NCBI GenBank assembly: GCA_018830645.1
Contig: JAHJSA010000069.1
Span: 1 to 55,278 of the forward strand
Source of the DNA: Actinomycetota bacterium
GTDB lineage: Bacteria > Actinomycetota > Thermoleophilia > RBG-16-64-13
Direction: 5' to 3'
Length of the DNA stretch: 55,278 nt
The position numbers were made by a program, and so were the translations under genes. This document shows, in pieces, positions 1-55,278 of the stretch. Each line of letters begins with the position of its first letter. The stretch's first letter is position 1. Below the pieces are notes generated by a model. It did no database searches and had not been told where the DNA came from. It was given only the letters and a program-made list of their open reading frames with translations.

Positions 1-1
1 G

Positions 2-127
2 GGGCGGCGCCGGTTCCGCCTGCCCAAGGCGGTCGCCCTGGTGGGGCTGCTCCCCGGGAAGGAAGGACTCGAGCGCATCCTGCCCCAGATCGTGGTCCTC
101 GAAGAGGGGGGCTCGGCCTGGCGCTAG
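2..127 (+). CDS. C-terminal end of an unidentified protein (partial)
   Basis: An open frame enters from the left edge and ends at TAG 125-127, giving about 41 residues ending in EEGGSAWR. Codon use is typical of the high-GC host, so this is probably a true gene end rather than noise. I do not recognise the family from so short a piece. It lies about 70 bases before the left end of the IS element, so it may be intact and simply cut by the window edge. Confidence 0.4.
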   Translation, partial: GRRRFRLPKAVALVGLLPGKEGLERILPQIVVLEEGGSAWR

Positions 128-199
128 CGGGAGTTTCCGGGCTAACCGGTTGTTGAGTTGCGAAAGTGCTGGTGTTTCGCGGTTTTTTGGGCGCCTGGC

Positions 200-1960
200 T
201 GTAGTACCCATCGTAGCACCCATCTCAGCGCCGGGGTGCGTAGGTGCTGAGATGGAAGAGGTCGAAGAGGCGTTTCTGGGTGGCGTCGGTGTCGGTGAGG
301 ATGCGCTGCGCGCGGGGTCGGCCTTTGTTGCCGGTGGGGTAGAGCAGGACGGTCTCTTCGATGCCGGCGAGGGCCAAGAGCAGCTCGCGGACGCTAAGGT
401 CCAGTCCGGCATGGTGGGCTTCGCGGCGCATCAGGTGGGCGACGGCGAGGGCCAGCACGCAGGTGAAGACGTGGATCCTGATCTTGCTTTCCGTCCAGTG
501 GAACATAGGCGAGAAGCCGACGACGTGTGGGTCTTTCAGCTGACGGAAGCCGGACTCGACGTCGTTTTGGGAGCGGTAACCCGCAACGACATCGGCGACG
601 GTCCAGTGGTCTTGGTCGGTGACGAGCAGGCGTTTGCCGAAGACCTCATCCTCCAGGTCGCGGCGCGCGGCGGGGTCGATCCTCCAGGTGAGCCGCATCT
701 CGGCGGGCGCCTCGCCGTTCAACTCAGCGCCCAGGACGCGTTTCACCCAGCGCGCCGAGGTGATTCGCGTGACTTCGGCGAGCACGGCCCTGCGGCCCCG
801 GCGGGTCCTGCCGCGGGCCAGGGCCGCGGCCAGCAGAGCCAGTGCCCGGGTGGCCTTGTCGAGGGTCTGGTCAAAGCCGCGGGACTGGGCGGCGTGCAGG
901 GTCACCGAGTGGGTCACGATGACCCGCTGCTCGGTGCCGAACACGGGGGCGCGGGTGTCGTAGGCGGTGAGTCCGGGGAAGCGCTCGGGGTCGACCGGGT
1001 TGAACCTGGCGGCCGGGAGGCCGAGCAGGCCGGGGAAATCACCCGGTGGCAGCGAGCCCACGTAGTGCAGCCCGCCCCGGCGCAGGTGGGCGAAGTTCCG
1101 GGCGCTGTTCTGACCGGCGTCGAAGACCACCGTCGGCGCCTGCCCGGGGCCATCCGCACCGGCCCCGCCGCCGGGGCCGCTGAACAAGCTGCGGTAGCGG
1201 GAGGTGAGTTCATCAAGGACGTCGGCGAACTGGGTGACGTCGGGGCGGTTGCCGGGGTAGGTGTGGCTGGTGATGGGGATGGCGCCGTCGCGCGTCACCA
1301 CCAGGGCGAGCCCCACCAAGCGCAGGTCGTGACGCTTCTGCTTCGCGTGACCGCGCTGCGCGAGGGGAGCGCGGTCGTTGGCGCTGTCGATGAACGTCGC
1401 GAAGTTCGTCATGTCCAACGCCAAACCGGAGAGGTCCAGGCCGAACTCGGTGACCATCGCGGTGCTGATGGCCCGTTCGGCGGCCGCGAGCTTGGCGGTG
1501 TCAAAGGTGTCCAGCGCATCCCAGATGCGGCGATGATCCATCGCGGCCACCGGTAGCCTGGTGAACCGCGGCCCGGCGGTGGTTGCCCACCAGTCGGCGA
1601 ACGCCAACTTGGAGCACGGGGCGACGATGCGGTTCATGGTGGCCAGGGCCACGTAGGTACCCACCGAAGCGGCCGCATCGGATCGCCGTGACCCGCAGAC
1701 CTCATCGATCGCCTCAACCACCTGCATTCGTTTGAGCATCCCCCACACCGCGGCGACGTCACCGAACTTCTTGTGCTGGGTGCGTTCTGGGGCACCCGCG
1801 GGGGCGCCGGAGAGCCGGGCCACAACCTCCTCGGCGCTACCCAAGTACTGCTGGGCGACGATGCGCGGCTTACCGTCCACCCGGGCCGACTCCACCAGGT
1901 AGTAATAGGTCTGGTTCCCGTGCTTCTTTCCCACAATTGATGGCATATATGGGTACTACA
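200..1960. mobile_element. IS1634-family (IS4-like DDE) insertion sequence
   Basis: A single transposase gene on the minus strand is bounded by a perfect 12-base inverted repeat: TGTAGTACCCAT at 200-211 and its complement at 1949-1960. Just inside the left end the sequence GTAGYACCCATC occurs twice in tandem. No clear target duplication is seen flanking the repeats; elements of this group can make long or variable duplications, so this does not argue against an intact element. The transposase frame is unbroken, so the copy may be active. Confidence 0.85.
225..1946 (-). CDS. IS1634-family DDE transposase
   Basis: 573 residues, a normal full length for the family. The N-terminus (VGKKHGNQTYYYLVESARV) is the typical small domain of IS1634/IS1549 transposases. 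The RNase H-fold catalytic core follows: first Asp in LALDMTNF, second Asp in VVFDAGQN, and the Glu in YRSQNDVESGFRQLKDP near the C-terminus. It begins a few bases inside the right inverted repeat, as usual for one-gene IS elements. It would catalyse cut-and-paste transposition of the 1.76-kb element. Nothing looks broken. Confidence 0.92.
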   Translation of the reverse strand: MPSIVGKKHGNQTYYYLVESARVDGKPRIVAQQYLGSAEEVVARLSGAPAGAPERTQHKKFGDVAAVWGMLKRMQVVEAIDEVCGSRRSDAAASVGTYVALATMNRIVAPCSKLAFADWWATTAGPRFTRLPVAAMDHRRIWDALDTFDTAKLAAAERAISTAMVTEFGLDLSGLALDMTNFATFIDSANDRAPLAQRGHAKQKRHDLRLVGLALVVTRDGAIPITSHTYPGNRPDVTQFADVLDELTSRYRSLFSGPGGGAGADGPGQAPTVVFDAGQNSARNFAHLRRGGLHYVGSLPPGDFPGLLGLPAARFNPVDPERFPGLTAYDTRAPVFGTEQRVIVTHSVTLHAAQSRGFDQTLDKATRALALLAAALARGRTRRGRRAVLAEVTRITSARWVKRVLGAELNGEAPAEMRLTWRIDPAARRDLEDEVFGKRLLVTDQDHWTVADVVAGYRSQNDVESGFRQLKDPHVVGFSPMFHWTESKIRIHVFTCVLALAVAHLMRREAHHAGLDLSVRELLLALAGIEETVLLYPTGNKGRPRAQRILTDTDATQKRLFDLFHLSTYAPRR

Positions 1961-2049
1961 CCATCCGGCGCCACGTGTCAAGCGGCGACACGCATATTTC
2001 CCCAGGTAACAGCCCGATTCAGGTAAGCGGCAGGGCCAAAAGGAACGGC

Positions 2050-2325
2050 TCAGGATTCAGACAACCCGGAAACTTCCGCTAGGACGAAGACCTCGTCGTC
2101 CAGCAGCGAGTAGACCACTGCATACGGAAAGCGCGCCATGAGCTTCTTGCGCGCATGCTTCCCGATGCGGGGCGACGATTCGGGCAGCAGGCGAATCTGC
2201 TCACCGGCCCTCTCGAAATCGTCGAGGAATGAGGAGCCGAGGCCCGGTTCTTCGAGGTCGTAGAAAGACGCGGCGTCTTCCAACTCCTGCTGTGCTGCGG
2301 AGTGGAGGCGTATCCGGCGGTTCAC
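2050..2325 (-). CDS. ParE/RelE-family toxin
   Basis: About 91 residues. The frame stays open further upstream, but the GTG at 2325 is chosen because it overlaps the antitoxin stop as GTGA, and the family fold begins right there (RIRLHSAAQQELEDAASFY). The pattern of an early helical hairpin (AAQQELEDAASFYDLEEPGLG), a central basic segment (KKLMARFPYAVVYSL) and a terminal strand (EVFVLAEV) fits ParE toxins, which act on gyrase, or RelE, which cleaves mRNA on the ribosome. Which target applies cannot be read from sequence. It is translationally coupled to the antitoxin gene just before it. Confidence 0.8.
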   Translation of the reverse strand: MNRRIRLHSAAQQELEDAASFYDLEEPGLGSSFLDDFERAGEQIRLLPESSPRIGKHARKKLMARFPYAVVYSLLDDEVFVLAEVSGLSES

Positions 2326-2546
2326 CGACGGGCTGCGCGCGCCTTGGAGAGCGCTTCCTCCATAGGTACCGTCTCGACCGCCCCGGAGACAATCTGCTCG
2401 TGTCGCTGATCTGCCTCGTGGAGCCACAATTGCTCGACTTGAGCATCGGTCAAGTCGTCGAGGCTTTCCAGCAATTCCCTGGCAAGCCTCGCACGCGTCG
2501 AGGGGTCCAGCTGAAGAGCTTCGCGCCTGAGTTCATTCAAGGTCAT
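2322..2546 (-). CDS. Antitoxin of ParE/RelE module (addiction-module component family)
   Basis: 74 residues starting at the ATG giving MTLNELRREALQLDP. Small helical 'putative addiction module component' proteins look like this: a predicted helix LDPSTRARLARELLESLDDL followed by an acidic segment and a C-terminus that would wrap the toxin. The gene overlaps the toxin by four bases (GTGA), toxin second. A longer frame opens upstream but lacks family similarity. Role: neutralise the partner toxin, possibly repress its own promoter. Confidence 0.7.
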   Translation of the reverse strand: MTLNELRREALQLDPSTRARLARELLESLDDLTDAQVEQLWLHEADQRHEQIVSGAVETVPMEEALSKARAARR

Positions 2547-2690
2547 CGCAGCCCACCTCACCGTCGTTCGACTGAAACACATCATACCGCCCCGTGCGGA
2601 CACGTCGACCAAGCCCAGGATGTTGGTTCGAACGTGTTTGAGAAGAACGGCAACGCGAAGCGTTGTCCGCTCGATCTCATGGTTCGCAGA

Positions 2691-2945
2691 TCACCGTCCG
2701 GGTGTCTGCTTGGATTGCCAGGAGGCCTTGCGCTCAAGCCTCTCAGCTACCCAGACCTTGATGACGGACTGGCGGCTGACCCCCAGGTGCTTGGCCTCAC
2801 GGTCGAGGGACTCGACCATCCAGGCGGGAAAGTCAACGTTGACGCGTCGCGGCTCCTGCCCGGGTCTGCGGGCGCTGGACAGGTCGAGGTGCGCCGTGAC
2901 GTCCTCGCCTTCGTCGAACCTCCGGTCGACCTCCTCAGCCTTCAT
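2691..2945 (-). CDS. brnA: BrnA-like antitoxin (ribbon-helix-helix)
   Basis: 84 residues. The C-terminal half (VNVDFPAWMVESLDREAKHLGVSRQSVIKVWVAERLE) is a clear ribbon-helix-helix motif: one basic-hydrophobic strand and two helices. The N-terminal acidic region would bind the toxin. It overlaps the 3' end of the BrnT gene by 11 bases. Toxin-first order is characteristic of BrnTA modules. Expected to repress through the palindrome upstream of brnT. Confidence 0.78.
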   Translation of the reverse strand: MKAEEVDRRFDEGEDVTAHLDLSSARRPGQEPRRVNVDFPAWMVESLDREAKHLGVSRQSVIKVWVAERLERKASWQSKQTPGR

Positions 2946-3201
2946 AGACTGCCACCTCCTCAGGTCGAGATCTCCGCACAGAGATGATCCGAACCCGCTG
3001 TTCCCGATGCGTGATAACGGCGGACCAGTGCTTGTCGTCTATGAGACCCACAACCATCAAGCGCGGCTCGGTCTCGACGCGGGCCGGGATCTCGACGCGC
3101 AACTCGTCGAGCCACAAGACCTGGGAGGCGACGAAGTCGATGCTGTGCTTGGCCTCGTTCGCCCGACTCCTGGCCTCATCGAACTCGAACTCCACGAGCA
3201 C
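2935..3201 (-). CDS. brnT: BrnT-family ribonuclease toxin
   Basis: 88 residues from a GTG start, with AGAGAGG a few bases upstream. Family marks are FEFDEARSRANEAKHSIDF at the N-terminus, then paired strands, RIISVRRSRPEEVAVYE near the end, matching the BrnT consensus (W/F-D..K...N..KHG.. and RIISARRA...E...Y). BrnT is a RelE-fold ribonuclease that halts translation. It is followed by its RHH antitoxin with an 11-base overlap. Confidence 0.83.
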   Translation of the reverse strand: MLVEFEFDEARSRANEAKHSIDFVASQVLWLDELRVEIPARVETEPRLMVVGLIDDKHWSAVITHREQRVRIISVRRSRPEEVAVYEG

Positions 3202-3217
3202 CTCTCTCAGCGCGACT

Positions 3218-3234
3218 GGTATAAAGCGTATACC
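3218..3234. promoter_or_regulatory. Palindromic operator of brnTA
   Basis: Perfect inverted repeat GGTATA-aagcg-TATACC, 17 bases before the brnT start and overlapping a TATA-rich minus-strand -10-like stretch. Its position and symmetry fit a binding site for the RHH antitoxin dimer (autoregulation). This is inferred from symmetry only. Confidence 0.5.
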
Positions 3235-3280
3235 GCGAAAGGGTCAGAAAGCAACCCAAACGACGGGTCTTGGTGTACTG

Positions 3281-3338
3281 CAACGTCTGCGGCATCAGCG
3301 GCAGCGCGCAGCGCTGTCCGACTGGATGCCGTTGTTGG
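3281..3338. other. Imperfect long dyad between two TA modules (attC-like candidate)
   Basis: CAACGTCTGCGGCATC at 3281-3296 is nearly complementary to GATGCCGTTGTTG at 3325-3337, with unpaired extra bases in one arm and an internal GC-rich stretch between. Folded single-strand sites with extrahelical bases are the hallmark of integron attC sites, and an integron-type integrase lies 0.9 kb away. However, the consensus simple sites (RYYYAAC and GTTRRRY) are each mismatched, so this is only a candidate. Confidence 0.25.
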
Positions 3339-3352
3339 GAATGCCTCCCCGA

Positions 3353-3769
3353 TCATCGCGCTTCGTTGATGACCAACTGCACACCCCCGAGGGCAAGATG
3401 AAAGTCCGTGGACCAACAACTCGCCACGCCGCGTTCCTGCATAAGGTAAAGGCCCACCGCGTCCGTCATCGTCAGGTTCTGATCCGAGTAACGGCGCAAC
3501 AGAACTCCTGCACCCGTCTGTTCAGCAGGCCCGACCGAGGCTATCTTGAGCGGTGCCATGTCCTCGATCATCGCGAGAAACTGGAGTGCACGAGTTCGAT
3601 CGTAGCGCCGAAGGAACCACGCGTGTCCCTCCGCAACCACGAGCGTCGTGGTCACCAGCGGCGGGGGCTCCGAGAAGAGACGGCGGAACAGTGGATGGTA
3701 CGAGTCGGACCTATCCACGAACGCGATCAACGCAGAGGTGTCGACGTACGAGTCAGTCTTTGTGGCCAT
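3353..3769 (-). CDS. VapC-like PIN-domain ribonuclease toxin
   Basis: 138 residues. PIN-domain acidic residues are visible: Asp in YVDTSALIAFVD near the start, Glu in VVAEGHAWF, Asp in LTMTDAVGLYLM and Asp in WSTDFHLAL. These bind the metal that cleaves RNA, tRNA in characterised VapCs. The start overlaps the end of the upstream RHH antitoxin gene by 17 bases, antitoxin first, the standard vapBC order. Confidence 0.85.
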   Translation of the reverse strand: MATKTDSYVDTSALIAFVDRSDSYHPLFRRLFSEPPPLVTTTLVVAEGHAWFLRRYDRTRALQFLAMIEDMAPLKIASVGPAEQTGAGVLLRRYSDQNLTMTDAVGLYLMQERGVASCWSTDFHLALGGVQLVINEAR

Positions 3770-3977
3770 ACACCACGTCGTCGATGTTCCGGCTGGACTC
3801 GGGATCGCCTGTCTCGACCATCCCTGCGAAGTGCATCCAGGGACTCGTCTCGTCGACCGGCAGAGCGCTGCGAAGAGCGCGACGGAAGAACTCCGCTAGC
3901 GAGATGCCGAGGCGTGCGGCCTCGCGTTTCGCAGCCGAGTACTCGTCTTGTGGAAGGCTGATCTGTGTGCGAATCAT
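3753..3977 (-). CDS. RHH (CopG-type) antitoxin of the vapBC pair
   Basis: 74 residues. MIRTQISLPQDEYSAAKREAARLGISLAEFFRRALR is a canonical ribbon-helix-helix N-terminus; the remaining 35 residues are acidic with aromatic residues (SPWMHFAGMVE) as expected for the toxin-binding tail. It precedes and overlaps the PIN toxin. A long palindrome overlaps its start codon. Confidence 0.82.
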   Translation of the reverse strand: MIRTQISLPQDEYSAAKREAARLGISLAEFFRRALRSALPVDETSPWMHFAGMVETGDPESSRNIDDVVYGHKD

Positions 3978-4005
3978 GATAACAGTCTATACCCTCGTGT
4001 TATCA
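3977..4005. promoter_or_regulatory. Operator palindrome of the vapBC pair
   Basis: Perfect 8-base arms TGATAACA and TGTTATCA separated by 13 bases, beginning at the ATG of the antitoxin gene and spanning its upstream AT-rich region. Symmetry and placement fit RHH antitoxin binding. The remaining gap to 4232 shows only a weak GTGGGG/CCCCAC dyad and no gene. Confidence 0.5.
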
Positions 4006-4232
4006 GAAACAACCGCCACAGACACACAGGAGAGCAACCGCCCGAGAACCCCGGAGGTCATCCCAACAATACTTCTACAGTCCGCCGAACTCCGCCCTTG
4101 CCAGCCATCAGTCTGCATATGCAGCCCTGTGGGGACGATCTGACGGACCCCACAAAGGCGCTTGTTTCACGGGGAATTGTCTTGCCAGCACGAATGCGCG
4201 CCTACATAGGCAGACTGTATAAGTCGTGGCAC

Positions 4233-5096
4233 TCAGTCGTCAAGCGGACTACGAACGCCCAGGCCACCGCGGTTCAGAACGTGCGTGTAGACCATCGTTG
4301 TACGCACGTCCTTGTGGCCCAACAGTTCTTGGATGGTTCGGATGTCGTATCCGGACTCCAGAAGGTGAGTGGCGAACGAGTGGCGGAAGGTGTGACAGCC
4401 TCCGTGTTTGGCGATGCCGGCCTCGCGGACGGCCTGTCGAACGGCGCGCTGCACCAGCGTCTCGTGGACGTGGTGTCGGCCCTCTCCCCCGGTCTTCCGG
4501 TCCTTCCAACGACGCTCCTGGGGAAAGACCCACTGCCACCCCCACTCCGCCGCTGCGTTCGGGTACTTGCGTTCGAGGGCATCAGGCAGCAGCACTCGGC
4601 CCCAACCCGCGGCGAGATCGCCGCCATGGGTTCGTTCGACTTCTCGCAGATGGTCGCCCAATGGGCCTACAAGAGCGGAGGGGAGCACCGTCACCCTGTC
4701 CCTTCCTCCCTTGCCCTCGCGGACCGTGACCTCCCCCCGCGAGAACTCGAGGTCCTTCACGCGGAGGTTCAGGCACTCCATCAAGCGTAGCCCCGAACCG
4801 TACAGGAGGGAGACGATCAGCCACTTGTCTCCATTCAGGCGGTCGAGGACGGCCCTCGCCTCCTCCCGGGTGAACACGACGGGTAGCCGCCTGCTGTGCC
4901 GGGCGCGGATCACGTCGCCGAGTTCACCGACCTCCCGGTCGAGGACGTGGCGGTACAAGAACAGAAGTGCGGACAGCGCCTGGTTCTGTGTGGAGGCGCT
5001 CACCTTGTCGGCGACGGGTGTCACGCGGCCGTCCTGACGGCTATCGGACTTCAGGCTGAGAATGACCGCTACATCGTCTTCAAGACCGCCGAACAC
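4233..5096 (-). CDS. intI: Integron-type tyrosine integrase (IntI family), N-terminally shortened
   Basis: 287 residues versus roughly 320-340 usual. The C-terminal catalytic domain is complete: Arg in [39 protein letters not shown] with the nucleophile Tyr. The segment [21 protein letters not shown] is the additional patch that separates integron integrases from other Xer-like recombinases. The core-binding domain is recognisable only from [22 protein letters not shown]; the first 50-60 residues are missing or replaced by unrelated sequence next to the end of the Mo-hydroxylase operon. It may be inactive. Three TA modules lie beyond its 3' end on the same strand, the layout of 'inverted' integrons, but I could not confirm attI or attC sites. 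Confidence 0.8.
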
Positions 5097-5120
5097 GCTC
5101 GGGCGGCGCTATCCGGCGGC

Positions 5121-6104
5121 CTACCCCTCCACCGCCGCCAAGATGGCTCGCCCCACCAACGACCGGATCAGCGGCACCTTGTACGCGTTCCCGCGCAGGG
5201 GTTTGGCCCCCGCCACTGCTTCCTCGGCAGCTTCGGCGGCCGCTTGGTCGTCGACGGGGGCACCAATGAGGCGGGCCTCGGCCTCCAGCGCCCGGTACGG
5301 CCGCGGGCCCACCGCACCCAGAACAAGGCGGGCGTCCGTGCAGGCGCCTTCCTGGAGCGTGATGCTCGCCGCCACACTGACCACGGCGAAGTCGATGGGC
5401 TCCCGGACGGTGAACTTGAGGAACACCGACTGGGATCCGTCGTCGGGCGGCGGCACGCGCACCGCGGTCAGGATCTCACCCGGCTCGAGGACGGTCCCCA
5501 GTGGAGTGTAGAGGTCCTGGACGGGCAGCTCGCGTCGACCACCGGGGCCCTCGATCACCGCCGCCGCGTCAAGGGCCGCCAGCGCGACCGCCGTGTCCGA
5601 CGGGCACACCGCGAAGCAGCCACGCCCTTCGAAGATCGCGTGATAGCGCGTGTCGCCCTTCACCGCCGGGCAGCGCGGGCCACCTTTCCGCAGACAATCG
5701 ATGGAGCCCCCGAGCCCCGCCGGATACCGGAAGTACCAGCAGCGCACCTCCTGGCAGAGGTTGCCGCCCAGGGTCGCCATGTTGCGGATCTGCGGGGACG
5801 CCACGGCCTGCGCCGCCTGCGCGAAGATGGGCCAGCGTGTGCGGACCGACTCGGAGCGCGCGATGTCGGCGAGACGCGCCAGCGCGCCGACGCGGAGTTC
5901 GGCGTCTTCGGCCTCGATTGCGTCAAGCCCAGGGATGCTCTTCAGATCGACTACCACGTCGGGCGGCTCGGGATAGATGCCGTCCTTCAGGGCGCCGAGC
6001 AGGTCGGTGCCGCCGGCGTTCGCCCGTGCGCGCGCGCCGGGCTCGACCAGGAGCGCGCAGGCCTCCTCGACAGTGCGCGCGCGCACGTGGCGGAAGGGCC
6101 TCAT
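5121..6104 (-). CDS. FAD-binding (medium) subunit of a xanthine-dehydrogenase-family Mo hydroxylase
   Basis: 327 residues starting at MRPFRHVRARTVEEA, whose ATG overlaps the large-subunit stop (ATGA). FAD-binding marks of the CoxM/HcrB type are visible: ANAGGTDLLG near the N-terminus, VASPQIRNMATLGGNL in the middle, and a Cys-containing insert (EVRCWYFRYPAG...DCLRKGGPRC) resembling the 4Fe-4S-binding insert of 4-hydroxybenzoyl-CoA reductase beta subunits. The C-terminal CO_deh_flav_C-like domain contains VSVAASI and VLGAVGPRPYRA. It passes electrons between FAD and the 2Fe-2S subunit. It is the last gene of the small-large-medium operon, ending 24 bases before the shortened integrase. Confidence 0.88.
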   Translation of the reverse strand: MRPFRHVRARTVEEACALLVEPGARARANAGGTDLLGALKDGIYPEPPDVVVDLKSIPGLDAIEAEDAELRVGALARLADIARSESVRTRWPIFAQAAQAVASPQIRNMATLGGNLCQEVRCWYFRYPAGLGGSIDCLRKGGPRCPAVKGDTRYHAIFEGRGCFAVCPSDTAVALAALDAAAVIEGPGGRRELPVQDLYTPLGTVLEPGEILTAVRVPPPDDGSQSVFLKFTVREPIDFAVVSVAASITLQEGACTDARLVLGAVGPRPYRALEAEARLIGAPVDDQAAAEAAEEAVAGAKPLRGNAYKVPLIRSLVGRAILAAVEG

Positions 6105-8509
6105 CGGTCGGCATCCGCGGCGCGGTCGTCGTGACCGTCGCCGCAGCTCCCGGCGCCGTCGGTCGCGGCGCCGTCGGTCGCGGCGCCGTCGGTCGCGGCG
6201 CCACTGACAGGCGCGGCGTGACCGCCGCCTTGGCGGCCCCGCGCCGGCACACTCCCCAGCGCCCTCAACACGCGGTCCGGCGTCACCGGATACTCGTCCA
6301 TCCACATCCCGAGTGCGTTCGACACCGCCATCAGCACGGCGCTCGGGCCCGGCGCCGTGGCCACCTCGCCCACGCCGATGGCGTGGAAGCGGTGACTGTC
6401 CACCGGAGTCTCGAGCACCACGTTCTTCATCTCGGGCAGTTGCGCGAAGGTGCGCCACTTGTAGTCGATCATGTTGGCGTTCAGGACACGGCCGGAGGCA
6501 TGGTCGTACACCGTCTCCTCGAAGAGGGCGCTGTCGATGCCGGCGGAGCCCAGACTGCCGTTCAGCTGGTTCTCGAGGCCGGGGGGGTCGATGATGGTAC
6601 CGGCGTCGGTGGCGTTCACCACGCGGCGGAGGTCGACCTTGCCCGTGTCCGTGTCCACCGCCACTTCGACGAAGGTCATCATGCAGTTGGCCAGGGTGAA
6701 GTCGGGGTCGAAGCGGCCCTCGCCCATCACCGAGCCTTCTCGCCCGATGACCGCGTTCCAGCGTATGGCATTCTCGGGCGAGTCGGCGGGGAAGACCAGG
6801 CCGTCGCGAGTGTCGAGGTCGGACGGGTCGCGGCCCAGGATCGGGGCCGCGCGCTCCAGGAGCTTCCGCCGCGCGTCCTCGGCGGCGGCGATGGAAGCGC
6901 CGCCCATGGCCCAGGTGCCCCGAGACCCGACGGGGCCGAACTCGAAGGGGGTGATGGCTGAGTCGGCGGGGGTGATCGTGACCTTGTCGAGCGGTAGCTG
7001 GAGCACCTCAGCAACCATCTTGATCAGGTTGCTCGGCTGACCGGTGCCGTGCTCCGACGCAGCGGAGTAGATGACGGCGGCCCCATGAGGGTCGAGCCGC
7101 ACCCAGGCCTCCGACACCGACTCGCCGATGTCCACGTTGCCGTGCACGCCCACACCCACACCGGTGCGCACCGTGCCATCCACCGCGCTCGGCTGTAGCC
7201 AGCCGCGCCAGCGCTCCTTCCAGCCGAAGGCGGCCGCGCCCGCATCCATGGCGGCCGTGTAGTCGATGCCCCGATACGTGTACCACTGCCCGTCGCGCCA
7301 GTAGTAGCCGTCGCCGGGCTTAACATAATTCTTCTTGAAGAAATCGAAGGGGTCGATGTCGAGCTCCGCCATCGCCCGACTCACGACCGGGAGGATCGAG
7401 CATTTCAGCTCCTGTCCCCCGAACCCACGCACGATGCCCGAGGCGGTGCGGTTGGTGCAGACGATAGTGGAGCGCAGGTCCCAGTTCGGGGAACGGACGA
7501 CCAGCTGGGCCTCGCCGCAGCCCACGGCCACCTGAGCCTGGGTGGTCATGGAGTAGTAGCCGGTGTCGACGAGCCAGTCGCCGGCGACCGCAGTGACCGT
7601 GCCGTCGCGCTTCATGCCCACCTTGGCCGTGATGCGCGAGCCGATGCGGAGCACGAAGGCGGCCATGTGCTCCTCCTTCGTCATGACGAGCCGCACCGGC
7701 CGGCCTGTCGCCCGGCTGAGCGCGGTGGCCTGCAGCACCAGCTGCACCGACATGAGCTTCGAGCCGAAGCTGCCCCCACAGGGCCCGCCGATGGTGCGCA
7801 CGTCCACCTGGCGGCCGAAGGCGAAGAAGAGCACCACCTTGTCCTGGTAGGCGGCTTGGCTCGAGACCCAGAGGGTCGCCTTGTTGGGCTCCTCCCAGTG
7901 GGCGATCACGCCCGGAGGCTCGGCCGGGAGGGGATTGGGGATGTTCTCGTAGCCGCAGACGCCCTCAGCAACGGCGTCGGCTTCAGAGAAGCCGCGCTCC
8001 ACGTCGCCCATCTGGACGTTGACGAGACACTCGGGCCCGAACCAGGGGGTGCCCGGCGAGACTACGTTGCCCGGCGCCTCGGGAAAGATCTCGGGCGCGC
8101 CGGGGGCAAGCGCTTCGTCCATGGTGAGCACCGCGGGCAGCGGCTCGTACTCCACCTCGATCAGTTCGAGGGCCCGCTCGGCTACCGCCTCGGTGGTGGC
8201 GGCCACCAGAGCCACGCTGTCGCCGGCGAAGCGCACGGTGCTGTCCAGAACACGGACCGTGCGAGGCGTGCCCACGCGCCAGTCGGGCACGTCGGCATGA
8301 GTGAGCACCGCCTCCACGCCGGGAAGGGCGCGGGCGGCGGAGACATCGATACTCACGATATGCGCGTGGGCGTGGGGGCTGCGGAGCACCCGCCCGTACA
8401 GCATGCGCGGCACTTCGAGGTCGCTCAGATAGCGGGTGCGCCCGGTGACGATGTCGCGGGCGTCGGCCCGCTCTGTGGCCTTGCCGATGTGCCGGTAGTT
8501 GGTGGCCAC
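6101..8509 (-). CDS. Molybdopterin-binding large subunit of a xanthine-dehydrogenase-family hydroxylase
   Basis: 802 residues from the GTG at 8509 (VATNYRHIGKATERADARD), four bases after the small-subunit stop; the frame further upstream lies inside that gene. The N-terminal a/b-hammerhead domain (GRTRYLSDLEVPRMLYGRVLRSPHAHA) precedes the Mo-cofactor domains with TIGGPCGGSFGSK, GIVRGFGGQE and GVGEVATAPGPSAVL near the end. The active-site loop GIVRGFGG is neither the AYXCSFR of form-I CO dehydrogenase nor clearly HcrA, so the substrate is unknown: it may hydroxylate or dehydroxylate an aromatic or N-heterocycle. The last 30 residues are a low-complexity GAATD repeat encoded by a 15-base tandem repeat, unusual for the family. 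Confidence 0.87.
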   Translation of the reverse strand: MATNYRHIGKATERADARDIVTGRTRYLSDLEVPRMLYGRVLRSPHAHAHIVSIDVSAARALPGVEAVLTHADVPDWRVGTPRTVRVLDSTVRFAGDSVALVAATTEAVAERALELIEVEYEPLPAVLTMDEALAPGAPEIFPEAPGNVVSPGTPWFGPECLVNVQMGDVERGFSEADAVAEGVCGYENIPNPLPAEPPGVIAHWEEPNKATLWVSSQAAYQDKVVLFFAFGRQVDVRTIGGPCGGSFGSKLMSVQLVLQATALSRATGRPVRLVMTKEEHMAAFVLRIGSRITAKVGMKRDGTVTAVAGDWLVDTGYYSMTTQAQVAVGCGEAQLVVRSPNWDLRSTIVCTNRTASGIVRGFGGQELKCSILPVVSRAMAELDIDPFDFFKKNYVKPGDGYYWRDGQWYTYRGIDYTAAMDAGAAAFGWKERWRGWLQPSAVDGTVRTGVGVGVHGNVDIGESVSEAWVRLDPHGAAVIYSAASEHGTGQPSNLIKMVAEVLQLPLDKVTITPADSAITPFEFGPVGSRGTWAMGGASIAAAEDARRKLLERAAPILGRDPSDLDTRDGLVFPADSPENAIRWNAVIGREGSVMGEGRFDPDFTLANCMMTFVEVAVDTDTGKVDLRRVVNATDAGTIIDPPGLENQLNGSLGSAGIDSALFEETVYDHASGRVLNANMIDYKWRTFAQLPEMKNVVLETPVDSHRFHAIGVGEVATAPGPSAVLMAVSNALGMWMDEYPVTPDRVLRALGSVPARGRQGGGHAAPVSGAATDGAATDGAATDGAGSCGDGHDDRAADADR
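6152..6202. repeat. 15-base tandem repeat in the Mo-hydroxylase large-subunit tail
   Basis: The unit GGCGCCGTCGGTCGC occurs three times in tandem plus a partial copy, encoding the repeated GAATD peptide at the C-terminus of the large subunit. Being a multiple of three, it can vary in copy number without breaking frame. Confidence 0.8.
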
Positions 8510-8513
8510 GGGC

Positions 8514-9107
8514 CTACCCGGTCTTTCCGGCGGTGCCTGGAGCCACGGGCGGTGCTGCGTCACCCGCGCTCGGTTCAGTGGTGCCCACTGCGCCCGCCGG
8601 CGCGGCCTCCCGGATGCGCCCGGCGGCGTCCTGCACCGCCTCGAGCACATGGTAGTGAGTGATGCAGCGGCAGTGATTGCCCGCGAGCGCCTCCTGCACC
8701 TCCGCCAACGTGGGCACCGGGTTCTCGTCCAAGAGCGCCTTCGCGCTCATGAGGATACCCGGAGTGCAGAAGCCACACTGGAAGGCGGTGTGATCCACGA
8801 AGCTCTGCTGCAAAGGATGAAGCGCCCCCGTCTGCGGATCGACGAGCCCCTCCACCGTCACCACGCTACACCCGTCGCACTCCACGGTGAGGAGCGTGCA
8901 CGAGAGCACGGCCCGGCCGTCGAGTAGCACGGTGCACATGCCGCAGGCACCTCGGTCGCATGACACTTTGGTGCCGGTGAGACCCAGGACGTGGCGCAGG
9001 GTGTGCGCGAGGGTGTCCGCCGGGTCCACATCGGCCGCCGCGTGCCCCACGGTCAAGACGTGAGTCCGCCTATTGACCGTCAACCGGATCTGCGAAGCCC
9101 CCTGCAT
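8514..9107 (-). CDS. 2Fe-2S small subunit of the Mo hydroxylase
   Basis: 197 residues. The N-terminal plant-ferredoxin-like cluster site is CDRGACGMC plus the Cys in VLSCTLL; the C-terminal four-helix cluster site is CGFCTPG plus CRC in GNHCRCITHY. These are the two [2Fe-2S] centres of CoxS/HcrC-type subunits. The usual GNLCRCTGY is changed to GNHCRCITHY, a mild divergence. A 40-residue Ala/Pro/Gly-rich tail extends past the usual end. First gene of the operon. Confidence 0.9.
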   Translation of the reverse strand: MQGASQIRLTVNRRTHVLTVGHAAADVDPADTLAHTLRHVLGLTGTKVSCDRGACGMCTVLLDGRAVLSCTLLTVECDGCSVVTVEGLVDPQTGALHPLQQSFVDHTAFQCGFCTPGILMSAKALLDENPVPTLAEVQEALAGNHCRCITHYHVLEAVQDAAGRIREAAPAGAVGTTEPSAGDAAPPVAPGTAGKTG

Positions 9108-9140
9108 CCGACATCCCTTCCCGCGGCCGTCTCGGCCGGC

Positions 9141-9299
9141 CTAGCCCTTCAAGGAACGAGCATACCGTACCGCTTCCTCCCCCGCGATGCGCCCACTGTT
9201 GACGCCCACCCGTCCCAGCCCCGGAGTATCGCGGATCTGGTCGCGCTCGTCGAAGGGCCCGAACTCACCCACGGCACAATGGCCGCGCGTGATGGTCAC
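9141..9299 (-). pseudogene. C-terminal fragment of an FAD/NAD-linked dehydrogenase (remnant)
   Basis: A 52-codon frame starts with a GTG overlapping the acetoacetate-CoA ligase stop (GTGA) and ends at TAG 9143-9141. The peptide contains GEFGPFDERDQIRDTPGLG and NSGRIAGEEAVRYARS, resembling the end of flavoprotein dehydrogenases where a glycine-rich loop and NSGRIAG-like helix close the FAD site. No upstream part is present, so it is probably a leftover of a gene deleted here. The family assignment is tentative; a real small protein is possible. Confidence 0.35.
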
Positions 9300-11260
9300 C
9301 CGGCCCGGAGCTCCTCCACCAACCCCTCATAGAAATCGAGCGACTCCGGGTTGATCAGGGCGTCGCGGTTGGTGACCGGGCGCCCGTGCACCAGATTGGT
9401 CACGGCCGTCTCCACCTTCTTGCCGTTCAGGGTGTAGGGGATGTCGGGCGCCGCGATGAGTTTCGCGGGCACGTGCCGGGGCGAGGCGTTCTCCTTGAGG
9501 GTCTTCACGACGGCCGCGCGGAGTTCGTCGGTGAGGTCTTCGCCGGGGGCGAGCTTCACGAAGAGGAGGATGCGCTGGTCGCCCTGCCAGTCTTGACCGA
9601 TTGCCAGGGAGTCCGCGATCTGGGGCAGCTTCTCCACTTGGTTGTAGATTTCGGCCGTGCCGATACGCACGCCCGACGGCTTCAGCACCGCGTCCGAACG
9701 TCCGAAGAAGGTGATCCCGCCGGTCTGCGAGTCGAACATGACGTAGTCGCCGTGGCGCCAGATGCCGGGAAACACGTCGAAGTAGGCGTCGTGGTAACGC
9801 GTGCCCTCGGGGTCGTCCCAGAAGTAGAGCGGCATGGAGGGAGCCGGGGCCTCGCATACCAACTCGCCCTCCTCGTCGCGGAGCGGCTGCCCGGTCGGGT
9901 CGTAGCACTTGATCTTCATGCCCAGACCCGGGCCCTGCAGCTGGCCCGCGTACACCGGCTGTGCGGGACTCCCCAGGGCGAAGCAGCCGTTGATGTCGGT
10001 GCCGCCGGAGATGGAGTTGAAGTGGAGGTCGGCCTTGATGGCCTCGTAGACGTAGGCGAAGCCCTCAGGCGAAAGAGCTGAGCCCGTCTGCAAGATCGAG
10101 CGGAGGGCCGAGAGATCCACCTCGTCCTTGGGCTGATAGCCCTGGCTCTTCAGAAGCCCGATGTAGCTGGCGCTCGTGCCGAAGATGGTGACTCCGAGGT
10201 CGGCGATCAGACGCCAGAGCGCCCCGATGTCGGGGTAGGCGGGGTTGCCGTCGAAGAGCACGATGGTAGCCCCCGCCCCGAGCGCTGACAGCAGCCAGTT
10301 CCACATCATCCAGCTGGCGGTGGTGACGTAGAAGATGGTGTCGTCACGACGCAGGTCGGAGTGCAGCACCAGCTCCTTGCGCTGGTTTAGGAGGATGCCG
10401 CCCCCGCTCTGCACCAGACACTTGGGCTTGCCGGTGGTGCCGCTGGAGAACATGACCACGGCCGGATGATCGAAGGGAAGCTGCTCGAAGACGAGGTCGC
10501 CGCCTCGCTGGTCGGCGATGAAATCGTCGAAGGAGACGGCGCCGCGGATACCGGAGAGGTCGGCGCCCGGATCGCCGGCGTAGTGGGCCACCACCACGCG
10601 CTCGATGCTGGGGATCGCCTCCACCACCTGTGCGGTGTTCGCCAGGCAGTCGAAGACCCGATCCTTGTAGCGGTAGGCATCGACGGCGAACAGCACCGTG
10701 GGCTCGATCTGACCCAGGCGGTCGGCGGCGGCGGCGGGGCCGATGTCGGTGGCGCAGCTCGACCACACCGCCCCGATGGCGGTGGCGGCCAGCATGCCCA
10801 CGGCCGTCTCGATCATGTTGGGCATGTAGCCGGCCACGCGGTCGCCCACGCCCACCCCGGCGGCGCGCAGACCCCCCGCCACGCGGGACACCGTCTCGTA
10901 GAGCTGGGCGTAGCTCATGCGCCGGGGCGCCGCGGTCTCTCCCACGAAGATGAAGGCGGTCTGCCCGTCGCGGTAACGGAGTAGGTTCTCGGCGAAGTTG
11001 AGACGGGCGCCGGGGAACCAATTCGTGCCCGGGAACACCGAGAGGTCTTCCACAGGAGTCTCGTATGGAGTCGAGGTCTGGATCCCCAGGAAGTCCCATG
11101 CCGCCGCCCAGAAGGCGGGGATCTCGTCCACGCTCCACCGGTACAAGGAGTCATAGGAATCAAGAGCCAGAGAGTGACGCGCGTTCACGTACTCCCGGAA
11201 ACGGGTCATGTTGGCGGCGGCGATCTGCTCCGCCGATGGTTGCCACAACAACGCCGTCAA
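9296..11260 (-). CDS. aacS: Acetoacetate-CoA ligase
   Basis: 654 residues, full length. It activates acetoacetate with ATP and CoA to acetoacetyl-CoA. Marks: the ACS-family N-terminus (FWAAAWDFLGI, FPGTNWFPGARLNFAENLLRY), AMP-binding P-loop VVMFSSGTTGKPKCLVQ, the SGGTDINGCF motif, YDPTGQPLRDEEGELVCEAPAPS and the C-terminal lysine loop (PYTLNGKKVETAV). The NFAENLL and SGGTDI patterns separate AacS from acetyl-CoA synthetase. In context it would activate the free acetoacetate released by the BKACE lyase of the phloroglucinol-type pathway encoded upstream. Confidence 0.92.
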   Translation of the reverse strand: MTALLWQPSAEQIAAANMTRFREYVNARHSLALDSYDSLYRWSVDEIPAFWAAAWDFLGIQTSTPYETPVEDLSVFPGTNWFPGARLNFAENLLRYRDGQTAFIFVGETAAPRRMSYAQLYETVSRVAGGLRAAGVGVGDRVAGYMPNMIETAVGMLAATAIGAVWSSCATDIGPAAAADRLGQIEPTVLFAVDAYRYKDRVFDCLANTAQVVEAIPSIERVVVAHYAGDPGADLSGIRGAVSFDDFIADQRGGDLVFEQLPFDHPAVVMFSSGTTGKPKCLVQSGGGILLNQRKELVLHSDLRRDDTIFYVTTASWMMWNWLLSALGAGATIVLFDGNPAYPDIGALWRLIADLGVTIFGTSASYIGLLKSQGYQPKDEVDLSALRSILQTGSALSPEGFAYVYEAIKADLHFNSISGGTDINGCFALGSPAQPVYAGQLQGPGLGMKIKCYDPTGQPLRDEEGELVCEAPAPSMPLYFWDDPEGTRYHDAYFDVFPGIWRHGDYVMFDSQTGGITFFGRSDAVLKPSGVRIGTAEIYNQVEKLPQIADSLAIGQDWQGDQRILLFVKLAPGEDLTDELRAAVVKTLKENASPRHVPAKLIAAPDIPYTLNGKKVETAVTNLVHGRPVTNRDALINPESLDFYEGLVEELRAG

Positions 11261-11339
11261 GTCGTGCCTCCTTTGGTCCCCACGTCAGGACTCGATCTCT
11301 GGAGCCGGTTCGCATTCGCGCCTGCAGGCCGTTCCGGCG

Positions 11340-11768
11340 TCACTCAGGCACCGGCCTGATCCAATCCACTCCCGCCTGCCTTCCCGCCCTTGCAAGGCGC
11401 CTGTCTGTGGTCCACAGCTCGACACCAGCCGACTCGGCCAGCGCCAGATAGGCCGCATCGTACGCAGCCTTCTGCCCGATCCGTGCCGCCCAGGCGAGAG
11501 CGCGCCGACCCAGATCCGGCGACGGCTCAACCCAGTGGATGTTCAATGACAAAGCATCATCGAGGGCGTCGGCGGCGCGGTCCGCGGTGAGCCAGGAAGC
11601 GGCGACCGCCTTCCGGCACGCGGTCGCTACTTCGTACGCCATGAGGTACGGGGCCAACAGCACCTCGCCCGTCTCTGTCCAAAGGCGGATCCGCGACCGG
11701 GCCTCGTCCGAGCATGGGAGCGGCAACGCGGTTGCCACCACGAGTCCGGCATCGATGACGACCGTCAC
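11340..11768 (-). CDS. VapC-like PIN-domain toxin
   Basis: 142 residues. Asp in VVIDAGLVVA at the start, Glu in MAYEVATACRKA, Asp in AAYDAAYLALAE and Asp in LWTTDRRLA give the four acidic PIN residues. It overlaps the RHH antitoxin gene by ATGA. The module sits between acetoacetate-CoA ligase and the transhydroxylase genes on the same strand, apparently inserted into the catabolic cluster. Confidence 0.87.
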   Translation of the reverse strand: MTVVIDAGLVVATALPLPCSDEARSRIRLWTETGEVLLAPYLMAYEVATACRKAVAASWLTADRAADALDDALSLNIHWVEPSPDLGRRALAWAARIGQKAAYDAAYLALAESAGVELWTTDRRLARAGRQAGVDWIRPVPE

Positions 11769-12064
11769 TCCTCCCCCTTCCAGATACGATCGAGTTCGGC
11801 CTCACGCTCTTCCCGTGCCTCCCGGATGAGGTCGACATCCAACACGCCATGCCGTTCTCGAATCTCTTCCCGCAGACGGTCGAGCCGCTCCAAGGCCTCC
11901 AAGCGGCGCGCCCTCGTGGCCGCCCGGGTATCATCGTCCAAGAACTCACGCACGGCCTGCCGGACCAGGTCGGATATGCTCCTTCCCTGCTCCTCCGCCA
12001 ATCTCGCGAGAGACCGCTGCTGCTCCGGCTCCAGTAGAATCTGCGCTCGGTACTTCGTGGCCAT
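11765..12064 (-). CDS. RHH antitoxin (VapB-like)
   Basis: 99 residues from MATKYRAQILLEPEQQ; the longer frame before it would run through the operator palindrome. The strand KYRAQILL with helices EQQRSLARLAEEQGRSISDLVRQAVREFL is the DNA-binding ribbon-helix-helix; the long charged helical tail (ARRLEALERLDRLREEIRER) should bind the PIN toxin. AAGGAG lies just upstream. Confidence 0.82.
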   Translation of the reverse strand: MATKYRAQILLEPEQQRSLARLAEEQGRSISDLVRQAVREFLDDDTRAATRARRLEALERLDRLREEIRERHGVLDVDLIREAREEREAELDRIWKGEE

Positions 12065-12081
12065 CAGAACACTCCTTCTTA

Positions 12082-12107
12082 TTACACATACACCCCCGCA
12101 TGTGTAA
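12082..12107. promoter_or_regulatory. Operator palindrome upstream of vapBC
   Basis: Perfect 8-base arms TTACACAT and ATGTGTAA separated by 10 bases, 18 bases upstream of the antitoxin ATG and adjoining the ribosome-binding AAGGAG. A typical autoregulation site for an RHH antitoxin; inferred from symmetry. Confidence 0.55.
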
Positions 12108-12153
12108 GGTATGCCCATCGACCCTCACGGGGCAACCGCCGTCTCCACAAGCT

Positions 12154-15114
12154 CTACTCCCCCGCCCACGGCTCCACGTCGATCAGGCACGAGAGCGCCG
12201 CCATGGCGTGCGAGCGTTTGATCATCATGCGGCTCGGGGTGAGGATGTTCACGCAGCCGCCCCGGTCGGGCGACTCCCCGGGCTCACCTATGGGGTCGTA
12301 CGTGGCGGCCGACTCGTACGAGTGCACCGTACCCGGCCGCACCCGTTCCGAGAGCTGGGCCGCGCAGATGACTGCGCCTCGGTCGTTGAAGAGCTTGATG
12401 AGTGCGCCCTCCGTGATGCCGCGGGCGGCCGCGTCGGCCGGGTTCACGCGAGCCACCCAGTAGTAGTAGCCGTCGATGAGCACGCGGTGGTCCTTCACGT
12501 CGTTGATGGTGCTGTCCTTGCCGTCGCTCATGGTGTGGAAGGTGAAGCGGGCGTGCGGGGAAACAAGGTGCAACGGGTACTTTTCGTAGAGTTCGGCGGC
12601 GTGGGGACCCTCCCACGCCGGGACGTACTTGAGGATGGGTGACCGTTCGGGATCGTCGGGGTCGAGGCGCTTCAGGCTCGACGACTCGAACTCCAGCTTG
12701 CCCGACTGAGTCTGGAGGCCACGACGGAACTCCTCGGTGTAGTCGCCGGGGAGTGGTGCGAGTTCAGGGGTGTCCTTGAGACGGTCCTCGTAGAACCAAC
12801 GATACGACACGGGGTCGCGGCGCTCGACGGAGGGCGGCGGCACCACGTAGTAGCCCTTCTTCGCGAACTCCTTCCACGACATGGTCTTGGGCAGGTCGGT
12901 GGCTTCGAAGACGCGGCGGCACCAGTCGAGCTCGGTCATGCCCTCGGAGTAGACGGCGCCGAGCCCCAGGCGCGTGGCCAGCTCGAGGAAGATCTGGAAG
13001 TCCGACTTCGACTCGCCCAGAGGCTCGATGCACTTATGTTGCATCAACGCCACTCGGTGGTTCACCTGGGTGAACGAGTGCTGGATGTAGCCACCCGAGT
13101 TGGCGAACTCGCTGATGTCCCAGCGCTCGAAGCTGGTGCAGGCGGGCAGGATGACGTCGGCGAAGGCGGCCTCGCCCTCGAACCAGATAGATTGGTTGAC
13201 GACGAACTCCAGCTTGTCGGCCCGATACATGCGGGCGTAACGGTTCGTGTCGACCATCGTGCCGAAGTGGGAGCCGCCGTACTTGTAGTACATCTTCACC
13301 GGCGAGTGGCCGGGCGACGGGTACTGGAAACGGAAGAACTGACCCTCGATGGTGCGGGGGTCGGTGGGGTAGCCCTCACAATGCCCGTCCATGATGGCCT
13401 CGGGGATCTTCAGGCGAGGGATCGCCTGTTGCACCGTGTTCATGGTGGCAACCTGCGGCATGCGCTGATACATGTTGGCGGCGAGGGCGGTGCCGTTCAG
13501 GTCGCCGGAGAAACCACCCTCCGCGTAGCCCGGGAAGAAGAAGCGCGTGTCCACGGGGGTGCCTTGCTGCATACAGCCCACGTTGACGCCGGGCTTGCCC
13601 AGGCCCTGCATGGCCATGAGGCACACCATGCCCCGAGCCCAGTCGCCGCCGGTGGCGGTGCGACAGGCGGCCCCGAAGCCGACGATGCCCCCGGGCGCCA
13701 GATAGGTGCGCTTGCTCCCCCATTCGCGGGCCAGGGCACGGATATCCTTGGCGGGCACGCCCGACTCGGCCTCCTGCCACTCCGGGGTCTTGGCGACGCC
13801 GTCCTCCTCGCCCAGGATGTAGGCCTTCCACTTGTCGAAGCCCACCGTACGGTCGGCCACGTAGTCCTGGTCGTACAGTCCCTCGGTGATCCAGGTGTGG
13901 GCGATGGCCAGCACCATGGCGCTGTCGGTGCCGGGGAGCGGCGCCAGCCACTTGCCGCCGAGCAGGGCGGCCGTGTGGTTGTAGTAGGGGTCGATGTGCA
14001 CGAAGGGGATGCCGAGCTCCTTCAGCCACTGGCGGCGGATGGTGCCCTCGTGGGCGCCGTACACTCCGCTTGTGGCCTCCGGGTCCGACGACCAGAACAC
14101 CACCATCTCGCAGTGCTTCAGGCAATCTTCCACCGTGCTGTAGGTCTCGCCGCCGCCGTTGCGGGCGCTGTGGCCCCAGTGGTGGGTGGCGCCCCAGTAC
14201 CACCCCTCCCAGCTGTCGGGGTTGTGGGCGATGGGCGTCCAGCCGATCGTGTTGAAGAAGCGCATGCGCGCGCTCAGCCAGTAGCCCAGGATGCCCCAGG
14301 TGTGGTGCGAGCCGGAGCCGTTCATGATGGCGCCGGGGCCGTGCTCGCGCTTCACCCGCTTGATCTCGGCGGCCACCAAGTCGAGCGCCTCGTCCCAGCT
14401 GATGCGCTCGTAGCCGGAGGTGCCCCTATTCTGTGGATTCCGCTCGCCGTTCGGATCGAAGTCCACCCGCTTCATCGGGTAGAGGATGCGGGCGGGCGAG
14501 TACACCATCGACTTCCAGGCCAGGGTGTGCGAGTTGATGGTGGTCTTGCGCGGCGGGGAGAAGATGCGACCGTGAGCCTCGATGGTCCAGCTCTCGGGGT
14601 CGGAGTCGTCGAACTCGATGGGCGTGATGCGCAGGATCTTGCCGTCCTTCACGAACACGAAGACGGGTCCGCCGTTCGTGTTGCTCGTGAAGCGACGCAC
14701 CCCGTCGCCCATATCGGTGCCGTACTCGGTTCCCGCGGTGAGCATCATCTGCAGAGTCTGCGAGAACCACACGCCTGCCTCGTCGGAGCCGTCAAGGGCC
14801 ATCTCGAAGTTCTTGAGGGCGCTGATGAATTCCAGGGTGTCCCGATTGGGCTTCATCAGGCGCACCGCCACGTCGGCCGTGTCGAACACCATGCTGCAGT
14901 CGGGCGATGGGTGGATGCCGGAGGCGGACTTCACCTTGCCGCCGCGGATCGCGAAGTAACGGCCGTGCGACCCGTCGCGCAGGGCGATCTGGGCCACGAT
15001 GTCGCGCTCGCGCAGACGGGCGGCGAAGTCGGGGTGCCTGCGGGCCGTGGCCCGAAGCAGTACCTCGACGCCCAGGAGGGTGGCGGTGAAGCGCTTGTCG
15101 GCGAGAGTGCTCAC
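12154..15114 (-). CDS. Pyrogallol-type transhydroxylase, large (molybdopterin) subunit with N-terminal SCP2-like domain
   Basis: 986 residues. From about residue 145 it is closely similar along its length to the Pelobacter acidigallici pyrogallol:phloroglucinol transhydroxylase alpha subunit (DMSO-reductase family). The residues I recall as catalytic there (His144, Asp174, Ser175 binding Mo, Tyr404) all align at a constant offset of 126: His270 in GSHHTWG, Asp300-Ser301 in NPDSWEGW, Tyr530 in FFFPGYAEGG. Residues 1-130 (ALRDGSHGRYFAIRGG, FISALKNFEMALDG) look like an SCP2 sterol-carrier-type domain not found in the Pelobacter enzyme. Predicted reaction: convert pyrogallol to phloroglucinol using 1,2,3,5-tetrahydroxybenzene as cosubstrate. 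The related resorcinol hydroxylase (RehL) is an alternative. The start overlaps the small-subunit stop. No twin-Arg signal, so cytoplasmic. Confidence 0.88.
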   Translation of the reverse strand: MSTLADKRFTATLLGVEVLLRATARRHPDFAARLRERDIVAQIALRDGSHGRYFAIRGGKVKSASGIHPSPDCSMVFDTADVAVRLMKPNRDTLEFISALKNFEMALDGSDEAGVWFSQTLQMMLTAGTEYGTDMGDGVRRFTSNTNGGPVFVFVKDGKILRITPIEFDDSDPESWTIEAHGRIFSPPRKTTINSHTLAWKSMVYSPARILYPMKRVDFDPNGERNPQNRGTSGYERISWDEALDLVAAEIKRVKREHGPGAIMNGSGSHHTWGILGYWLSARMRFFNTIGWTPIAHNPDSWEGWYWGATHHWGHSARNGGGETYSTVEDCLKHCEMVVFWSSDPEATSGVYGAHEGTIRRQWLKELGIPFVHIDPYYNHTAALLGGKWLAPLPGTDSAMVLAIAHTWITEGLYDQDYVADRTVGFDKWKAYILGEEDGVAKTPEWQEAESGVPAKDIRALAREWGSKRTYLAPGGIVGFGAACRTATGGDWARGMVCLMAMQGLGKPGVNVGCMQQGTPVDTRFFFPGYAEGGFSGDLNGTALAANMYQRMPQVATMNTVQQAIPRLKIPEAIMDGHCEGYPTDPRTIEGQFFRFQYPSPGHSPVKMYYKYGGSHFGTMVDTNRYARMYRADKLEFVVNQSIWFEGEAAFADVILPACTSFERWDISEFANSGGYIQHSFTQVNHRVALMQHKCIEPLGESKSDFQIFLELATRLGLGAVYSEGMTELDWCRRVFEATDLPKTMSWKEFAKKGYYVVPPPSVERRDPVSYRWFYEDRLKDTPELAPLPGDYTEEFRRGLQTQSGKLEFESSSLKRLDPDDPERSPILKYVPAWEGPHAAELYEKYPLHLVSPHARFTFHTMSDGKDSTINDVKDHRVLIDGYYYWVARVNPADAAARGITEGALIKLFNDRGAVICAAQLSERVRPGTVHSYESAATYDPIGEPGESPDRGGCVNILTPSRMMIKRSHAMAALSCLIDVEPWAGE

Positions 15115-16001
15115 AGGGAGACCTCCTGCAGACGGATAGTGCCCACGTTGCAGCTGCCCGCGATGTCGACCTCGTAGGACACAGGCGCGTATCCTTCCAA
15201 CGCGATGGAGAAGGAGTAGCCTCCCGGCTCCAAGACCAGACCGTCGATGCGGAAGTCACCGAACGCATCGGTGATGGCCGTAGAAAGCGGCGCGGAGGCC
15301 GACCCCCCCGTGGCCGACTCGGCCGCGACCGGATCGCCGGCGTACAGTTCGACGGTCGCCCCCGCGGCACACTCCACGAGGCCGTCGCGCTCCAGCGATA
15401 CGGAGCCGCACACGAGGTGGGAATCCCAGCGCGACAGGTTCTTGTAGAGCACCCGCGGCCGGGTGGCGTACTCTGGGTTCAGGGCTTCCAGGCCTTGGCC
15501 CGCCGCGGTCGCCTGCATCTGCATGTCGGAGGCTTCCACGAGCCGCAGCGCCCCGGTGGGGCACGCCTGGGTGCACCGCGTGTCGCGCCACCCCTGGTCG
15601 AGCAGGTGGGCGCAGAGGGTGCACTTCTGGGGCAGCCCGGCCTCCTCGTTCCAGAATATTGCTCCGTAGGGGCAGGAGGCGGGCAACTCGCTCATGCCTT
15701 GGGTGCGAACTGGATCGATGAGCACGATGCCATCCTCGCGCTTGCGCACGGCGCCGCCGCCGGCGGCCACGCACGGGGCGTCGTCACAGTGCATGCACGG
15801 CACGGGTAGGTACACGGCATCCACCAGCGGGTAGCGCCCCCGCTCCTTCCGCAGGATGTCGATCCACCTCTGGCCGTGCCGCGGCTGGGAAGCCGCGTAG
15901 CCGGGCCACTCGTTGTCGACGTGCTCGTCCTTGCAGGCGAGGAAGCAGTTGTTGCAGTCCTCGCAGCGTTCCACGTCGATCACCAGATGCCATCGGGCCA
16001 T
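15111..16001 (-). CDS. Transhydroxylase small (iron-sulfur) subunit
   Basis: 296 residues. Four-cluster ferredoxin arrangement like the beta subunit of Pelobacter transhydroxylase: CEDCNNCFLAC, CMHCDDAPCVAAGGG, CPYGAIF, CTLCAHLL, CTQACPTGAL. The C-terminal part from about residue 200 (GATVELYAGDP, ITDAFGDFRIDGL) is the small Ig/carboxypeptidase-regulatory-like barrel also present in the Pelobacter subunit. It shuttles electrons for the Mo centre. It overlaps the large-subunit gene by four bases and is preceded by a strong GGAGGGAGGA ribosome-binding site. Confidence 0.9.
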   Translation of the reverse strand: MARWHLVIDVERCEDCNNCFLACKDEHVDNEWPGYAASQPRHGQRWIDILRKERGRYPLVDAVYLPVPCMHCDDAPCVAAGGGAVRKREDGIVLIDPVRTQGMSELPASCPYGAIFWNEEAGLPQKCTLCAHLLDQGWRDTRCTQACPTGALRLVEASDMQMQATAAGQGLEALNPEYATRPRVLYKNLSRWDSHLVCGSVSLERDGLVECAAGATVELYAGDPVAAESATGGSASAPLSTAITDAFGDFRIDGLVLEPGGYSFSIALEGYAPVSYEVDIAGSCNVGTIRLQEVSL

Positions 16002-16101
16002 GTGTCCTCCCTCACGCGACGGCCGACGGAAGGCGGGCGACCCCCCTAGGGGCGATCGACCATCGCCGTCCGCCGGTCCCGCAACCTACCAGTGGATGAT
16101 C

Positions 16102-16863
16102 CTACTGCTCGTCCTCGTCGATGATGGCCACCAGGCGCACGATGGAGCCGTCGCCCTTGGTCCAGCGGATGGGGAAGCCGGCGATGGTGCACCGCATGCC
16201 CACCACCTGAGCCAGGTCGCCGCCCACGTTCTCCCACCCCATGATGCCGTTGCGCATCAGCAGGTTGTGGCAGGGCTCCCACTCGGGGAAGTCCTCGAGA
16301 ACGTCGCGACCGGTCTCGCGCTTGTATTCAGCGCACACGTCGGGGCGCAGCGGGCCGGGGCCGTGCGGTCCGATAGCCGTGCCGAGCGGATGGTCGAGTG
16401 CCTGCTGGTCCACGCCTACAGCCTTGACGCCTTTCTCCACGAACCACTCACCGGCTTCTTTGTACAAGCCCGGGGAGTAGCAGAAGTACTCGGTGCTGTC
16501 GGAGTACTTGTGATGCCACCCCGTGTGGACGATCACGATGTCGCCCTTCTCGATCTTGGGCGTGGCCTTCTCCAGGTCGTCGGCGGTGATGACGCCCCAC
16601 TTGGGCTTGGGGATGTCCACGATGACGCCGGTGCCGTAGTAGCTGTCCAAGGGGATCTGATCGGTGTACAGACCGCCCTCGAACACGTGGGCCGGGGAGT
16701 CGGCGTGGGTCGAGCAGTGCATCGTGGTGGTGATCACCTGCGAGAGTACGCCCGACTTGGCGTGGTAGTGCATCCGCTCGATCTTGACGTCCGAGAAGTA
16801 CGGCCACAGCGGCACCTTGTCGCCGAAGGGATGACTCAGGTCCACCAATCTCGTCTTGCCCAT
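16102..16863 (-). CDS. Cyclase-family metal hydrolase; candidate dihydrophloroglucinol cyclohydrolase
   Basis: 253 residues. The motif HCSTHADSPAH is the HxGTHxDxPxH metal-binding signature of the cyclase family (kynurenine formamidase-like), with DLSHPFGDKVPLW at the N-terminus and GVDQQALDHPLG later. In anaerobic phloroglucinol degradation a Mn-dependent member of this family hydrolytically opens dihydrophloroglucinol to 3-hydroxy-5-oxohexanoate. Position between the SDR/dehydrogenase genes and the transhydroxylase supports that role here; activity itself is inferred. It follows the dehydrogenase gene by five bases. Confidence 0.8.
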   Translation of the reverse strand: MGKTRLVDLSHPFGDKVPLWPYFSDVKIERMHYHAKSGVLSQVITTTMHCSTHADSPAHVFEGGLYTDQIPLDSYYGTGVIVDIPKPKWGVITADDLEKATPKIEKGDIVIVHTGWHHKYSDSTEYFCYSPGLYKEAGEWFVEKGVKAVGVDQQALDHPLGTAIGPHGPGPLRPDVCAEYKRETGRDVLEDFPEWEPCHNLLMRNGIMGWENVGGDLAQVVGMRCTIAGFPIRWTKGDGSIVRLVAIIDEDEQ

Positions 16864-16868
16864 CTCTA

Positions 16869-17948
16869 CTACTCCTTTGTGTGATTGTTACCCGGGGCCG
16901 CGGACTCCGTGGGGGCCGTGGCGATGTCCAGGTTCTTGACTACTCCCACCAGGTACTCGAGGAGCCCTTCGCGCGAAGCCCGTATGGCCTCAGGCGTCCA
17001 TTCCTGGAAGCCGCGGCCGCTCTTGAAACCGAGGTCGCCGGCCGCTACCCGCTCCCGGAGGAGGGGTGACGGCTCCGGAGAGGCCTCCAGGTGCGGCAAG
17101 AGATACTCGTGGATGCTCAAGGTGAGGTCGAGGCCGACCATGTCGGCAGTCTCCAGGGGAGCCAAGCGCGGAAGGCGCAGCCCGAAGCCATATCGGATGC
17201 ACTCGTCCACGGTGGCGGCATCGGCGATGCCCCGCTCGACGATGGAGATGGCTTCCCGCCACAGCGCGTGCTGGAGGCGGTTGGCCACGAAGCCGGGTAC
17301 GTCCTTCTCAACGCGCACCGCGTGCTTGCCTGCTGCCGTGAGGATCGAGAGGGCCCGCTCCATGGTGGCGTAGCTGGTGTCGGCCCCCCGCACCACTTCC
17401 ACCAGGGGGATGAGGTAGGGTGGGTTCCAGAAGTGCGTGCCCACGATGCGCTCGCGATGCTCGGCCCGCGAAGCGATCTGCGTGATGCTCATCACCGAGG
17501 TGTTGGTAGCAAGGACAGCTTCCCGCGGCGCGCAGGCGTCGAGCACCCGGAAGATCTCCTGCTTCAACCCCATATCTTCGAACACGCACTCCACCACGAA
17601 ATCGGCGGCGGCGGCCGCCTCTTCCATGTCGGCCGTGGTGGTGATGCGGGCCACGGTCGCCTCCACGGCGGCCTCGTCGCCCACGCCGCGGGCGGCGAGA
17701 AAGGCGAGGTTGCGGCGAACGCTCTCTACGGCGGGGTCTAGACCCTCAGGCCGGACGTCCTGCAGGATCACCTGGTGCCCAGCGACCGCGAACACCTGGG
17801 CGACGCCGTGGCCCATCAGCCCGGCGCCGATGACGGCAACGCGCTCCTTGACCTGCTGGGCGCCGACGTGCGCGCCCGGCTGGGCGTACGACTGCGCCCC
17901 CTGCTGGGTGCCGGTCTCCGCGCGGGCCTCTTTGCCCTGTGTCTCCAC
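16869..17948 (-). CDS. 3-hydroxyacyl-CoA-dehydrogenase-like enzyme; candidate 3-hydroxy-5-oxohexanoate dehydrogenase
   Basis: About 359 residues from the GTG at 17948, preceded by GGGGGA and just after the SDR stop; a shorter start at a GTG giving VKERVAVIGAG is possible. The Rossmann motif VAVIGAGLMGHGVAQVF, VECVFEDMGLKQEIF, ATNTSVMSITQIA and GTHFWNPPYLIPLVEVV are those of 3-hydroxybutyryl-CoA dehydrogenases. WNPPYLIPLVEVV replaces the usual FNPP.MKLVEV, suggesting a non-CoA substrate such as 3-hydroxy-5-oxohexanoate, which this family oxidises to triacetate in phloroglucinol-degrading clostridia. The roughly 30-residue Gln/Ala-rich N-terminal stretch is unusual. Confidence 0.8.
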   Translation of the reverse strand: METQGKEARAETGTQQGAQSYAQPGAHVGAQQVKERVAVIGAGLMGHGVAQVFAVAGHQVILQDVRPEGLDPAVESVRRNLAFLAARGVGDEAAVEATVARITTTADMEEAAAAADFVVECVFEDMGLKQEIFRVLDACAPREAVLATNTSVMSITQIASRAEHRERIVGTHFWNPPYLIPLVEVVRGADTSYATMERALSILTAAGKHAVRVEKDVPGFVANRLQHALWREAISIVERGIADAATVDECIRYGFGLRLPRLAPLETADMVGLDLTLSIHEYLLPHLEASPEPSPLLRERVAAGDLGFKSGRGFQEWTPEAIRASREGLLEYLVGVVKNLDIATAPTESAAPGNNHTKE

Positions 17949-17956
17949 TCGTCCCC

Positions 17957-18760
17957 CTACCCGGCCGAGCTGCCGCCGTCGACGTACATGATCTGACCCG
18001 TGACGAACTCGGCGGCGTCGGAGGCCAGATACACGATGGCGCCCATGAAATCGCGCGGCTCCGCGGCGCGGCCCCACGGGATGCGGCTCATGAAGATCTT
18101 GTAGAGCTCCGGATCGTTCAGTACCTGCTCGGTGAGCGGTGTCCAGAAGATGCAGGGCGCGAGGGCATTCACGTTGATCTTGTGCTTGGCCCACTCGGTG
18201 GCCAGCTGCCGCGTGAGCAGATGGATCGCCCCTTTGCTCGTGCCGTACGCGGAGTATCCACCAGGGTGGCCGAACTGGCCTCGGATCGAGGAGACGGTGA
18301 CGATGCGGCCGCCGCCTTGCTCGATCATGTGCTTGCCCACCGCTTTGCAGCACAGGAACGTGCCCCGCACGTTCACGTCCATGATCTTCTGCCACTCGTC
18401 GATGGGGAAGTCCTCGGCCGGGAACCGGTTCGCGATGCCGGCGCTGGTCACCAGGATGTCGATCGTGCCGTGCCTTTCCAGAGTTGCGGCGACCATGTCC
18501 TGCACGCTGGCCTCGTCCTGCACGTCGCAGGAGATGGTGGTGACGGAGCGGCCCGTCTCCCGCACTCGCTCCGCCGCTTCTTCCAGAACTTCGGCGCGCC
18601 GCGCGGTGAGCACCACGTCGGCGCCGTAGGCGGCCAGGCTCAACGCCGCGGCCTCGCCGAGAGCCCCTGATCCACCGGTGATCACGGCCGTGCGGCCGGT
18701 CAGGTCGAACAGGTTCCGTATCTGATCCAGCGACAAGGTCTTCGGCTGTGGTACGTCCAT
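17957..18760 (-). CDS. Short-chain dehydrogenase/reductase; candidate phloroglucinol reductase
   Basis: 267 residues. Classical SDR: AVITGGSGALGEAAALSLAAYGADVVLTARR, NAG-equivalent TSAGIANR, catalytic VSSIRGQFGHPGGYSAYGTSK (Ser, Tyr, Lys), and a closing GQIMYVDGGSSAG. The TARR after the second strand suggests NADPH preference. Phloroglucinol reductase of anaerobic phloroglucinol degraders is an NADPH-dependent SDR forming dihydrophloroglucinol; the adjoining ring hydrolase and dehydrogenase genes make this the likely role, but SDR sequences alone do not define substrates. Confidence 0.8.
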   Translation of the reverse strand: MDVPQPKTLSLDQIRNLFDLTGRTAVITGGSGALGEAAALSLAAYGADVVLTARRAEVLEEAAERVRETGRSVTTISCDVQDEASVQDMVAATLERHGTIDILVTSAGIANRFPAEDFPIDEWQKIMDVNVRGTFLCCKAVGKHMIEQGGGRIVTVSSIRGQFGHPGGYSAYGTSKGAIHLLTRQLATEWAKHKINVNALAPCIFWTPLTEQVLNDPELYKIFMSRIPWGRAAEPRDFMGAIVYLASDAAEFVTGQIMYVDGGSSAG

Positions 18761-18768
18761 GATCTCCC

Positions 18769-19107
18769 TCAGTCCGGGTAGTTGATGACCACCAGCATGG
18801 TGGCGGGCATGTTGGTGGCGTTGACGATGGAGCGACCCTCGTCGGGCCCGATGTAGAGAGAGTCGTGCGCCTTCAAGACCACCTCGTCGTCGGCGGTCTT
18901 CACCGTGACTTCGCCCTCGAGCACCACATACACTTTCTCAAGAGGCGTCGCCCCGAACTCGGCGCCGCCTCCCGGCAAGAAGTGAGAGAGACCCGTCCAG
19001 AACCGCTGGACCCCGGTCTCCTCGCGCCCCTGCAACCGGAACGACACTACCCCGAAGTGCCCGGGTGCGTCATAGGGTTTCGCGTCCGCCAGTGCCATCT
19101 TCTTCAT
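18769..19107 (-). CDS. Small single-domain cupin protein
   Basis: 112 residues. A double-stranded beta-helix fold is indicated by FLPGGGAEFGATPLEKVYVVLEGEVTVKTADDEVVLKAHDSLYIGPDEGRSI, broken across the two cupin motifs. The first motif lacks the usual HxH pair (GGGAEFG), so metal binding is doubtful or atypical. It lies between the regulator and the reductase with eight bases to the latter, so it belongs to the operon. It may stabilise or isomerise a pathway intermediate or sense it; no specific function can be given. Confidence 0.7.
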   Translation of the reverse strand: MKKMALADAKPYDAPGHFGVVSFRLQGREETGVQRFWTGLSHFLPGGGAEFGATPLEKVYVVLEGEVTVKTADDEVVLKAHDSLYIGPDEGRSIVNATNMPATMLVVINYPD

Positions 19108-19132
19108 GAGATCTCCTTCCCCGTTGGTGCTC

Positions 19133-19921
19133 TCAGCCGCCCACCAGGGCGGTCTGCATGTCCTTGCCCGCCCGAAGCAGGGCGGCCGCCAGACGCTCTT
19201 CGTCGCCTTCGAAGCGGGCCGTAGGCGCCACCACGGTCACCGCGGCCATGCTCCCGGCCGCGTCGCGAACCACGGCACCCACCGCCGACATGCCCAGCGT
19301 GTGCTCCTCTCGGTCGTAGGCCACCCCCTCGGTGCGCACCCGCGCCAGCTCTTCGAGAAGCTCCTCTCGCCCGGTGATGGTGTGCTCGGTGAGTGCGGGC
19401 AACTCCTCGGGCACAAGCCGCCATACCTCTTCCAGGGAAAGCTCGGCGAGCAGCGCCTTGCCGTTGGCGGTGCAGTGAACGGGGAAGCGGGCGCCGATCT
19501 CCGACACGATGCGCAGACGCCGCCGCGACGTGTACTGATCGACGAAGAGCACCTGGCCGCCTTCCAAGACCGCCAGATCGACCGTCTCCCCCAGCTCGTG
19601 AGACAGACGACGCAGGTAGGGAGATACTTCATGACGCAGGTCGCGGCGCCCGCCCACAGCGAGTCCGATCAAAGATGGTCCAAGCCTGAGGACCCCGGGA
19701 GACTCGCTGCGCACGAACGCCTCAGCCTCCAAAGCTCCAACGATGCGGTGCACCGTCGACCTCGGCAGATCGACGCCGCGGGCCACCTCGCTCAGAGTGA
19801 GACCATCTGGGGCCGAGCCGAGCAGGCGGATGATCTCGGCGGCGCGGGCGATCACCTGCACGCCCTCGCGCCGAGGACGGCCCGAGGAAGCTTCAGTCGA
19901 AGTGTCGTGCGTATCGGTCAC
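19133..19921 (-). CDS. IclR-family transcriptional regulator
   Basis: 262 residues. The N-terminal winged helix (AAEIIRLLGSAPDGLTLSEVARGVDLPRSTVHRIVGALEAEAFV) and the C-terminal ligand-binding domain (LSHELGETVDLAVLEGGQVLFVDQYTS, VHCTANGKALLA, GVAYDREEHTLGMSAVGAVVRD) are both complete. IclR proteins commonly control aromatic catabolism. Located inside the cluster, it probably senses an aromatic or ring-opened intermediate. The 9-base palindrome upstream of the lyase gene is its most likely local target. Confidence 0.9.
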   Translation of the reverse strand: MTDTHDTSTEASSGRPRREGVQVIARAAEIIRLLGSAPDGLTLSEVARGVDLPRSTVHRIVGALEAEAFVRSESPGVLRLGPSLIGLAVGGRRDLRHEVSPYLRRLSHELGETVDLAVLEGGQVLFVDQYTSRRRLRIVSEIGARFPVHCTANGKALLAELSLEEVWRLVPEELPALTEHTITGREELLEELARVRTEGVAYDREEHTLGMSAVGAVVRDAAGSMAAVTVVAPTARFEGDEERLAAALLRAGKDMQTALVGG

Positions 19922-19950
19922 GAGTGCCGCCCCCCATCCCGGCCCGTGGC

Positions 19951-20778
19951 CTACACCAACTCCGGAGACAGCTTCAACGTCTCCACGACAAGCCCCGGGT
20001 TGGCGGGCTCACGCTGAAGCATGCGGGCGATGCCCACCAGCCGTTCCACGAGTTCCGCGTTGCTGGACGCAAGGCGTCCCTTCTCGAGATACAGGGTGTC
20101 CTCGAGGCCCGTGCGCGCGTTCCCACCCATTGCCAAGCCGATGGAGGTCATGGACAGGTTGGCCCGGCCCACGCCGATCACCTGCCAGTTCGTGCCGGAC
20201 GGCAGACGTTGCACGAGGTAGGCGAGCAGAGCCGGGTCGGCGGGCATGCCGCCACGGACTCCCATGACGAACGACACCTGGAGAGGCTCAACCAGCAGGT
20301 CTTCGGCAAAGAGCGCCATGGCCATGTCCAGGTGACCCGTATCGTAGATCTCGAGCTCCGGCTTCACTCCGAGTTCGAGCATACGTGCCGCCAGCTGACG
20401 CATCTGAGTGGGCGGATTGCGGAACTCGCCAACGCCGAAGGTCATGGAGCAGGTATTGAGCGTCGCCATGGCCGGGCGTGCTTCGACGATCTTCATGCGG
20501 TCCTCGTACGGCACGTCGAGACCCGCGCCGGTGGACAGCTGGATGATCACTTCCGGGCAGGCCTCACGGACGGCCTCGACCGTGCGGCGAGCCACGTCCA
20601 GATCGGCGGTGGGCAGGCCTTCGCTGTCGCGAAGATGCAGGTGCACGATCGCGGCGCCGGCCTCATAGGCGCCCTTCGCACTTGCTGCAATCTCCGCCGG
20701 GGAAGTGGGAAGTGCCGGGTTGTCGCTCTTGAGCGCGATGGGTCCGGTCAGGGCAGCTGTGATGATCACGCTCGACAT
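19951..20778 (-). CDS. BKACE-family beta-keto acid cleavage enzyme; candidate triacetate acetoacetate-lyase
   Basis: 275 residues. Zn-binding HLHLRD near residue 47, and RTGLED with the preceding GGNA near the C-terminus, are the signatures of BKACE (DUF849/Kce) TIM-barrel enzymes, which transfer an acyl unit of a beta-keto acid to acetyl-CoA. In phloroglucinol-degrading clostridia a BKACE cleaves triacetate with acetyl-CoA to acetoacetate plus acetoacetyl-CoA. The neighbouring reductase, hydrolase, dehydrogenase and downstream acetoacetate-CoA ligase fit that reaction. Kce (3-keto-5-aminohexanoate cleavage) is less likely because no lysine-pathway genes are nearby. First gene of the operon. 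Confidence 0.83.
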   Translation of the reverse strand: MSSVIITAALTGPIALKSDNPALPTSPAEIAASAKGAYEAGAAIVHLHLRDSEGLPTADLDVARRTVEAVREACPEVIIQLSTGAGLDVPYEDRMKIVEARPAMATLNTCSMTFGVGEFRNPPTQMRQLAARMLELGVKPELEIYDTGHLDMAMALFAEDLLVEPLQVSFVMGVRGGMPADPALLAYLVQRLPSGTNWQVIGVGRANLSMTSIGLAMGGNARTGLEDTLYLEKGRLASSNAELVERLVGIARMLQREPANPGLVVETLKLSPELV

Positions 20779-20823
20779 CGAGTGCGCACCTCCGTCGCCT
20801 CACGGCGTAGACATCAGTTCCGC

Positions 20824-20846
20824 ATCGCGGGCACTTGGCCCGCGAT
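20824..20846. promoter_or_regulatory. Palindrome before the lyase gene (operator or terminator)
   Basis: Perfect 9-base arms ATCGCGGGC and GCCCGCGAT around a 5-base centre, located between a minus-strand promoter-like pair and the BKACE ATG. It could be an operator for the IclR protein encoded next door, or a hairpin terminating the upstream inositol-type operon; no U-tract follows, which favours an operator. Confidence 0.5.
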
Positions 20847-20852
20847 ACAGTC

Positions 20853-20882
20853 ATTCTGTCAGTAGCGGCGCGCGCATGTCAA
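20853..20882 (-). promoter_or_regulatory. Putative promoter of the phloroglucinol-type operon
   Basis: On the minus strand TTGACA (20882-20877) is followed after 18 bases by CAGAAT (20858-20853), a good sigma-70-type match, with the palindrome just downstream. The -35 overlaps the stop codon of the preceding isomerase gene. Confidence 0.5.
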
Positions 20883-21712
20883 GCTGAATCTGCCCACCCG
20901 CGCACGAACTCCACCGCGGCGCGCGCCGCAGCGAGATCGTCGGGATGGGGCAGTACCTCGGCCGAGAACCACCCTCCGTATTCGGCGTCGCGAAGTGCCT
21001 CGCGCACCTCCACGTAGTCCACGTGGCCCGCGCCAGGGGCACGGCGGTTGCTGTCGACCACATGGAAGTAGCCGAGGCGCGGTCCCGCTTCGCGGATGGC
21101 GTCGCCGATGCGCACCTCCTCGATGTTCATGTGGAACACATCGAGGAGCACACCCACCGACTCGTCGCCCACATCCTCCAGGAACTCGAGCGTCTGCGCC
21201 GCCGTGTTCAAGAAGGAGGTCTCGTATCGGTTGATGGCCTCCACCACCAACCCCACTCCCCGAGCCCGGGCCTCCGTGGCGCATTCGAGCGTGCACTCCA
21301 CCAGCCGCCGGCGCGTCGCCGCGCCATCGGGGTCGGAAGCCGGGGGTCGGGAACCCCGCAGCAGGCCGAGTATCACCACCGCGCCGAACCGGGCGGCGAG
21401 GGCGATGTGCCCGCCCAAGCGGGCGACGGCCTCGCGCCGCACCCGCCTATCGGGATCGGAGAACGAGAGACCGTCCTCAAGGAAGGCCCGGCCGCTGCCG
21501 AGAGCGCTCAACGCCAGGCCTCGGCGATCCAACTCCTCGGAGAGCCACCCAGCGTCGACCTCCTCGGCGGCGCGCAGACTCAGTTCCACCCCGTCGTACC
21601 CGAGGTCGGCGGCGGCCCCGATCGCGCGATCCACTCGGCCTGCGAACAGCAACGGAGCGAACGGCGAGGCCGCCGGAGAGGTGGCCAGCGCCATGCGAAG
21701 CCGCTCAGGCAC
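20879..21712 (-). CDS. iolO: Sugar isomerase/epimerase TIM-barrel protein, IolO-like (5-keto-L-gluconate epimerase)
   Basis: 277 residues. It aligns along its length with Thermotoga IolO: a Ser-rich N-terminus (MALATSPAASPFAP), GYDGVELSLR, ALGSGRAFLEDGLSFSDPD, LVVEAINRYETSFLNT, GVLLDVFHMNIEEVRIGDAI and FHVVDSNRRAPGAGHVDY, carrying the Glu-Asp-His-Glu metal ligands of the family. IolO converts 5-keto-L-gluconate to D-tagaturonate in the Thermotoga inositol route. It sits eight bases after the IolN-like gene, which strongly supports the same pathway. Substrate is inferred from homology and neighbours. Confidence 0.82.
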   Translation of the reverse strand: MPERLRMALATSPAASPFAPLLFAGRVDRAIGAAADLGYDGVELSLRAAEEVDAGWLSEELDRRGLALSALGSGRAFLEDGLSFSDPDRRVRREAVARLGGHIALAARFGAVVILGLLRGSRPPASDPDGAATRRRLVECTLECATEARARGVGLVVEAINRYETSFLNTAAQTLEFLEDVGDESVGVLLDVFHMNIEEVRIGDAIREAGPRLGYFHVVDSNRRAPGAGHVDYVEVREALRDAEYGGWFSAEVLPHPDDLAAARAAVEFVRGWADSA

Positions 21713-21720
21713 GGCGGCCT

Positions 21721-22824
21721 TCAGTCACTGGACCCGACCGTGGGCAGCACGTACACCGAGCGCCAGCCCTCGCTCATCGGTTCCCGCAGGTACGGCTCGA
21801 GCTCGGCCTCGGTGCGCAGCGACACCATCTCGACGGGCGGCAGCGTGCCCGCGGGGAACGCCTCGAGGATCTGGTCGCACACCAGGGTGAGATACCGCAG
21901 CGAGGCCACCAGCGGCCTCTTCGCCTTGTACGCCGCTCCCAAGGTCGGCTTGCCCACCACCCCTTCTGGAGTGGCCTTGATCTCTATGCCGAAGTGCCCC
22001 TCCCCCTCCGACCACCGGTGAGGCCGATGCAGTCCGTCCACCGAATTGTCGAAGTGGCCATCCGGCAGGAAGGGCATGCCCACCGTGTCCACCGCGTGGT
22101 CCATGTGCACCATCTCGGGGAAGAGCAAGAGCCCCAGCGAGGTTTCGGCCTCATCCGCGTGGATGAAGGGGGTCTCGTGACTGCCACCGCCTTCCACCGG
22201 ACGGAAGAACTCCCGCACTCCGCGGTGCCAGTCGAGCACGCGGAACACACCGGGAAGCTGGAAACGCTTGGCGAACTGCTGGACCGCCGCCTCGAGCATC
22301 CAGAAATGTCCGTGGTTGTTGATGATGATCTGCTTGCGAAAGCCGTCGTTCCAGAGGCCGAGCATCACGTCGATCAGCAGCTCCTTGGCCACCTCCTCGC
22401 GTACGATGACCGTGCCGGGCATCCCCAAGTGGTGGTAGGGATGCGAGCCGTACATCAGCGGCGGCAATGCCAGGCTCACCGGATTCCCCCGCTTGGCGGA
22501 GTAGCGACGGACGGCCTCGGCGATATGGCTCACGAAGAGGGTGTCCATCGCGCTGACCGTGTGGGCACCGTGGTTCTCGGTGCAACCTACCGGGATGAGG
22601 ACGATGTCGTTCTTGCGCCGGTTGTCCACGACCTCGTGACGCACGGTGGTTTGAAGGTAGGAGCCGGGCTTGGTCCATTCGCAGGGCGACGGCACGCCAT
22701 ACTCCGCCAGCCAGGCGTCGATCTGTTGGTCGTCCGCGTCCCACGTCTCCTTTTTCAGACGTCCGACCGGGGTGTCTTCGAACCAGAGGTCCGGGTAATT
22801 GGTCGGGATCAGGTTCGTTGCCAT
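21721..22824 (-). CDS. iolN: Creatininase-family hydrolase, IolN-like (3-dehydro-scyllo-inosose hydrolase)
   Basis: 367 residues, much longer than creatininase (about 250) but the size of the IolN group. Metal ligands are seen in PVGCTENHGAHTVSAMDTLF (Glu, His, Asp), NNHGHFWMLEAAVQ and ADEAETSLGLLLFPEMV. IolN hydrolyses the diketo-inositol ring C-C bond to a linear keto acid. The preceding and following genes encode IolO-like and transketolase proteins. Start ATG has GGAGGAA upstream. Confidence 0.82.
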   Translation of the reverse strand: MATNLIPTNYPDLWFEDTPVGRLKKETWDADDQQIDAWLAEYGVPSPCEWTKPGSYLQTTVRHEVVDNRRKNDIVLIPVGCTENHGAHTVSAMDTLFVSHIAEAVRRYSAKRGNPVSLALPPLMYGSHPYHHLGMPGTVIVREEVAKELLIDVMLGLWNDGFRKQIIINNHGHFWMLEAAVQQFAKRFQLPGVFRVLDWHRGVREFFRPVEGGGSHETPFIHADEAETSLGLLLFPEMVHMDHAVDTVGMPFLPDGHFDNSVDGLHRPHRWSEGEGHFGIEIKATPEGVVGKPTLGAAYKAKRPLVASLRYLTLVCDQILEAFPAGTLPPVEMVSLRTEAELEPYLREPMSEGWRSVYVLPTVGSSD

Positions 22825-22834
22825 GGTTCCTCCT

Positions 22835-23824
22835 TCAGCGTCGTGTCGCGGTCAACTCGCGACAGGCCTGAGCCACGTCGTGAGCGGTGAGCCCGTACTT
22901 CTGGAGCAGCTGGTCGTTCGGCGCCGATTCGCCGAAGGTGTCTCGAATGCCCACACGGCGCATGAGGGTAGGTCGGTGTTCGCCCAGAACCTCGGCCACG
23001 GCTCCGCCGAGCCCCCCGAGCACGTTGTGTTCCTCTGCCGTCACCACCAGCCCGGTGCGTTCGGCCGCCTCCACGACGGCCTTCACGTCCAGCGGCTTCA
23101 CCGTGGGCACGTGGAGAACGTGCGCCTGGATGCCTTCCGCGGCCAGCGTATCGGCGGCCTCCAAGGCACGAGGAAGCATGAGTCCCGTGGTCATCACGGT
23201 GACGTCGGCACCCTCCCGCACCGTGACCGCCACCCCGATGCGGAAGTCATAGTCGTCGCCGAACACCACCGGGCTCGGATCGCGGGTGAGCCGCAGATAG
23301 ATCGGAGCGCCGTACTCGGCGGCGGCGAACACGGCCGCCCGCACCTCGACGGCGTCTCCGGGCACGATCACGGTCATCTCGGGCATCGAGCGCAGGATGG
23401 CGATGTCCTGCACCGACTGGTGGGTCTTGCCGGTCTTGCCCGCCAGCAGACCGCTGTAGGCGCCGGTGATCACCACTCCGAGTCGAGGTTGGGCGATGCC
23501 GATGCGGATCTGGTCTGTGGCGCGCTTGCTGGCGAAGCAGGCGAAGGTGCTGGTGAAGGGCACGAACCCCATCGTCGCCAGGCCCGCGGCGATACTGGTC
23601 ATGTTCTGCTCTGCGATACCCACCTCGAAGAAGCGGTCCGGGTAGGCGGCGGCGAACATGCTCACCTTGGTGGAGGTGGCCAAGTCGGCGTCGAGCACCA
23701 CCACCCGGGGGTCCGCGGCCCCCAGATCCACCAGCGCCTGCCCGAAGGCGTCGCGGGCCGCGACCATGGGCCGGGGCAGCGCGGGGCCCGAAGCGGCTGC
23801 CTCGCCGGTCCGTTCGGCGCTCAC
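22835..23824 (-). CDS. Transketolase, C-terminal half (pyrimidine-binding and C-terminal domains)
   Basis: 329 residues from a GTG overlapping the N-terminal-half stop (GTGA). The pyrimidine-binding domain contains the ThDP-activating Glu in FFEVGIAEQNMTSIAAGLA, plus GAYSGLLAGKTGKTHQS; the C-terminal domain has TTGLMLPRALEAADTLAAEG. Split two-subunit transketolases are common in anaerobes and archaea. Together with the next gene it forms one enzyme moving two-carbon ketol groups. Confidence 0.88.
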   Translation of the reverse strand: MSAERTGEAAASGPALPRPMVAARDAFGQALVDLGAADPRVVVLDADLATSTKVSMFAAAYPDRFFEVGIAEQNMTSIAAGLATMGFVPFTSTFACFASKRATDQIRIGIAQPRLGVVITGAYSGLLAGKTGKTHQSVQDIAILRSMPEMTVIVPGDAVEVRAAVFAAAEYGAPIYLRLTRDPSPVVFGDDYDFRIGVAVTVREGADVTVMTTGLMLPRALEAADTLAAEGIQAHVLHVPTVKPLDVKAVVEAAERTGLVVTAEEHNVLGGLGGAVAEVLGEHRPTLMRRVGIRDTFGESAPNDQLLQKYGLTAHDVAQACRELTATRR

Positions 23825-24651
23825 GATGCCGCTCCGCTCACGAGTTCGGCCAAAGCCCGCTCCCGCAACTCGTCGGTGACCGCGGCCGAGTGCCACTCCA
23901 CGCTGTTCTCCATGAAGGAGACGCCCTTCCCCTTGGTGGTGTGCGCGATGATCACCGTGGGACGCCCGGTGATCTCCGGGGCGGCGGCGGCGCAGAGGGC
24001 GGCCGCCAGGGCGGCGCAGTCGTGGCCGTCGACCTCGAGCACGTTCCAGCCGAAGGCCCGCCACTTGTCGGGCAGCGGTTCCAACGACACGATCGACTCC
24101 ACCGTCCCGTAGAGCTGCAGTCGGTTGGCGTCGACGATCGCCGTGAGGCTGTCGAGACCGAAACTGGAGGCGGCCATAGCCGCCTCCCACACCTGACCCT
24201 CCTGAAGCTCTCCGTCACCGAGGAGCACGAACACCCGTGCCTCGCTGCCCTTGAGCCTCGCGCCGAGCGCCATGCCGATGCCCACCGAGAGCCCCTGGCC
24301 CAGCGAGCCCGAACAGGTGTCGATGCCAGGCAGGCCCACGAAGGGATGGGCCTGCAGCATGGAGTCGAGCTCGTCGTACGTGGTGAGGAGTTCGGGGGAG
24401 AAGTAGCCGCGCTCGGCGAGCGTGGCGTAGTAGATCGGCGCCGCGTGACCCTTCGAGAGCACGAAACGGTCGCGGTCGGCCCAGTCCGGGCGGGTCGGGT
24501 CGATTCTCATCGCCCCAAAGTAGAGAACGGTGAGTATCTCGGCGGCACTCAGTGATCCGCCGGGGTGACCGGCCTGCGCACGCCACAGCATGTCTATCGT
24601 GCGCCGCCTCAGGCGGCGGGCCACCTCATCGTGTGACACATCTGATCCCAC
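23821..24651 (-). CDS. Transketolase, N-terminal half (ThDP pyrophosphate-binding)
   Basis: 276 residues. GHPGGSLSAAEILTVLYFG, KGHAAPIYYATLAERGYF, SGSLGQGLSVGIGMALGARL and the ThDP/metal motif GDGELQEGQVWEAAMAASSFGLD followed by VDANRLQ are all present. It lies directly before the C-terminal half and 49 bases after the dehydrogenase gene, embedded in an inositol-type operon rather than in a pentose-phosphate cluster, which suggests a dedicated role on the ketouronate product. Confidence 0.9.
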   Translation of the reverse strand: MGSDVSHDEVARRLRRRTIDMLWRAQAGHPGGSLSAAEILTVLYFGAMRIDPTRPDWADRDRFVLSKGHAAPIYYATLAERGYFSPELLTTYDELDSMLQAHPFVGLPGIDTCSGSLGQGLSVGIGMALGARLKGSEARVFVLLGDGELQEGQVWEAAMAASSFGLDSLTAIVDANRLQLYGTVESIVSLEPLPDKWRAFGWNVLEVDGHDCAALAAALCAAAAPEITGRPTVIIAHTTKGKGVSFMENSVEWHSAAVTDELRERALAELVSGAAS

Positions 24652-24700
24652 TGCGCACCTCCTCCGCGTCGCCGGCCCGGTCCCTCGCCACCGCTGCGGT

Positions 24701-25792
24701 TCAGGGGTGCAGCACGACCTTGAGTGCCCCGTCCCTGCGCTCCACGAAGGTGGAAAGGGCCCCAGCGAACTCCTCGAGAGGGAAGATGTGCGTGATCATC
24801 GACCGCACTTCGACTGCTCCGTTGGCGATGAGAGCCAGAGCGGGCACCGACGTGTTCGGATTGGCGCGCACGCCCAGCATGTCGATCTCGTCCAGCACGA
24901 TCTTGGCCCAGGGGATCTCCACGGGCTCCGTGGGGATGCCGTTCATCACCAGACGTCCGCCCTTCGCGGTCATGCCGACGGCCTGGGTACAGGCCGTCCT
25001 CGTACCCGCGCACTCGATCACCACGTCTGCTCCCCGCCCGCCCGTCAGTTCGAGCACGCGCTGCACGGGGTCCACGGACTCGTAGTCCACCGGCACGGCA
25101 CCCATGTCGGCGGCCTGTCGCAGCCGGGTGCCCCGGCCCACCATCAAGACCTTCTCCGCGCCCGCAGCGGTCGAATACTGCTGGGTCAGCATGCCCACGG
25201 GCCCCGGCCCGATGACCACCACGGTGTCACCCACACCCACCCGGCCGCGACGTACTCCCTGCAACGCCACTCCGGCCGTGTCGAGCATGGCGCCCTCGTC
25301 GAACGACAACTCATCGGGTAGCCGATGCAGCGACTTCGCCGACGCGACCACATACTTCGCGTAGGCACCCTGGCTGGTGAAGCCGTAGTGCCGGTGACCC
25401 GCGGAGGCGTCGCCATAGTTCCGACAGATGGTGTAGTGTCCGGAGAGGCAGTTCGCACAGGTACCGCAACCGCAGTGAGCTTCTCCGGCCACGCGGGCGC
25501 CCACCCCCACGCGTTCGGCCGCCTTGGGCGAGGAGGCCACGCCGACCCCGAGTGCCACTACGTCCCCCGCCCACTCGTGCCCGATGATGAAGGGGTAGGT
25601 CTTGGGCCACACTCCGGGGAATGCGCCCTTCACGATCTTGGGGTCGGTGCCGCAGATGGCCACCGAGCGGACCCGACACAGCACCTCGTCGTCCGCCGGG
25701 ACGGGGGTGGGCACCTCTCTCATCTCGAACTCGCCAGGGCCCGTGAGCACCAGGGCCTGCATCGTGGTGGGAACGCCGGATCCGCCGCTCAT
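24701..25792 (-). CDS. iolM: Zn-dependent medium-chain dehydrogenase, IolM-like
   Basis: 363 residues. Catalytic zinc: Cys in VAICGTDPK and GHEWAGDVV; structural zinc: CGCGTCANCLSGHYTIC (four Cys). Rossmann motif VVVIGPGPVGML. In the Thermotoga inositol route IolM, a Zn dehydrogenase, oxidises scyllo-inosose to a diketo-inositol that IolN opens. The co-occurrence with IolN and IolO homologues supports this, though the Zn-dehydrogenase family is broad. It is probably the first gene of the operon; the inositol 2-dehydrogenase (IolG) is not in the window. Confidence 0.78.
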   Translation of the reverse strand: MSGGSGVPTTMQALVLTGPGEFEMREVPTPVPADDEVLCRVRSVAICGTDPKIVKGAFPGVWPKTYPFIIGHEWAGDVVALGVGVASSPKAAERVGVGARVAGEAHCGCGTCANCLSGHYTICRNYGDASAGHRHYGFTSQGAYAKYVVASAKSLHRLPDELSFDEGAMLDTAGVALQGVRRGRVGVGDTVVVIGPGPVGMLTQQYSTAAGAEKVLMVGRGTRLRQAADMGAVPVDYESVDPVQRVLELTGGRGADVVIECAGTRTACTQAVGMTAKGGRLVMNGIPTEPVEIPWAKIVLDEIDMLGVRANPNTSVPALALIANGAVEVRSMITHIFPLEEFAGALSTFVERRDGALKVVLHP

Positions 25793-25876
25793 CTCGCTCT
25801 CCTTGTCCGCTCGCGCCCTTCAAACCGCCGGTTGAACGCGCCCTTCGAACACGCCGCCAAACTGTATCAACGGAAT

Positions 25877-25900
25877 CGGCGGCGGCGCCAACCGCCGCCG
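25877..25900 (-). terminator. GC-rich hairpin after the phosphofructokinase gene
   Basis: Perfect 9-base arms CGGCGGCGG/CCGCCGCCG with a 6-base loop, 24 bases past the phosphofructokinase stop on the minus strand. The U-tract is poor (GATTCCGTTG), so termination may be weak. A 15-base sequence (CCGTGGTGGCCCTAC) is directly repeated at 25898-25927. Confidence 0.4.
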
Positions 25901-25923
25901 TGGTGGCCCTACCCGTGGTGGCC

Positions 25924-26967
25924 CTACCCGAAGAACGTCTGCGCGATCTCGTAGAGCTCCAGCGGCACGGTCTTCAGCTCAACGAGCGCCTCGGCGAGGG
26001 GCACCTCCACGATGGCGTCGCCGCGCAAGGCGGCCATCATGCCCCATCGCCCCTCCTTGACCATCTCGGCCGCCTTGACACCGTACCGAGTGGCCAGCAC
26101 CCGGTCGTGGGCCGTGGGCGTGCCGCCCCGCTGGGTGTAGCCGAGGATGGTGACACGGGCGTCGAACCCCGTCATGCGCTCGATCTCCTTGGCGAGCACC
26201 GCACCCACGCCGCCGAGGCGCACGTGTCCGAAGGCGTCCAGTTGGTCGGAGCTCAAGATCGTCTGCCCCTCGCCCGAGCGCCAGGTGAGGGCGGTGCCCT
26301 CGCTCACCACGACTATGGAGAAGTGCTTGCCCCGTGCGGCGCGTTGCTCGACCAGATCGCACACGTCTTCCACCGTCAGCGGGAACTCGGGAATGAGGAT
26401 GGCGTCGGCTCCCCCGGCGATGCCGGACATAACTGCGATCCAACCGGTGTGCCTGCCCATGACCTCCACCACCATCACCCGGTTGTGCGATTCCGCGGTG
26501 GAGTGCAGACGGTCGACGGCCTCGGTCGCCACGGACACGGCGGTGTCGAAGCCGAAGGTGTAGTCGGTGCCGCCGATGTCGTTGTCGATGGTCTTGGGCA
26601 CGCCCACCACCTGCAGACCGAATTCAGCGTGCAGACGATTGGCGACTCCCAGCGTGTCCTCGCCGCCTATGGCGACCACCGCATCGATGCCCCTGCCCCG
26701 CACTGTGGCCATCACACGGTCGGCGTCACCCTCGATCTTGAAGGGGTTGGTACGCGAGGTACCGATAATGGTGCCACCCTGGTGCAGGATGCCGCTCACG
26801 GCGCTCGGCCCGAGCAGTTTGAGGTCGTCTTCCACGAGGCCGCGCCATCCGTTGCGGATACCGTAGACCTCCCACCCGTACTCCGCTCCCCCCCGCCGGG
26901 TCACAGCACGGATGACGGCGTTGAGGCCGGGGCAATCTCCGCCCCCGGTGAGCATGGCGATCCGCAT
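25924..26967 (-). CDS. 6-phosphofructokinase, probably pyrophosphate-dependent
   Basis: 347 residues. TGGGDCPGLNAVIR binds the phosphoryl donor; VPKTIDNDIGGTDYTFGFDTA is the catalytic segment; GRHTGWIA and GYTQRGG bind the sugar phosphate. The donor-selecting position in AIGGEDTLG carries Asp where ATP enzymes have Gly, and Lys precedes TIDND, both typical of PPi-dependent enzymes such as that of Amycolatopsis methanolica. It would convert fructose-6-phosphate and fructose-1,6-bisphosphate reversibly. It is separated from the preceding operon by a hairpin. Confidence 0.88.
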   Translation of the reverse strand: MRIAMLTGGGDCPGLNAVIRAVTRRGGAEYGWEVYGIRNGWRGLVEDDLKLLGPSAVSGILHQGGTIIGTSRTNPFKIEGDADRVMATVRGRGIDAVVAIGGEDTLGVANRLHAEFGLQVVGVPKTIDNDIGGTDYTFGFDTAVSVATEAVDRLHSTAESHNRVMVVEVMGRHTGWIAVMSGIAGGADAILIPEFPLTVEDVCDLVEQRAARGKHFSIVVVSEGTALTWRSGEGQTILSSDQLDAFGHVRLGGVGAVLAKEIERMTGFDARVTILGYTQRGGTPTAHDRVLATRYGVKAAEMVKEGRWGMMAALRGDAIVEVPLAEALVELKTVPLELYEIAQTFFG

Positions 26968-27135
26968 GGGCTGGTTCCTCCCTACGAGACCCCGGGGCGG
27001 GGCCTCGTCTCTGGTACATGACTGAACCCCATTCCTACCACGGGGTGGGCGCTACGTCCAGCGTCCGGGAGTCAGGGGTGCGTGCGGACGGCGCGTGCGG
27101 ACGGGTGGAATCGGGGCACCCTCACACGTGTGGAG

Positions 27136-27873
27136 TCAGGAGTACCCGCGCGATACGCGCTCGAGCAGCTTGTCGCCGGCATCGTCCGAGAGACCGAACG
27201 AATCAACCTCGCCCTTCAATCGCTCCAGAGACCCGTACCCGTCCAAATATGCGTTCACCCGGGCGGCGGCGGTCGAGTCGATGAAGTCGAGGTCGCGCGG
27301 GTACATCTGCGCGAACTCGGCCATGAGGGCGCGTTCGCCTCGAAGGCGGTGCTTCTGGTGGTAGTCCTCGGCAAGATAGAAGCGCGGAGCATCGATGATC
27401 TCGGTCTTCACGGTCGTGCCCAACAAGGCGGCGAACCTGTCACGCGAGCGCTCGGCCACACGACGTTGCTCGGCATCGTGCACGAACACGGCGGCTTTGT
27501 ACTGCGTAGACCACGAAGTGCGCCGCGGGTCGTGGCTGGTCCAGAACATCTCCATCAAGTCCTCGAAGGAGATACGCAGCGGATCGTAGTCCACCTGGAA
27601 GGCTTCGGCATGATCTCCGATCGAACGATACGTGGGGTCACGGGTCGTGCCGCCCGTGTAACCCACTCTCGTACGCACTACTCCGTCTAACGCCCCGAAC
27701 TGGGCGTCGGGCCCCCAGAATCAGCCGAGTGCGAAGGTCGCGGTCTCGATCACCTCAGGCACCTCGAGGTCGATCGAAGGCACTGGTCGAGAGGTCACCG
27801 GACGATCACCATCCCGTGCCGCAGCTATCGCGGTATCCGTCCTGCTGCGAGACGTGCCGAGAATCCCCATCAT
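27136..27873 (-). CDS. msrA: Selenocysteine-containing peptide methionine (S)-S-oxide reductase (in-frame UGA)
   Basis: The MsrA frame is complete only if the TGA at 27723-27721 is read through: TATFALG-U-FWGPDAQFG places selenocysteine (residue 51) exactly where GCFWG has its catalytic Cys. Downstream is the full enzyme: VRTRVGYTGGTTRDPTY, GDHAEAFQVDYDP, FWTSHDP, STQYKAAVF, FYLAEDYHQKH; 245 residues in all. The ATG at 27873 overlaps the msrB stop (ATGA). A SECIS-like hairpin follows the UGA. There is no Cys in the protein, consistent with Sec as the only redox residue. It reduces methionine-S-sulfoxide in proteins. A nonsense mutation is the alternative, but the position and hairpin argue strongly for Sec. 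Confidence 0.88.
27689..27708 (-). promoter_or_regulatory. Bacterial SECIS element in msrA
   Basis: Starting 12 bases after the UGA, GACGCCC pairs with GGGCGTT (six Watson-Crick pairs and one G-U) around the loop AGTTCG. The loop has G in its second position and starts 19 bases after UGA, within the 16-37 base range usual for bacterial SECIS hairpins bound by SelB. Confidence 0.75.
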
Positions 27874-28277
27874 TGCTCCCCTCGTGAGGTGAAGTCGAGC
27901 GAAGCCGAGTTCATGCAGTAGCGCAGCCCGCTGGGCTCCGGACCGTCGGGGAACACGTGCCCTAGGTGCGAACCGCACTTTGCGCACAGGACTTCGGTGC
28001 GCCGCATGAAGAAGCTGTCGTCTGCGCGTTCGATCACGCTCTCCGCTTCGACCGGCCTGAAGAAACTCGGCCAACCGCTCCCGGAATCGTATTTGGCGGT
28101 GGCATCGAACAGCTCGACCCCGCAGGCTGCACAGCGGTACACCCCGTCGCCTTTGAAATCGTGGTATTGGCCGGTGAACGCGGGTTCCGTGCCCTTCTCG
28201 CGCAGGACGCGATACTGGTCGGGGCTCAGAAGCTCACGCCACTCGGCGTCGGTCTTGTTCTTGACATCTTGGGTCAT
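27870..28277 (-). CDS. msrB: Peptide methionine (R)-S-oxide reductase
   Basis: 135 residues. Structural zinc sites CAAC and CAKC, substrate region YDSGSGWPSFF, HLGHVFPDGP and the catalytic Cys in LRYCMNSASLDF. Unlike its partner MsrA it uses ordinary Cys. It reduces methionine-R-sulfoxide, so the two-gene operon repairs both stereoisomers. Confidence 0.93.
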   Translation of the reverse strand: MTQDVKNKTDAEWRELLSPDQYRVLREKGTEPAFTGQYHDFKGDGVYRCAACGVELFDATAKYDSGSGWPSFFRPVEAESVIERADDSFFMRRTEVLCAKCGSHLGHVFPDGPEPSGLRYCMNSASLDFTSRGEQ

Positions 28278-28455
28278 GAGACGCTCCTGGAGGTCCTCCT
28301 AGAGGTCCCCGCGCGACCGGCGGGACCTCACGCATTGTTCTACTCTACATGCTCGTTTTTCCCAGGAACCACCGTGCCGAATCACGCAGGTCCGCGATGG
28401 GCTGCGGTGCCGGTGGCCTACGATGCCTGCGGCGACCTCCGCCGCCCCCGGCGGT

Positions 28456-28553
28456 CTAGGATGCCTGCGGCAACCTGCGCCGCCCCCGAGTGTTCACGAT
28501 GAACACCCCCAGCAGCGCGACCGCTCCTCCGAGCACCGTGAGCACCGTGGGCA
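28456..28553 (-). pseudogene. C-terminal remnant of an EamA/DMT-family transporter
   Basis: A short frame encodes VPTVLTVLGGAVALLGVF and IVNTRGRRR, the typical last helix and basic tail of EamA permeases. An in-frame stop directly precedes it and no other part of the gene is present, so it is a relic. Next to it GATGCCTGCGGC-type sequence is imperfectly repeated (28420-28490). Confidence 0.5.
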
Positions 28554-28567
28554 CCTACCCGAGGGCG

Positions 28568-29593
28568 TCATGCCTCGGGCACGACCTCCGTCCAACCGTA
28601 GACGTCGTCCGCCTCACCGGTCTGGATGGCCAGAAGGCGTTCGTAGAGCGCAGTGACCGTGGGGCCGGCTGTGCCGCCGGTGCAGTAGATGTGCTCGACA
28701 CCCTGATAGGTGACGCTCTCCACGGGAGAGATGATCGCCGCGGTGCCGAGAGCGCCCGCCTCGTCGAAGTCGCCAAGCTCGTCCACGGACACGGGGCGTT
28801 GCTCCACTTTCAGGCCCATGTCGCGCGCCAGCTGCTGCACGCTCATGTTGGTGATGCTGGCCAGGATGGACGGGCTCGCCGGCGTGATGAACGTGTCGCC
28901 CTTGATGGCGAAGAAGTTCGAGGAGCCGGATTCGTCGATGTACGTGCCCCTTGCCGCATCGAGGTAGAGCACTTCCGTGTACCCCTCGGCCCGTGCGGCG
29001 ACGGTGGCGCGCATGCTCGCAGCGTAGTTGCCGGCAGCTTTGACATCGCCCACACCTCCCGGTGCGGCTCTGTGGATCTCTTCCTCCACGCGCAATCTCA
29101 CGGGAGTCAAGCCCGACTTGTAGTAGGGCCCGACCGGCGTGACGAACACCACGAACAGATATTCGGTGCTCGGCTTGACGCCCACCTCCGGCCCACTCCC
29201 GATCTCGAACGGGCGCACGTACAGACTCGCTCCGCTTCCATGGGGCGGCACGAAACGGCGGTTGGCGTGCACGACCTTGTGCACTGCTTCCCGGAAGATC
29301 TCTTCAGGCACAGGCTCCATCAGAAGCTTGCGCGCCGAGCGTTGGAGGCGATTGGCGTTCTCGCCGACGCGGAACATCTGCACCTGCCCATCGGGCCGCT
29401 CGTACGCCTTGAGCCCTTCGAATATGGCCTGTCCGTAGTGCAGGCACACCGCCGCCATGTGCAGGGGGATGTACTCGTCGGATGTCAGCTCACCAGCAGA
29501 CCAGGCCCCGTCTCTGAACCAATAGCGCACGTTGGCATCGGTGTGATGGAAGGCGAAGGGGAGGTTGGGGAAGTCTAGATCGGCTCGGTCCAT
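28568..29593 (-). CDS. ilvE: Branched-chain amino acid aminotransferase
   Basis: 341 residues, class IV PLP fold. VCLHYGQAIFEGLKAYERPDG, YVRPFEIGSGPEVGV, the PLP-lysine in GDVKAAGNYAASM, EVLYLDAARGTYIDESGSSNFF and EAGALGTAAIISPV are all intact. It exchanges the amino group between Val/Leu/Ile and glutamate in the cytoplasm. Oriented away from the protease gene that follows; a 292-base gap separates the two starts. Confidence 0.93.
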   Translation of the reverse strand: MDRADLDFPNLPFAFHHTDANVRYWFRDGAWSAGELTSDEYIPLHMAAVCLHYGQAIFEGLKAYERPDGQVQMFRVGENANRLQRSARKLLMEPVPEEIFREAVHKVVHANRRFVPPHGSGASLYVRPFEIGSGPEVGVKPSTEYLFVVFVTPVGPYYKSGLTPVRLRVEEEIHRAAPGGVGDVKAAGNYAASMRATVAARAEGYTEVLYLDAARGTYIDESGSSNFFAIKGDTFITPASPSILASITNMSVQQLARDMGLKVEQRPVSVDELGDFDEAGALGTAAIISPVESVTYQGVEHIYCTGGTAGPTVTALYERLLAIQTGEADDVYGWTEVVPEA

Positions 29594-29885
29594 GGAGACC
29601 CCTCTTGCATAGTGGTGGCGAGATGCGCTCGAACGACATCCGCGGGGCTATCGAGAACCGCGCGCGGCTGTTCCTTTCATGCCGACAAGGCTACCCCGGC
29701 CGGACGATGCGGGCAAGAGCATGAGACGGCCCAAGACGCCCGGAGATGACCCCCCATTCCGGCAGGGGGTTGAAATCCGACCCGGTTTGTATTCTTCTCT
29801 TACATGACGCCACATGCGGTCGACGGCGCAGGACTCTTGGGAGAGCGGCTCGACGACCGAAACACGAACGGACGAGGAGGGTACC

Positions 29886-32444
29886 GTGAGCACAGGTTCC
29901 ACGGCTGAGGGCTGGTACATCCTACGCGGAGAGGCCCAGGCAGGTCCATACACGTGGGAGCAGCTCTACGGATTCTGTCAAGCGGGCCACGTTGCCGCCG
30001 ACGACCTGGTTTGGCAGACCGAGATGCCTGGGTGGCTGCCTGCGTCGTCCGTCCCCGGGCTGTTCCCGGCGGGTGCGGCGGCGGCTGTCGGCGGCGCGCC
30101 GGCGCCGAACGCGGCAGTGCCCGCGCGCACGGCCCCCACCAGAGCCCCCTCCGGCACCCCGGGTAAGAAACGCGGCTGGGTGATCCCGCTCGTCGCGACC
30201 CTGGTGGCCGTCGTCGTGCTCGGGGGCGCGGCCGGCGGCTACTTCCTCCTGCGGGGCGATGGGGGTGGCGACGACTTCCTCGGCGGAGGAGACGCCGAGA
30301 GCCTCGGCGCCGCGTCGTACACGCCGCCCACTCCGGCCGATCTCGTCGAGACGGAGGCCTGGGGCCGCGTTCCCATCAACCAGATGGGCGTGGTGCTCCT
30401 CGAGGGCAAGGACCGCGGCGACGCGGAGAGGCTGGCCACAGAACTCGGCGGCACCGTGGTGGGCGAGATGGAGTACATCAACCTCTACCAGCTCCAGGTG
30501 CCGGCCACCTCCGAGACGGAACTCTCGGCCCTCATCGATCGAGCCGCGACGACGGAGGGCGTAGAGCTGGCCTTCCCCAACCAAGAGACCTTCGCGGACG
30601 AGGAGATCTGGGGGGTGCGCACCACGCCCCTCGATGACCCGGTGTACGGGGGAGACAACGGCAAGCCCTACAACATGATCGGCGTTCAGCGAGCCTGGGA
30701 CCTCATTCGTGGTTCGGGGCGTGACCTCACACAAGTGCAGGTGGGCGTCGTCGATGACGGGCTCTACAAAGGCCAGCAGGAGTTCGACGGGAAGAGCACC
30801 ATCGCAGGGGGCGAGGCCGGTGACGAACTCGGGGCACCGACCAAGGACGACGCTGGGAATGACGATGTCTACGGCAGTCACGGCACGGCCGTCGCTGGGA
30901 TCATCGGCGCCAACCCCGACAACGGCGGACAGACCGGTGTGGCCTCCGTACTGGGCGACAAGCTGAAGGTGGTCAGCACGAACATCTGGGGACCGAAGTA
31001 CGGTGTAAACACCCCCGTCGCACCCGACCCCAACGATCCCACCCAGCATACGTTCAGCGACGGCACGTACAGCATCGGAGATCTGCAGGCTCTGAAATAC
31101 CAGGTGGAGCACGGGTCAACGGTGATCAACTGCTCCTGGGGCAATTCGAATGCTCACCCCAGCGTCGCCGCCGCATACAAGAAGTTCTTCGAGAAGATGG
31201 CCGCCGAGAAGCCCGACGTGATCTTCGTGTGCTCGGCCGGCAATGACGGCAAGGCGCTCGATGGGAAGAAGCGCTTCCCCAGCGGCCTGAACCTCCCGAA
31301 CATGATCACAGTCGGCTGCCTCGATAACGACGGATCGAAGATCGACTATAGCAACACGATCGGTCAGGACTTCGAGGTGACTCTTGGGGCGCCTGGACAC
31401 CGGGTCGTCTCCGGAGTGGATCCGACGACGGGCGAGGTCTCCAACATGAACGGCGGCACCAGCTTCGCTACTCCCCAAGTCACTGCGACCGCGGCCATGA
31501 TGAAGTCCCTCAACCCGAAACTCACGGCTGCCCAGATCAAGGACATCCTCACCCAGACTGCCGCCCCGGGCGTCACCGATGACGAGAAACAGATGAGCGT
31601 GCCGTTCCCCCACGACCAACTCGGAGCGGGGGTCCTCAGTACCGACTTCGCCATCGCCAAGGTGATCTACGACCTGAAGAACCCCAGCGCAGCGGGCAAG
31701 CCCACCGACCGGGCGACCCTCGAGAAGTTCCTGACAGAGATGCAGAATCAGGGCGTGATCGACGCCGTGGCCGTGACCACCGACGACCCCGACTCATACA
31801 CGGTGCGCGGTATCGTGAAGGCACTCGGCGACAAGGGCGCCGACGTCTCGATCACGTTGTCCGGTCAGGGCGCCATCAGCGGCACGACCACACAGAAGTT
31901 GGACGCTCCCGGCGAGGTCACCTGGGGTGTCACCGTGGCCGACGAATCGGCCACTATCACCGTGCGCCGCGGCGACAACGGCGCTGCCAGCATCATCACC
32001 ATCGAGAACATCGACCTGAACGGCCATTGGAGCGGCACCTTCACCATCACCGCGATCGACATCCCCGAGGAGGTATATGAGACCGCGCGCTCGGGCGAAG
32101 AGGAAGGTTGCGATCTGGCGATACTCGAGGTGCTGAAGGCGCTCGAAGGCACCAGCATGCCCATGACCATGGACATCACGGCCGATGAAGGGGGCACCGG
32201 GCAGGCGACGGTGTTCCTCGACTCTTCGGCACTCTCAGAAGATGGCGGCTCGAGCGAGCCGTTCACGTCGCCCATCCAGTGGAGCAGAGGGAGCTTCACC
32301 ATGGACATCGCCGGCGAGGACGGCAGCGGCACGTTCTCGGGTCGCCCCTCGAAACAGGGCGACGTGCTCGTGCTTTCCGGGAGCTTCGTCTCGTCGGACC
32401 AGGGCATCACCATGCACGGTTCCTGGACTGTGACCAAACAGTAG
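29886..32444 (+). CDS. Membrane-anchored subtilisin-like serine protease with N-terminal GYF_2 domain
   Basis: 852 residues from the GTG at 29886 preceded by GGAGGG. Order: GYF_2 domain about 10-60 (GWYILRGEAQAGPYTWEQL...WQTEMPGWLPAS); Ala/Pro linker; one transmembrane helix about 98-122 (KKRG before it suggests a cytoplasmic N-terminus); propeptide-like segment about 160-205; S8 catalytic domain with Asp290 (VGVVDDGLY), His332 (GSHGTAVAGI), oxyanion Asn453 (SAGNDG) and Ser526 (GGTSFATP); then about 250 residues of beta-rich sequence without recognised domains. Predicted to sit in the membrane with the protease outside and the peptide-binding GYF_2 domain inside. Confidence 0.88.
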   Translation: MSTGSTAEGWYILRGEAQAGPYTWEQLYGFCQAGHVAADDLVWQTEMPGWLPASSVPGLFPAGAAAAVGGAPAPNAAVPARTAPTRAPSGTPGKKRGWVIPLVATLVAVVVLGGAAGGYFLLRGDGGGDDFLGGGDAESLGAASYTPPTPADLVETEAWGRVPINQMGVVLLEGKDRGDAERLATELGGTVVGEMEYINLYQLQVPATSETELSALIDRAATTEGVELAFPNQETFADEEIWGVRTTPLDDPVYGGDNGKPYNMIGVQRAWDLIRGSGRDLTQVQVGVVDDGLYKGQQEFDGKSTIAGGEAGDELGAPTKDDAGNDDVYGSHGTAVAGIIGANPDNGGQTGVASVLGDKLKVVSTNIWGPKYGVNTPVAPDPNDPTQHTFSDGTYSIGDLQALKYQVEHGSTVINCSWGNSNAHPSVAAAYKKFFEKMAAEKPDVIFVCSAGNDGKALDGKKRFPSGLNLPNMITVGCLDNDGSKIDYSNTIGQDFEVTLGAPGHRVVSGVDPTTGEVSNMNGGTSFATPQVTATAAMMKSLNPKLTAAQIKDILTQTAAPGVTDDEKQMSVPFPHDQLGAGVLSTDFAIAKVIYDLKNPSAAGKPTDRATLEKFLTEMQNQGVIDAVAVTTDDPDSYTVRGIVKALGDKGADVSITLSGQGAISGTTTQKLDAPGEVTWGVTVADESATITVRRGDNGAASIITIENIDLNGHWSGTFTITAIDIPEEVYETARSGEEEGCDLAILEVLKALEGTSMPMTMDITADEGGTGQATVFLDSSALSEDGGSSEPFTSPIQWSRGSFTMDIAGEDGSGTFSGRPSKQGDVLVLSGSFVSSDQGITMHGSWTVTKQ

Positions 32445-32472
32445 GGTTCGCGGACCTGGGAAAGGCGGTCGA

Positions 32473-33378
32473 GTGCACCCGACATTGGTAGATCTCGAGA
32501 TCGGAGGGTGGGCGCTCCATTTGAGCGCCTACTCAACGATGCTCGTGCTTGCCGGGATCGTGGGCCTCGCCACCACGACGCTGGTTGCCGGTCGGCTTGG
32601 TGTGCCGCAACGTCGCGTACTGGTGCTCTTCGCCGCGGTGCTGGGAGCCGGAGTGGTGGGTGCCCGCCTCTTCCACGCCGCCACCAACTTGCAGCTGTAC
32701 GGCGCGGAGCCGGCTCGTCTGTGGGCCTTGGATGCCACCGGCTTCGCCCTCTACGGCGGGCTTGTAACAGGCGCGCTCGTCGGAGTGGGCCTCGCACGCG
32801 GCATGCGGCTACCGACGTGGCGATTGGCCGACGCCTCGGCAGTGGGCATGGGGCTGGGCATCGCCATCAACCGCGTGGGTTGCTTCCTCCAGGGATGCTG
32901 CTACGGCCACCCCACCACGCTGCCCTGGGGTGTGGTGTTCCCCACCGGGAGCCCGGCGTGGGCGCGCCAGATAGTGGAGGGCGACCCTGACGTGGGCGGC
33001 GACGGGCTACTCGCCAACCTGCTCGGCAGCGGGACGGCTCTGACCAACCACCCCGTGCAGCCCACCCAGCTCTACGAGCTGCTGGCCGCCCTCGCCGCGG
33101 TCGGGTTGGTGGTCTTCTTGTTGCGCCGGACCGCGCCGGCCGGAGTACCATTCCTGGGCGCCGCTCTGTGCTTCACCGCATTCCGCATGGCGAACGCACA
33201 ACTCCGCTGGATCCCGACGACCCTCACTGCGCCGAACTGGTTCTACCCCGCCTTCTACCTCGCCCTACTGACGCTGTTCGCCGGGCTGCTGGTCTGGCGT
33301 CTCGCCCAGACGCCCATCCGGGCGGAAGATCCCGCGCTGCCCGCTCCGACCGTCGGCCGACCCGCTGCGTTGTCGTAG
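32473..33378 (+). CDS. Prolipoprotein diacylglyceryl transferase-like membrane protein
   Basis: 301 residues, GTG start, about seven hydrophobic segments. TGFALYGGLVTG, INRVGCFLQGCCYGHPTTLPWGV and HPVQPTQLYELLAAL correspond to the Lgt signature regions. The GCFLQGCCYG box replaces the canonical NFxNxE, placing it in a Cys-rich Lgt-like paralogue group, so diacylglyceryl transfer to lipoproteins is likely but not certain. It follows the protease gene by 28 bases and may be co-transcribed. Confidence 0.78.
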   Translation: MHPTLVDLEIGGWALHLSAYSTMLVLAGIVGLATTTLVAGRLGVPQRRVLVLFAAVLGAGVVGARLFHAATNLQLYGAEPARLWALDATGFALYGGLVTGALVGVGLARGMRLPTWRLADASAVGMGLGIAINRVGCFLQGCCYGHPTTLPWGVVFPTGSPAWARQIVEGDPDVGGDGLLANLLGSGTALTNHPVQPTQLYELLAALAAVGLVVFLLRRTAPAGVPFLGAALCFTAFRMANAQLRWIPTTLTAPNWFYPAFYLALLTLFAGLLVWRLAQTPIRAEDPALPAPTVGRPAALS

Positions 33379-33404
33379 GCCCACGCGCGCCCCACCACGG
33401 CTGG

Positions 33405-33438
33405 AGCCGTACAACAGCCGAAGCCGTACAACAGCCGA
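33405..33438. repeat. 17-base direct tandem repeat
   Basis: AGCCGTACAACAGCCGA occurs twice in tandem directly downstream of the Lgt-like gene. It lies between that gene and a decayed dioxygenase gene and may mark a deletion junction. Confidence 0.7.
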
Positions 33439-33452
33439 AGCGACGCAGCAGC

Positions 33453-33847
33453 CTACCCGAACTGGACGCACCTCCGGCTGACGCTTCGGTTCTCGAAGCC
33501 AACTATGGGGAAGCTCACCTCATCCGTGCCGCCTGCGCCGGCGGCCACGAGGATCGGCCGGAAGTGCTCGGGCGTAGGGTGTGCGCGGCGCGGCTCAGGG
33601 GCACGCTCCAGCCAGGCGATCAGGGCGTCGTGGTCCGCGGCGCTCAATACCTCCGCGAAAGGTCGTAGAGGAGCGCCTCGTGCCGGACCACGCGGCCGAT
33701 GGTCACGGGCGAGTCTTGCCAATGCGCGGACACGGTGAGTATGGCCCGCGGCCGCGGAAGGGACGCGCCCCACTCCCTCCAGAGCACCCCTTTCGCTTCG
33801 TCGAGGACGCTCATGGGGTTGCCGTGGCCGACGAAGCCTACCGGCAT
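33453..33847 (-). pseudogene. Decayed 4,5-DOPA dioxygenase-like (YgiD/LigB family) gene
   Basis: The N-terminal part (MPVGFVGHGNPMSVL, PRPRAILTVSAHWQ, HEALLYDL) is in one frame and the C-terminal part (FAEVLSAADHDALIAWLERAP, HPTPEHFRPILVAAGAGG, VGFENRSVSRRCVQFG) is in another, joined near 33665. About 100 central residues, including other metal ligands, are missing. An internal deletion plus frameshift explains this; the product would be inactive. Confidence 0.8.
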
Positions 33848-33891
33848 GCGGAGGGTGGGGTCACTCGAAGTCAACGGCCGGCCCTTCCGGC

Positions 33892-34190
33892 CTACCCGCT
33901 CTTCTTCGGAGCCTGCTTGGATCCCTTCTTCGGCATGCCCCTCGGGGCCTTCTTCGGCGCTGAGTGAGCCACCGCGACGGCCTCCTTGGCCCATGACTCG
34001 AGTCGGCCGCCTCGTACGTCCCCCGGGTGGAGTCGTCCACCTTGAAGTAGAGGGACGCTCCCGAGATCAATGCGAACATCACGTCCTGCTCGAACAGGCC
34101 CCATCCCCCGAACATGGAGCGGCTGGTTATCTCGCCGAATGGGCCCAACCGTTCCACAGCGTAGTCATGGAACCCCTGATCCGATGCCAC
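33892..34190 (-). pseudogene. Decayed TfoX N-terminal-domain protein gene
   Basis: The frame from the GTG at 34190 gives VASDQGFHDYAVERLGPFG, SRSMFGGWGLFEQDVMFALI and LYFKVDDSTRGTYEAADS, the typical TfoX_N start. The end of the family (ESWAKEAVAVAHSAPKKAP) follows in another frame, with roughly 20-25 residues lost between. The same type of damage (internal deletion plus frameshift) is seen in the adjacent dioxygenase gene. Confidence 0.7.
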
Positions 34191-34259
34191 CGCTTGGCCT
34201 GCTGACGCGTGCTCCAACCGAGATGCTAGCGGGAACGTACCCGTGCACAAGGCGGGTGA

Positions 34260-34409
34260 CACTACCGCGTGGTCGACCTGCGGGTAGTGAGCCCCCGCGA
34301 CACACGGGTGGTTGCCGCCACCGACGAGGACCGCCTCACCCTCACCACCTGCAACCCCATCGGTAGCGCGGCCCAGAGGCTGGTTGTCGTCGCGGAGTTG
34401 GACGAATAG
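34260..34409 (+). pseudogene. C-terminal remnant of a sortase
   Basis: HYRVVDLRVVSPRDTRVVAA, RLTLTTCNPIGSAAQRLVVV and AELDE follow each other and then a stop. TLTTC is the sortase catalytic-Cys motif, and a downstream Arg is present in AQRLVV. An in-frame TGA directly precedes the segment and the His-bearing N-terminal half is absent, so this is a fragment. It directly precedes the secreted protein gene. Confidence 0.65.
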
Positions 34410-34419
34410 GATGGAACGC

Positions 34420-35103
34420 ATGGGAGCATTCGCAGACACCGCCGGAGCGACCTCCAAGGTGGTCGTCGGCGCCCTGGTCGCAGCCGCGGTGGTGCTCTTC
34501 GGTGTGTCCGTCGCTGGAGGCACCGCGGCCCTCCGCGCCTACCAGGCCACCTCCACCACCACGACTGTGGCATCGGCAGTCATCGCGACCGAGGGGCAAG
34601 GCGTCACGGGTGCCCTCGTATCCGGCGACGACAAGAGGTCCACATCCACGGCCGCGCCGCGGTCCACCGCACCCCCGACCACCGTTCCCCCGACCACCCG
34701 CACCACCGCCGGCACCATCGGCACCACCCGGACGACGGTCCTCGTCGACACCACGCCTCCGCCCACACCGACCCTCGTCTACCCCGACAACGGGGCGATC
34801 ATCGACCGCGGCAAGGTGAGCCTCGGGTGGCGCGCGGTCAAGGACCCGAGCGGGGTGCTCTACCGCGTCGAAGTGCAGCACTACGACGGCAAGACATACG
34901 TGCCCACCCGCACCTACAACGACCTGAGCGCCACCACCCTCGGGCGCACGATGACCGCCATGTCTGAGCGCTGGCGCGTGTCGGCAGTCGACGGGCGGGG
35001 TAACTGGAGCGCCCCGGGTCGGTGGCGGACCATGACCCAGCCTCTCAGCATCGTCGTGCCGATGACCCCGTACATCACCACGACCACCATCATGCTCTAC
35101 TGA
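34420..35103 (+). CDS. Exported or membrane-anchored protein with Thr/Pro-rich stalk and Ig/FnIII-like domain
   Basis: About 227 residues from MGAFADTAGATSK, chosen because AGGA lies eight bases upstream; an ATG nine bases earlier is possible. One hydrophobic helix (VVVGALVAAAVVLFGVSVAGG) acts as signal anchor, followed by a Thr/Ser/Pro-rich stretch (STAAPRSTAPPTTVPPTT) and a beta-sandwich-like domain (PTLVYPDNGAIIDRGKVSLGW, YRVEVQHYDGKTYV, RWRVSAVDGRGNWSAPGRW). Presumably displayed outside the membrane. Function unknown. A sortase remnant lies just upstream, but no LPxTG-type motif is seen. Confidence 0.65.
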   Translation: MGAFADTAGATSKVVVGALVAAAVVLFGVSVAGGTAALRAYQATSTTTTVASAVIATEGQGVTGALVSGDDKRSTSTAAPRSTAPPTTVPPTTRTTAGTIGTTRTTVLVDTTPPPTPTLVYPDNGAIIDRGKVSLGWRAVKDPSGVLYRVEVQHYDGKTYVPTRTYNDLSATTLGRTMTAMSERWRVSAVDGRGNWSAPGRWRTMTQPLSIVVPMTPYITTTTIMLY

Positions 35104-35132
35104 CCGGCCCGATACGCCCAAGGAGAAGCCCC

Positions 35133-35933
35133 GTGCCCCACCTCACCGCCAACGGCATCGCCGTCGACTACAAACTCACCGGCTCCGCGGGCGCCGAGGT
35201 AGTCACCCTCAGCCACTCACTTGCCACCGATTTCCACATGTGGCGGCTGCAGCTGCCTGCCCTGGTCGCCGCCGGCTACCGTGTCCTGCGATACGACACC
35301 CGGGGACACGGCGGCACCGACGCGCCTCCCGGCCCGTATTCCCTGGAACTCCTCGCCGGCGACGCCGTCGCCCTCCTCCACGCTCTCGACATCGAACGCA
35401 CACACTTCGTGGGCATCTCGATGGGTGGCATGATCGGCCAGACCCTTGCCCTGGACCACCCCGAGGTCATCGCGAGCCTCGTGCTCTGCGACACCGCCGC
35501 CTCCCTCCCCCCGGAGTCCGGGCCTATATGGGACCAACGCATCGAGATCGCCCGCACCTCGGGCATGTGGGCCCACGTGGAGGGCACCGTCGGCCGCTGG
35601 TTCACCCCCGGCTTCATCGCCGCCCGGCCGGACGTGGTCGAACCCATCCGTGGAACTATCGGGTCCACCCCGCTCGACGGCTACGCCGGCTGTATCGAGG
35701 CCATCAAGCACCTCGACCTCCTCGAGCGCATCTCCGCCATCGCGGCGCCGACACTGGTGATAGTAGGAGCCGAGGACCCCGGCACCACGCCGGAGGCCGC
35801 TCGTGCGATCCACGAGCGAATTGCGGGGGCGGAGTTCGTGCTGATCAAGTCCGCATCGCATCTCTCCAACCTCGAGCAGCCGGAAGTCTTCAATCGGGCG
35901 CTGTTGGAGTTCCTCGGGCGTGCGTCAGGCTAG
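35133..35933 (+). CDS. Alpha/beta hydrolase, 3-oxoadipate enol-lactonase-like
   Basis: 266 residues from a GTG with AAGGAG upstream. Catalytic triad: Ser in VGISMGGMIGQ, Asp in IVGAEDPGTTPE, His in SASHLSNLEQPEVF. YDTRGHGGTDAPPGPYSLELLAGD is typical of the PcaD/ 3-oxoadipate enol-lactonase branch. No other beta-ketoadipate genes are present, so the substrate is uncertain: it could be any small ester or lactone. Confidence 0.85.
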   Translation: MPHLTANGIAVDYKLTGSAGAEVVTLSHSLATDFHMWRLQLPALVAAGYRVLRYDTRGHGGTDAPPGPYSLELLAGDAVALLHALDIERTHFVGISMGGMIGQTLALDHPEVIASLVLCDTAASLPPESGPIWDQRIEIARTSGMWAHVEGTVGRWFTPGFIAARPDVVEPIRGTIGSTPLDGYAGCIEAIKHLDLLERISAIAAPTLVIVGAEDPGTTPEAARAIHERIAGAEFVLIKSASHLSNLEQPEVFNRALLEFLGRASG

Positions 35934-36176
35934 GGTCGGGTGGTGGCCGCAGGCGCACTCGACCCGGGCCCCGGATACCAGGATGAGGCCGCGCGCCGGT
36001 CGCGTCCCGTTCTACGCCTTTCTCGTCGCCGTCGCCGTGCACCACCCGCACCAGGCGCCTCCGGACGAGGTGACGCCGGAGTAGTCGCAGGAAGACCCTC
36101 TCTCAGGCGGGAGCCTCGCTCTCCGCGGGTGCGAACTCGACCGAGGTCAACGGCATCGCCCCGATCACCAGTCGGG

Positions 36177-36578
36177 TCATCGCGGTACCCCCGGGAAATC
36201 GCGATCCGGAAGCGAGGGGCCGGTCTTCCGCAGGAAACGCTCCCCGTTGATGCCCAATCCCTCGGCAAGCAGACTCACGATCAAAGTGTTCAGCGAGACG
36301 CCTTCGTAACCAGCGCGAACCACCAAAGACTTGTGCATGGAGACAGGGAGGCGTACCCGGAACTGACCGCTGAACGACGGCATCTCCAGGGGCGAGGGCA
36401 CCGGAGAACCGCTCTCGCTCATCGCGTCCACGAAAGCCTCCGCCGCCCGCTCCATTTCCCGGGTCGCGATTCCCGCGGTCCCACCAAACGCACTCAATCC
36501 CGGCAACTCCGGAATCGTGGCGATGTAGCCGTCGTCCTCCCTGCTCCAAATGAGATTCACCGCGTACCGGAAGCGCAT
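36177..36578 (-). CDS. HicB-like antitoxin with C-terminal RHH domain
   Basis: 133 residues starting at MRFRYAVNLIWSREDDGYIATIPELPGLSAFG, the HicB fold. The C-terminal segment (RLPVSMHKSLVVRAGYEGVSLNTLIVSLLAEGLG) is a ribbon-helix-helix. No HicA follows; a 25-codon frame overlapping its stop (36180-36103) does not resemble HicA. It is therefore an orphan antitoxin or lone regulator. Confidence 0.75.
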   Translation of the reverse strand: MRFRYAVNLIWSREDDGYIATIPELPGLSAFGGTAGIATREMERAAEAFVDAMSESGSPVPSPLEMPSFSGQFRVRLPVSMHKSLVVRAGYEGVSLNTLIVSLLAEGLGINGERFLRKTGPSLPDRDFPGVPR

Positions 36579-36700
36579 CACTGTTCCTCCAGAAGTCCGT
36601 ACTCCTCCACCAGGGCCCTCCGCCAGCCGCACGATCTGGGCGAATCGAACATTCGCGGGGTTTCGCCGAACCTCGCATAGATTCCCAGGACATCAACCAT
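36578..36700 (-). CDS. Small unidentified ORF preceding the HicB-like gene
   Basis: Forty codons from ATG 36700 (MVDVLGIYARFGETPRMFDSP...) end in a TGA that overlaps the HicB-like ATG. The overlap and GGAGGA near its end suggest translational coupling, and a palindromic operator lies just upstream. I recognise no family; it could be a shortened toxin. Confidence 0.35.
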   Translation of the reverse strand: MVDVLGIYARFGETPRMFDSPRSCGWRRALVEEYGLLEEQ

Positions 36701-36714
36701 GAGTATGAGCTCTA

Positions 36715-36734
36715 TGGTACCGTACTCGGTACCA
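36715..36734. promoter_or_regulatory. Palindromic operator of the HicB-like unit
   Basis: Perfect 7-base arms TGGTACC and GGTACCA with a 6-base centre, 15 bases upstream of the small ORF. A likely binding site for the RHH domain of the HicB-like protein. Confidence 0.5.
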
Positions 36735-36871
36735 CTCCACAGGCTCGTGTGTGCTCACCATGAATCCTTCTCCTCACCAGTCGGCGGGATATCAAGCAGA
36801 TGCCGAACACAGCGCAATGGATGGATCATCCCGGCTTGTAGCCCCAGCGTCTCTCGGACCTTGGTCCCACC

Positions 36872-36900
36872 TTGGCAGCGAACAAATGTTCGTATACACT
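36872..36900 (+). promoter_or_regulatory. Promoter of dnaE2 with LexA box in the spacer
   Basis: TTGGCA (36872-36877), 17-base spacer, TACACT (36895-36900). The SOS box GAAC-AAAT-GTTC (36880-36891) lies in the spacer, so LexA binding would block RNA polymerase directly. Confidence 0.65.
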
Positions 36901-36947
36901 ACGCCTCCCCCCACTTCTGTCCGCGGGGATCGGTACAGTGCTCTAGC

Positions 36948-36959
36948 GAACATACGTTC
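36948..36959. promoter_or_regulatory. Second LexA (SOS) box upstream of dnaE2
   Basis: GAAC-ATAC-GTTC, a perfect match to the actinobacterial/Gram-positive GAACN4GTTC consensus, 48 bases downstream of the promoter's -10 and just before the leader ribosome-binding site. Two boxes imply tight, cooperative SOS repression. Confidence 0.7.
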
Positions 36960-36979
36960 ACACTAGGGAGCAAAATACG

Positions 36980-37033
36980 ATGCATTTTCTTAATATTGCA
37001 CGTCTCTTTGCTATGCCGTCGAACCGGTCGTGA
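36980..37033 (+). CDS. Possible 17-residue leader peptide coupled to dnaE2
   Basis: ATG at 36980 lies nine bases after AGGGAG, a good ribosome-binding site, and encodes MHFLNIARLFAMPSNRS, ending in a TGA that overlaps the GTG of dnaE2 (GTGA). dnaE2 itself has no clear ribosome-binding site, so its translation may depend on the leader. Alternatively this is chance, and dnaE2 starts elsewhere. Confidence 0.4.
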   Translation: MHFLNIARLFAMPSNRS

Positions 37034-40000
37034 GGTCGCCGGAAGACACCCGTGACCCGGGAAGCGCAGCCGTGAGCGGCGCCGGACTGAACGGTCTCCC
37101 GATCCGGCGCATCCCGCCCAGTCACGACTACATCCGTCGTGACGGCAGCGGTCCCAAAGACGGCTGGGCCCGCGGCCCGGCGGACTCCGGCACCAGCCCT
37201 CACGGTGGTCCCGTATCCCCCCCGTTCGTGCACCTGCACGTGCACTCCAACTTCAGCTTCCTCGATGGAGGCAGCCGTATAGACGAGCTGGTCGAGCGAG
37301 CCGTGGAGCTGGGGCAGCCCGCCCTCGCCCTCACCGATCACGACGGTCTCTACAGCGTCGTGCGCTTCGCCAAGGCCTGCCTGCGCCGCGGCGTGCAGCC
37401 CATCTTCGGAGTCGAGGTGTGCGTGGAACCCCTGGCCGGGGCGCCGCCCACCGGCGGCGACACGGCGCCCGCGCCCGATGACAGTGGCGACGCCCCACCT
37501 CTCTCCAGTCCCCAGCACCCCTACCACCTGGTGCTCCTGGCCGAGACCCGCGAGGGCTACGCCAACCTCTGCCGCCTGGTCTCCGCCGCCCACCTGGCGA
37601 TCCCCGAACGCGACCGCCCTCCCACCCTCACCGCCACGCAACTGCTCGAGCACCGGGAAGGCGTCATCTGCCTCACCGGCTGCCGGCAGGGCGAGGTTGG
37701 CCGCCTGGTCGACGCCGGCCGCGACGAGGAGGCCCGCCGCGCCCTCGAAGTGCTGCGCGACGTCTACGGTCCCGAGCACCTCTTCGTCGAGTTGCAGCAC
37801 TTCGGCTATCAGCCGCACCGAGAGGCCGAACCCGGACAGGACGGCGCCTCCGTCTACCACAAGGTGCGCGGCGACGACGGGCGCCTGCGCCACTTCCGTG
37901 ACGACGGCCGCCCGGCGGGCGGCGGCGCTTCGGGCGGGGTCTCCCAACAGCGCGCACCCCGGGATCCGGGTGATCTGCGCCTCGACCGCACCCCCGACCC
38001 CGATTCCACCCCAGCCTATCGTGCAAGTCTGTTGCGTAATCAAGTTACTGCAACCGCTCGTGCATATACGGGCCGATCTGGAGCCGCCCGCCGACCGCGC
38101 CCCGACCTCCCCGAGGGTCACCCCCAGCGCCTGAACCCCGCCGATTACGACGTCGGCTTCCATCCCGAGGGTCCCGCCTGGGCCCTGACCTGCTTCACCT
38201 ACTGCGACAGATTGCTGCAGTTGGCCCGGGAATACGGCCTCCCCGCCGTCCTCACCACAAATGCCCACTACGCGCGGCCCGAGGATCGGCCGGTGCACCT
38301 GGTCTGCCGCGCCGCCGGACGCGATGAGCCACTCTCCGGCTACCTCGCCAACGTACCCGGGGCTCGCTGCCTCCACCCTCGAGCTGAACTGGAGGCTGAG
38401 CTTCAGCCCCTTATTGACTTGCATTATCATTGCATTGCAACGTTTGTTGCAGCTTTGGAGGGCGAGACAGGGCCGACAGGGGTGGCGGCGGGGCCGGGCG
38501 AGGCCGGGGTCCTCGCGGAGCCGGCGGCTCGAGTGGCTGCAGGAGTGGCGGCCCAACCGGTCCCACCTCTCCTTCTTTACTCCCCCCTGGACACTCCCGC
38601 CCAGATCGCCGCCCGTTGCCACGTCGATCTCGAACTCGGCACCTACCACTTCCCCGAGGTGGCCATCCCTCCCGGCGAGACCGCCTACTCACTGCTGGCC
38701 AAGCGCTGCTTCCGGGGCGTCGAGCGTTTCTACCGGCCGGTGCCGCCCCGGGCGGTGGAGCTCCTCGACCACGAACTCGCCATGATCGAGCAGATGGGCT
38801 TCGCCCACTACTTCCTCGTGGTGCACGACATCGTGCGCTGGGCCCGGGCTCGGGGCATCGCCTGCTCGGGGCGGGGGTCGGCCGGCAACTCCCTGGTGTG
38901 CCACGTGCTTGACATCACGGCGTCGGAGCCCATCCGCCACAACCTGCTCTTCGAGCGCTTCCTCAACCCGAACCGCCGCGAGATGCCCGATATCGACGTC
39001 GACTTCTGCAGCACCCGGCGCGACGAGGTCATCGACCACATCTACCGCACCTTCGGCGACGACAACGTGGCCGTGGTGGCCAACGTCAACACCATGTCGC
39101 CGCGCATGGCCGTGCGCATCGTCGCCGAAGCGGTGGGCTTCGCTCCCACCGAGATCAACGCGCTGGCTAAGAACGTGCCCCGTCACGGCGACGCCGCCAA
39201 GATGCGCGACTACCTGGCCGGCGAGTGGCCCGAGTTGGCCGAGAGCCCGCTGCAAGACGAGTCCCACTACGGCCCCCTGCTCGACCTGGTGGCGCGTCTC
39301 GACGGCTACCCCGTCCACCTGGGCACGCACCTGGGGGGCTTCGTCATCGCCGACAAACCCATCACCTACTACGCCCCTCTGCAGTGGGCGGCCAAGGGGG
39401 TGGCGGTGGTGCAGCTGAACAAGGACGACGTCGCCGACCTGGGCCTGGTCAAGATGGACATCCTCGGCCTGCGCACCCACTCGGCGGTCTCGGAGACGGT
39501 GCACATCGTACGGCGGCGCACCGGCCTGAAGATCGACCCCTACGCCCTCGCCCCCGCCGATCCCGCCGCCTACGAGATCATCTCCAACGGGGGGTCGATC
39601 GGACTCTTTCAGCTGGAGTCGGCCGGCCAGCGCAACCTGGCCTCGCGCCTGCAGGAACGCACCTTCGACGACATCATCGCCGCCATCGCCCTCTACCGCC
39701 CCGGGCCGCTGGAAGCCGAGATGATCGGCCCCTTCGTCGACCGGCGTTGGGGCTACGAGGAGGTCAGCCTGCCCCACCCCTCCCTGGCCGAGGCGCTGGG
39801 CGACACCTACGGGGTCATCCTCTACCAGGAGCAGGTGCTCCGCGTGGCCCAGCTGGTGGCGGGGTTCACGCCCGCCGAGGGCGACTCCCTGCGCCGCGCC
39901 ATGACCCGGGAGAAGAGCCGCGAGGAGATGGCTAAGATCGGCGCCACCTTCGTGCACCACGCCGCCGCCCGGGGCGTGCCCGAGGAGGCCGCCCGCGAGG

Positions 40001-41616
40001 TCTTCCGCCAGCTGGAGGGCTTCGCCGCCTACGGGTTCAACAAGAGCCACTCGGTGTGCTTCGCCGTCATCAGCTACGCCACCGCCTACCTCAAAGCCCA
40101 CTACCCGGCCGAGTTCCTCTGCGCCGTGCAGAACAACCAGCCCATGGGCTTCTACACCTCGCGCACGGTGCTGAACGACGCCCGCCGCTTCGGCCTCGCG
40201 GTGCGCCCCCTGGACATCAACCTCTCCGGCCGCGGCTTCACCGTGGAAGACGACGAGCCCCCCGACCCCCGCACCTACGACCCTTTCCTCCCGGCCTGGA
40301 CCGCCGCCCACGACTGGGGCCTCACCCCCGCCGACCTGGCCGAGCTCGAGACCGTCCACGGCGACCCGGCGGGCGGCGGCGGCGCCCGTCCGGCGCCGCT
40401 CGCCCTCCCGCCGGCGCCCATGGAGACCGCCGACCCAGGCTCCGCCGCCGGTCTCCTTCCCGGCGGGCCATCACTTACCGCTGCCGGCCCCCGTCCCGAC
40501 GACCTCCCCCTCCCTCACGCCGACCGCGCCCGGGCCCGGGCCGGTGTGGCGCCCGACGCCTGCCTGGCCCCGGAGGGGGCGCTGGCTCCCGGGGCGGGCA
40601 GCGCTCTCCGGGTGGGCCTCCGCTATCTCAAGCAGATGTCGGCGCGGGCCCTCAGAGCCATCGAAGAGGAGCGACGCTTCGCACCGTTCGCCAACTTCGA
40701 AGACTTCTACCTACGCACCCGTGTGGGGTATCCGGTGGCCGAGAACCTGATTCGAGTAGGCGCCTTCGACTCGCTCGAACCCGACCGCACCGAGTTGCTC
40801 TGGCGCCTGCCTCTGCTCCACGACCGCCGGGAGGCACTCGCCGCCGGCGGAGGCGGCAACCGAGGGCAGATGCGGGCCTTCTTCTCCGAGCCGGTACGCT
40901 CCGGACTCACCCGCGACTGGTCTACCGAGGACAAGGTGCGCGTCGAACTGGAACTCCTCGGGCTCACCGTCACCTGCCATCCTCTCGAACTTTACGAGGA
41001 GGAACTCCGCCGCATCGGCGTGCGCATGAGCTACGAGCTGCCCGCTTTGGGCGACGAGGTGCCGGTGACCGTGGCCGGCGTCTACGAGCGGGCCCAGAAC
41101 CCGTGGATGCGCTCCGGCCGGCGCACCATGTTCCTCACCCTCGAAGACGCCTACGGCCTCTTCGAGTGCGTGGTGTTCGGGAGCAAGCTGGCCCGCTACG
41201 CGCCGGTGGTGGCCCGTGCCACCTACTTCCTCATCCGCGGCCGCCTGCAGAACAACCGCAAGCGAGGCCTGGCTATCGTGGTGGAGGAGATCCGCGACCT
41301 GGAGGAGTTACTGGCGGGGACGGAACGGCGGGCGACGAACACGGTGAACGCGAGGACCGGCACCCGAACCGGTAGCGAGCCCTCGGCGGCGGCAGCGGCG
41401 GCGACTGCGGCGGCCGACGGCAACTCACCCCGGCGCCCGGCCCGCCTCGGCCAGATCGTGGAACGGCCGACCTTCGCCGAGCACAAGTTGCTGGTGGCCG
41501 AGCGCAAGGAGACACGGGTGGGTCACGAGCCCGAGGTGTACGGCATGGGCGGCGCCGACGGCAGGAAGCACCCGCCCGGGGCGGGGACGTCGGCTATCCC
41601 GAAGAAGGTGGGGTGA
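37030..41616 (+). CDS. dnaE2: Error-prone DNA polymerase III alpha subunit, DnaE2 type
   Basis: 1528 residues, unusually long (about 1080 is typical). PHP domain (FVHLHVHSNFSFLDGGSRIDELV, LALTDHDGLY), polymerase palm with catalytic Asps in REMPDIDVDF and SGRGSAGNS, FVIADKPITYYAPLQW, LALYRPGPLE-type ALYRPGPLEAE, FNKSHSVCFAVISYATAYLKAHYPAEFLCA, a helix-hairpin-helix region and an OB fold near the end (VTVAGVYERAQNPWMRSGRRTMFLTLED). It performs translesion synthesis after DNA damage. The excess length comes from low-complexity Gly/Pro/Ala insertions and two short low-GC tracts (about 38022-38075 and 38408-38455). No imuA/imuB partners lie adjacent. SOS control is shown by two LexA boxes upstream. 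Confidence 0.9.
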   Translation: MRSPEDTRDPGSAAVSGAGLNGLPIRRIPPSHDYIRRDGSGPKDGWARGPADSGTSPHGGPVSPPFVHLHVHSNFSFLDGGSRIDELVERAVELGQPALALTDHDGLYSVVRFAKACLRRGVQPIFGVEVCVEPLAGAPPTGGDTAPAPDDSGDAPPLSSPQHPYHLVLLAETREGYANLCRLVSAAHLAIPERDRPPTLTATQLLEHREGVICLTGCRQGEVGRLVDAGRDEEARRALEVLRDVYGPEHLFVELQHFGYQPHREAEPGQDGASVYHKVRGDDGRLRHFRDDGRPAGGGASGGVSQQRAPRDPGDLRLDRTPDPDSTPAYRASLLRNQVTATARAYTGRSGAARRPRPDLPEGHPQRLNPADYDVGFHPEGPAWALTCFTYCDRLLQLAREYGLPAVLTTNAHYARPEDRPVHLVCRAAGRDEPLSGYLANVPGARCLHPRAELEAELQPLIDLHYHCIATFVAALEGETGPTGVAAGPGEAGVLAEPAARVAAGVAAQPVPPLLLYSPLDTPAQIAARCHVDLELGTYHFPEVAIPPGETAYSLLAKRCFRGVERFYRPVPPRAVELLDHELAMIEQMGFAHYFLVVHDIVRWARARGIACSGRGSAGNSLVCHVLDITASEPIRHNLLFERFLNPNRREMPDIDVDFCSTRRDEVIDHIYRTFGDDNVAVVANVNTMSPRMAVRIVAEAVGFAPTEINALAKNVPRHGDAAKMRDYLAGEWPELAESPLQDESHYGPLLDLVARLDGYPVHLGTHLGGFVIADKPITYYAPLQWAAKGVAVVQLNKDDVADLGLVKMDILGLRTHSAVSETVHIVRRRTGLKIDPYALAPADPAAYEIISNGGSIGLFQLESAGQRNLASRLQERTFDDIIAAIALYRPGPLEAEMIGPFVDRRWGYEEVSLPHPSLAEALGDTYGVILYQEQVLRVAQLVAGFTPAEGDSLRRAMTREKSREEMAKIGATFVHHAAARGVPEEAAREVFRQLEGFAAYGFNKSHSVCFAVISYATAYLKAHYPAEFLCAVQNNQPMGFYTSRTVLNDARRFGLAVRPLDINLSGRGFTVEDDEPPDPRTYDPFLPAWTAAHDWGLTPADLAELETVHGDPAGGGGARPAPLALPPAPMETADPGSAAGLLPGGPSLTAAGPRPDDLPLPHADRARARAGVAPDACLAPEGALAPGAGSALRVGLRYLKQMSARALRAIEEERRFAPFANFEDFYLRTRVGYPVAENLIRVGAFDSLEPDRTELLWRLPLLHDRREALAAGGGGNRGQMRAFFSEPVRSGLTRDWSTEDKVRVELELLGLTVTCHPLELYEEELRRIGVRMSYELPALGDEVPVTVAGVYERAQNPWMRSGRRTMFLTLEDAYGLFECVVFGSKLARYAPVVARATYFLIRGRLQNNRKRGLAIVVEEIRDLEELLAGTERRATNTVNARTGTRTGSEPSAAAAAATAAADGNSPRRPARLGQIVERPTFAEHKLLVAERKETRVGHEPEVYGMGGADGRKHPPGAGTSAIPKKVG

Positions 41617-41645
41617 AAGGTGCCTTCGGCCCTCCGAAGCTGCGC

Positions 41646-42050
41646 TCAGTTCGGCAGCACCCATTCGACGTCGAGACGCGCGAAATCCTGATCGAAGGAA
41701 CACACAGCCTCGCCTTTCGCTCGTGCGACTTCAGCGAGATACGCATCGACGAAGTCCACGTTGGAGCGGGCCATCGACTCAAGCGCGGCCACGACCGCCC
41801 TGCCCTCTTCGGCCTGGACGCCGTCAGCACGGAGCAGAGCGATGAGTGCCTCCGCCACGTTCTCCCGAGAGTGACCGTAGTAGGAGAGGAGCACCCAGAC
41901 CGTCTCGGCCACGACAAGCGGCGCGATGCGCAGAAGGACTTCGCCGACCTCTGCCCGGGCCGCAAGCCCTGCAGCTTGAGCCGACATCTCCGGAGGGTCG
42001 TCCGTGAGCAGGCGCAGAATCACGTTGGCGTCGACCCAGAGAGCGATCAC
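41646..42050 (-). CDS. VapC-like PIN-domain toxin
   Basis: 134 residues. LWVDANVILRLLTDD, VVAETVWVL, NVDFVDAYLAEVA and CSFDQDFARLD supply the acidic PIN residues. It belongs to the PIN subgroup paired with AbrB-type antitoxins; its ATG overlaps the antitoxin stop (ATGA). It lies tail to tail with dnaE2. Confidence 0.88.
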   Translation of the reverse strand: MIALWVDANVILRLLTDDPPEMSAQAAGLAARAEVGEVLLRIAPLVVAETVWVLLSYYGHSRENVAEALIALLRADGVQAEEGRAVVAALESMARSNVDFVDAYLAEVARAKGEAVCSFDQDFARLDVEWVLPN

Positions 42051-42340
42051 TCGCCCTCTATCGGTACACGCCGGGCGTTTGCACCACTCGACTGCCGGCC
42101 TGCCGCCAGGCGCCGCGCCGCCTCCGCCCGGATAACGTCTCGGCCCGGGAAGGGTCGCGTGGCACTCAGGGCGCCTCGTAGGTCACCGATCTGTCGTCGC
42201 TTCTCTGCCCGCACGCGAATCTCGTCCCCCTGAACCTCGAACACGAGATCGTCGCCGGCGTGGAGACCAAGTGCGCGCCGAACGTCAATCGGCACGGTCA
42301 CTTGTCCCTTACTTGTTAGTCTAGTCCTTGACATCATCAC
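42047..42340 (-). CDS. AbrB/SpoVT-type antitoxin
   Basis: 97 residues. SRTRLTSKGQVTVPIDVRRALGLHAGDDLVFEV is the swapped-hairpin DNA-binding domain; the C-terminal half (FPGRDVIRAEAARRLAAG) should bind the PIN toxin. Three ATG codons occur at the start; the longest is given. Confidence 0.87.
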   Translation of the reverse strand: MMMSRTRLTSKGQVTVPIDVRRALGLHAGDDLVFEVQGDEIRVRAEKRRQIGDLRGALSATRPFPGRDVIRAEAARRLAAGRQSSGANARRVPIEGE

Positions 42341-42358
42341 TACTCCTTACCAACCAGA

Positions 42359-42805
42359 CTACACCCTTACTTCACGATCGGTCAAGGGATCGCGCCAGCG
42401 CAGTCCCGGAAAGCGGGCGAAATCCCGATCGGTGGTGATCCACTCGCTGCCGGACTCGATAGCCAGTGCGGCCAAGTATGCGTCCGGCACCAGAGGGCCC
42501 TTCGCGTTTGCAGTGCGGCACAAGTTCACGAAGAGATCCCAGTGTCGTGCACCAGGCGCGATACTGAGGTAGTTCGGCTGAGCGCGCAAAGCCTCGGCAG
42601 CCGCCAACGCGTCCTCGAGGGGAGTCGGGGGAGCGAAGATGCGTGGATGCGTCACGACGCGCAGGAAGCCGCTCAACACCAACTCAGGCACAGCGAAAGG
42701 CGCATCACCGGCAACGGTCTCCTCCAGCCAGCGCCGGTAGACCTCATGGTCGGGCGTGTCTTCCCGGTGGGCGTAGACGAGAACGTTGACGTCGATCAGG
42801 AGCAC
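42359..42805 (-). CDS. VapC-like PIN-domain toxin
   Basis: 148 residues. LLIDVNVLVYAHREDTPDHE, AVPELVLSGFLRVVTHPRIF, LVPDAYLAALAIE and WITTDRDFARFPGL match the VapC group with the VYAHRED and THPRIF motifs. The same group occurs again at 47.4-47.9 kb. It follows its antitoxin by ten bases. Confidence 0.88.
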   Translation of the reverse strand: MLLIDVNVLVYAHREDTPDHEVYRRWLEETVAGDAPFAVPELVLSGFLRVVTHPRIFAPPTPLEDALAAAEALRAQPNYLSIAPGARHWDLFVNLCRTANAKGPLVPDAYLAALAIESGSEWITTDRDFARFPGLRWRDPLTDREVRV

Positions 42806-42815
42806 GTCACCGACG

Positions 42816-43073
42816 CTACCGGAGTCGGTCGAGATCTGAAGTCTGGTCCATCAACTCCTGAAGACCTGCGGAATCGTCGAGATCCACCCCAGGAAGGACC
42901 CCTTGTCCTCGGAACGTGGGCATCCGAAACGGATGACGTTCCTGCGGTTGCTGCCGGGTGAACGACTCCCGCAGCGCGTCCTCCACCACCTGACTGAGGG
43001 TGCGCCCCGTGGACGCGGCCACGCGTTTCGCCTCTGTCAAGAGATGGTCAGAGATGCTCACGGTCGTCCTCAT
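42816..43073 (-). CDS. RHH antitoxin (VapB-like)
   Basis: 85 residues. MRTTVSISDHLLTEAKRVAASTGRTLSQVVEDALRESF is the ribbon-helix-helix; the tail FRGQGVLPGVDLDDSAGLQELMDQTSD is the toxin-binding part. A relic of the same tail type is found at 47.3 kb. Confidence 0.84.
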   Translation of the reverse strand: MRTTVSISDHLLTEAKRVAASTGRTLSQVVEDALRESFTRQQPQERHPFRMPTFRGQGVLPGVDLDDSAGLQELMDQTSDLDRLR

Positions 43074-43100
43074 GCATCAAAGCATACTCTTTCTGCATCA
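43073..43100. promoter_or_regulatory. Direct repeats at the vapB start
   Basis: TGCATCA occurs at 43073-43079 and 43094-43100, 21 bases apart (two helical turns), overlapping the antitoxin start and its upstream region. It may be an RHH operator of the direct-repeat kind; weak evidence. Confidence 0.3.
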
Positions 43101-43129
43101 TGATGTGTAGCACGAGGTGATGGTGACCC

Positions 43130-44005
43130 CTATCTCGCAATCAGCTCGGCCACCGTCGTATCCAGTGCCGCGGCAAGCCGCTCCAAGGTCTCGAGTGACG
43201 CGGCGTGTACGCCCCGCTCTATACGGGCGATGTTGGGTCGCCTGATGCCCGTCAGTTCGGCCAGCTTCTGCTGGGTGAGATGCCTCTTCTCCCTCTGGGC
43301 GCGCACCCGGCCGGCAACATGTCGAGCAGTCTCCTCCCGGCTCCTGGAGACACCCGGCCTACCCCGGTGGTACTCGTAGTCCTCATCCGCCCAGTGCCGG
43401 ACGAAGTCCCATGGCACCTCGAACCGGTTACCGGACGACTGAAGCATCGATGCCGCACTTCCAGCGAGGAGAATGGTGATCTCCTCGACCGGGCTCCCGT
43501 CCGCCGCGGCCAGCGCGCTGAGCGGTACTGAGTGCACGCTTCCGTCTTCGAACGTGAACACGAGAGATCTGCTGGAATTCACGAAGTTGACGTCGATGAT
43601 GGTCCGCGAGTCAAGCGTCTTCCTGATTTGCGCAAGTCGTTCGCTGACCGGACCGGCGACCTCCCTGGATATGTCCACGACGTGCGAGTTCGCGGGGAGA
43701 GACCCAAGCGAGGCCACCTGACTCAGATCCTCGGCAAGCCACAGATAGGCGCCATTCGTCCCAAGCACCTCTCCCAATGCCGGCGTGTTGCGGACCTCTG
43801 ACAAGGCGGAGTCGAGGTCGACGATGAGGAGTGAAACGTGTCGCGCCCGGGGGACCTCTCCCAGAGAGCTGTAGACCTCGGCGACCCCTCCGAGTTCCCC
43901 GAGCAGTCGATCGCGGATCTCAGGGCGACACGTGACGATGGCCGTCACCCCCACACGCCGCGCTTGCACATGTGTTCGGGCCCTCGCCTCGATCCCGCCC
44001 ATCAC
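43130..44005 (-). CDS. XRE-family regulator with DUF2442-like middle domain
   Basis: 291 residues in three parts: an N-terminal alpha/beta domain (AIVTCRPEIRDRLLGELGG, VSLLIVDLDSALSEV) with no clear match; a middle part (FVNSSRSLVFTFEDGSVHSVPLSALA ... FEVPWDFVRHW) resembling DUF2442; and a C-terminal XRE helix-turn-helix (REKRHLTQQKLAELTGIRRPNIARIERG). It is divergent from the TOTE-type gene, and a perfect palindrome lies between them, so it probably represses itself and perhaps the defence gene. Confidence 0.78.
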   Translation of the reverse strand: MMGGIEARARTHVQARRVGVTAIVTCRPEIRDRLLGELGGVAEVYSSLGEVPRARHVSLLIVDLDSALSEVRNTPALGEVLGTNGAYLWLAEDLSQVASLGSLPANSHVVDISREVAGPVSERLAQIRKTLDSRTIIDVNFVNSSRSLVFTFEDGSVHSVPLSALAAADGSPVEEITILLAGSAASMLQSSGNRFEVPWDFVRHWADEDYEYHRGRPGVSRSREETARHVAGRVRAQREKRHLTQQKLAELTGIRRPNIARIERGVHAASLETLERLAAALDTTVAELIAR

Positions 44006-44027
44006 CGATCCTCCTTGAGACCCCTAT

Positions 44028-44043
44028 GTATCATCAATGATAC
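44028..44043. promoter_or_regulatory. Operator palindrome of the XRE regulator
   Basis: Perfect 7-base arms GTATCAT and ATGATAC with CA between, 22 bases upstream of the regulator ATG in the intergenic region shared with the TOTE-type gene. A typical XRE dimer site. Confidence 0.6.
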
Positions 44044-44119
44044 CACAGAGGGATCCTTTTCCGGCACACCTCCAGGGACACATTGATGGCCCGCGGTGGC
44101 TCCTTCAACACGCTCACGG

Positions 44120-44158
44120 TAGAATCCCAGCAACCGATCCACCATCAGACCATGGGCC
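44120..44158. repeat. Dispersed repeat copy 1
   Basis: TAGAATCCCAG-caacc-GATCCACCATCAGACCATGGGC. It matches copies at 48211 and 50939 (the latter over its full length with few changes). Located just upstream of the TOTE-type gene. Confidence 0.6.
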
Positions 44159-44187
44159 GATGTTGGCTGAAGGGGGGCGGAAGACCG

Positions 44188-46662
44188 ATGACCCAAGACG
44201 CGGCCCGGTTCCGCGCCCGTCTGACCCAAGCTGAGCTTGAGCTGGCCGCGCTCGACGCCTCGCGGAACACGCTCCGCCGGGAGGTCGAGGATCTGCGCGC
44301 CCGGATCGCCAACGCGGGTTTCCGCAACGGCGATCTCACTGCGACAGTCACTCGAGCCTCCCCCGCAGCCGACAAGATCGCCCTCTTCAGGCAACTGTTT
44401 CGTGGGCGCGAGGACGTGTGGGCGCGTCGCTGGGAGAGCCGAAAATCGGGACACTCGGGCTACCAGCCGGCCTGCGCGAACGAGTGGACCGCCGGGCTTT
44501 GCGATAAGCGCCGCCATCGTTGCGCGGAGTGCGTGAATCGAGATCTCCTCCCGCTCACCGACGAGGTCATACGCGGCCACCTGACCGGCGCCGACCCGAC
44601 AACACGGCGCAACCCGACTTCACAGCCAATCGAGGACTTCGTCGTAGGCTTTTACCCGCTGCTGCCCGATGAAACCTGCCGGCTGCTCGCGGTCGACTTC
44701 GACAATTCCGGCTGGGAAGACGACGTCCGAACGTTCCTGTCGGTGTGTCGGCAACGGGGCGTTCCGGCAGCGCTTGAGCGCTCCCGCTCGGGACGTGGGG
44801 GCCACGTATGGATCTTCTTCGCCACACCAGTCCCGGCGTCGGCCGCGCGTGCCCTCGGCTCGTTCCTGCTGACCGAGACCATGGAGGAGCGACCGCAGGT
44901 GGGGCTCTCGAGCTACGATCGACTCTTTCCCAGCCAGGACACACTCCCCCAGGGCGGATTCGGCAGCCTGATCGCCCTTCCCCTGCAACGTCGAGCGGGC
45001 GAGCGGGGGAACAGCCTGTTCGTCGACGACGACCTGATCCCCCACCCGGATCAGCTCGCATTCCTGTCGTGCCTCCCCCGCATGCAGAAGCCGGATGTCC
45101 TGCATCTGGTCGAGCAGGCAGCGGCCAGCGGAGGAGCCCTGGGCGTGCGCGCAGTGCCGGTGGACGAAACCGACGATCAACCGTGGCTCGTCCCACCATC
45201 TCGGCGGCCCACAGAGCGGCCGCTCACCGGGCCTCTACCTGAGCGCGTGAACGTTGTTCTCGCCAACCAGATCTACATCGCCAAGGACGGCGTGCCACCG
45301 GCTTTGCTCAATCGGTTCGTACGGCTGGCCGCCTTTCAGAACCCCGAGTTCTTCCGAGCTGAAGCGATGCGCCTTCCCACGTTCGGCAAGCCGCGCGTGA
45401 TCGGGTGCGCCGAAGACTTCACCCAGCACATCGGCGTGCCCCGAGGATGTATGGGCGAGGTTGGCGAGCTTCTCGACTCACTGGGCATCGGCCTCGACGT
45501 TGTGGACGAGCGCAACAGCGGCAGCCCAATCGAGGCAGCATTCAGGGGAGCCCTTCGACCGGAGCAGGAAGCGGCCGCACGCGCCCTGGGCGCTCACGAC
45601 ACCGGGGTGCTCGCCGCGGGGACTGCCTTCGGCAAGACCGTGGTCGCCGCCCATCTCATCGCAGAGCGCGGCGTCAACACCCTGGTGCTCGTGCACCGAC
45701 AGCAACTGCTGGACCAGTGGGTCGCCCGGCTTTCCGACTTCCTCAATCTCGACCCCAAGAGCATCGGGCGCATCGGCGGTGGAGTCCGTCGGCCGTCGGG
45801 AATCATCGACGTCGCGCTCCTACAAAGCGTGGGTCGGAGCGGAGCCACCGACGACCTGGTCGCCGGCTACGGTCACCTCATCGTCGACGAATGCCACCAT
45901 CTGCCCGCGGTCAGCTTCGAGCGCATCGCGCGCCAATGCCGCGCCCGGTACGTGCTCGGCCTGTCCGCGACCACCAGCCGCCGAGACGGCCATCATCCCA
46001 TCATCTTCATGCAGTGCGGACCGATACGCTACCGCGTCGACGACCGGAACCAGGCGGTTCGACGGCCGTTCGAGCACCGGGTCGTGGTCAGACACACCGA
46101 GTTCACACTGCAGAGCGATTCCGGCGACGGATCAACAGGATCGCGACCCTCGATCCAACCGCTCTACGCCGCTCTCGCCGCCGACGACCAAAGGAACACC
46201 CTCATCGTCGAGGACGTCATCGCGGCGGTCGCCGGCGGACGCTCGCCGATCGTCTTGACTGAGCGTCGTGAGCATCTCGAGCATCTGGCCGCCGCGCTCG
46301 AAGGCCGCGTGACCCACGTGGTGGTCATGCGCGGAGGGATGGGCGTACGTCAGCGACGGGCGATCGCGGCGCGGCTGGCCGCCATCCCGATATCCGAGGC
46401 GCGCGTCCTCGTGGCGACCGGTCGCTACCTCGGTGAGGGCTTTGACGACGCCCGCCTGGACACGTTGTTCCTCGCGCTGCCCATCTCCTGGCGGGGAACG
46501 CTGGCCCAGTACGCCGGCCGCCTCCACCGACTCAACGACGCCAAGACGGAAGTGCTCATCTACGACTACGCCGATTTGCAGGTCCCAATGCTCGCGCGCA
46601 TGCACGAGAAGCGCCTACGGGGTTACCGGGCAATGGGGTATTCCTTGGGGGACAAGCCTTGA
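44188..46662 (+). CDS. TOTE-type conflict protein: archaeo-eukaryotic primase fused to SF2 helicase
   Basis: 824 residues from the ATG at 44188, preceded by GGGGGGCGGAAG. Coiled coil about 5-50; Cys-rich zinc region (CANEWTAGLC, CAEC); primase domain with LLAVDFDNSGWEDDV and ALERSRSGRGGHVWIFF, the TOTE-AEP signature; then SF2 helicase with Walker A variant GTAFGKTVVAAHLIAE, VLVHRQQLLDQW, DECHHLPAVSFE, LSATTSRRDG and a C-terminal lobe (GRYLGEGFDDARLDTLFLALPISWRG, YAGRLHRL). TOTE systems are proposed to act in conflicts with mobile elements by nucleic-acid synthesis or unwinding. All motifs look intact. Confidence 0.88.
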   Translation: MTQDAARFRARLTQAELELAALDASRNTLRREVEDLRARIANAGFRNGDLTATVTRASPAADKIALFRQLFRGREDVWARRWESRKSGHSGYQPACANEWTAGLCDKRRHRCAECVNRDLLPLTDEVIRGHLTGADPTTRRNPTSQPIEDFVVGFYPLLPDETCRLLAVDFDNSGWEDDVRTFLSVCRQRGVPAALERSRSGRGGHVWIFFATPVPASAARALGSFLLTETMEERPQVGLSSYDRLFPSQDTLPQGGFGSLIALPLQRRAGERGNSLFVDDDLIPHPDQLAFLSCLPRMQKPDVLHLVEQAAASGGALGVRAVPVDETDDQPWLVPPSRRPTERPLTGPLPERVNVVLANQIYIAKDGVPPALLNRFVRLAAFQNPEFFRAEAMRLPTFGKPRVIGCAEDFTQHIGVPRGCMGEVGELLDSLGIGLDVVDERNSGSPIEAAFRGALRPEQEAAARALGAHDTGVLAAGTAFGKTVVAAHLIAERGVNTLVLVHRQQLLDQWVARLSDFLNLDPKSIGRIGGGVRRPSGIIDVALLQSVGRSGATDDLVAGYGHLIVDECHHLPAVSFERIARQCRARYVLGLSATTSRRDGHHPIIFMQCGPIRYRVDDRNQAVRRPFEHRVVVRHTEFTLQSDSGDGSTGSRPSIQPLYAALAADDQRNTLIVEDVIAAVAGGRSPIVLTERREHLEHLAAALEGRVTHVVVMRGGMGVRQRRAIAARLAAIPISEARVLVATGRYLGEGFDDARLDTLFLALPISWRGTLAQYAGRLHRLNDAKTEVLIYDYADLQVPMLARMHEKRLRGYRAMGYSLGDKP

Positions 46663-46790
46663 TCCACGCAATCGTCGAGACGCAGGTCGCCATGGGCGAC
46701 GAGCTTTCGGTGGCCCAGACACTGGATCGTTTGCTCGCAGAGCGCGCGCCAACGGAGGCCGCGCCATCTCTGCCCTCAAGCGACGGCGAT
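46659..46790 (+). pseudogene. Truncated DUF1841-like ORF after the TOTE-type gene
   Basis: A TTG overlapping the TOTE stop (TTGA) opens LIHAIVETQVAMGDELSVAQTLDRLLAERAP, resembling the conserved core of DUF1841-type proteins (HxxVExQxAxGD...TLxRLxAE). Past about 46780 the frame runs antisense to the HicB gene and loses similarity, so the gene seems cut off by the hicAB insertion. The end is approximate. Confidence 0.4.
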
Positions 46791-46988
46791 GTACTCGGCC
46801 GACGACCTCGACACTGGGATGGGAAGCTGGTCTTCCCGGAGACCTTCGATATGCACCTGCATGGCCTCGGCCATCCGCCGTTCCGCTTCCTCGCGAGAGC
46901 TGCCGGTGGCTATGCACCCGGGGAGATCCGGCGAATAGGCCGAATAGCCACTCTCGGCTTCCTCGATCACCACAAGGAATCTGTGCAT
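46776..46988 (-). CDS. hicB: HicB-family antitoxin
   Basis: 70 residues from MHRFLVVIEEAESGYSAYSPDLPGCIATGSSREEAERRM, the standard HicB partial RNase H fold, without an added DNA-binding domain. It follows HicA by two bases. Confidence 0.88.
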   Translation of the reverse strand: MHRFLVVIEEAESGYSAYSPDLPGCIATGSSREEAERRMAEAMQVHIEGLREDQLPIPVSRSSAEYIAVA

Positions 46989-46990
46989 GG

Positions 46991-47182
46991 CTACCCTTTC
47001 TTCAGCCCGGCCTGCTTGAGTACGCTGTTCAACGTCCCAGGAGCGAGATCGTCGTTGAGGTTCCCCGCCAGCGTCACGCGCCCGACCTTCACCCGATGGC
47101 GATACTGACGATGACTCCCCTTCGACCTCACCAACCGCCAGCCGTCGACGTCGAGGAGTACGATGACCTCGCGCACTTTCAT
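46991..47182 (-). CDS. hicA: HicA-family mRNA interferase toxin
   Basis: 63 residues from MKVREVIVLLDVDGWRLVRSKGSHRQYRHR, with the catalytic His in KGSHRQY and the double-stranded-RNA-binding-like fold ending LNSVLKQAGL. The longer upstream frame lacks family similarity. It degrades mRNA when HicB is lost. Confidence 0.9.
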   Translation of the reverse strand: MKVREVIVLLDVDGWRLVRSKGSHRQYRHRVKVGRVTLAGNLNDDLAPGTLNSVLKQAGLKKG

Positions 47183-47315
47183 ATTGTACTCCACCCGCCT
47201 CAGACGACCACCGCGCCACAAGAAGAGGCGGCCAGTGCCATCCCCAGCCCACAGAATAGAATCCACCGGCTTCGCGGGTCCATCGGACAAAGGACCCATG
47301 CAGGCTATCAGGAGA

Positions 47316-47396
47316 TCATCGCCCCGAGGTCCGGTCCATCAACTCCCGAAGACCGGCGGTATCTTCGAGATCGACTCCGGTAATCGATCGCCCATC
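47316..47396 (-). pseudogene. C-terminal remnant of a VapB-like antitoxin
   Basis: The peptide DGRSITGVDLEDTAGLRELMDRTSGR (two pieces: ITGVDLEDTAGL and RELMDRTSG) closely matches the tail of the antitoxin at 42.8 kb (PGVDLDDSAGLQELMDQTSD). The DNA-binding half is gone. It shows that an older vapBC module decayed here. Confidence 0.6.
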
Positions 47397-47434
47397 GGAG
47401 TTTGAGTCCGGGCAGCGATCAGCGGCGAAGGCGT

Positions 47435-47869
47435 CTACGGCACCAACGGGTTGCGCACCTTGAGAGCAGGGAACCGGCCGAAGTCCCGATCTGCGGTCCA
47501 CAACTCCCGCACACCATGATGCAGGCACACGGCAGCCACGCGGGCGTCATGCACGAGCGGGCCTGCGATCCTGCCGCCCAGGGCGACGTGCTTCAATACG
47601 TCCCAGTACCCTCGAGCCTCGCCGAGCATGACCAAGCTGGGTGATTCCATCCAGGCCACCACTTGGTCAAGAGCCTGATCGAGGGGTGTGGGAGGAAGGA
47701 AGATGCGCGGATGCGTCACCACGGCGAGGAACTCGTGCACGCACGACCAGGCGAGCGCCCAGGGGTCCGATCCCTCGGCAAGACGACGCAGACACTCCGA
47801 CGCAGGCTCGAACCATTCGGTGTCCTCCCGGTGGGCATACACCAGGAGGTTGGTGTCGATCGCGATCAC
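47435..47869 (-). CDS. VapC-like PIN-domain toxin
   Basis: 144 residues. AIDTNLLVYAHREDTEWFEP, CVHEFLAVVTHPRIFLPPTP, LVHDARVAAVC and LWTADRDFGRFPAL carry the PIN acidic residues. It is a close paralogue of the toxin at 42.4 kb by its YAHRED, THPRIF, PPTPL and DRDF motifs. ATGA overlap with its antitoxin. Confidence 0.88.
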   Translation of the reverse strand: MIAIDTNLLVYAHREDTEWFEPASECLRRLAEGSDPWALAWSCVHEFLAVVTHPRIFLPPTPLDQALDQVVAWMESPSLVMLGEARGYWDVLKHVALGGRIAGPLVHDARVAAVCLHHGVRELWTADRDFGRFPALKVRNPLVP

Positions 47870-48111
47870 TCGCCGCGACCCTGATAGATGAGGCCACGGA
47901 GTTGGTCCCAGCGTTCGAGTTCGACGCCCGGCTGGACCCCCTCTCCACGGTAGCCGGCGGACCGCAACTTGAAGCCGGGGGGCTGGCTGTGCCGCTCGAC
48001 CACCAGACGTAGTCCCTCTTCCACCAGGCGCTTCAACGTGGTGCCCTCTTCGGCTGCGACCGTCTTGGCTCGCTCGAGCAGGGGCGTCGGAATATCTATC
48101 GTTGTTTTCAT
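47866..48111 (-). CDS. VapB-like antitoxin
   Basis: 81 residues from MKTTIDIPTPLLERAKTVAAEEGTTLKRLVEEGLRLVVE, a ribbon-helix-helix, with a tail (GYRGEGVQPGVELERWDQLRGLIYQGRG) of the DUF2191/VapB47-like type. The ATG four codons after the first possible start is used because the family begins there. Confidence 0.83.
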   Translation of the reverse strand: MKTTIDIPTPLLERAKTVAAEEGTTLKRLVEEGLRLVVERHSQPPGFKLRSAGYRGEGVQPGVELERWDQLRGLIYQGRGE

Positions 48112-48210
48112 ATTCCTAACCATATCACACCTACTGGGTCGATTGCGCGCCCCCGGGCGCCGGGCCGCACGAGTGCATGGAGGAAGCGCCAGGATACGAA
48201 CGAGGCTCTC

Positions 48211-48235
48211 GATCCGCCATCAGACCATGGGCTCA
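48211..48235. repeat. Dispersed repeat copy 2
   Basis: GATCCGCCATCAGACCATGGGC plus three bases; identical to copy 1 except one base over the 22-base core, lying between a vapBC module and a hydrolase relic. Confidence 0.6.
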
Positions 48236-48400
48236 GATTGGCGACCTATGCCGGCTGCCCCCTGTGCCGACCTGCGTCAGATGTTCCTTGAACCAGGCGA
48301 CCTCGGCCTCCACCGCCTGACCCAGATAGGGCTGGGTATCGTAGATCTCGTGGTGGGTGCAGGCGATCTCCACCAACAAGCTGCGGGCGAACCCGCTTCG
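48233..48400 (-). pseudogene. C-terminal remnant of an alpha/beta hydrolase
   Basis: LLVEIACTHHEIYDTQPYLG and QAVEAEVAWFKEHL follow each other to a stop; ACTHHEIYDTQPY has the catalytic-His region of alpha/beta hydrolases with a C-terminal helix. No nucleophile region lies upstream, so only the last 50 or so codons survive. Confidence 0.5.
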
Positions 48401-48453
48401 AGAGAGCCCCGCGCGCATCCCGGCGCGCTCTGCGCGCGGCCCTGGCCGCGGGG

Positions 48454-48882
48454 TCACGCCATCGAATCGAGCGTGGCCTTCGGCGGCTGCTGGATACCGA
48501 TACGGTTGCCCTCGGAGTCGATGAAGAAGGCGATGAAGCCCACCATGTCGCCCATGTCCGCGGGAGGCGAGACGATCTTTCCTCCCGCTTCCTCGACCCG
48601 CTTCGCCATGGCGTGGATGTCGCCCATGGCGCTCAAGTAGATCTGGGCACCTTCGGTGGAACTCGGCCTGAGGTTGTCGTTCATGGCCAGGTCGAACGCC
48701 ACGGGCCCCATCTCCCGCGGCGGGATGGCCACCCGCTGGCCGGCGAACGGTTGGATCAACTCGGTCTGCAGCACGTGTCCGTAGAACTTCATGGCGCGGT
48801 CCATGTCGGTGACAGGGATGTCCGCCCACACCAGGATGCTCGACATGTTCGGATCGCTCGGCATGATCGTGTCGGGTGGCAT
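48454..48882 (-). CDS. VOC-superfamily (glyoxalase/bleomycin-resistance-like) protein
   Basis: 142 residues from MPPDTIMPSDP, with AAGGGAG upstream. Two beta-alpha-beta-beta-beta halves: VWADIPVTDMDRAMKFYGHVL and MGDIHAMAKRVEEAGGKIVSPPADMGDMVGFIAFFIDSEGNRIGI broken between them. Metal ligands of true glyoxalase I are not obvious (no HHxAxxV start), so the reaction is unknown. Confidence 0.85.
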   Translation of the reverse strand: MPPDTIMPSDPNMSSILVWADIPVTDMDRAMKFYGHVLQTELIQPFAGQRVAIPPREMGPVAFDLAMNDNLRPSSTEGAQIYLSAMGDIHAMAKRVEEAGGKIVSPPADMGDMVGFIAFFIDSEGNRIGIQQPPKATLDSMA

Positions 48883-49062
48883 GCGTGCTCCCTTCTTTGG
48901 GTCCACGAGTCATGGATACGCCAGCATATCTCCCCGCTGAGCCGCAGTTCAATGCGTGGGGCGAGGGTGGCCCCGCTTCAGGCGCGCCCACGATCGGACA
49001 CGCCAGTCCCCGATCAGCCGGGCGATCTCCTTGGTGATGGAGGCTATAGCATACTGAAGTGG

Positions 49063-49488
49063 CTATCCGAAAGAGGGCGGGGTGAACTCCGTCGGGTCAA
49101 GCACCTCGACCTGGAAGTAGCGGCCGTAGCCCCGATCTCTGCTGATCAAGCCGAAGCCCCCCACAGCCGCGTGGGCCCCGATCATGAAGTCGGCCAGTAT
49201 CCGTTCCCGAGTGCCGCCCGCCCGCCGATAGGCGTTGAAGGCTCGACCCGCCAGAAAGGCTGCCTCCCACGGGATCGCATCCCGACGAAAGAGACTCTCG
49301 GGCACGAGTGCATCGAGCTCTTCGATCGAATCCACAAACGCACCCACCTCAGCGAATACGAGCGGGTTCACCACCAGAGCCCCGATTTCCGCGGTCTCCT
49401 CGAGGGCGAGACGAGACAGCTCCCCGAACTCGGGATCGGCCCCGATGACATCGAGGATGACGTGCGTATCGACCAACCACTCCTTCAT
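49063..49488 (-). CDS. VapC-like PIN-domain toxin
   Basis: 141 residues. WLVDTHVILDVIGADPEFGE, NPLVFAEVGAFVDS, ILADFMIGAHAAV and LISRDRGYGRYF show the four PIN acidic positions. It overlaps the AbrB-type antitoxin gene by ATGA. Confidence 0.88.
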   Translation of the reverse strand: MKEWLVDTHVILDVIGADPEFGELSRLALEETAEIGALVVNPLVFAEVGAFVDSIEELDALVPESLFRRDAIPWEAAFLAGRAFNAYRRAGGTRERILADFMIGAHAAVGGFGLISRDRGYGRYFQVEVLDPTEFTPPSFG

Positions 49489-49700
49489 GGACGCAAAAGC
49501 TTCATGAGTTCGTCTGTGGTGGCATCGAAGACCTTGCGCCCGTAGAGACGCTGCACCGCCTCCCTCCGCGCGCCGCCGCGATGCACCAAGAGGACCGCGC
49601 CCTCCTGGACGACGAACTCCACCTCGGTCTCCGGCTCGAACCCGAACCGTTCGCGGATGCTTTTCGGGATGGTCACCTGTCCCCGCTCGGTCACACGCAT
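49485..49700 (-). CDS. AbrB/SpoVT-type antitoxin
   Basis: 71 residues from MRVTERGQVTIPKSIRERFGFEPETEVEFVV, the AbrB swapped-hairpin domain, with a helical toxin-binding tail (ARREAVQRLYGRKVFDATTDELMKLL). A much longer upstream frame is antisense-like and rejected. A palindrome lies 71 bases upstream. Confidence 0.86.
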   Translation of the reverse strand: MRVTERGQVTIPKSIRERFGFEPETEVEFVVQEGAVLLVHRGGARREAVQRLYGRKVFDATTDELMKLLRP

Positions 49701-49770
49701 CGATGGACTCCTGTCACCCGTGCCCTGCCGCGCGAGCTGCCGTAGGAGGAAAAGGTCGCACGGTCGGGTA

Positions 49771-49790
49771 AGAATACGTATTCGTATTCT
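49771..49790. promoter_or_regulatory. Operator palindrome upstream of the abrB-type antitoxin
   Basis: Perfect 8-base arms AGAATACG and CGTATTCT around TATT, an AT-rich island in GC-rich DNA at promoter distance from the antitoxin gene. Likely the AbrB-type autoregulatory site and promoter. Confidence 0.5.
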
Positions 49791-49968
49791 AGCATCATAC
49801 GGCGGAGGTCTCGGTTCTGGACAGCGTATGACTGCGGGTGGGGCGACGCCATCAGTCCTTGGGCTGAGCCAGGCCGTGCCAGAGCGGACCGAGGTAGGCG
49901 CGAGAGGCGGACGTACAACGACCCAGGATCGCGCCCGGCACCTCAGGCGCATGACCGCGGGGAACCGT

Positions 49969-50523
49969 TCAGCGACCCGTCGCCACCAGCGGAGCAATCT
50001 CACAAATATCCCGCTCGTGGAGACACGCAGAAGCCCTGCGATATGCAAGAGCCCCGTTTATCGCTTCGATCACCAAGGCATCGCGATCACGCCCCGCTGA
50101 CGCTACGTGCCAGCTGTCCATCCACGAGAGCACGTCCGTCCAGCGCCACAACCGGCTCTTCCTCCTCCCCAAGCGAGCGACGGGAACGGGGAACCGACCC
50201 GGGCCACGTTTGCCTACGATCAGCAGGCGCACGCTCTCTTCGGACCTTTCGAGGCGTTCGGCGATGTCGGCGAGGGTCACGAGAGCGTCAGGTTCCACGC
50301 GCGCGACGACGACCCCGTCGACCGTGCCTTCGACATCGCTGATAGCCGAGCTGACCGCATTGGCCAAGCCGGCGGCCTCGCGAGAGAAATCGGCGTAGAC
50401 GGCACCATCACGCTCCCCGAATAGGGCATCGCCGCAGCCGGCATCATAGAAGTCGTCGACATGCCGCTCAAGCAGATCTGGCGGCCCTCCGACCAGGACC
50501 AGGGTGAAGCCGTAGACAGTCAT
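49969..50523 (-). CDS. Unrecognised two-domain protein, possible antitoxin of a HicA-like pair
   Basis: 184 residues. The N-terminal 75 residues (GFTLVLVGGPPDLLERHVDDFYDAGCGDALFGERDGAVYADF, broken into strands and helices) form a ferredoxin-like alpha/beta fold; the middle (ALVTLADIAERLERSEESVRLLIVGKRGPGRFPVP) is a helix-turn-helix followed by LWRWTDVLSWM. It lies six bases after a HicA-like gene on the same strand, the position of a HicB-type antitoxin with a DNA-binding domain, but it is not HicB-like in sequence. Confidence 0.6.
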   Translation of the reverse strand: MTVYGFTLVLVGGPPDLLERHVDDFYDAGCGDALFGERDGAVYADFSREAAGLANAVSSAISDVEGTVDGVVVARVEPDALVTLADIAERLERSEESVRLLIVGKRGPGRFPVPVARLGRRKSRLWRWTDVLSWMDSWHVASAGRDRDALVIEAINGALAYRRASACLHERDICEIAPLVATGR

Positions 50524-50529
50524 GGCCGC

Positions 50530-50763
50530 CTACCTGCACCTGCAATCAAGCACCCGACGGACGATCTTCTTGGCGTGAGTCCCGGGATCGCTCGGCGTGG
50601 AGAAGACCCAAACCTGACAACGCCCCGACCCGAAGCCGCTTCCACACCTGAGCACACACCACGCATGCCCACCACCTCTCATCGTGACCACCCAACCGCG
50701 AGACTCGGCGAATCGGACCGCGTCCTCCACCTCCTTCTTCGGATGCCGTGGACGCTCCGTCAT
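50530..50763 (-). CDS. Small HicA-like protein
   Basis: 77 residues from MTERPRHPKKEVEDAVRFAESRGWVVTMRGGGHAWCVLRC. The helix-strand pattern with an invariant-looking His in RGGGHAW resembles HicA (KGSHxxY), followed by QVWVFSTPSDPGTHAKKIVRRVL. It could be the toxin of a new HicA-like/HTH module. The gene starts only two bases after a palindrome, suggesting leaderless or nearly leaderless mRNA. Confidence 0.6.
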   Translation of the reverse strand: MTERPRHPKKEVEDAVRFAESRGWVVTMRGGGHAWCVLRCGSGFGSGRCQVWVFSTPSDPGTHAKKIVRRVLDCRCR

Positions 50764-50764
50764 C

Positions 50765-50783
50765 TGTTGGTAGTATACCAACA
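50765..50783. promoter_or_regulatory. Operator palindrome of the HicA-like pair
   Basis: Perfect 8-base arms TGTTGGTA and TACCAACA around GTA, directly in front of the HicA-like ATG. Presumably bound by the helix-turn-helix partner. Confidence 0.55.
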
Positions 50784-50938
50784 TCTGAATCGGCCGGTGG
50801 CCGGGAAACCCCGCTCTGCTTCTGGCAGGCAGACGTTACGACGGAACAACGAAGAACCTCCGGCATTCCTATGAGGGACATGAACCCAGGGATTGCGCTC
50901 GAGTATCAGGCGCGGTTCACTCGGACGCAGGGCCACAG

Positions 50939-50977
50939 TAGAATCCCAGTCAGCGATCCACCATTGGACCAAGTGCC
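50939..50977. repeat. Dispersed repeat copy 3
   Basis: TAGAATCCCAGTCAGC-GATCCACCATTGGACCAAGTGCC; matches copy 1 over its whole length with a few substitutions. TTCACT lies 17 bases before TAGAAT, so this copy could also serve as a promoter for the small plus-strand gene. The 50784-51083 gap contains nothing else recognised. Confidence 0.55.
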
Positions 50978-51083
50978 TACGTAGGCGCAGCGAGGTTGAA
51001 GGACGATTACCATACGTGGCGCCCGGCTCCCCATCCCCGGGCTTCTCTCGGTGAAGACCCCAAACAGGCTAGGAGACACCAAC

Positions 51084-51353
51084 ATGAAAGAGACGGATGA
51101 GCGACTCACCAGACTCGACACGGGGCGCGACGTGGACCTGAGTATTCGGAATGGAGTCCTGGTCAGCACAAAGATGGCCTTCGCCCTTGGCGACGGTCAC
51201 TATGGCATCTTCCACGCTGTTGACGGCACGGTGGTCACGTTCACCCGCGAAGGCATGCGAGAGGTGCTGGAAGGCGTGCGCGACCCACGCGACGGAGACG
51301 AGGAGGAGTCCGGAAGCGCGATCAGCGAGGAGCCCCCGGGGCGACCTAGTTGA
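51084..51353 (+). CDS. Small protein of unknown function
   Basis: 89 residues from ATG 51084 with AGGAG nine bases before. Acidic C-terminus (DPRDGDEEESG); middle strands (DVDLSIRNGVLVSTKMAFALGD, YGIFHAVDGTVVTFT) suggest a small beta domain. No family recognised. Its end overlaps convergently the end of the helicase gene by eight bases. Confidence 0.45.
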   Translation: MKETDERLTRLDTGRDVDLSIRNGVLVSTKMAFALGDGHYGIFHAVDGTVVTFTREGMREVLEGVRDPRDGDEEESGSAISEEPPGRPS

Positions 51354-53337
51354 GCCCCTTCAGCCCCATCTCGACGAGCGACTCGTATGTTGCGTCCAGA
51401 CCGCGGTGGCCCTTGGGCACCCAGATGACGACCCCATCGCGACCCCTCGTAAGCAACACCCGGTAGCTGTTGATGCGTAGTTGATGGGGATCGCGTGCGC
51501 GACTTCTGGGGCTCGGTCGGGTAAGCCAAGAATCTCCACCCCACCAGAGATCCTTCCCCCAGCAGAAGACCGGCAGGTCTAGCTCCAATCCTTGGCACTG
51601 GAACTCGGAGACCGGAACCGCCAGCTGACAGCACGATCGGACTTGGTCCGGGTCATCGTAGAACCACTTGTGCACCTGCACCTTCTGGCCGGCTAGATAT
51701 CCTGCATCGATCCCATACTCTTCGAGACCCGCCTTCGATGAGGCCAGCAGCCCGTATCGGCGATCACGCTCTCCGGCGTAGCGCTCCCGGACGTACTGTT
51801 TCGCCTGCTCGAGTTCCCGCGTGACATAGAGGTCAAAGCCCTGGGCATCAAGACCGCGACTGACCTCGGCCGCCGCATCGAGATTGTCGGTGAGGAGCTT
51901 CTCAACCCAAAGCTGGACGTCTTCCGCAAGATGAGTGCGGAGCGACATCGTCAGATCAAGATGATCATTGAGTTCAAGTCTGGCAGCCCCCGAGAACACA
52001 TTGGCAAGCTTGGTGGGGCAATGGACCACCCAATCTCCCCCTGCACCGGTGATGGCCTCGTTCCACTGTGCCAGGCCTGCCTCCTCGCCGATGTGAATCT
52101 CTTGCCCCTGTCCTACGAGGCCCACCATTAGCGCCCACGGCTTCCGAGCTCCGATGCGAAGGAAATCCTCCGGTTCGCTGTACAGCCGCTGCTTGGTCGC
52201 GGACTGTCCGGCATCCCATGCTCGCTGGGCCTCGTCGTAGACCCACACCTGTTCTTCCGGCACACGCATGCCGCTCGCCCCGTAGTCCTTCAGATATCCA
52301 TGGACGTCCTGAACGAACACCCCGCTCTTCAGCGCGTACCGCAGCACCTTGACCAGAGGCCCGTTCCCAGAGAGATACACGGCCGTTCGGCGACTGCCGG
52401 TGTCGCCAAAGTGGTTCTGGTAGACGAACTGCAGGCCAACCAGAGTCTTACCCGATCCAGGCACGCCCGTCACGAGGGCGAGGTGGTGTTCTCCACCCGC
52501 GCGAGCGGCCTCGGCGGACCGGACGAGTTCGGCGACAGTCTCCGGGATGCCGGCGCTGGACGCCCGGCGAATGTGAGGCAGCTCCTCGTGTTCGAAGATA
52601 CGCCGAGCCGCAGAGACCAGAGAGGGAAGCGGCTCGTAGTCGGCGGTCAGCCACGCCTCGGCGTCAAGGGGCTCGGCCGGAGACCGCACGAAGAGGGCAA
52701 GGAGGACATCGGCCAGCGTGGCCGGACCGGTGATGGTGACCCTGTAGGGAGAGGGCTGCTGCTCCCGAGGGTCGAGACGTGCAGGCGGCTCGCCCCGGCT
52801 CTCCCGACCGCTGGGTTCCTCGTCCGGGCTTCGCGTGAGAACGAGCACCGGGTTGACCAGCTTGTCGTGAGAGGCGGCGTGATACTCGGAGAGATCCCGG
52901 GCGTAGGCGGCCACCTGGTCGATGTGGGCCGGTTGAGGCCGATCGGCATCCTTGAACTCCAGGACGATCACCTGGGAGCCGGTGAGAACAACGACGTCCG
53001 GGCGGCGACCGCGCTCCCGGGGAAGTTCGTATTCAAAGACAGCATACCACTCGCGAGCGCGAGCCTCTCGGGCAACTGCGGCGCTGAGGACCGACTTCAG
53101 CACCGTGAACTCGTTCCGCCAGGCGGTAAGTTGCAGGCCGTCGGGGCCAAGACCCATGCAACGACGAAGGTGGGCGGACAGTGCGTCGACGAAGTGTTCC
53201 TCGGTCAGGACGATGAAGTCCGCCACCGAGCCGTGCCAGCCGGCCGGCGTACGTTCTCGCCCCTCCCCTTGTCCACGGGCGCCGATCTTGTCGAGTTCTT
53301 GCACGAGTCCCCCCAAAGGCTGACCGCCCATCATCAT
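51346..53337 (-). CDS. DUF2075-type helicase/ATPase with N-terminal nuclease-like domain
   Basis: 663 residues from the triple ATG at 53337-53329. Residues about 70-140 contain RGRRPDVVVLTGSQVIVLEFKDAD, which has the D...ExK pattern of PD-(D/E)xK nucleases. Walker A TGVPGSGKTLVGLQF and Walker B VWVYDEAQRAWD mark the DUF2075 P-loop domain; FQCQGLELDLPVFCWG and YRVLLTRGRDGVVIWVP are UvrD-like C-terminal helicase motifs. Proteins of this build occur in restriction or phage-defence settings. A longer upstream frame overlapping the divergent gene is rejected. Confidence 0.85.
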   Translation of the reverse strand: MMMGGQPLGGLVQELDKIGARGQGEGRERTPAGWHGSVADFIVLTEEHFVDALSAHLRRCMGLGPDGLQLTAWRNEFTVLKSVLSAAVAREARAREWYAVFEYELPRERGRRPDVVVLTGSQVIVLEFKDADRPQPAHIDQVAAYARDLSEYHAASHDKLVNPVLVLTRSPDEEPSGRESRGEPPARLDPREQQPSPYRVTITGPATLADVLLALFVRSPAEPLDAEAWLTADYEPLPSLVSAARRIFEHEELPHIRRASSAGIPETVAELVRSAEAARAGGEHHLALVTGVPGSGKTLVGLQFVYQNHFGDTGSRRTAVYLSGNGPLVKVLRYALKSGVFVQDVHGYLKDYGASGMRVPEEQVWVYDEAQRAWDAGQSATKQRLYSEPEDFLRIGARKPWALMVGLVGQGQEIHIGEEAGLAQWNEAITGAGGDWVVHCPTKLANVFSGAARLELNDHLDLTMSLRTHLAEDVQLWVEKLLTDNLDAAAEVSRGLDAQGFDLYVTRELEQAKQYVRERYAGERDRRYGLLASSKAGLEEYGIDAGYLAGQKVQVHKWFYDDPDQVRSCCQLAVPVSEFQCQGLELDLPVFCWGKDLWWGGDSWLTRPSPRSRARDPHQLRINSYRVLLTRGRDGVVIWVPKGHRGLDATYESLVEMGLKGLN

Positions 53338-53379
53338 ACAACCGATGTCCCATCGAACATCAACAGGTGACTCGCTACC

Positions 53380-53646
53380 GTGCACCGCATGGAGCCCGGT
53401 CTCGTATTCACGCAGCACGCGCAGGATGTCATCGAGGAAAGGATGATCGATCCGTCCTGGGTGGCTCTGACTGTGGACTCGCCCGAGGCGACCCTGCGGG
53501 ACGCACGCGATCCGGAGATCACCCATGCCCTGCGGCGCATACCCGAACACGGCAACCGGGTGCTCAGGGTCGTCTATAATCACACAGTCGACCCTCAGCG
53601 GGTCGTGACCGCGTACTTCGACCGCACCCTGAAGGGGAAGCTGTGA
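53380..53646 (+). CDS. DUF4258 protein (RelE-like toxin candidate)
   Basis: 88 residues, GTG start (a second ATG start three codons later is possible). FTQHAQDVIEERMIDPSWVALTVDSPEA and RVLRVVYNHTVDPQRVVTAYFDR are typical DUF4258, a small RelE/BrnT-like fold. It overlaps the DUF2283 gene by GTGA. The pair is a proposed toxin-antitoxin-like unit. Confidence 0.83.
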   Translation: MHRMEPGLVFTQHAQDVIEERMIDPSWVALTVDSPEATLRDARDPEITHALRRIPEHGNRVLRVVYNHTVDPQRVVTAYFDRTLKGKL

Positions 53647-53843
53647 AAGTTCGCTTTGACGAAGAGGCGGACGCGCTCTACGTGCGGCTGGGCGACTCGC
53701 GCATTGTGGAGTCGGAGGAACTGAGGCCGGGACTCATCGTCGACCTCGACGAGCAGGGCGAGGTCGTGGGCCTGGAGATCCTCGACGTCGCCAAGCGTGT
53801 CCCCACAGCCGATCTGAAGCACATGGACTTCGAGGTCGGGTAG
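53643..53843 (+). CDS. DUF2283 protein
   Basis: 66 residues from GTG. VRFDEEADALYVRLGDSRIVESEEL and GLIVDLDEQGEVVGLEILDVAKR are the DUF2283 signature. It is coupled to the DUF4258 gene and is presumably its antitoxin or binding partner; no DNA-binding motif is evident. Confidence 0.88.
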   Translation: MKVRFDEEADALYVRLGDSRIVESEELRPGLIVDLDEQGEVVGLEILDVAKRVPTADLKHMDFEVG

Positions 53844-53901
53844 GTTCCGCGCCCCACACGGAACCGGCGGTCCGCCCGCCTCGCCGCGCGCCCCCGCCCC
53901 C

Positions 53902-55236
53902 TCACCCCAGATTGGGCAACGGATTCGCCACCCCGCGCCGCATGCGCAGCGCGACCAGCAAGCTCAGGCCGGCACCCACCAGACACACAACGGCCACCTC
54001 GCCCACCGCCGTCCGGATCCCCTGGTGCTCGGCCAACGTGCCCACCAGGAGGCTGCCGAGAGGCGTGGTCCCGATGAAGAGCAGGGCGTACATCGACATC
54101 ACCCGTCCCCGCAGCTCGCCGGGCACGATCAGCTGCAGGCGGCTGTTGGCCCCGGTGTGGAACAGAATGCCGAAGAAGCCTAGGGCCACAAGCAGTGCGA
54201 GGGCCATCGTCTGACCCGGCGCCAGCGCGAGCAGGAACAGCACGACGCTGAAGCCTCCTGCCCCCACCAGGACCGTCCGCCGCGTCGGCCGGCCCCGGGA
54301 AGCGACGAACACCGCCGCGCAGAGCGATCCCGCCCCCATCGCCGCGGTAAGCGCGCCCAGACCTTCGGGCCCCGATCCGTACGCATACCGCGCCAGCAGG
54401 GGGAGCATCACGGTGAAGTTGTAGCCGAAGGTGCCGATGAAGGCCACCATGCCGAGGATCAGCGCCACGTCCGGAGTGCGGGCGGCGTAGCGGAACCCGT
54501 CACCCAGCTGTCGCACGACCCCGGCCCGAGCGGCCCGCGGCCCCAGGTGCAGGTCCGCCGTACGCAGGAGCGCGAACGCCGCCAACACGGGCACGAAGCT
54601 CACCGCGTTCAGCCAGAAGCAGACCGCTACGCCCACCGTGGAGACCAAGACTCCCCCCACGGCCGGCCCCAGGATGCGGGCCAGGTTGAACTGGGAGGAG
54701 TTGAGAGCCACAGCGTTCTGCACGTCGGCCGGGCCCACCATCTCGACGACGAACGCCTGGCGCGTGGGGATGTCCACCGCCTCGGCTATGCCCCGCACCA
54801 GCGCCAGCGCGTAGACCAGGGACATGCTGATCGCGCCGGCGGTGGTGAGAGCCGCCATGGCGAAGGCCTGCACCATCAGCACGGACTGCGTGGTCGCGAG
54901 AAGGCGGCGCTTGGGCAGCCGGTCCGCGAGCAGTCCGCCGAACAGGGAGAGGACCAGCGTGGGCCCGAAGCGCATGGTCATGGCGAGCCCGAGTCTCACC
55001 GGCGAGCCGGTCAGATCGAGCACGAGCCAGGCGAGGGCTACGTCGGCCATCCACGTCCCCACCAAACTGACGAGCTGGCCCGTCCAGAACAAGCGGAAGT
55101 TGCGGTGCTTGAGAGAGCGCGAGGTGGCGGCGACATCGCGGCGCACGCGGCCGGCGGCAAGGGCGGCAGCAAGCGAGAGTGCCGCGGAGGATCGGGGAAG
55201 GATGGTCACGGGTGGAGATGATACTCCCCCGTTCAT
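53902..55236 (-). CDS. Major facilitator superfamily transporter (EntS-like exporter)
   Basis: 444 residues, about 12 hydrophobic segments. FRLFWTGQLVSLVGTWMADVALAWLVLDLTGSP and GGLLADRLPKRRLLATTQ (the MFS motif A between helices 2 and 3) and MLPLLARYAYGSGPEGLGALTAAMGAG place it in the MFS_3/EntS-like group of proton-driven exporters, whose substrates are siderophores, drugs or unknown. The first 40 residues are a cytoplasmic Ala/Arg-rich extension. The right edge of the window (55237-55278) holds no gene. Confidence 0.88.
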   Translation of the reverse strand: MNGGVSSPPVTILPRSSAALSLAAALAAGRVRRDVAATSRSLKHRNFRLFWTGQLVSLVGTWMADVALAWLVLDLTGSPVRLGLAMTMRFGPTLVLSLFGGLLADRLPKRRLLATTQSVLMVQAFAMAALTTAGAISMSLVYALALVRGIAEAVDIPTRQAFVVEMVGPADVQNAVALNSSQFNLARILGPAVGGVLVSTVGVAVCFWLNAVSFVPVLAAFALLRTADLHLGPRAARAGVVRQLGDGFRYAARTPDVALILGMVAFIGTFGYNFTVMLPLLARYAYGSGPEGLGALTAAMGAGSLCAAVFVASRGRPTRRTVLVGAGGFSVVLFLLALAPGQTMALALLVALGFFGILFHTGANSRLQLIVPGELRGRVMSMYALLFIGTTPLGSLLVGTLAEHQGIRTAVGEVAVVCLVGAGLSLLVALRMRRGVANPLPNLG

Positions 55237-55278
55237 CCGACGGGTCCGGGAGAGCGCGCCGGGTACGTCAGCCTATCT

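Follow-up and report, generated by a model that had tools for sequence, protein, structure and literature searches.

The window, a stretch of 55,278 nucleotides, carries on its minus strand a tight operon of five genes encoding a Zn-dependent dehydrogenase (ADH), a split transketolase in two parts (TKN and TKC), a long-form IolN-like hydrolase and an IolO-like epimerase (Table 1). The intervals ADH/TKN, TKN/TKC, TKC/IolN and IolN/IolO amount to approximately 50, 0 or 53, 10 and 8 nt, respectively, TKC having two candidate starts, a GTG at 23824 that overlaps the TKN stop or an ATG at 23767. An earlier note on this DNA had described a tight operon of three genes at 20879-25792; the coordinates are confirmed and the tight minus-strand arrangement stands, but the number of genes is five, as the transketolase pair that separates dehydrogenase and IolN had been omitted. 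The host is a soil-type actinobacterium, and its genome of 3.87 Mb is 99.84% complete.

Table 1. Positions of the operon and of neighbouring features in the window
Feature	Position	Strand	Evidence
AMP-binding enzyme, acetoacetyl-CoA synthetase-like	9296..11260	-	PF00501 and PF16177
SDR (PGR), 3HCDH (HOHDH), cyclase (DPGC), BthL, AthL	12154..18760	-	gene set as in PMC10470551
IclR regulator of the phloroglucinol module	19133..19921	-	71% in L174
BKACE (KCE, TAL)	19951..20778	-	PF05853, 315 bits
IolO-like ketose 3-epimerase, TIM-barrel	20879..21712	-	NF041099, 252.8 bits; TM0416 homologue
IolN-like creatininase-family hydrolase, long form	21721..22824	-	NF041098, 315.3 bits
TKC, C-terminal half of split transketolase	22835..23824	-	319 bits to 6yaj C chain
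TKN, N-terminal half of split transketolase	23821..24651	-	309 bits to 6yak N chain
ADH, Zn-dependent alcohol dehydrogenase	24701..25792	-	PF08240/PF00107
PFK_mixed phosphofructokinase, upstream of the operon	25924..26967	-	TIGR02483, 464 bits

The operon and its phloroglucinol neighbour in related genomes

The ADH-TKN-TKC-IolN-IolO module recurs, with its order shuffled, in four other Actinomycetota genomes, namely Thermoleophilia FR_37 (G345, locus L033), palsa_645 (G310, L069/L125), G319 (L126, on a contig that stops short of any ADH) and G355 (L127), and an IclR regulator accompanies it in three of the four. The variation in gene order argues for selection on the gene set. This IolN was not found in the other genomes of the same family, including G316 of the same genus.

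The genes at 12154-20778 are, by family assignment, a separate and full module leading from pyrogallol via phloroglucinol to acetoacetate. They match the PGR, HOHDH, DPGC and TAL set that makes up the phloroglucinol pathway of Clostridium scatologenes (PMC10470551), and AthL and BthL match the Pelobacter pyrogallol hydroxytransferase (1062 and 246 bits, respectively), AthL differing by an N-terminal extension of about 135 residues; the window counterpart of both systems is a module distinct from the inositol operon. DPGC carries the diagnostic W20/Y22. In the BKACE-family protein Glu14 of KCE is replaced, by Ile in the window and by Trp in C. scatologenes, and a homologue (83%) lies inside the phloroglucinol cluster at L174, one of two further loci (with L129) at which this cluster is kept. 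The protein is probably a triacetate acetoacetate-lyase, and the acetoacetate that it makes would be used by the acetoacetyl-CoA synthetase-like enzyme. Membership of the KCE gene in the inositol operon was considered and rejected, since it sits in the phloroglucinol cluster of both G345 and G310.

In G345 the phloroglucinol cluster is 56-88% identical to that of the window and lies 1 Mb from the inositol module of the same genome; the two modules are therefore separable. An assembly chimera in the window is unlikely, as both modules share a single contig in G310.

Family assignment of the dehydrogenase, hydrolase and epimerase

The IolN-like protein scores above the cut-off of 245 bits of the curated model NF041098, so that the IolN homologue named in the earlier note stands. 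Residues E83, H85, D94, H171 and E225 are invariant and constitute candidate metal ligands, and the assignment of the gene product as a predicted member of the IolN family (3-dehydro-scyllo-inosose hydrolases) is supported. In a tree, the check proposed in the earlier note, the protein nevertheless falls outside the short Thermotoga-like clade (L004-L006) and into a long-form clade separated from it by long branches, identities between the long form and short, Thermotoga-model-like IolN being 39-45%. When 84,980 species genomes were scanned, 80 loci were returned with IolN-like proteins 65-82% identical to that of the window, mostly in Chloroflexota and Acidobacteriota, and no IolN was found in a search of plasmids. 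Elsewhere long-form IolN is accompanied by proteins scoring above the IolM cut-off (511-546 bits), by Gfo/Idh proteins, a mannonate oxidoreductase and ABC transporters. At L062 the adjacent IolO passes its own model with 348 bits, and at L128, from an Actinomycetota relative, both a Gfo/Idh protein (433 bits against an IolG cut-off of 355) and IolO (311 bits) pass theirs. Since true IolM and IolG adjoin it at such loci, long-form IolN is a member of inositol operons elsewhere.

The earlier note had also named an IolO homologue. Among solved structures the epimerase indeed matches T. maritima TM0416 best (E 1.5e-49, 172 bits), whose metal and substrate motifs NRYET, FHMNIEE and DSNR are kept; however, the score against NF041099 falls below the cut-off of 300 (Table 1). 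The other transketolase-linked IolO copies score 250-275 bits, whereas the copies without a transketolase are those at 311 and 348. R75 and A159, which are specific to the transketolase-linked group, probably lie near the active site. The combination of a sub-cut-off score and group-specific substitutions implies that the substrate of this group may differ from that of IolO, the 5-keto-L-gluconate epimerase.

The identification of the dehydrogenase as an IolM homologue did not hold. Against the IolM model NF041097 the protein reaches 176 bits, far below the cut-off of 450 and slightly less than with generic threonine dehydrogenase models, and together with three relatives it forms a clade of its own (SH-aLRT 99) outside the IolM clade. 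IolM is scyllo-inosose 3-dehydrogenase; the ADH of the operon is probably an inositol or inosose dehydrogenase that is not an IolM orthologue.

Presence and absence in the host genome were assessed by family searches. The earlier note had placed the initial inositol dehydrogenase and the tagaturonate enzymes outside the window, which is correct, and had suggested looking for them in the genome. No clear Gfo/Idh-type IolG was found there, the two PF01408 matches being weak (28-30 bits) and partial, and the Mannitol_dh family of UxaB/UxuB (PF01232) gave no match in this genome, in the four module-bearing relatives or in G316. One strong Gfo/Idh protein each is present in G310 and G319.

The Thermotoga maritima pathway (IolG, IolM, IolN, IolO, Uxa) likewise has IolN/IolO-family enzymes and a Zn-dehydrogenase in one operon, and the IolN score, the IolO-like fold and the adjoining phosphofructokinase would suit a classical route of this kind to D-tagaturonate, the transketolase being a bystander from general pentose metabolism. 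However, with no clear IolG and no UxaB/UxuB-type dehydrogenase in the genome the route cannot run as described. The window differs from T. maritima also in the missing IolM orthologue, the long-form IolN, the sub-cut-off epimerase and the added split transketolase, an extra and remodelled enzyme that is retained alongside IolN in five Actinomycetota and in one member of Methylomirabilota (see below). The Thermotoga-style route of the earlier note is consequently considered unlikely, and D-tagaturonate passed on to the Uxa enzymes is probably not the end point. By themselves, IolM/N/O labels over-predict the Thermotoga pathway.

The same observations, a dehydrogenase that is not IolM and a genome in which no IolG was found, would agree with an operon for another source of 5-keto-hexonate (L-gluconate, L-galactonate or an L-sugar), the ADH then acting as a hexonate dehydrogenase. 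A C-4 epimerase converting 5-keto-L-gluconate to D-tagaturonate is part of L-glucose catabolism (PMC12632266). Such an operon would nevertheless leave the ring hydrolase IolN without a role, and a hexonate source appears distinctly unlikely.

Active-site residues and distribution of the split transketolase

Both transketolase halves find their nearest solved homologue in the split transketolase of Carboxydothermus (6yaj/6yak; Table 1). Since the host genome holds two more transketolases, one full-length and one split (40% identical), the operon enzyme is an extra copy. A housekeeping role was rejected on account of these other copies and of the same-genus genome G316, in which the operon-type transketolase was not found. 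Likewise rejected was the ThDP enzyme of the hydroxyhydroquinone pathway (resorcinol degraders), the proteins being closest to true split transketolases.

Residues are numbered as in E. coli TktA (K-12 record), and their positions were placed by alignment to solved transketolases. The changes relative to the E. coli enzyme that form the signature are R91 to D, H461 to Y, D469 to T/N/S and P471 to K. In the window, D93 of TKN (24375-24373) stands at R91, and the TKC motif GKTGKTHQ places T (23434-23432) at D469 and K (23428-23426) at P471; the canonical R91-D469 pair is thus replaced by D and T. In the five Actinomycetota and at the Methylomirabilota locus L179/L105 the pair has become Asp plus Thr/Asn and E468 is Lys, whereas the Carboxydothermus enzyme keeps R91 and D469 (GEDGASHQ) at the positions occupied in the window family by D and lysine-flanked T/N. 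The ThDP and catalytic residues (H26, H66, H100, D155, N185, E411, H261 and H473) are retained, as are the phosphate ligands (R358, S385 and R520), so that ThDP chemistry with a phosphorylated partner is plausible.

D469 and R91 are joined by a salt bridge in the E. coli enzyme, and an engineered D469T variant accepts carboxylated benzaldehydes, the carboxylate being docked at R91 and T469 (PMC5073344). The D469T exchange, made by engineering in E. coli transketolase, would occur naturally in the present enzymes, and we read the remodelled pocket as one suited to a ketose bearing a carboxylate, which would resemble tagaturonate in the window and be 2-deoxy-5-ketogluconate in a plasmid-borne Curtobacterium enzyme. 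The latter compound has the canonical configuration at C3/C4. The C4 stereochemistry of tagaturonate as sole cause of the loss of D469 is therefore weakened, as S469 of the Curtobacterium enzyme pairs with a likely donor of canonical C3/C4; carboxylate binding fits both enzymes alike.

All seven transketolases found with the signature lie in inositol gene clusters, and the signature is present in none of approximately 28 other split transketolases. The seven comprise five from Actinomycetota, one from Methylomirabilota (L179/L105), which adjoins true IolM and IolN, and one from a Curtobacterium plasmid (L183). The last came from a plasmid search with the transketolase that gave five records, one of the first three read bearing the signature (D91, Y461, S469 and K471, with Ala at E468). 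Fisher tests give p = 1.5e-7 by rows (7/7 against 0/~28) and p = 2e-4 by lineages (3 against 28), figures that serve as a guide only since they presume independent rows and controls outside inositol clusters; the seven enzymes represent three independent lineages at most. Approximately 20 other split transketolases of the same IolN-bearing genomes are without the full signature. No IolN proteins were found at the control loci examined, and two of these loci (L158 and L161) have an IolO-like neighbour.

In G319 a second AthL2/BthL2 pair lies directly upstream of TKN in the same operon, and in G310 such a pair lies nearby. This arrangement could indicate a module for polyphenol breakdown, in which AthL/AthL2 would make tetrahydroxybenzene or a related phenol and IolN would open the polyhydroxylated cyclohexane-1,3-dione formed from it; the phloroglucinol module is adjacent both in the window and in G310, and dihydrophloroglucinol is, like the IolN substrate, a cyclohexane-1,3-dione. 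However, AthL2 was not found in the host genome, the two modules are far apart in G345, copies of IolN in AthL-free inositol operons share about 70% identity with that of the window and the signature transketolase, too, occurs in AthL-free inositol clusters, so that little credence is given to a polyphenol module. The adjoining phenol genes would also be in keeping with transfer of a C2 unit to an aromatic quinone, as by Rif15, a two-subunit transketolase with a non-sugar acceptor in rifamycin biosynthesis (PMC6002545). Given that the signature is found in inositol clusters without phenol genes, and that the operon has no other sign of biosynthesis, such a transfer is scarcely credible.

A predicted transketolase exit from inositol catabolism

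Inositol is abundant in plants and soil, and to our knowledge the known bacterial routes for its degradation end in aldolase or Uxa chemistry. The operon is predicted to represent a new variant of inositol catabolism, with an exit route undescribed so far. The gene content, its conservation, the signature residues and the negative searches for classical entry and exit enzymes are the observations from which we infer the starting compound, every reaction and the fate of a four-carbon acid. That the five genes degrade an inositol-derived inosose, with exit via the dedicated transketolase, is given an even chance.

The homology of IolN and IolO supports a ring-opening, inosose-type route. In the proposed scheme the ADH would form a cyclic 1,3-diketone by oxidation of a cyclitol or inosose; the IolN-like enzyme would hydrolyse the diketone to a 5-keto-hexonate, and the IolO-like enzyme would epimerise the carbon beside the ketone. 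The split transketolase would then transfer the CH2OH-CO unit of a carboxylated 2-ketose (6-carboxy, tagaturonate-like) to a sugar phosphate, e.g. glyceraldehyde-3-phosphate, with xylulose-5-phosphate and an aldehyde acid of four carbons as the products. No enzyme for the four-carbon acid was found among the five operon genes. By analogy with sulfo-TK, a precedent studied by experiment in which an isomerase step separates two rounds of C2 removal by a two-subunit transketolase (PMC11659671), the acid may be isomerised and cut again, yielding a second xylulose-5-phosphate and glyoxylate.

The sulfo-TK system (SqwGH with the isomerase SqwI) likewise takes C2 units from a six-carbon ketose whose C6 is anionic and forms xylulose-5-phosphate. 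The anionic group is a sulfonate there and would be a carboxylate in the window, where IolN ring opening and IolO epimerisation would come first. No sulfoquinovose genes were recognised among the neighbours read. If true, the transketolase exit would be a new branch by which cyclitols enter the pentose phosphate pathway directly, in parallel with sulfo-TK, and the residue signature would be a marker for the route in genomes.

It is tentatively proposed, at somewhat less than even chances, that transketolases with D91, Y461, T/N/S469 and K471 form a carboxylated-ketose subclass that cleaves keto-hexonates directly and so provides a second exit from inositol. The products expected are xylulose-5-phosphate and finally glyoxylate in IolN-type clusters, and xylulose-5-phosphate and malate semialdehyde in IolD-type clusters. 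The island around the Curtobacterium transketolase carries iolG, iolB and iolD, an SSADH-like enzyme, IclR genes and PEPCK; it gave no IolC-type match, its kinase scoring below the IolC-model threshold used. An iolG-B-D island without iolC fits cleavage of 2-deoxy-5-ketogluconate by the transketolase to xylulose-5-phosphate and malate semialdehyde, which would then be oxidised to malate. The island also contains a 1-phosphofructokinase-like kinase, and a homologue (65%) of the window phosphofructokinase adjoins the module in L127.

Aromatic module beside the inositol-type operon

The gene set predicted to convert pyrogallol via phloroglucinol to acetoacetate is complete in this high-GC actinobacterium, and the pathway is also kept in two other Actinomycetota genomes with the inositol module, G345 and G310. 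Close to it lies a gene for the large subunit of a xanthine-dehydrogenase-family molybdenum hydroxylase. The AthL subunit of the pyrogallol hydroxytransferase carries an N-terminal extension of ~135 aa, to which no Pfam match was found; it is common to the window and G345 copies (82%) and missing in those of Pelobacter, G310 and G319. The genes immediately upstream of TKN-TKC-IolN-IolO in G319 encode AthL2/BthL2, a second pair of transhydroxylase subunits; farther up still are genes of the molybdenum-cofactor, permease and transaldolase-like kinds.

Coordinates of the features described
Feature	Location	Members
Predicted pyrogallol to acetoacetate pathway	12154-20778 and 9296-11260	AthL/BthL, PGR, DPGC, HOHDH, TAL, acetoacetyl-CoA synthetase-like
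AthL N-terminal extension	14710-15114	
Molybdenum hydroxylase large subunit	6101-8650	
AthL2/BthL2 region, G319	L126:2815-6213 and L175:48-1031	
Inositol island, Curtobacterium plasmid NZ_CP126261	L184:14553-30518	iolG/B/D, SSADH-like, signature split transketolase, 1-PFK-like kinase, PEPCK
Split transketolase L146, window genome	G000:C97:99056-99961	

Split transketolases with and without the residue signature

The Curtobacterium island, within which no IolC match was found, is a candidate for a second type of transketolase exit. The window genome encodes one more split transketolase (L146), with the odd motif GEVGISHN, Y at R91 and non-conserved phosphate ligands, and with orthologues in G345 and in G316 of the same genus. 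Two signature-less split transketolases (loci L158 and L161) adjoin an IolO-like epimerase (35-39%) and probably belong to other ketose pathways. Another divergent type (H26→Y, R91→G, H100→S, D469 region altered) is found on plasmids of Paracoccus, Salipiger, Rhizobium and Azospirillum (L185-L189 except L188), adjoining TRAP transporter, SDR or dihydroxyacetone-kinase genes in the first three.
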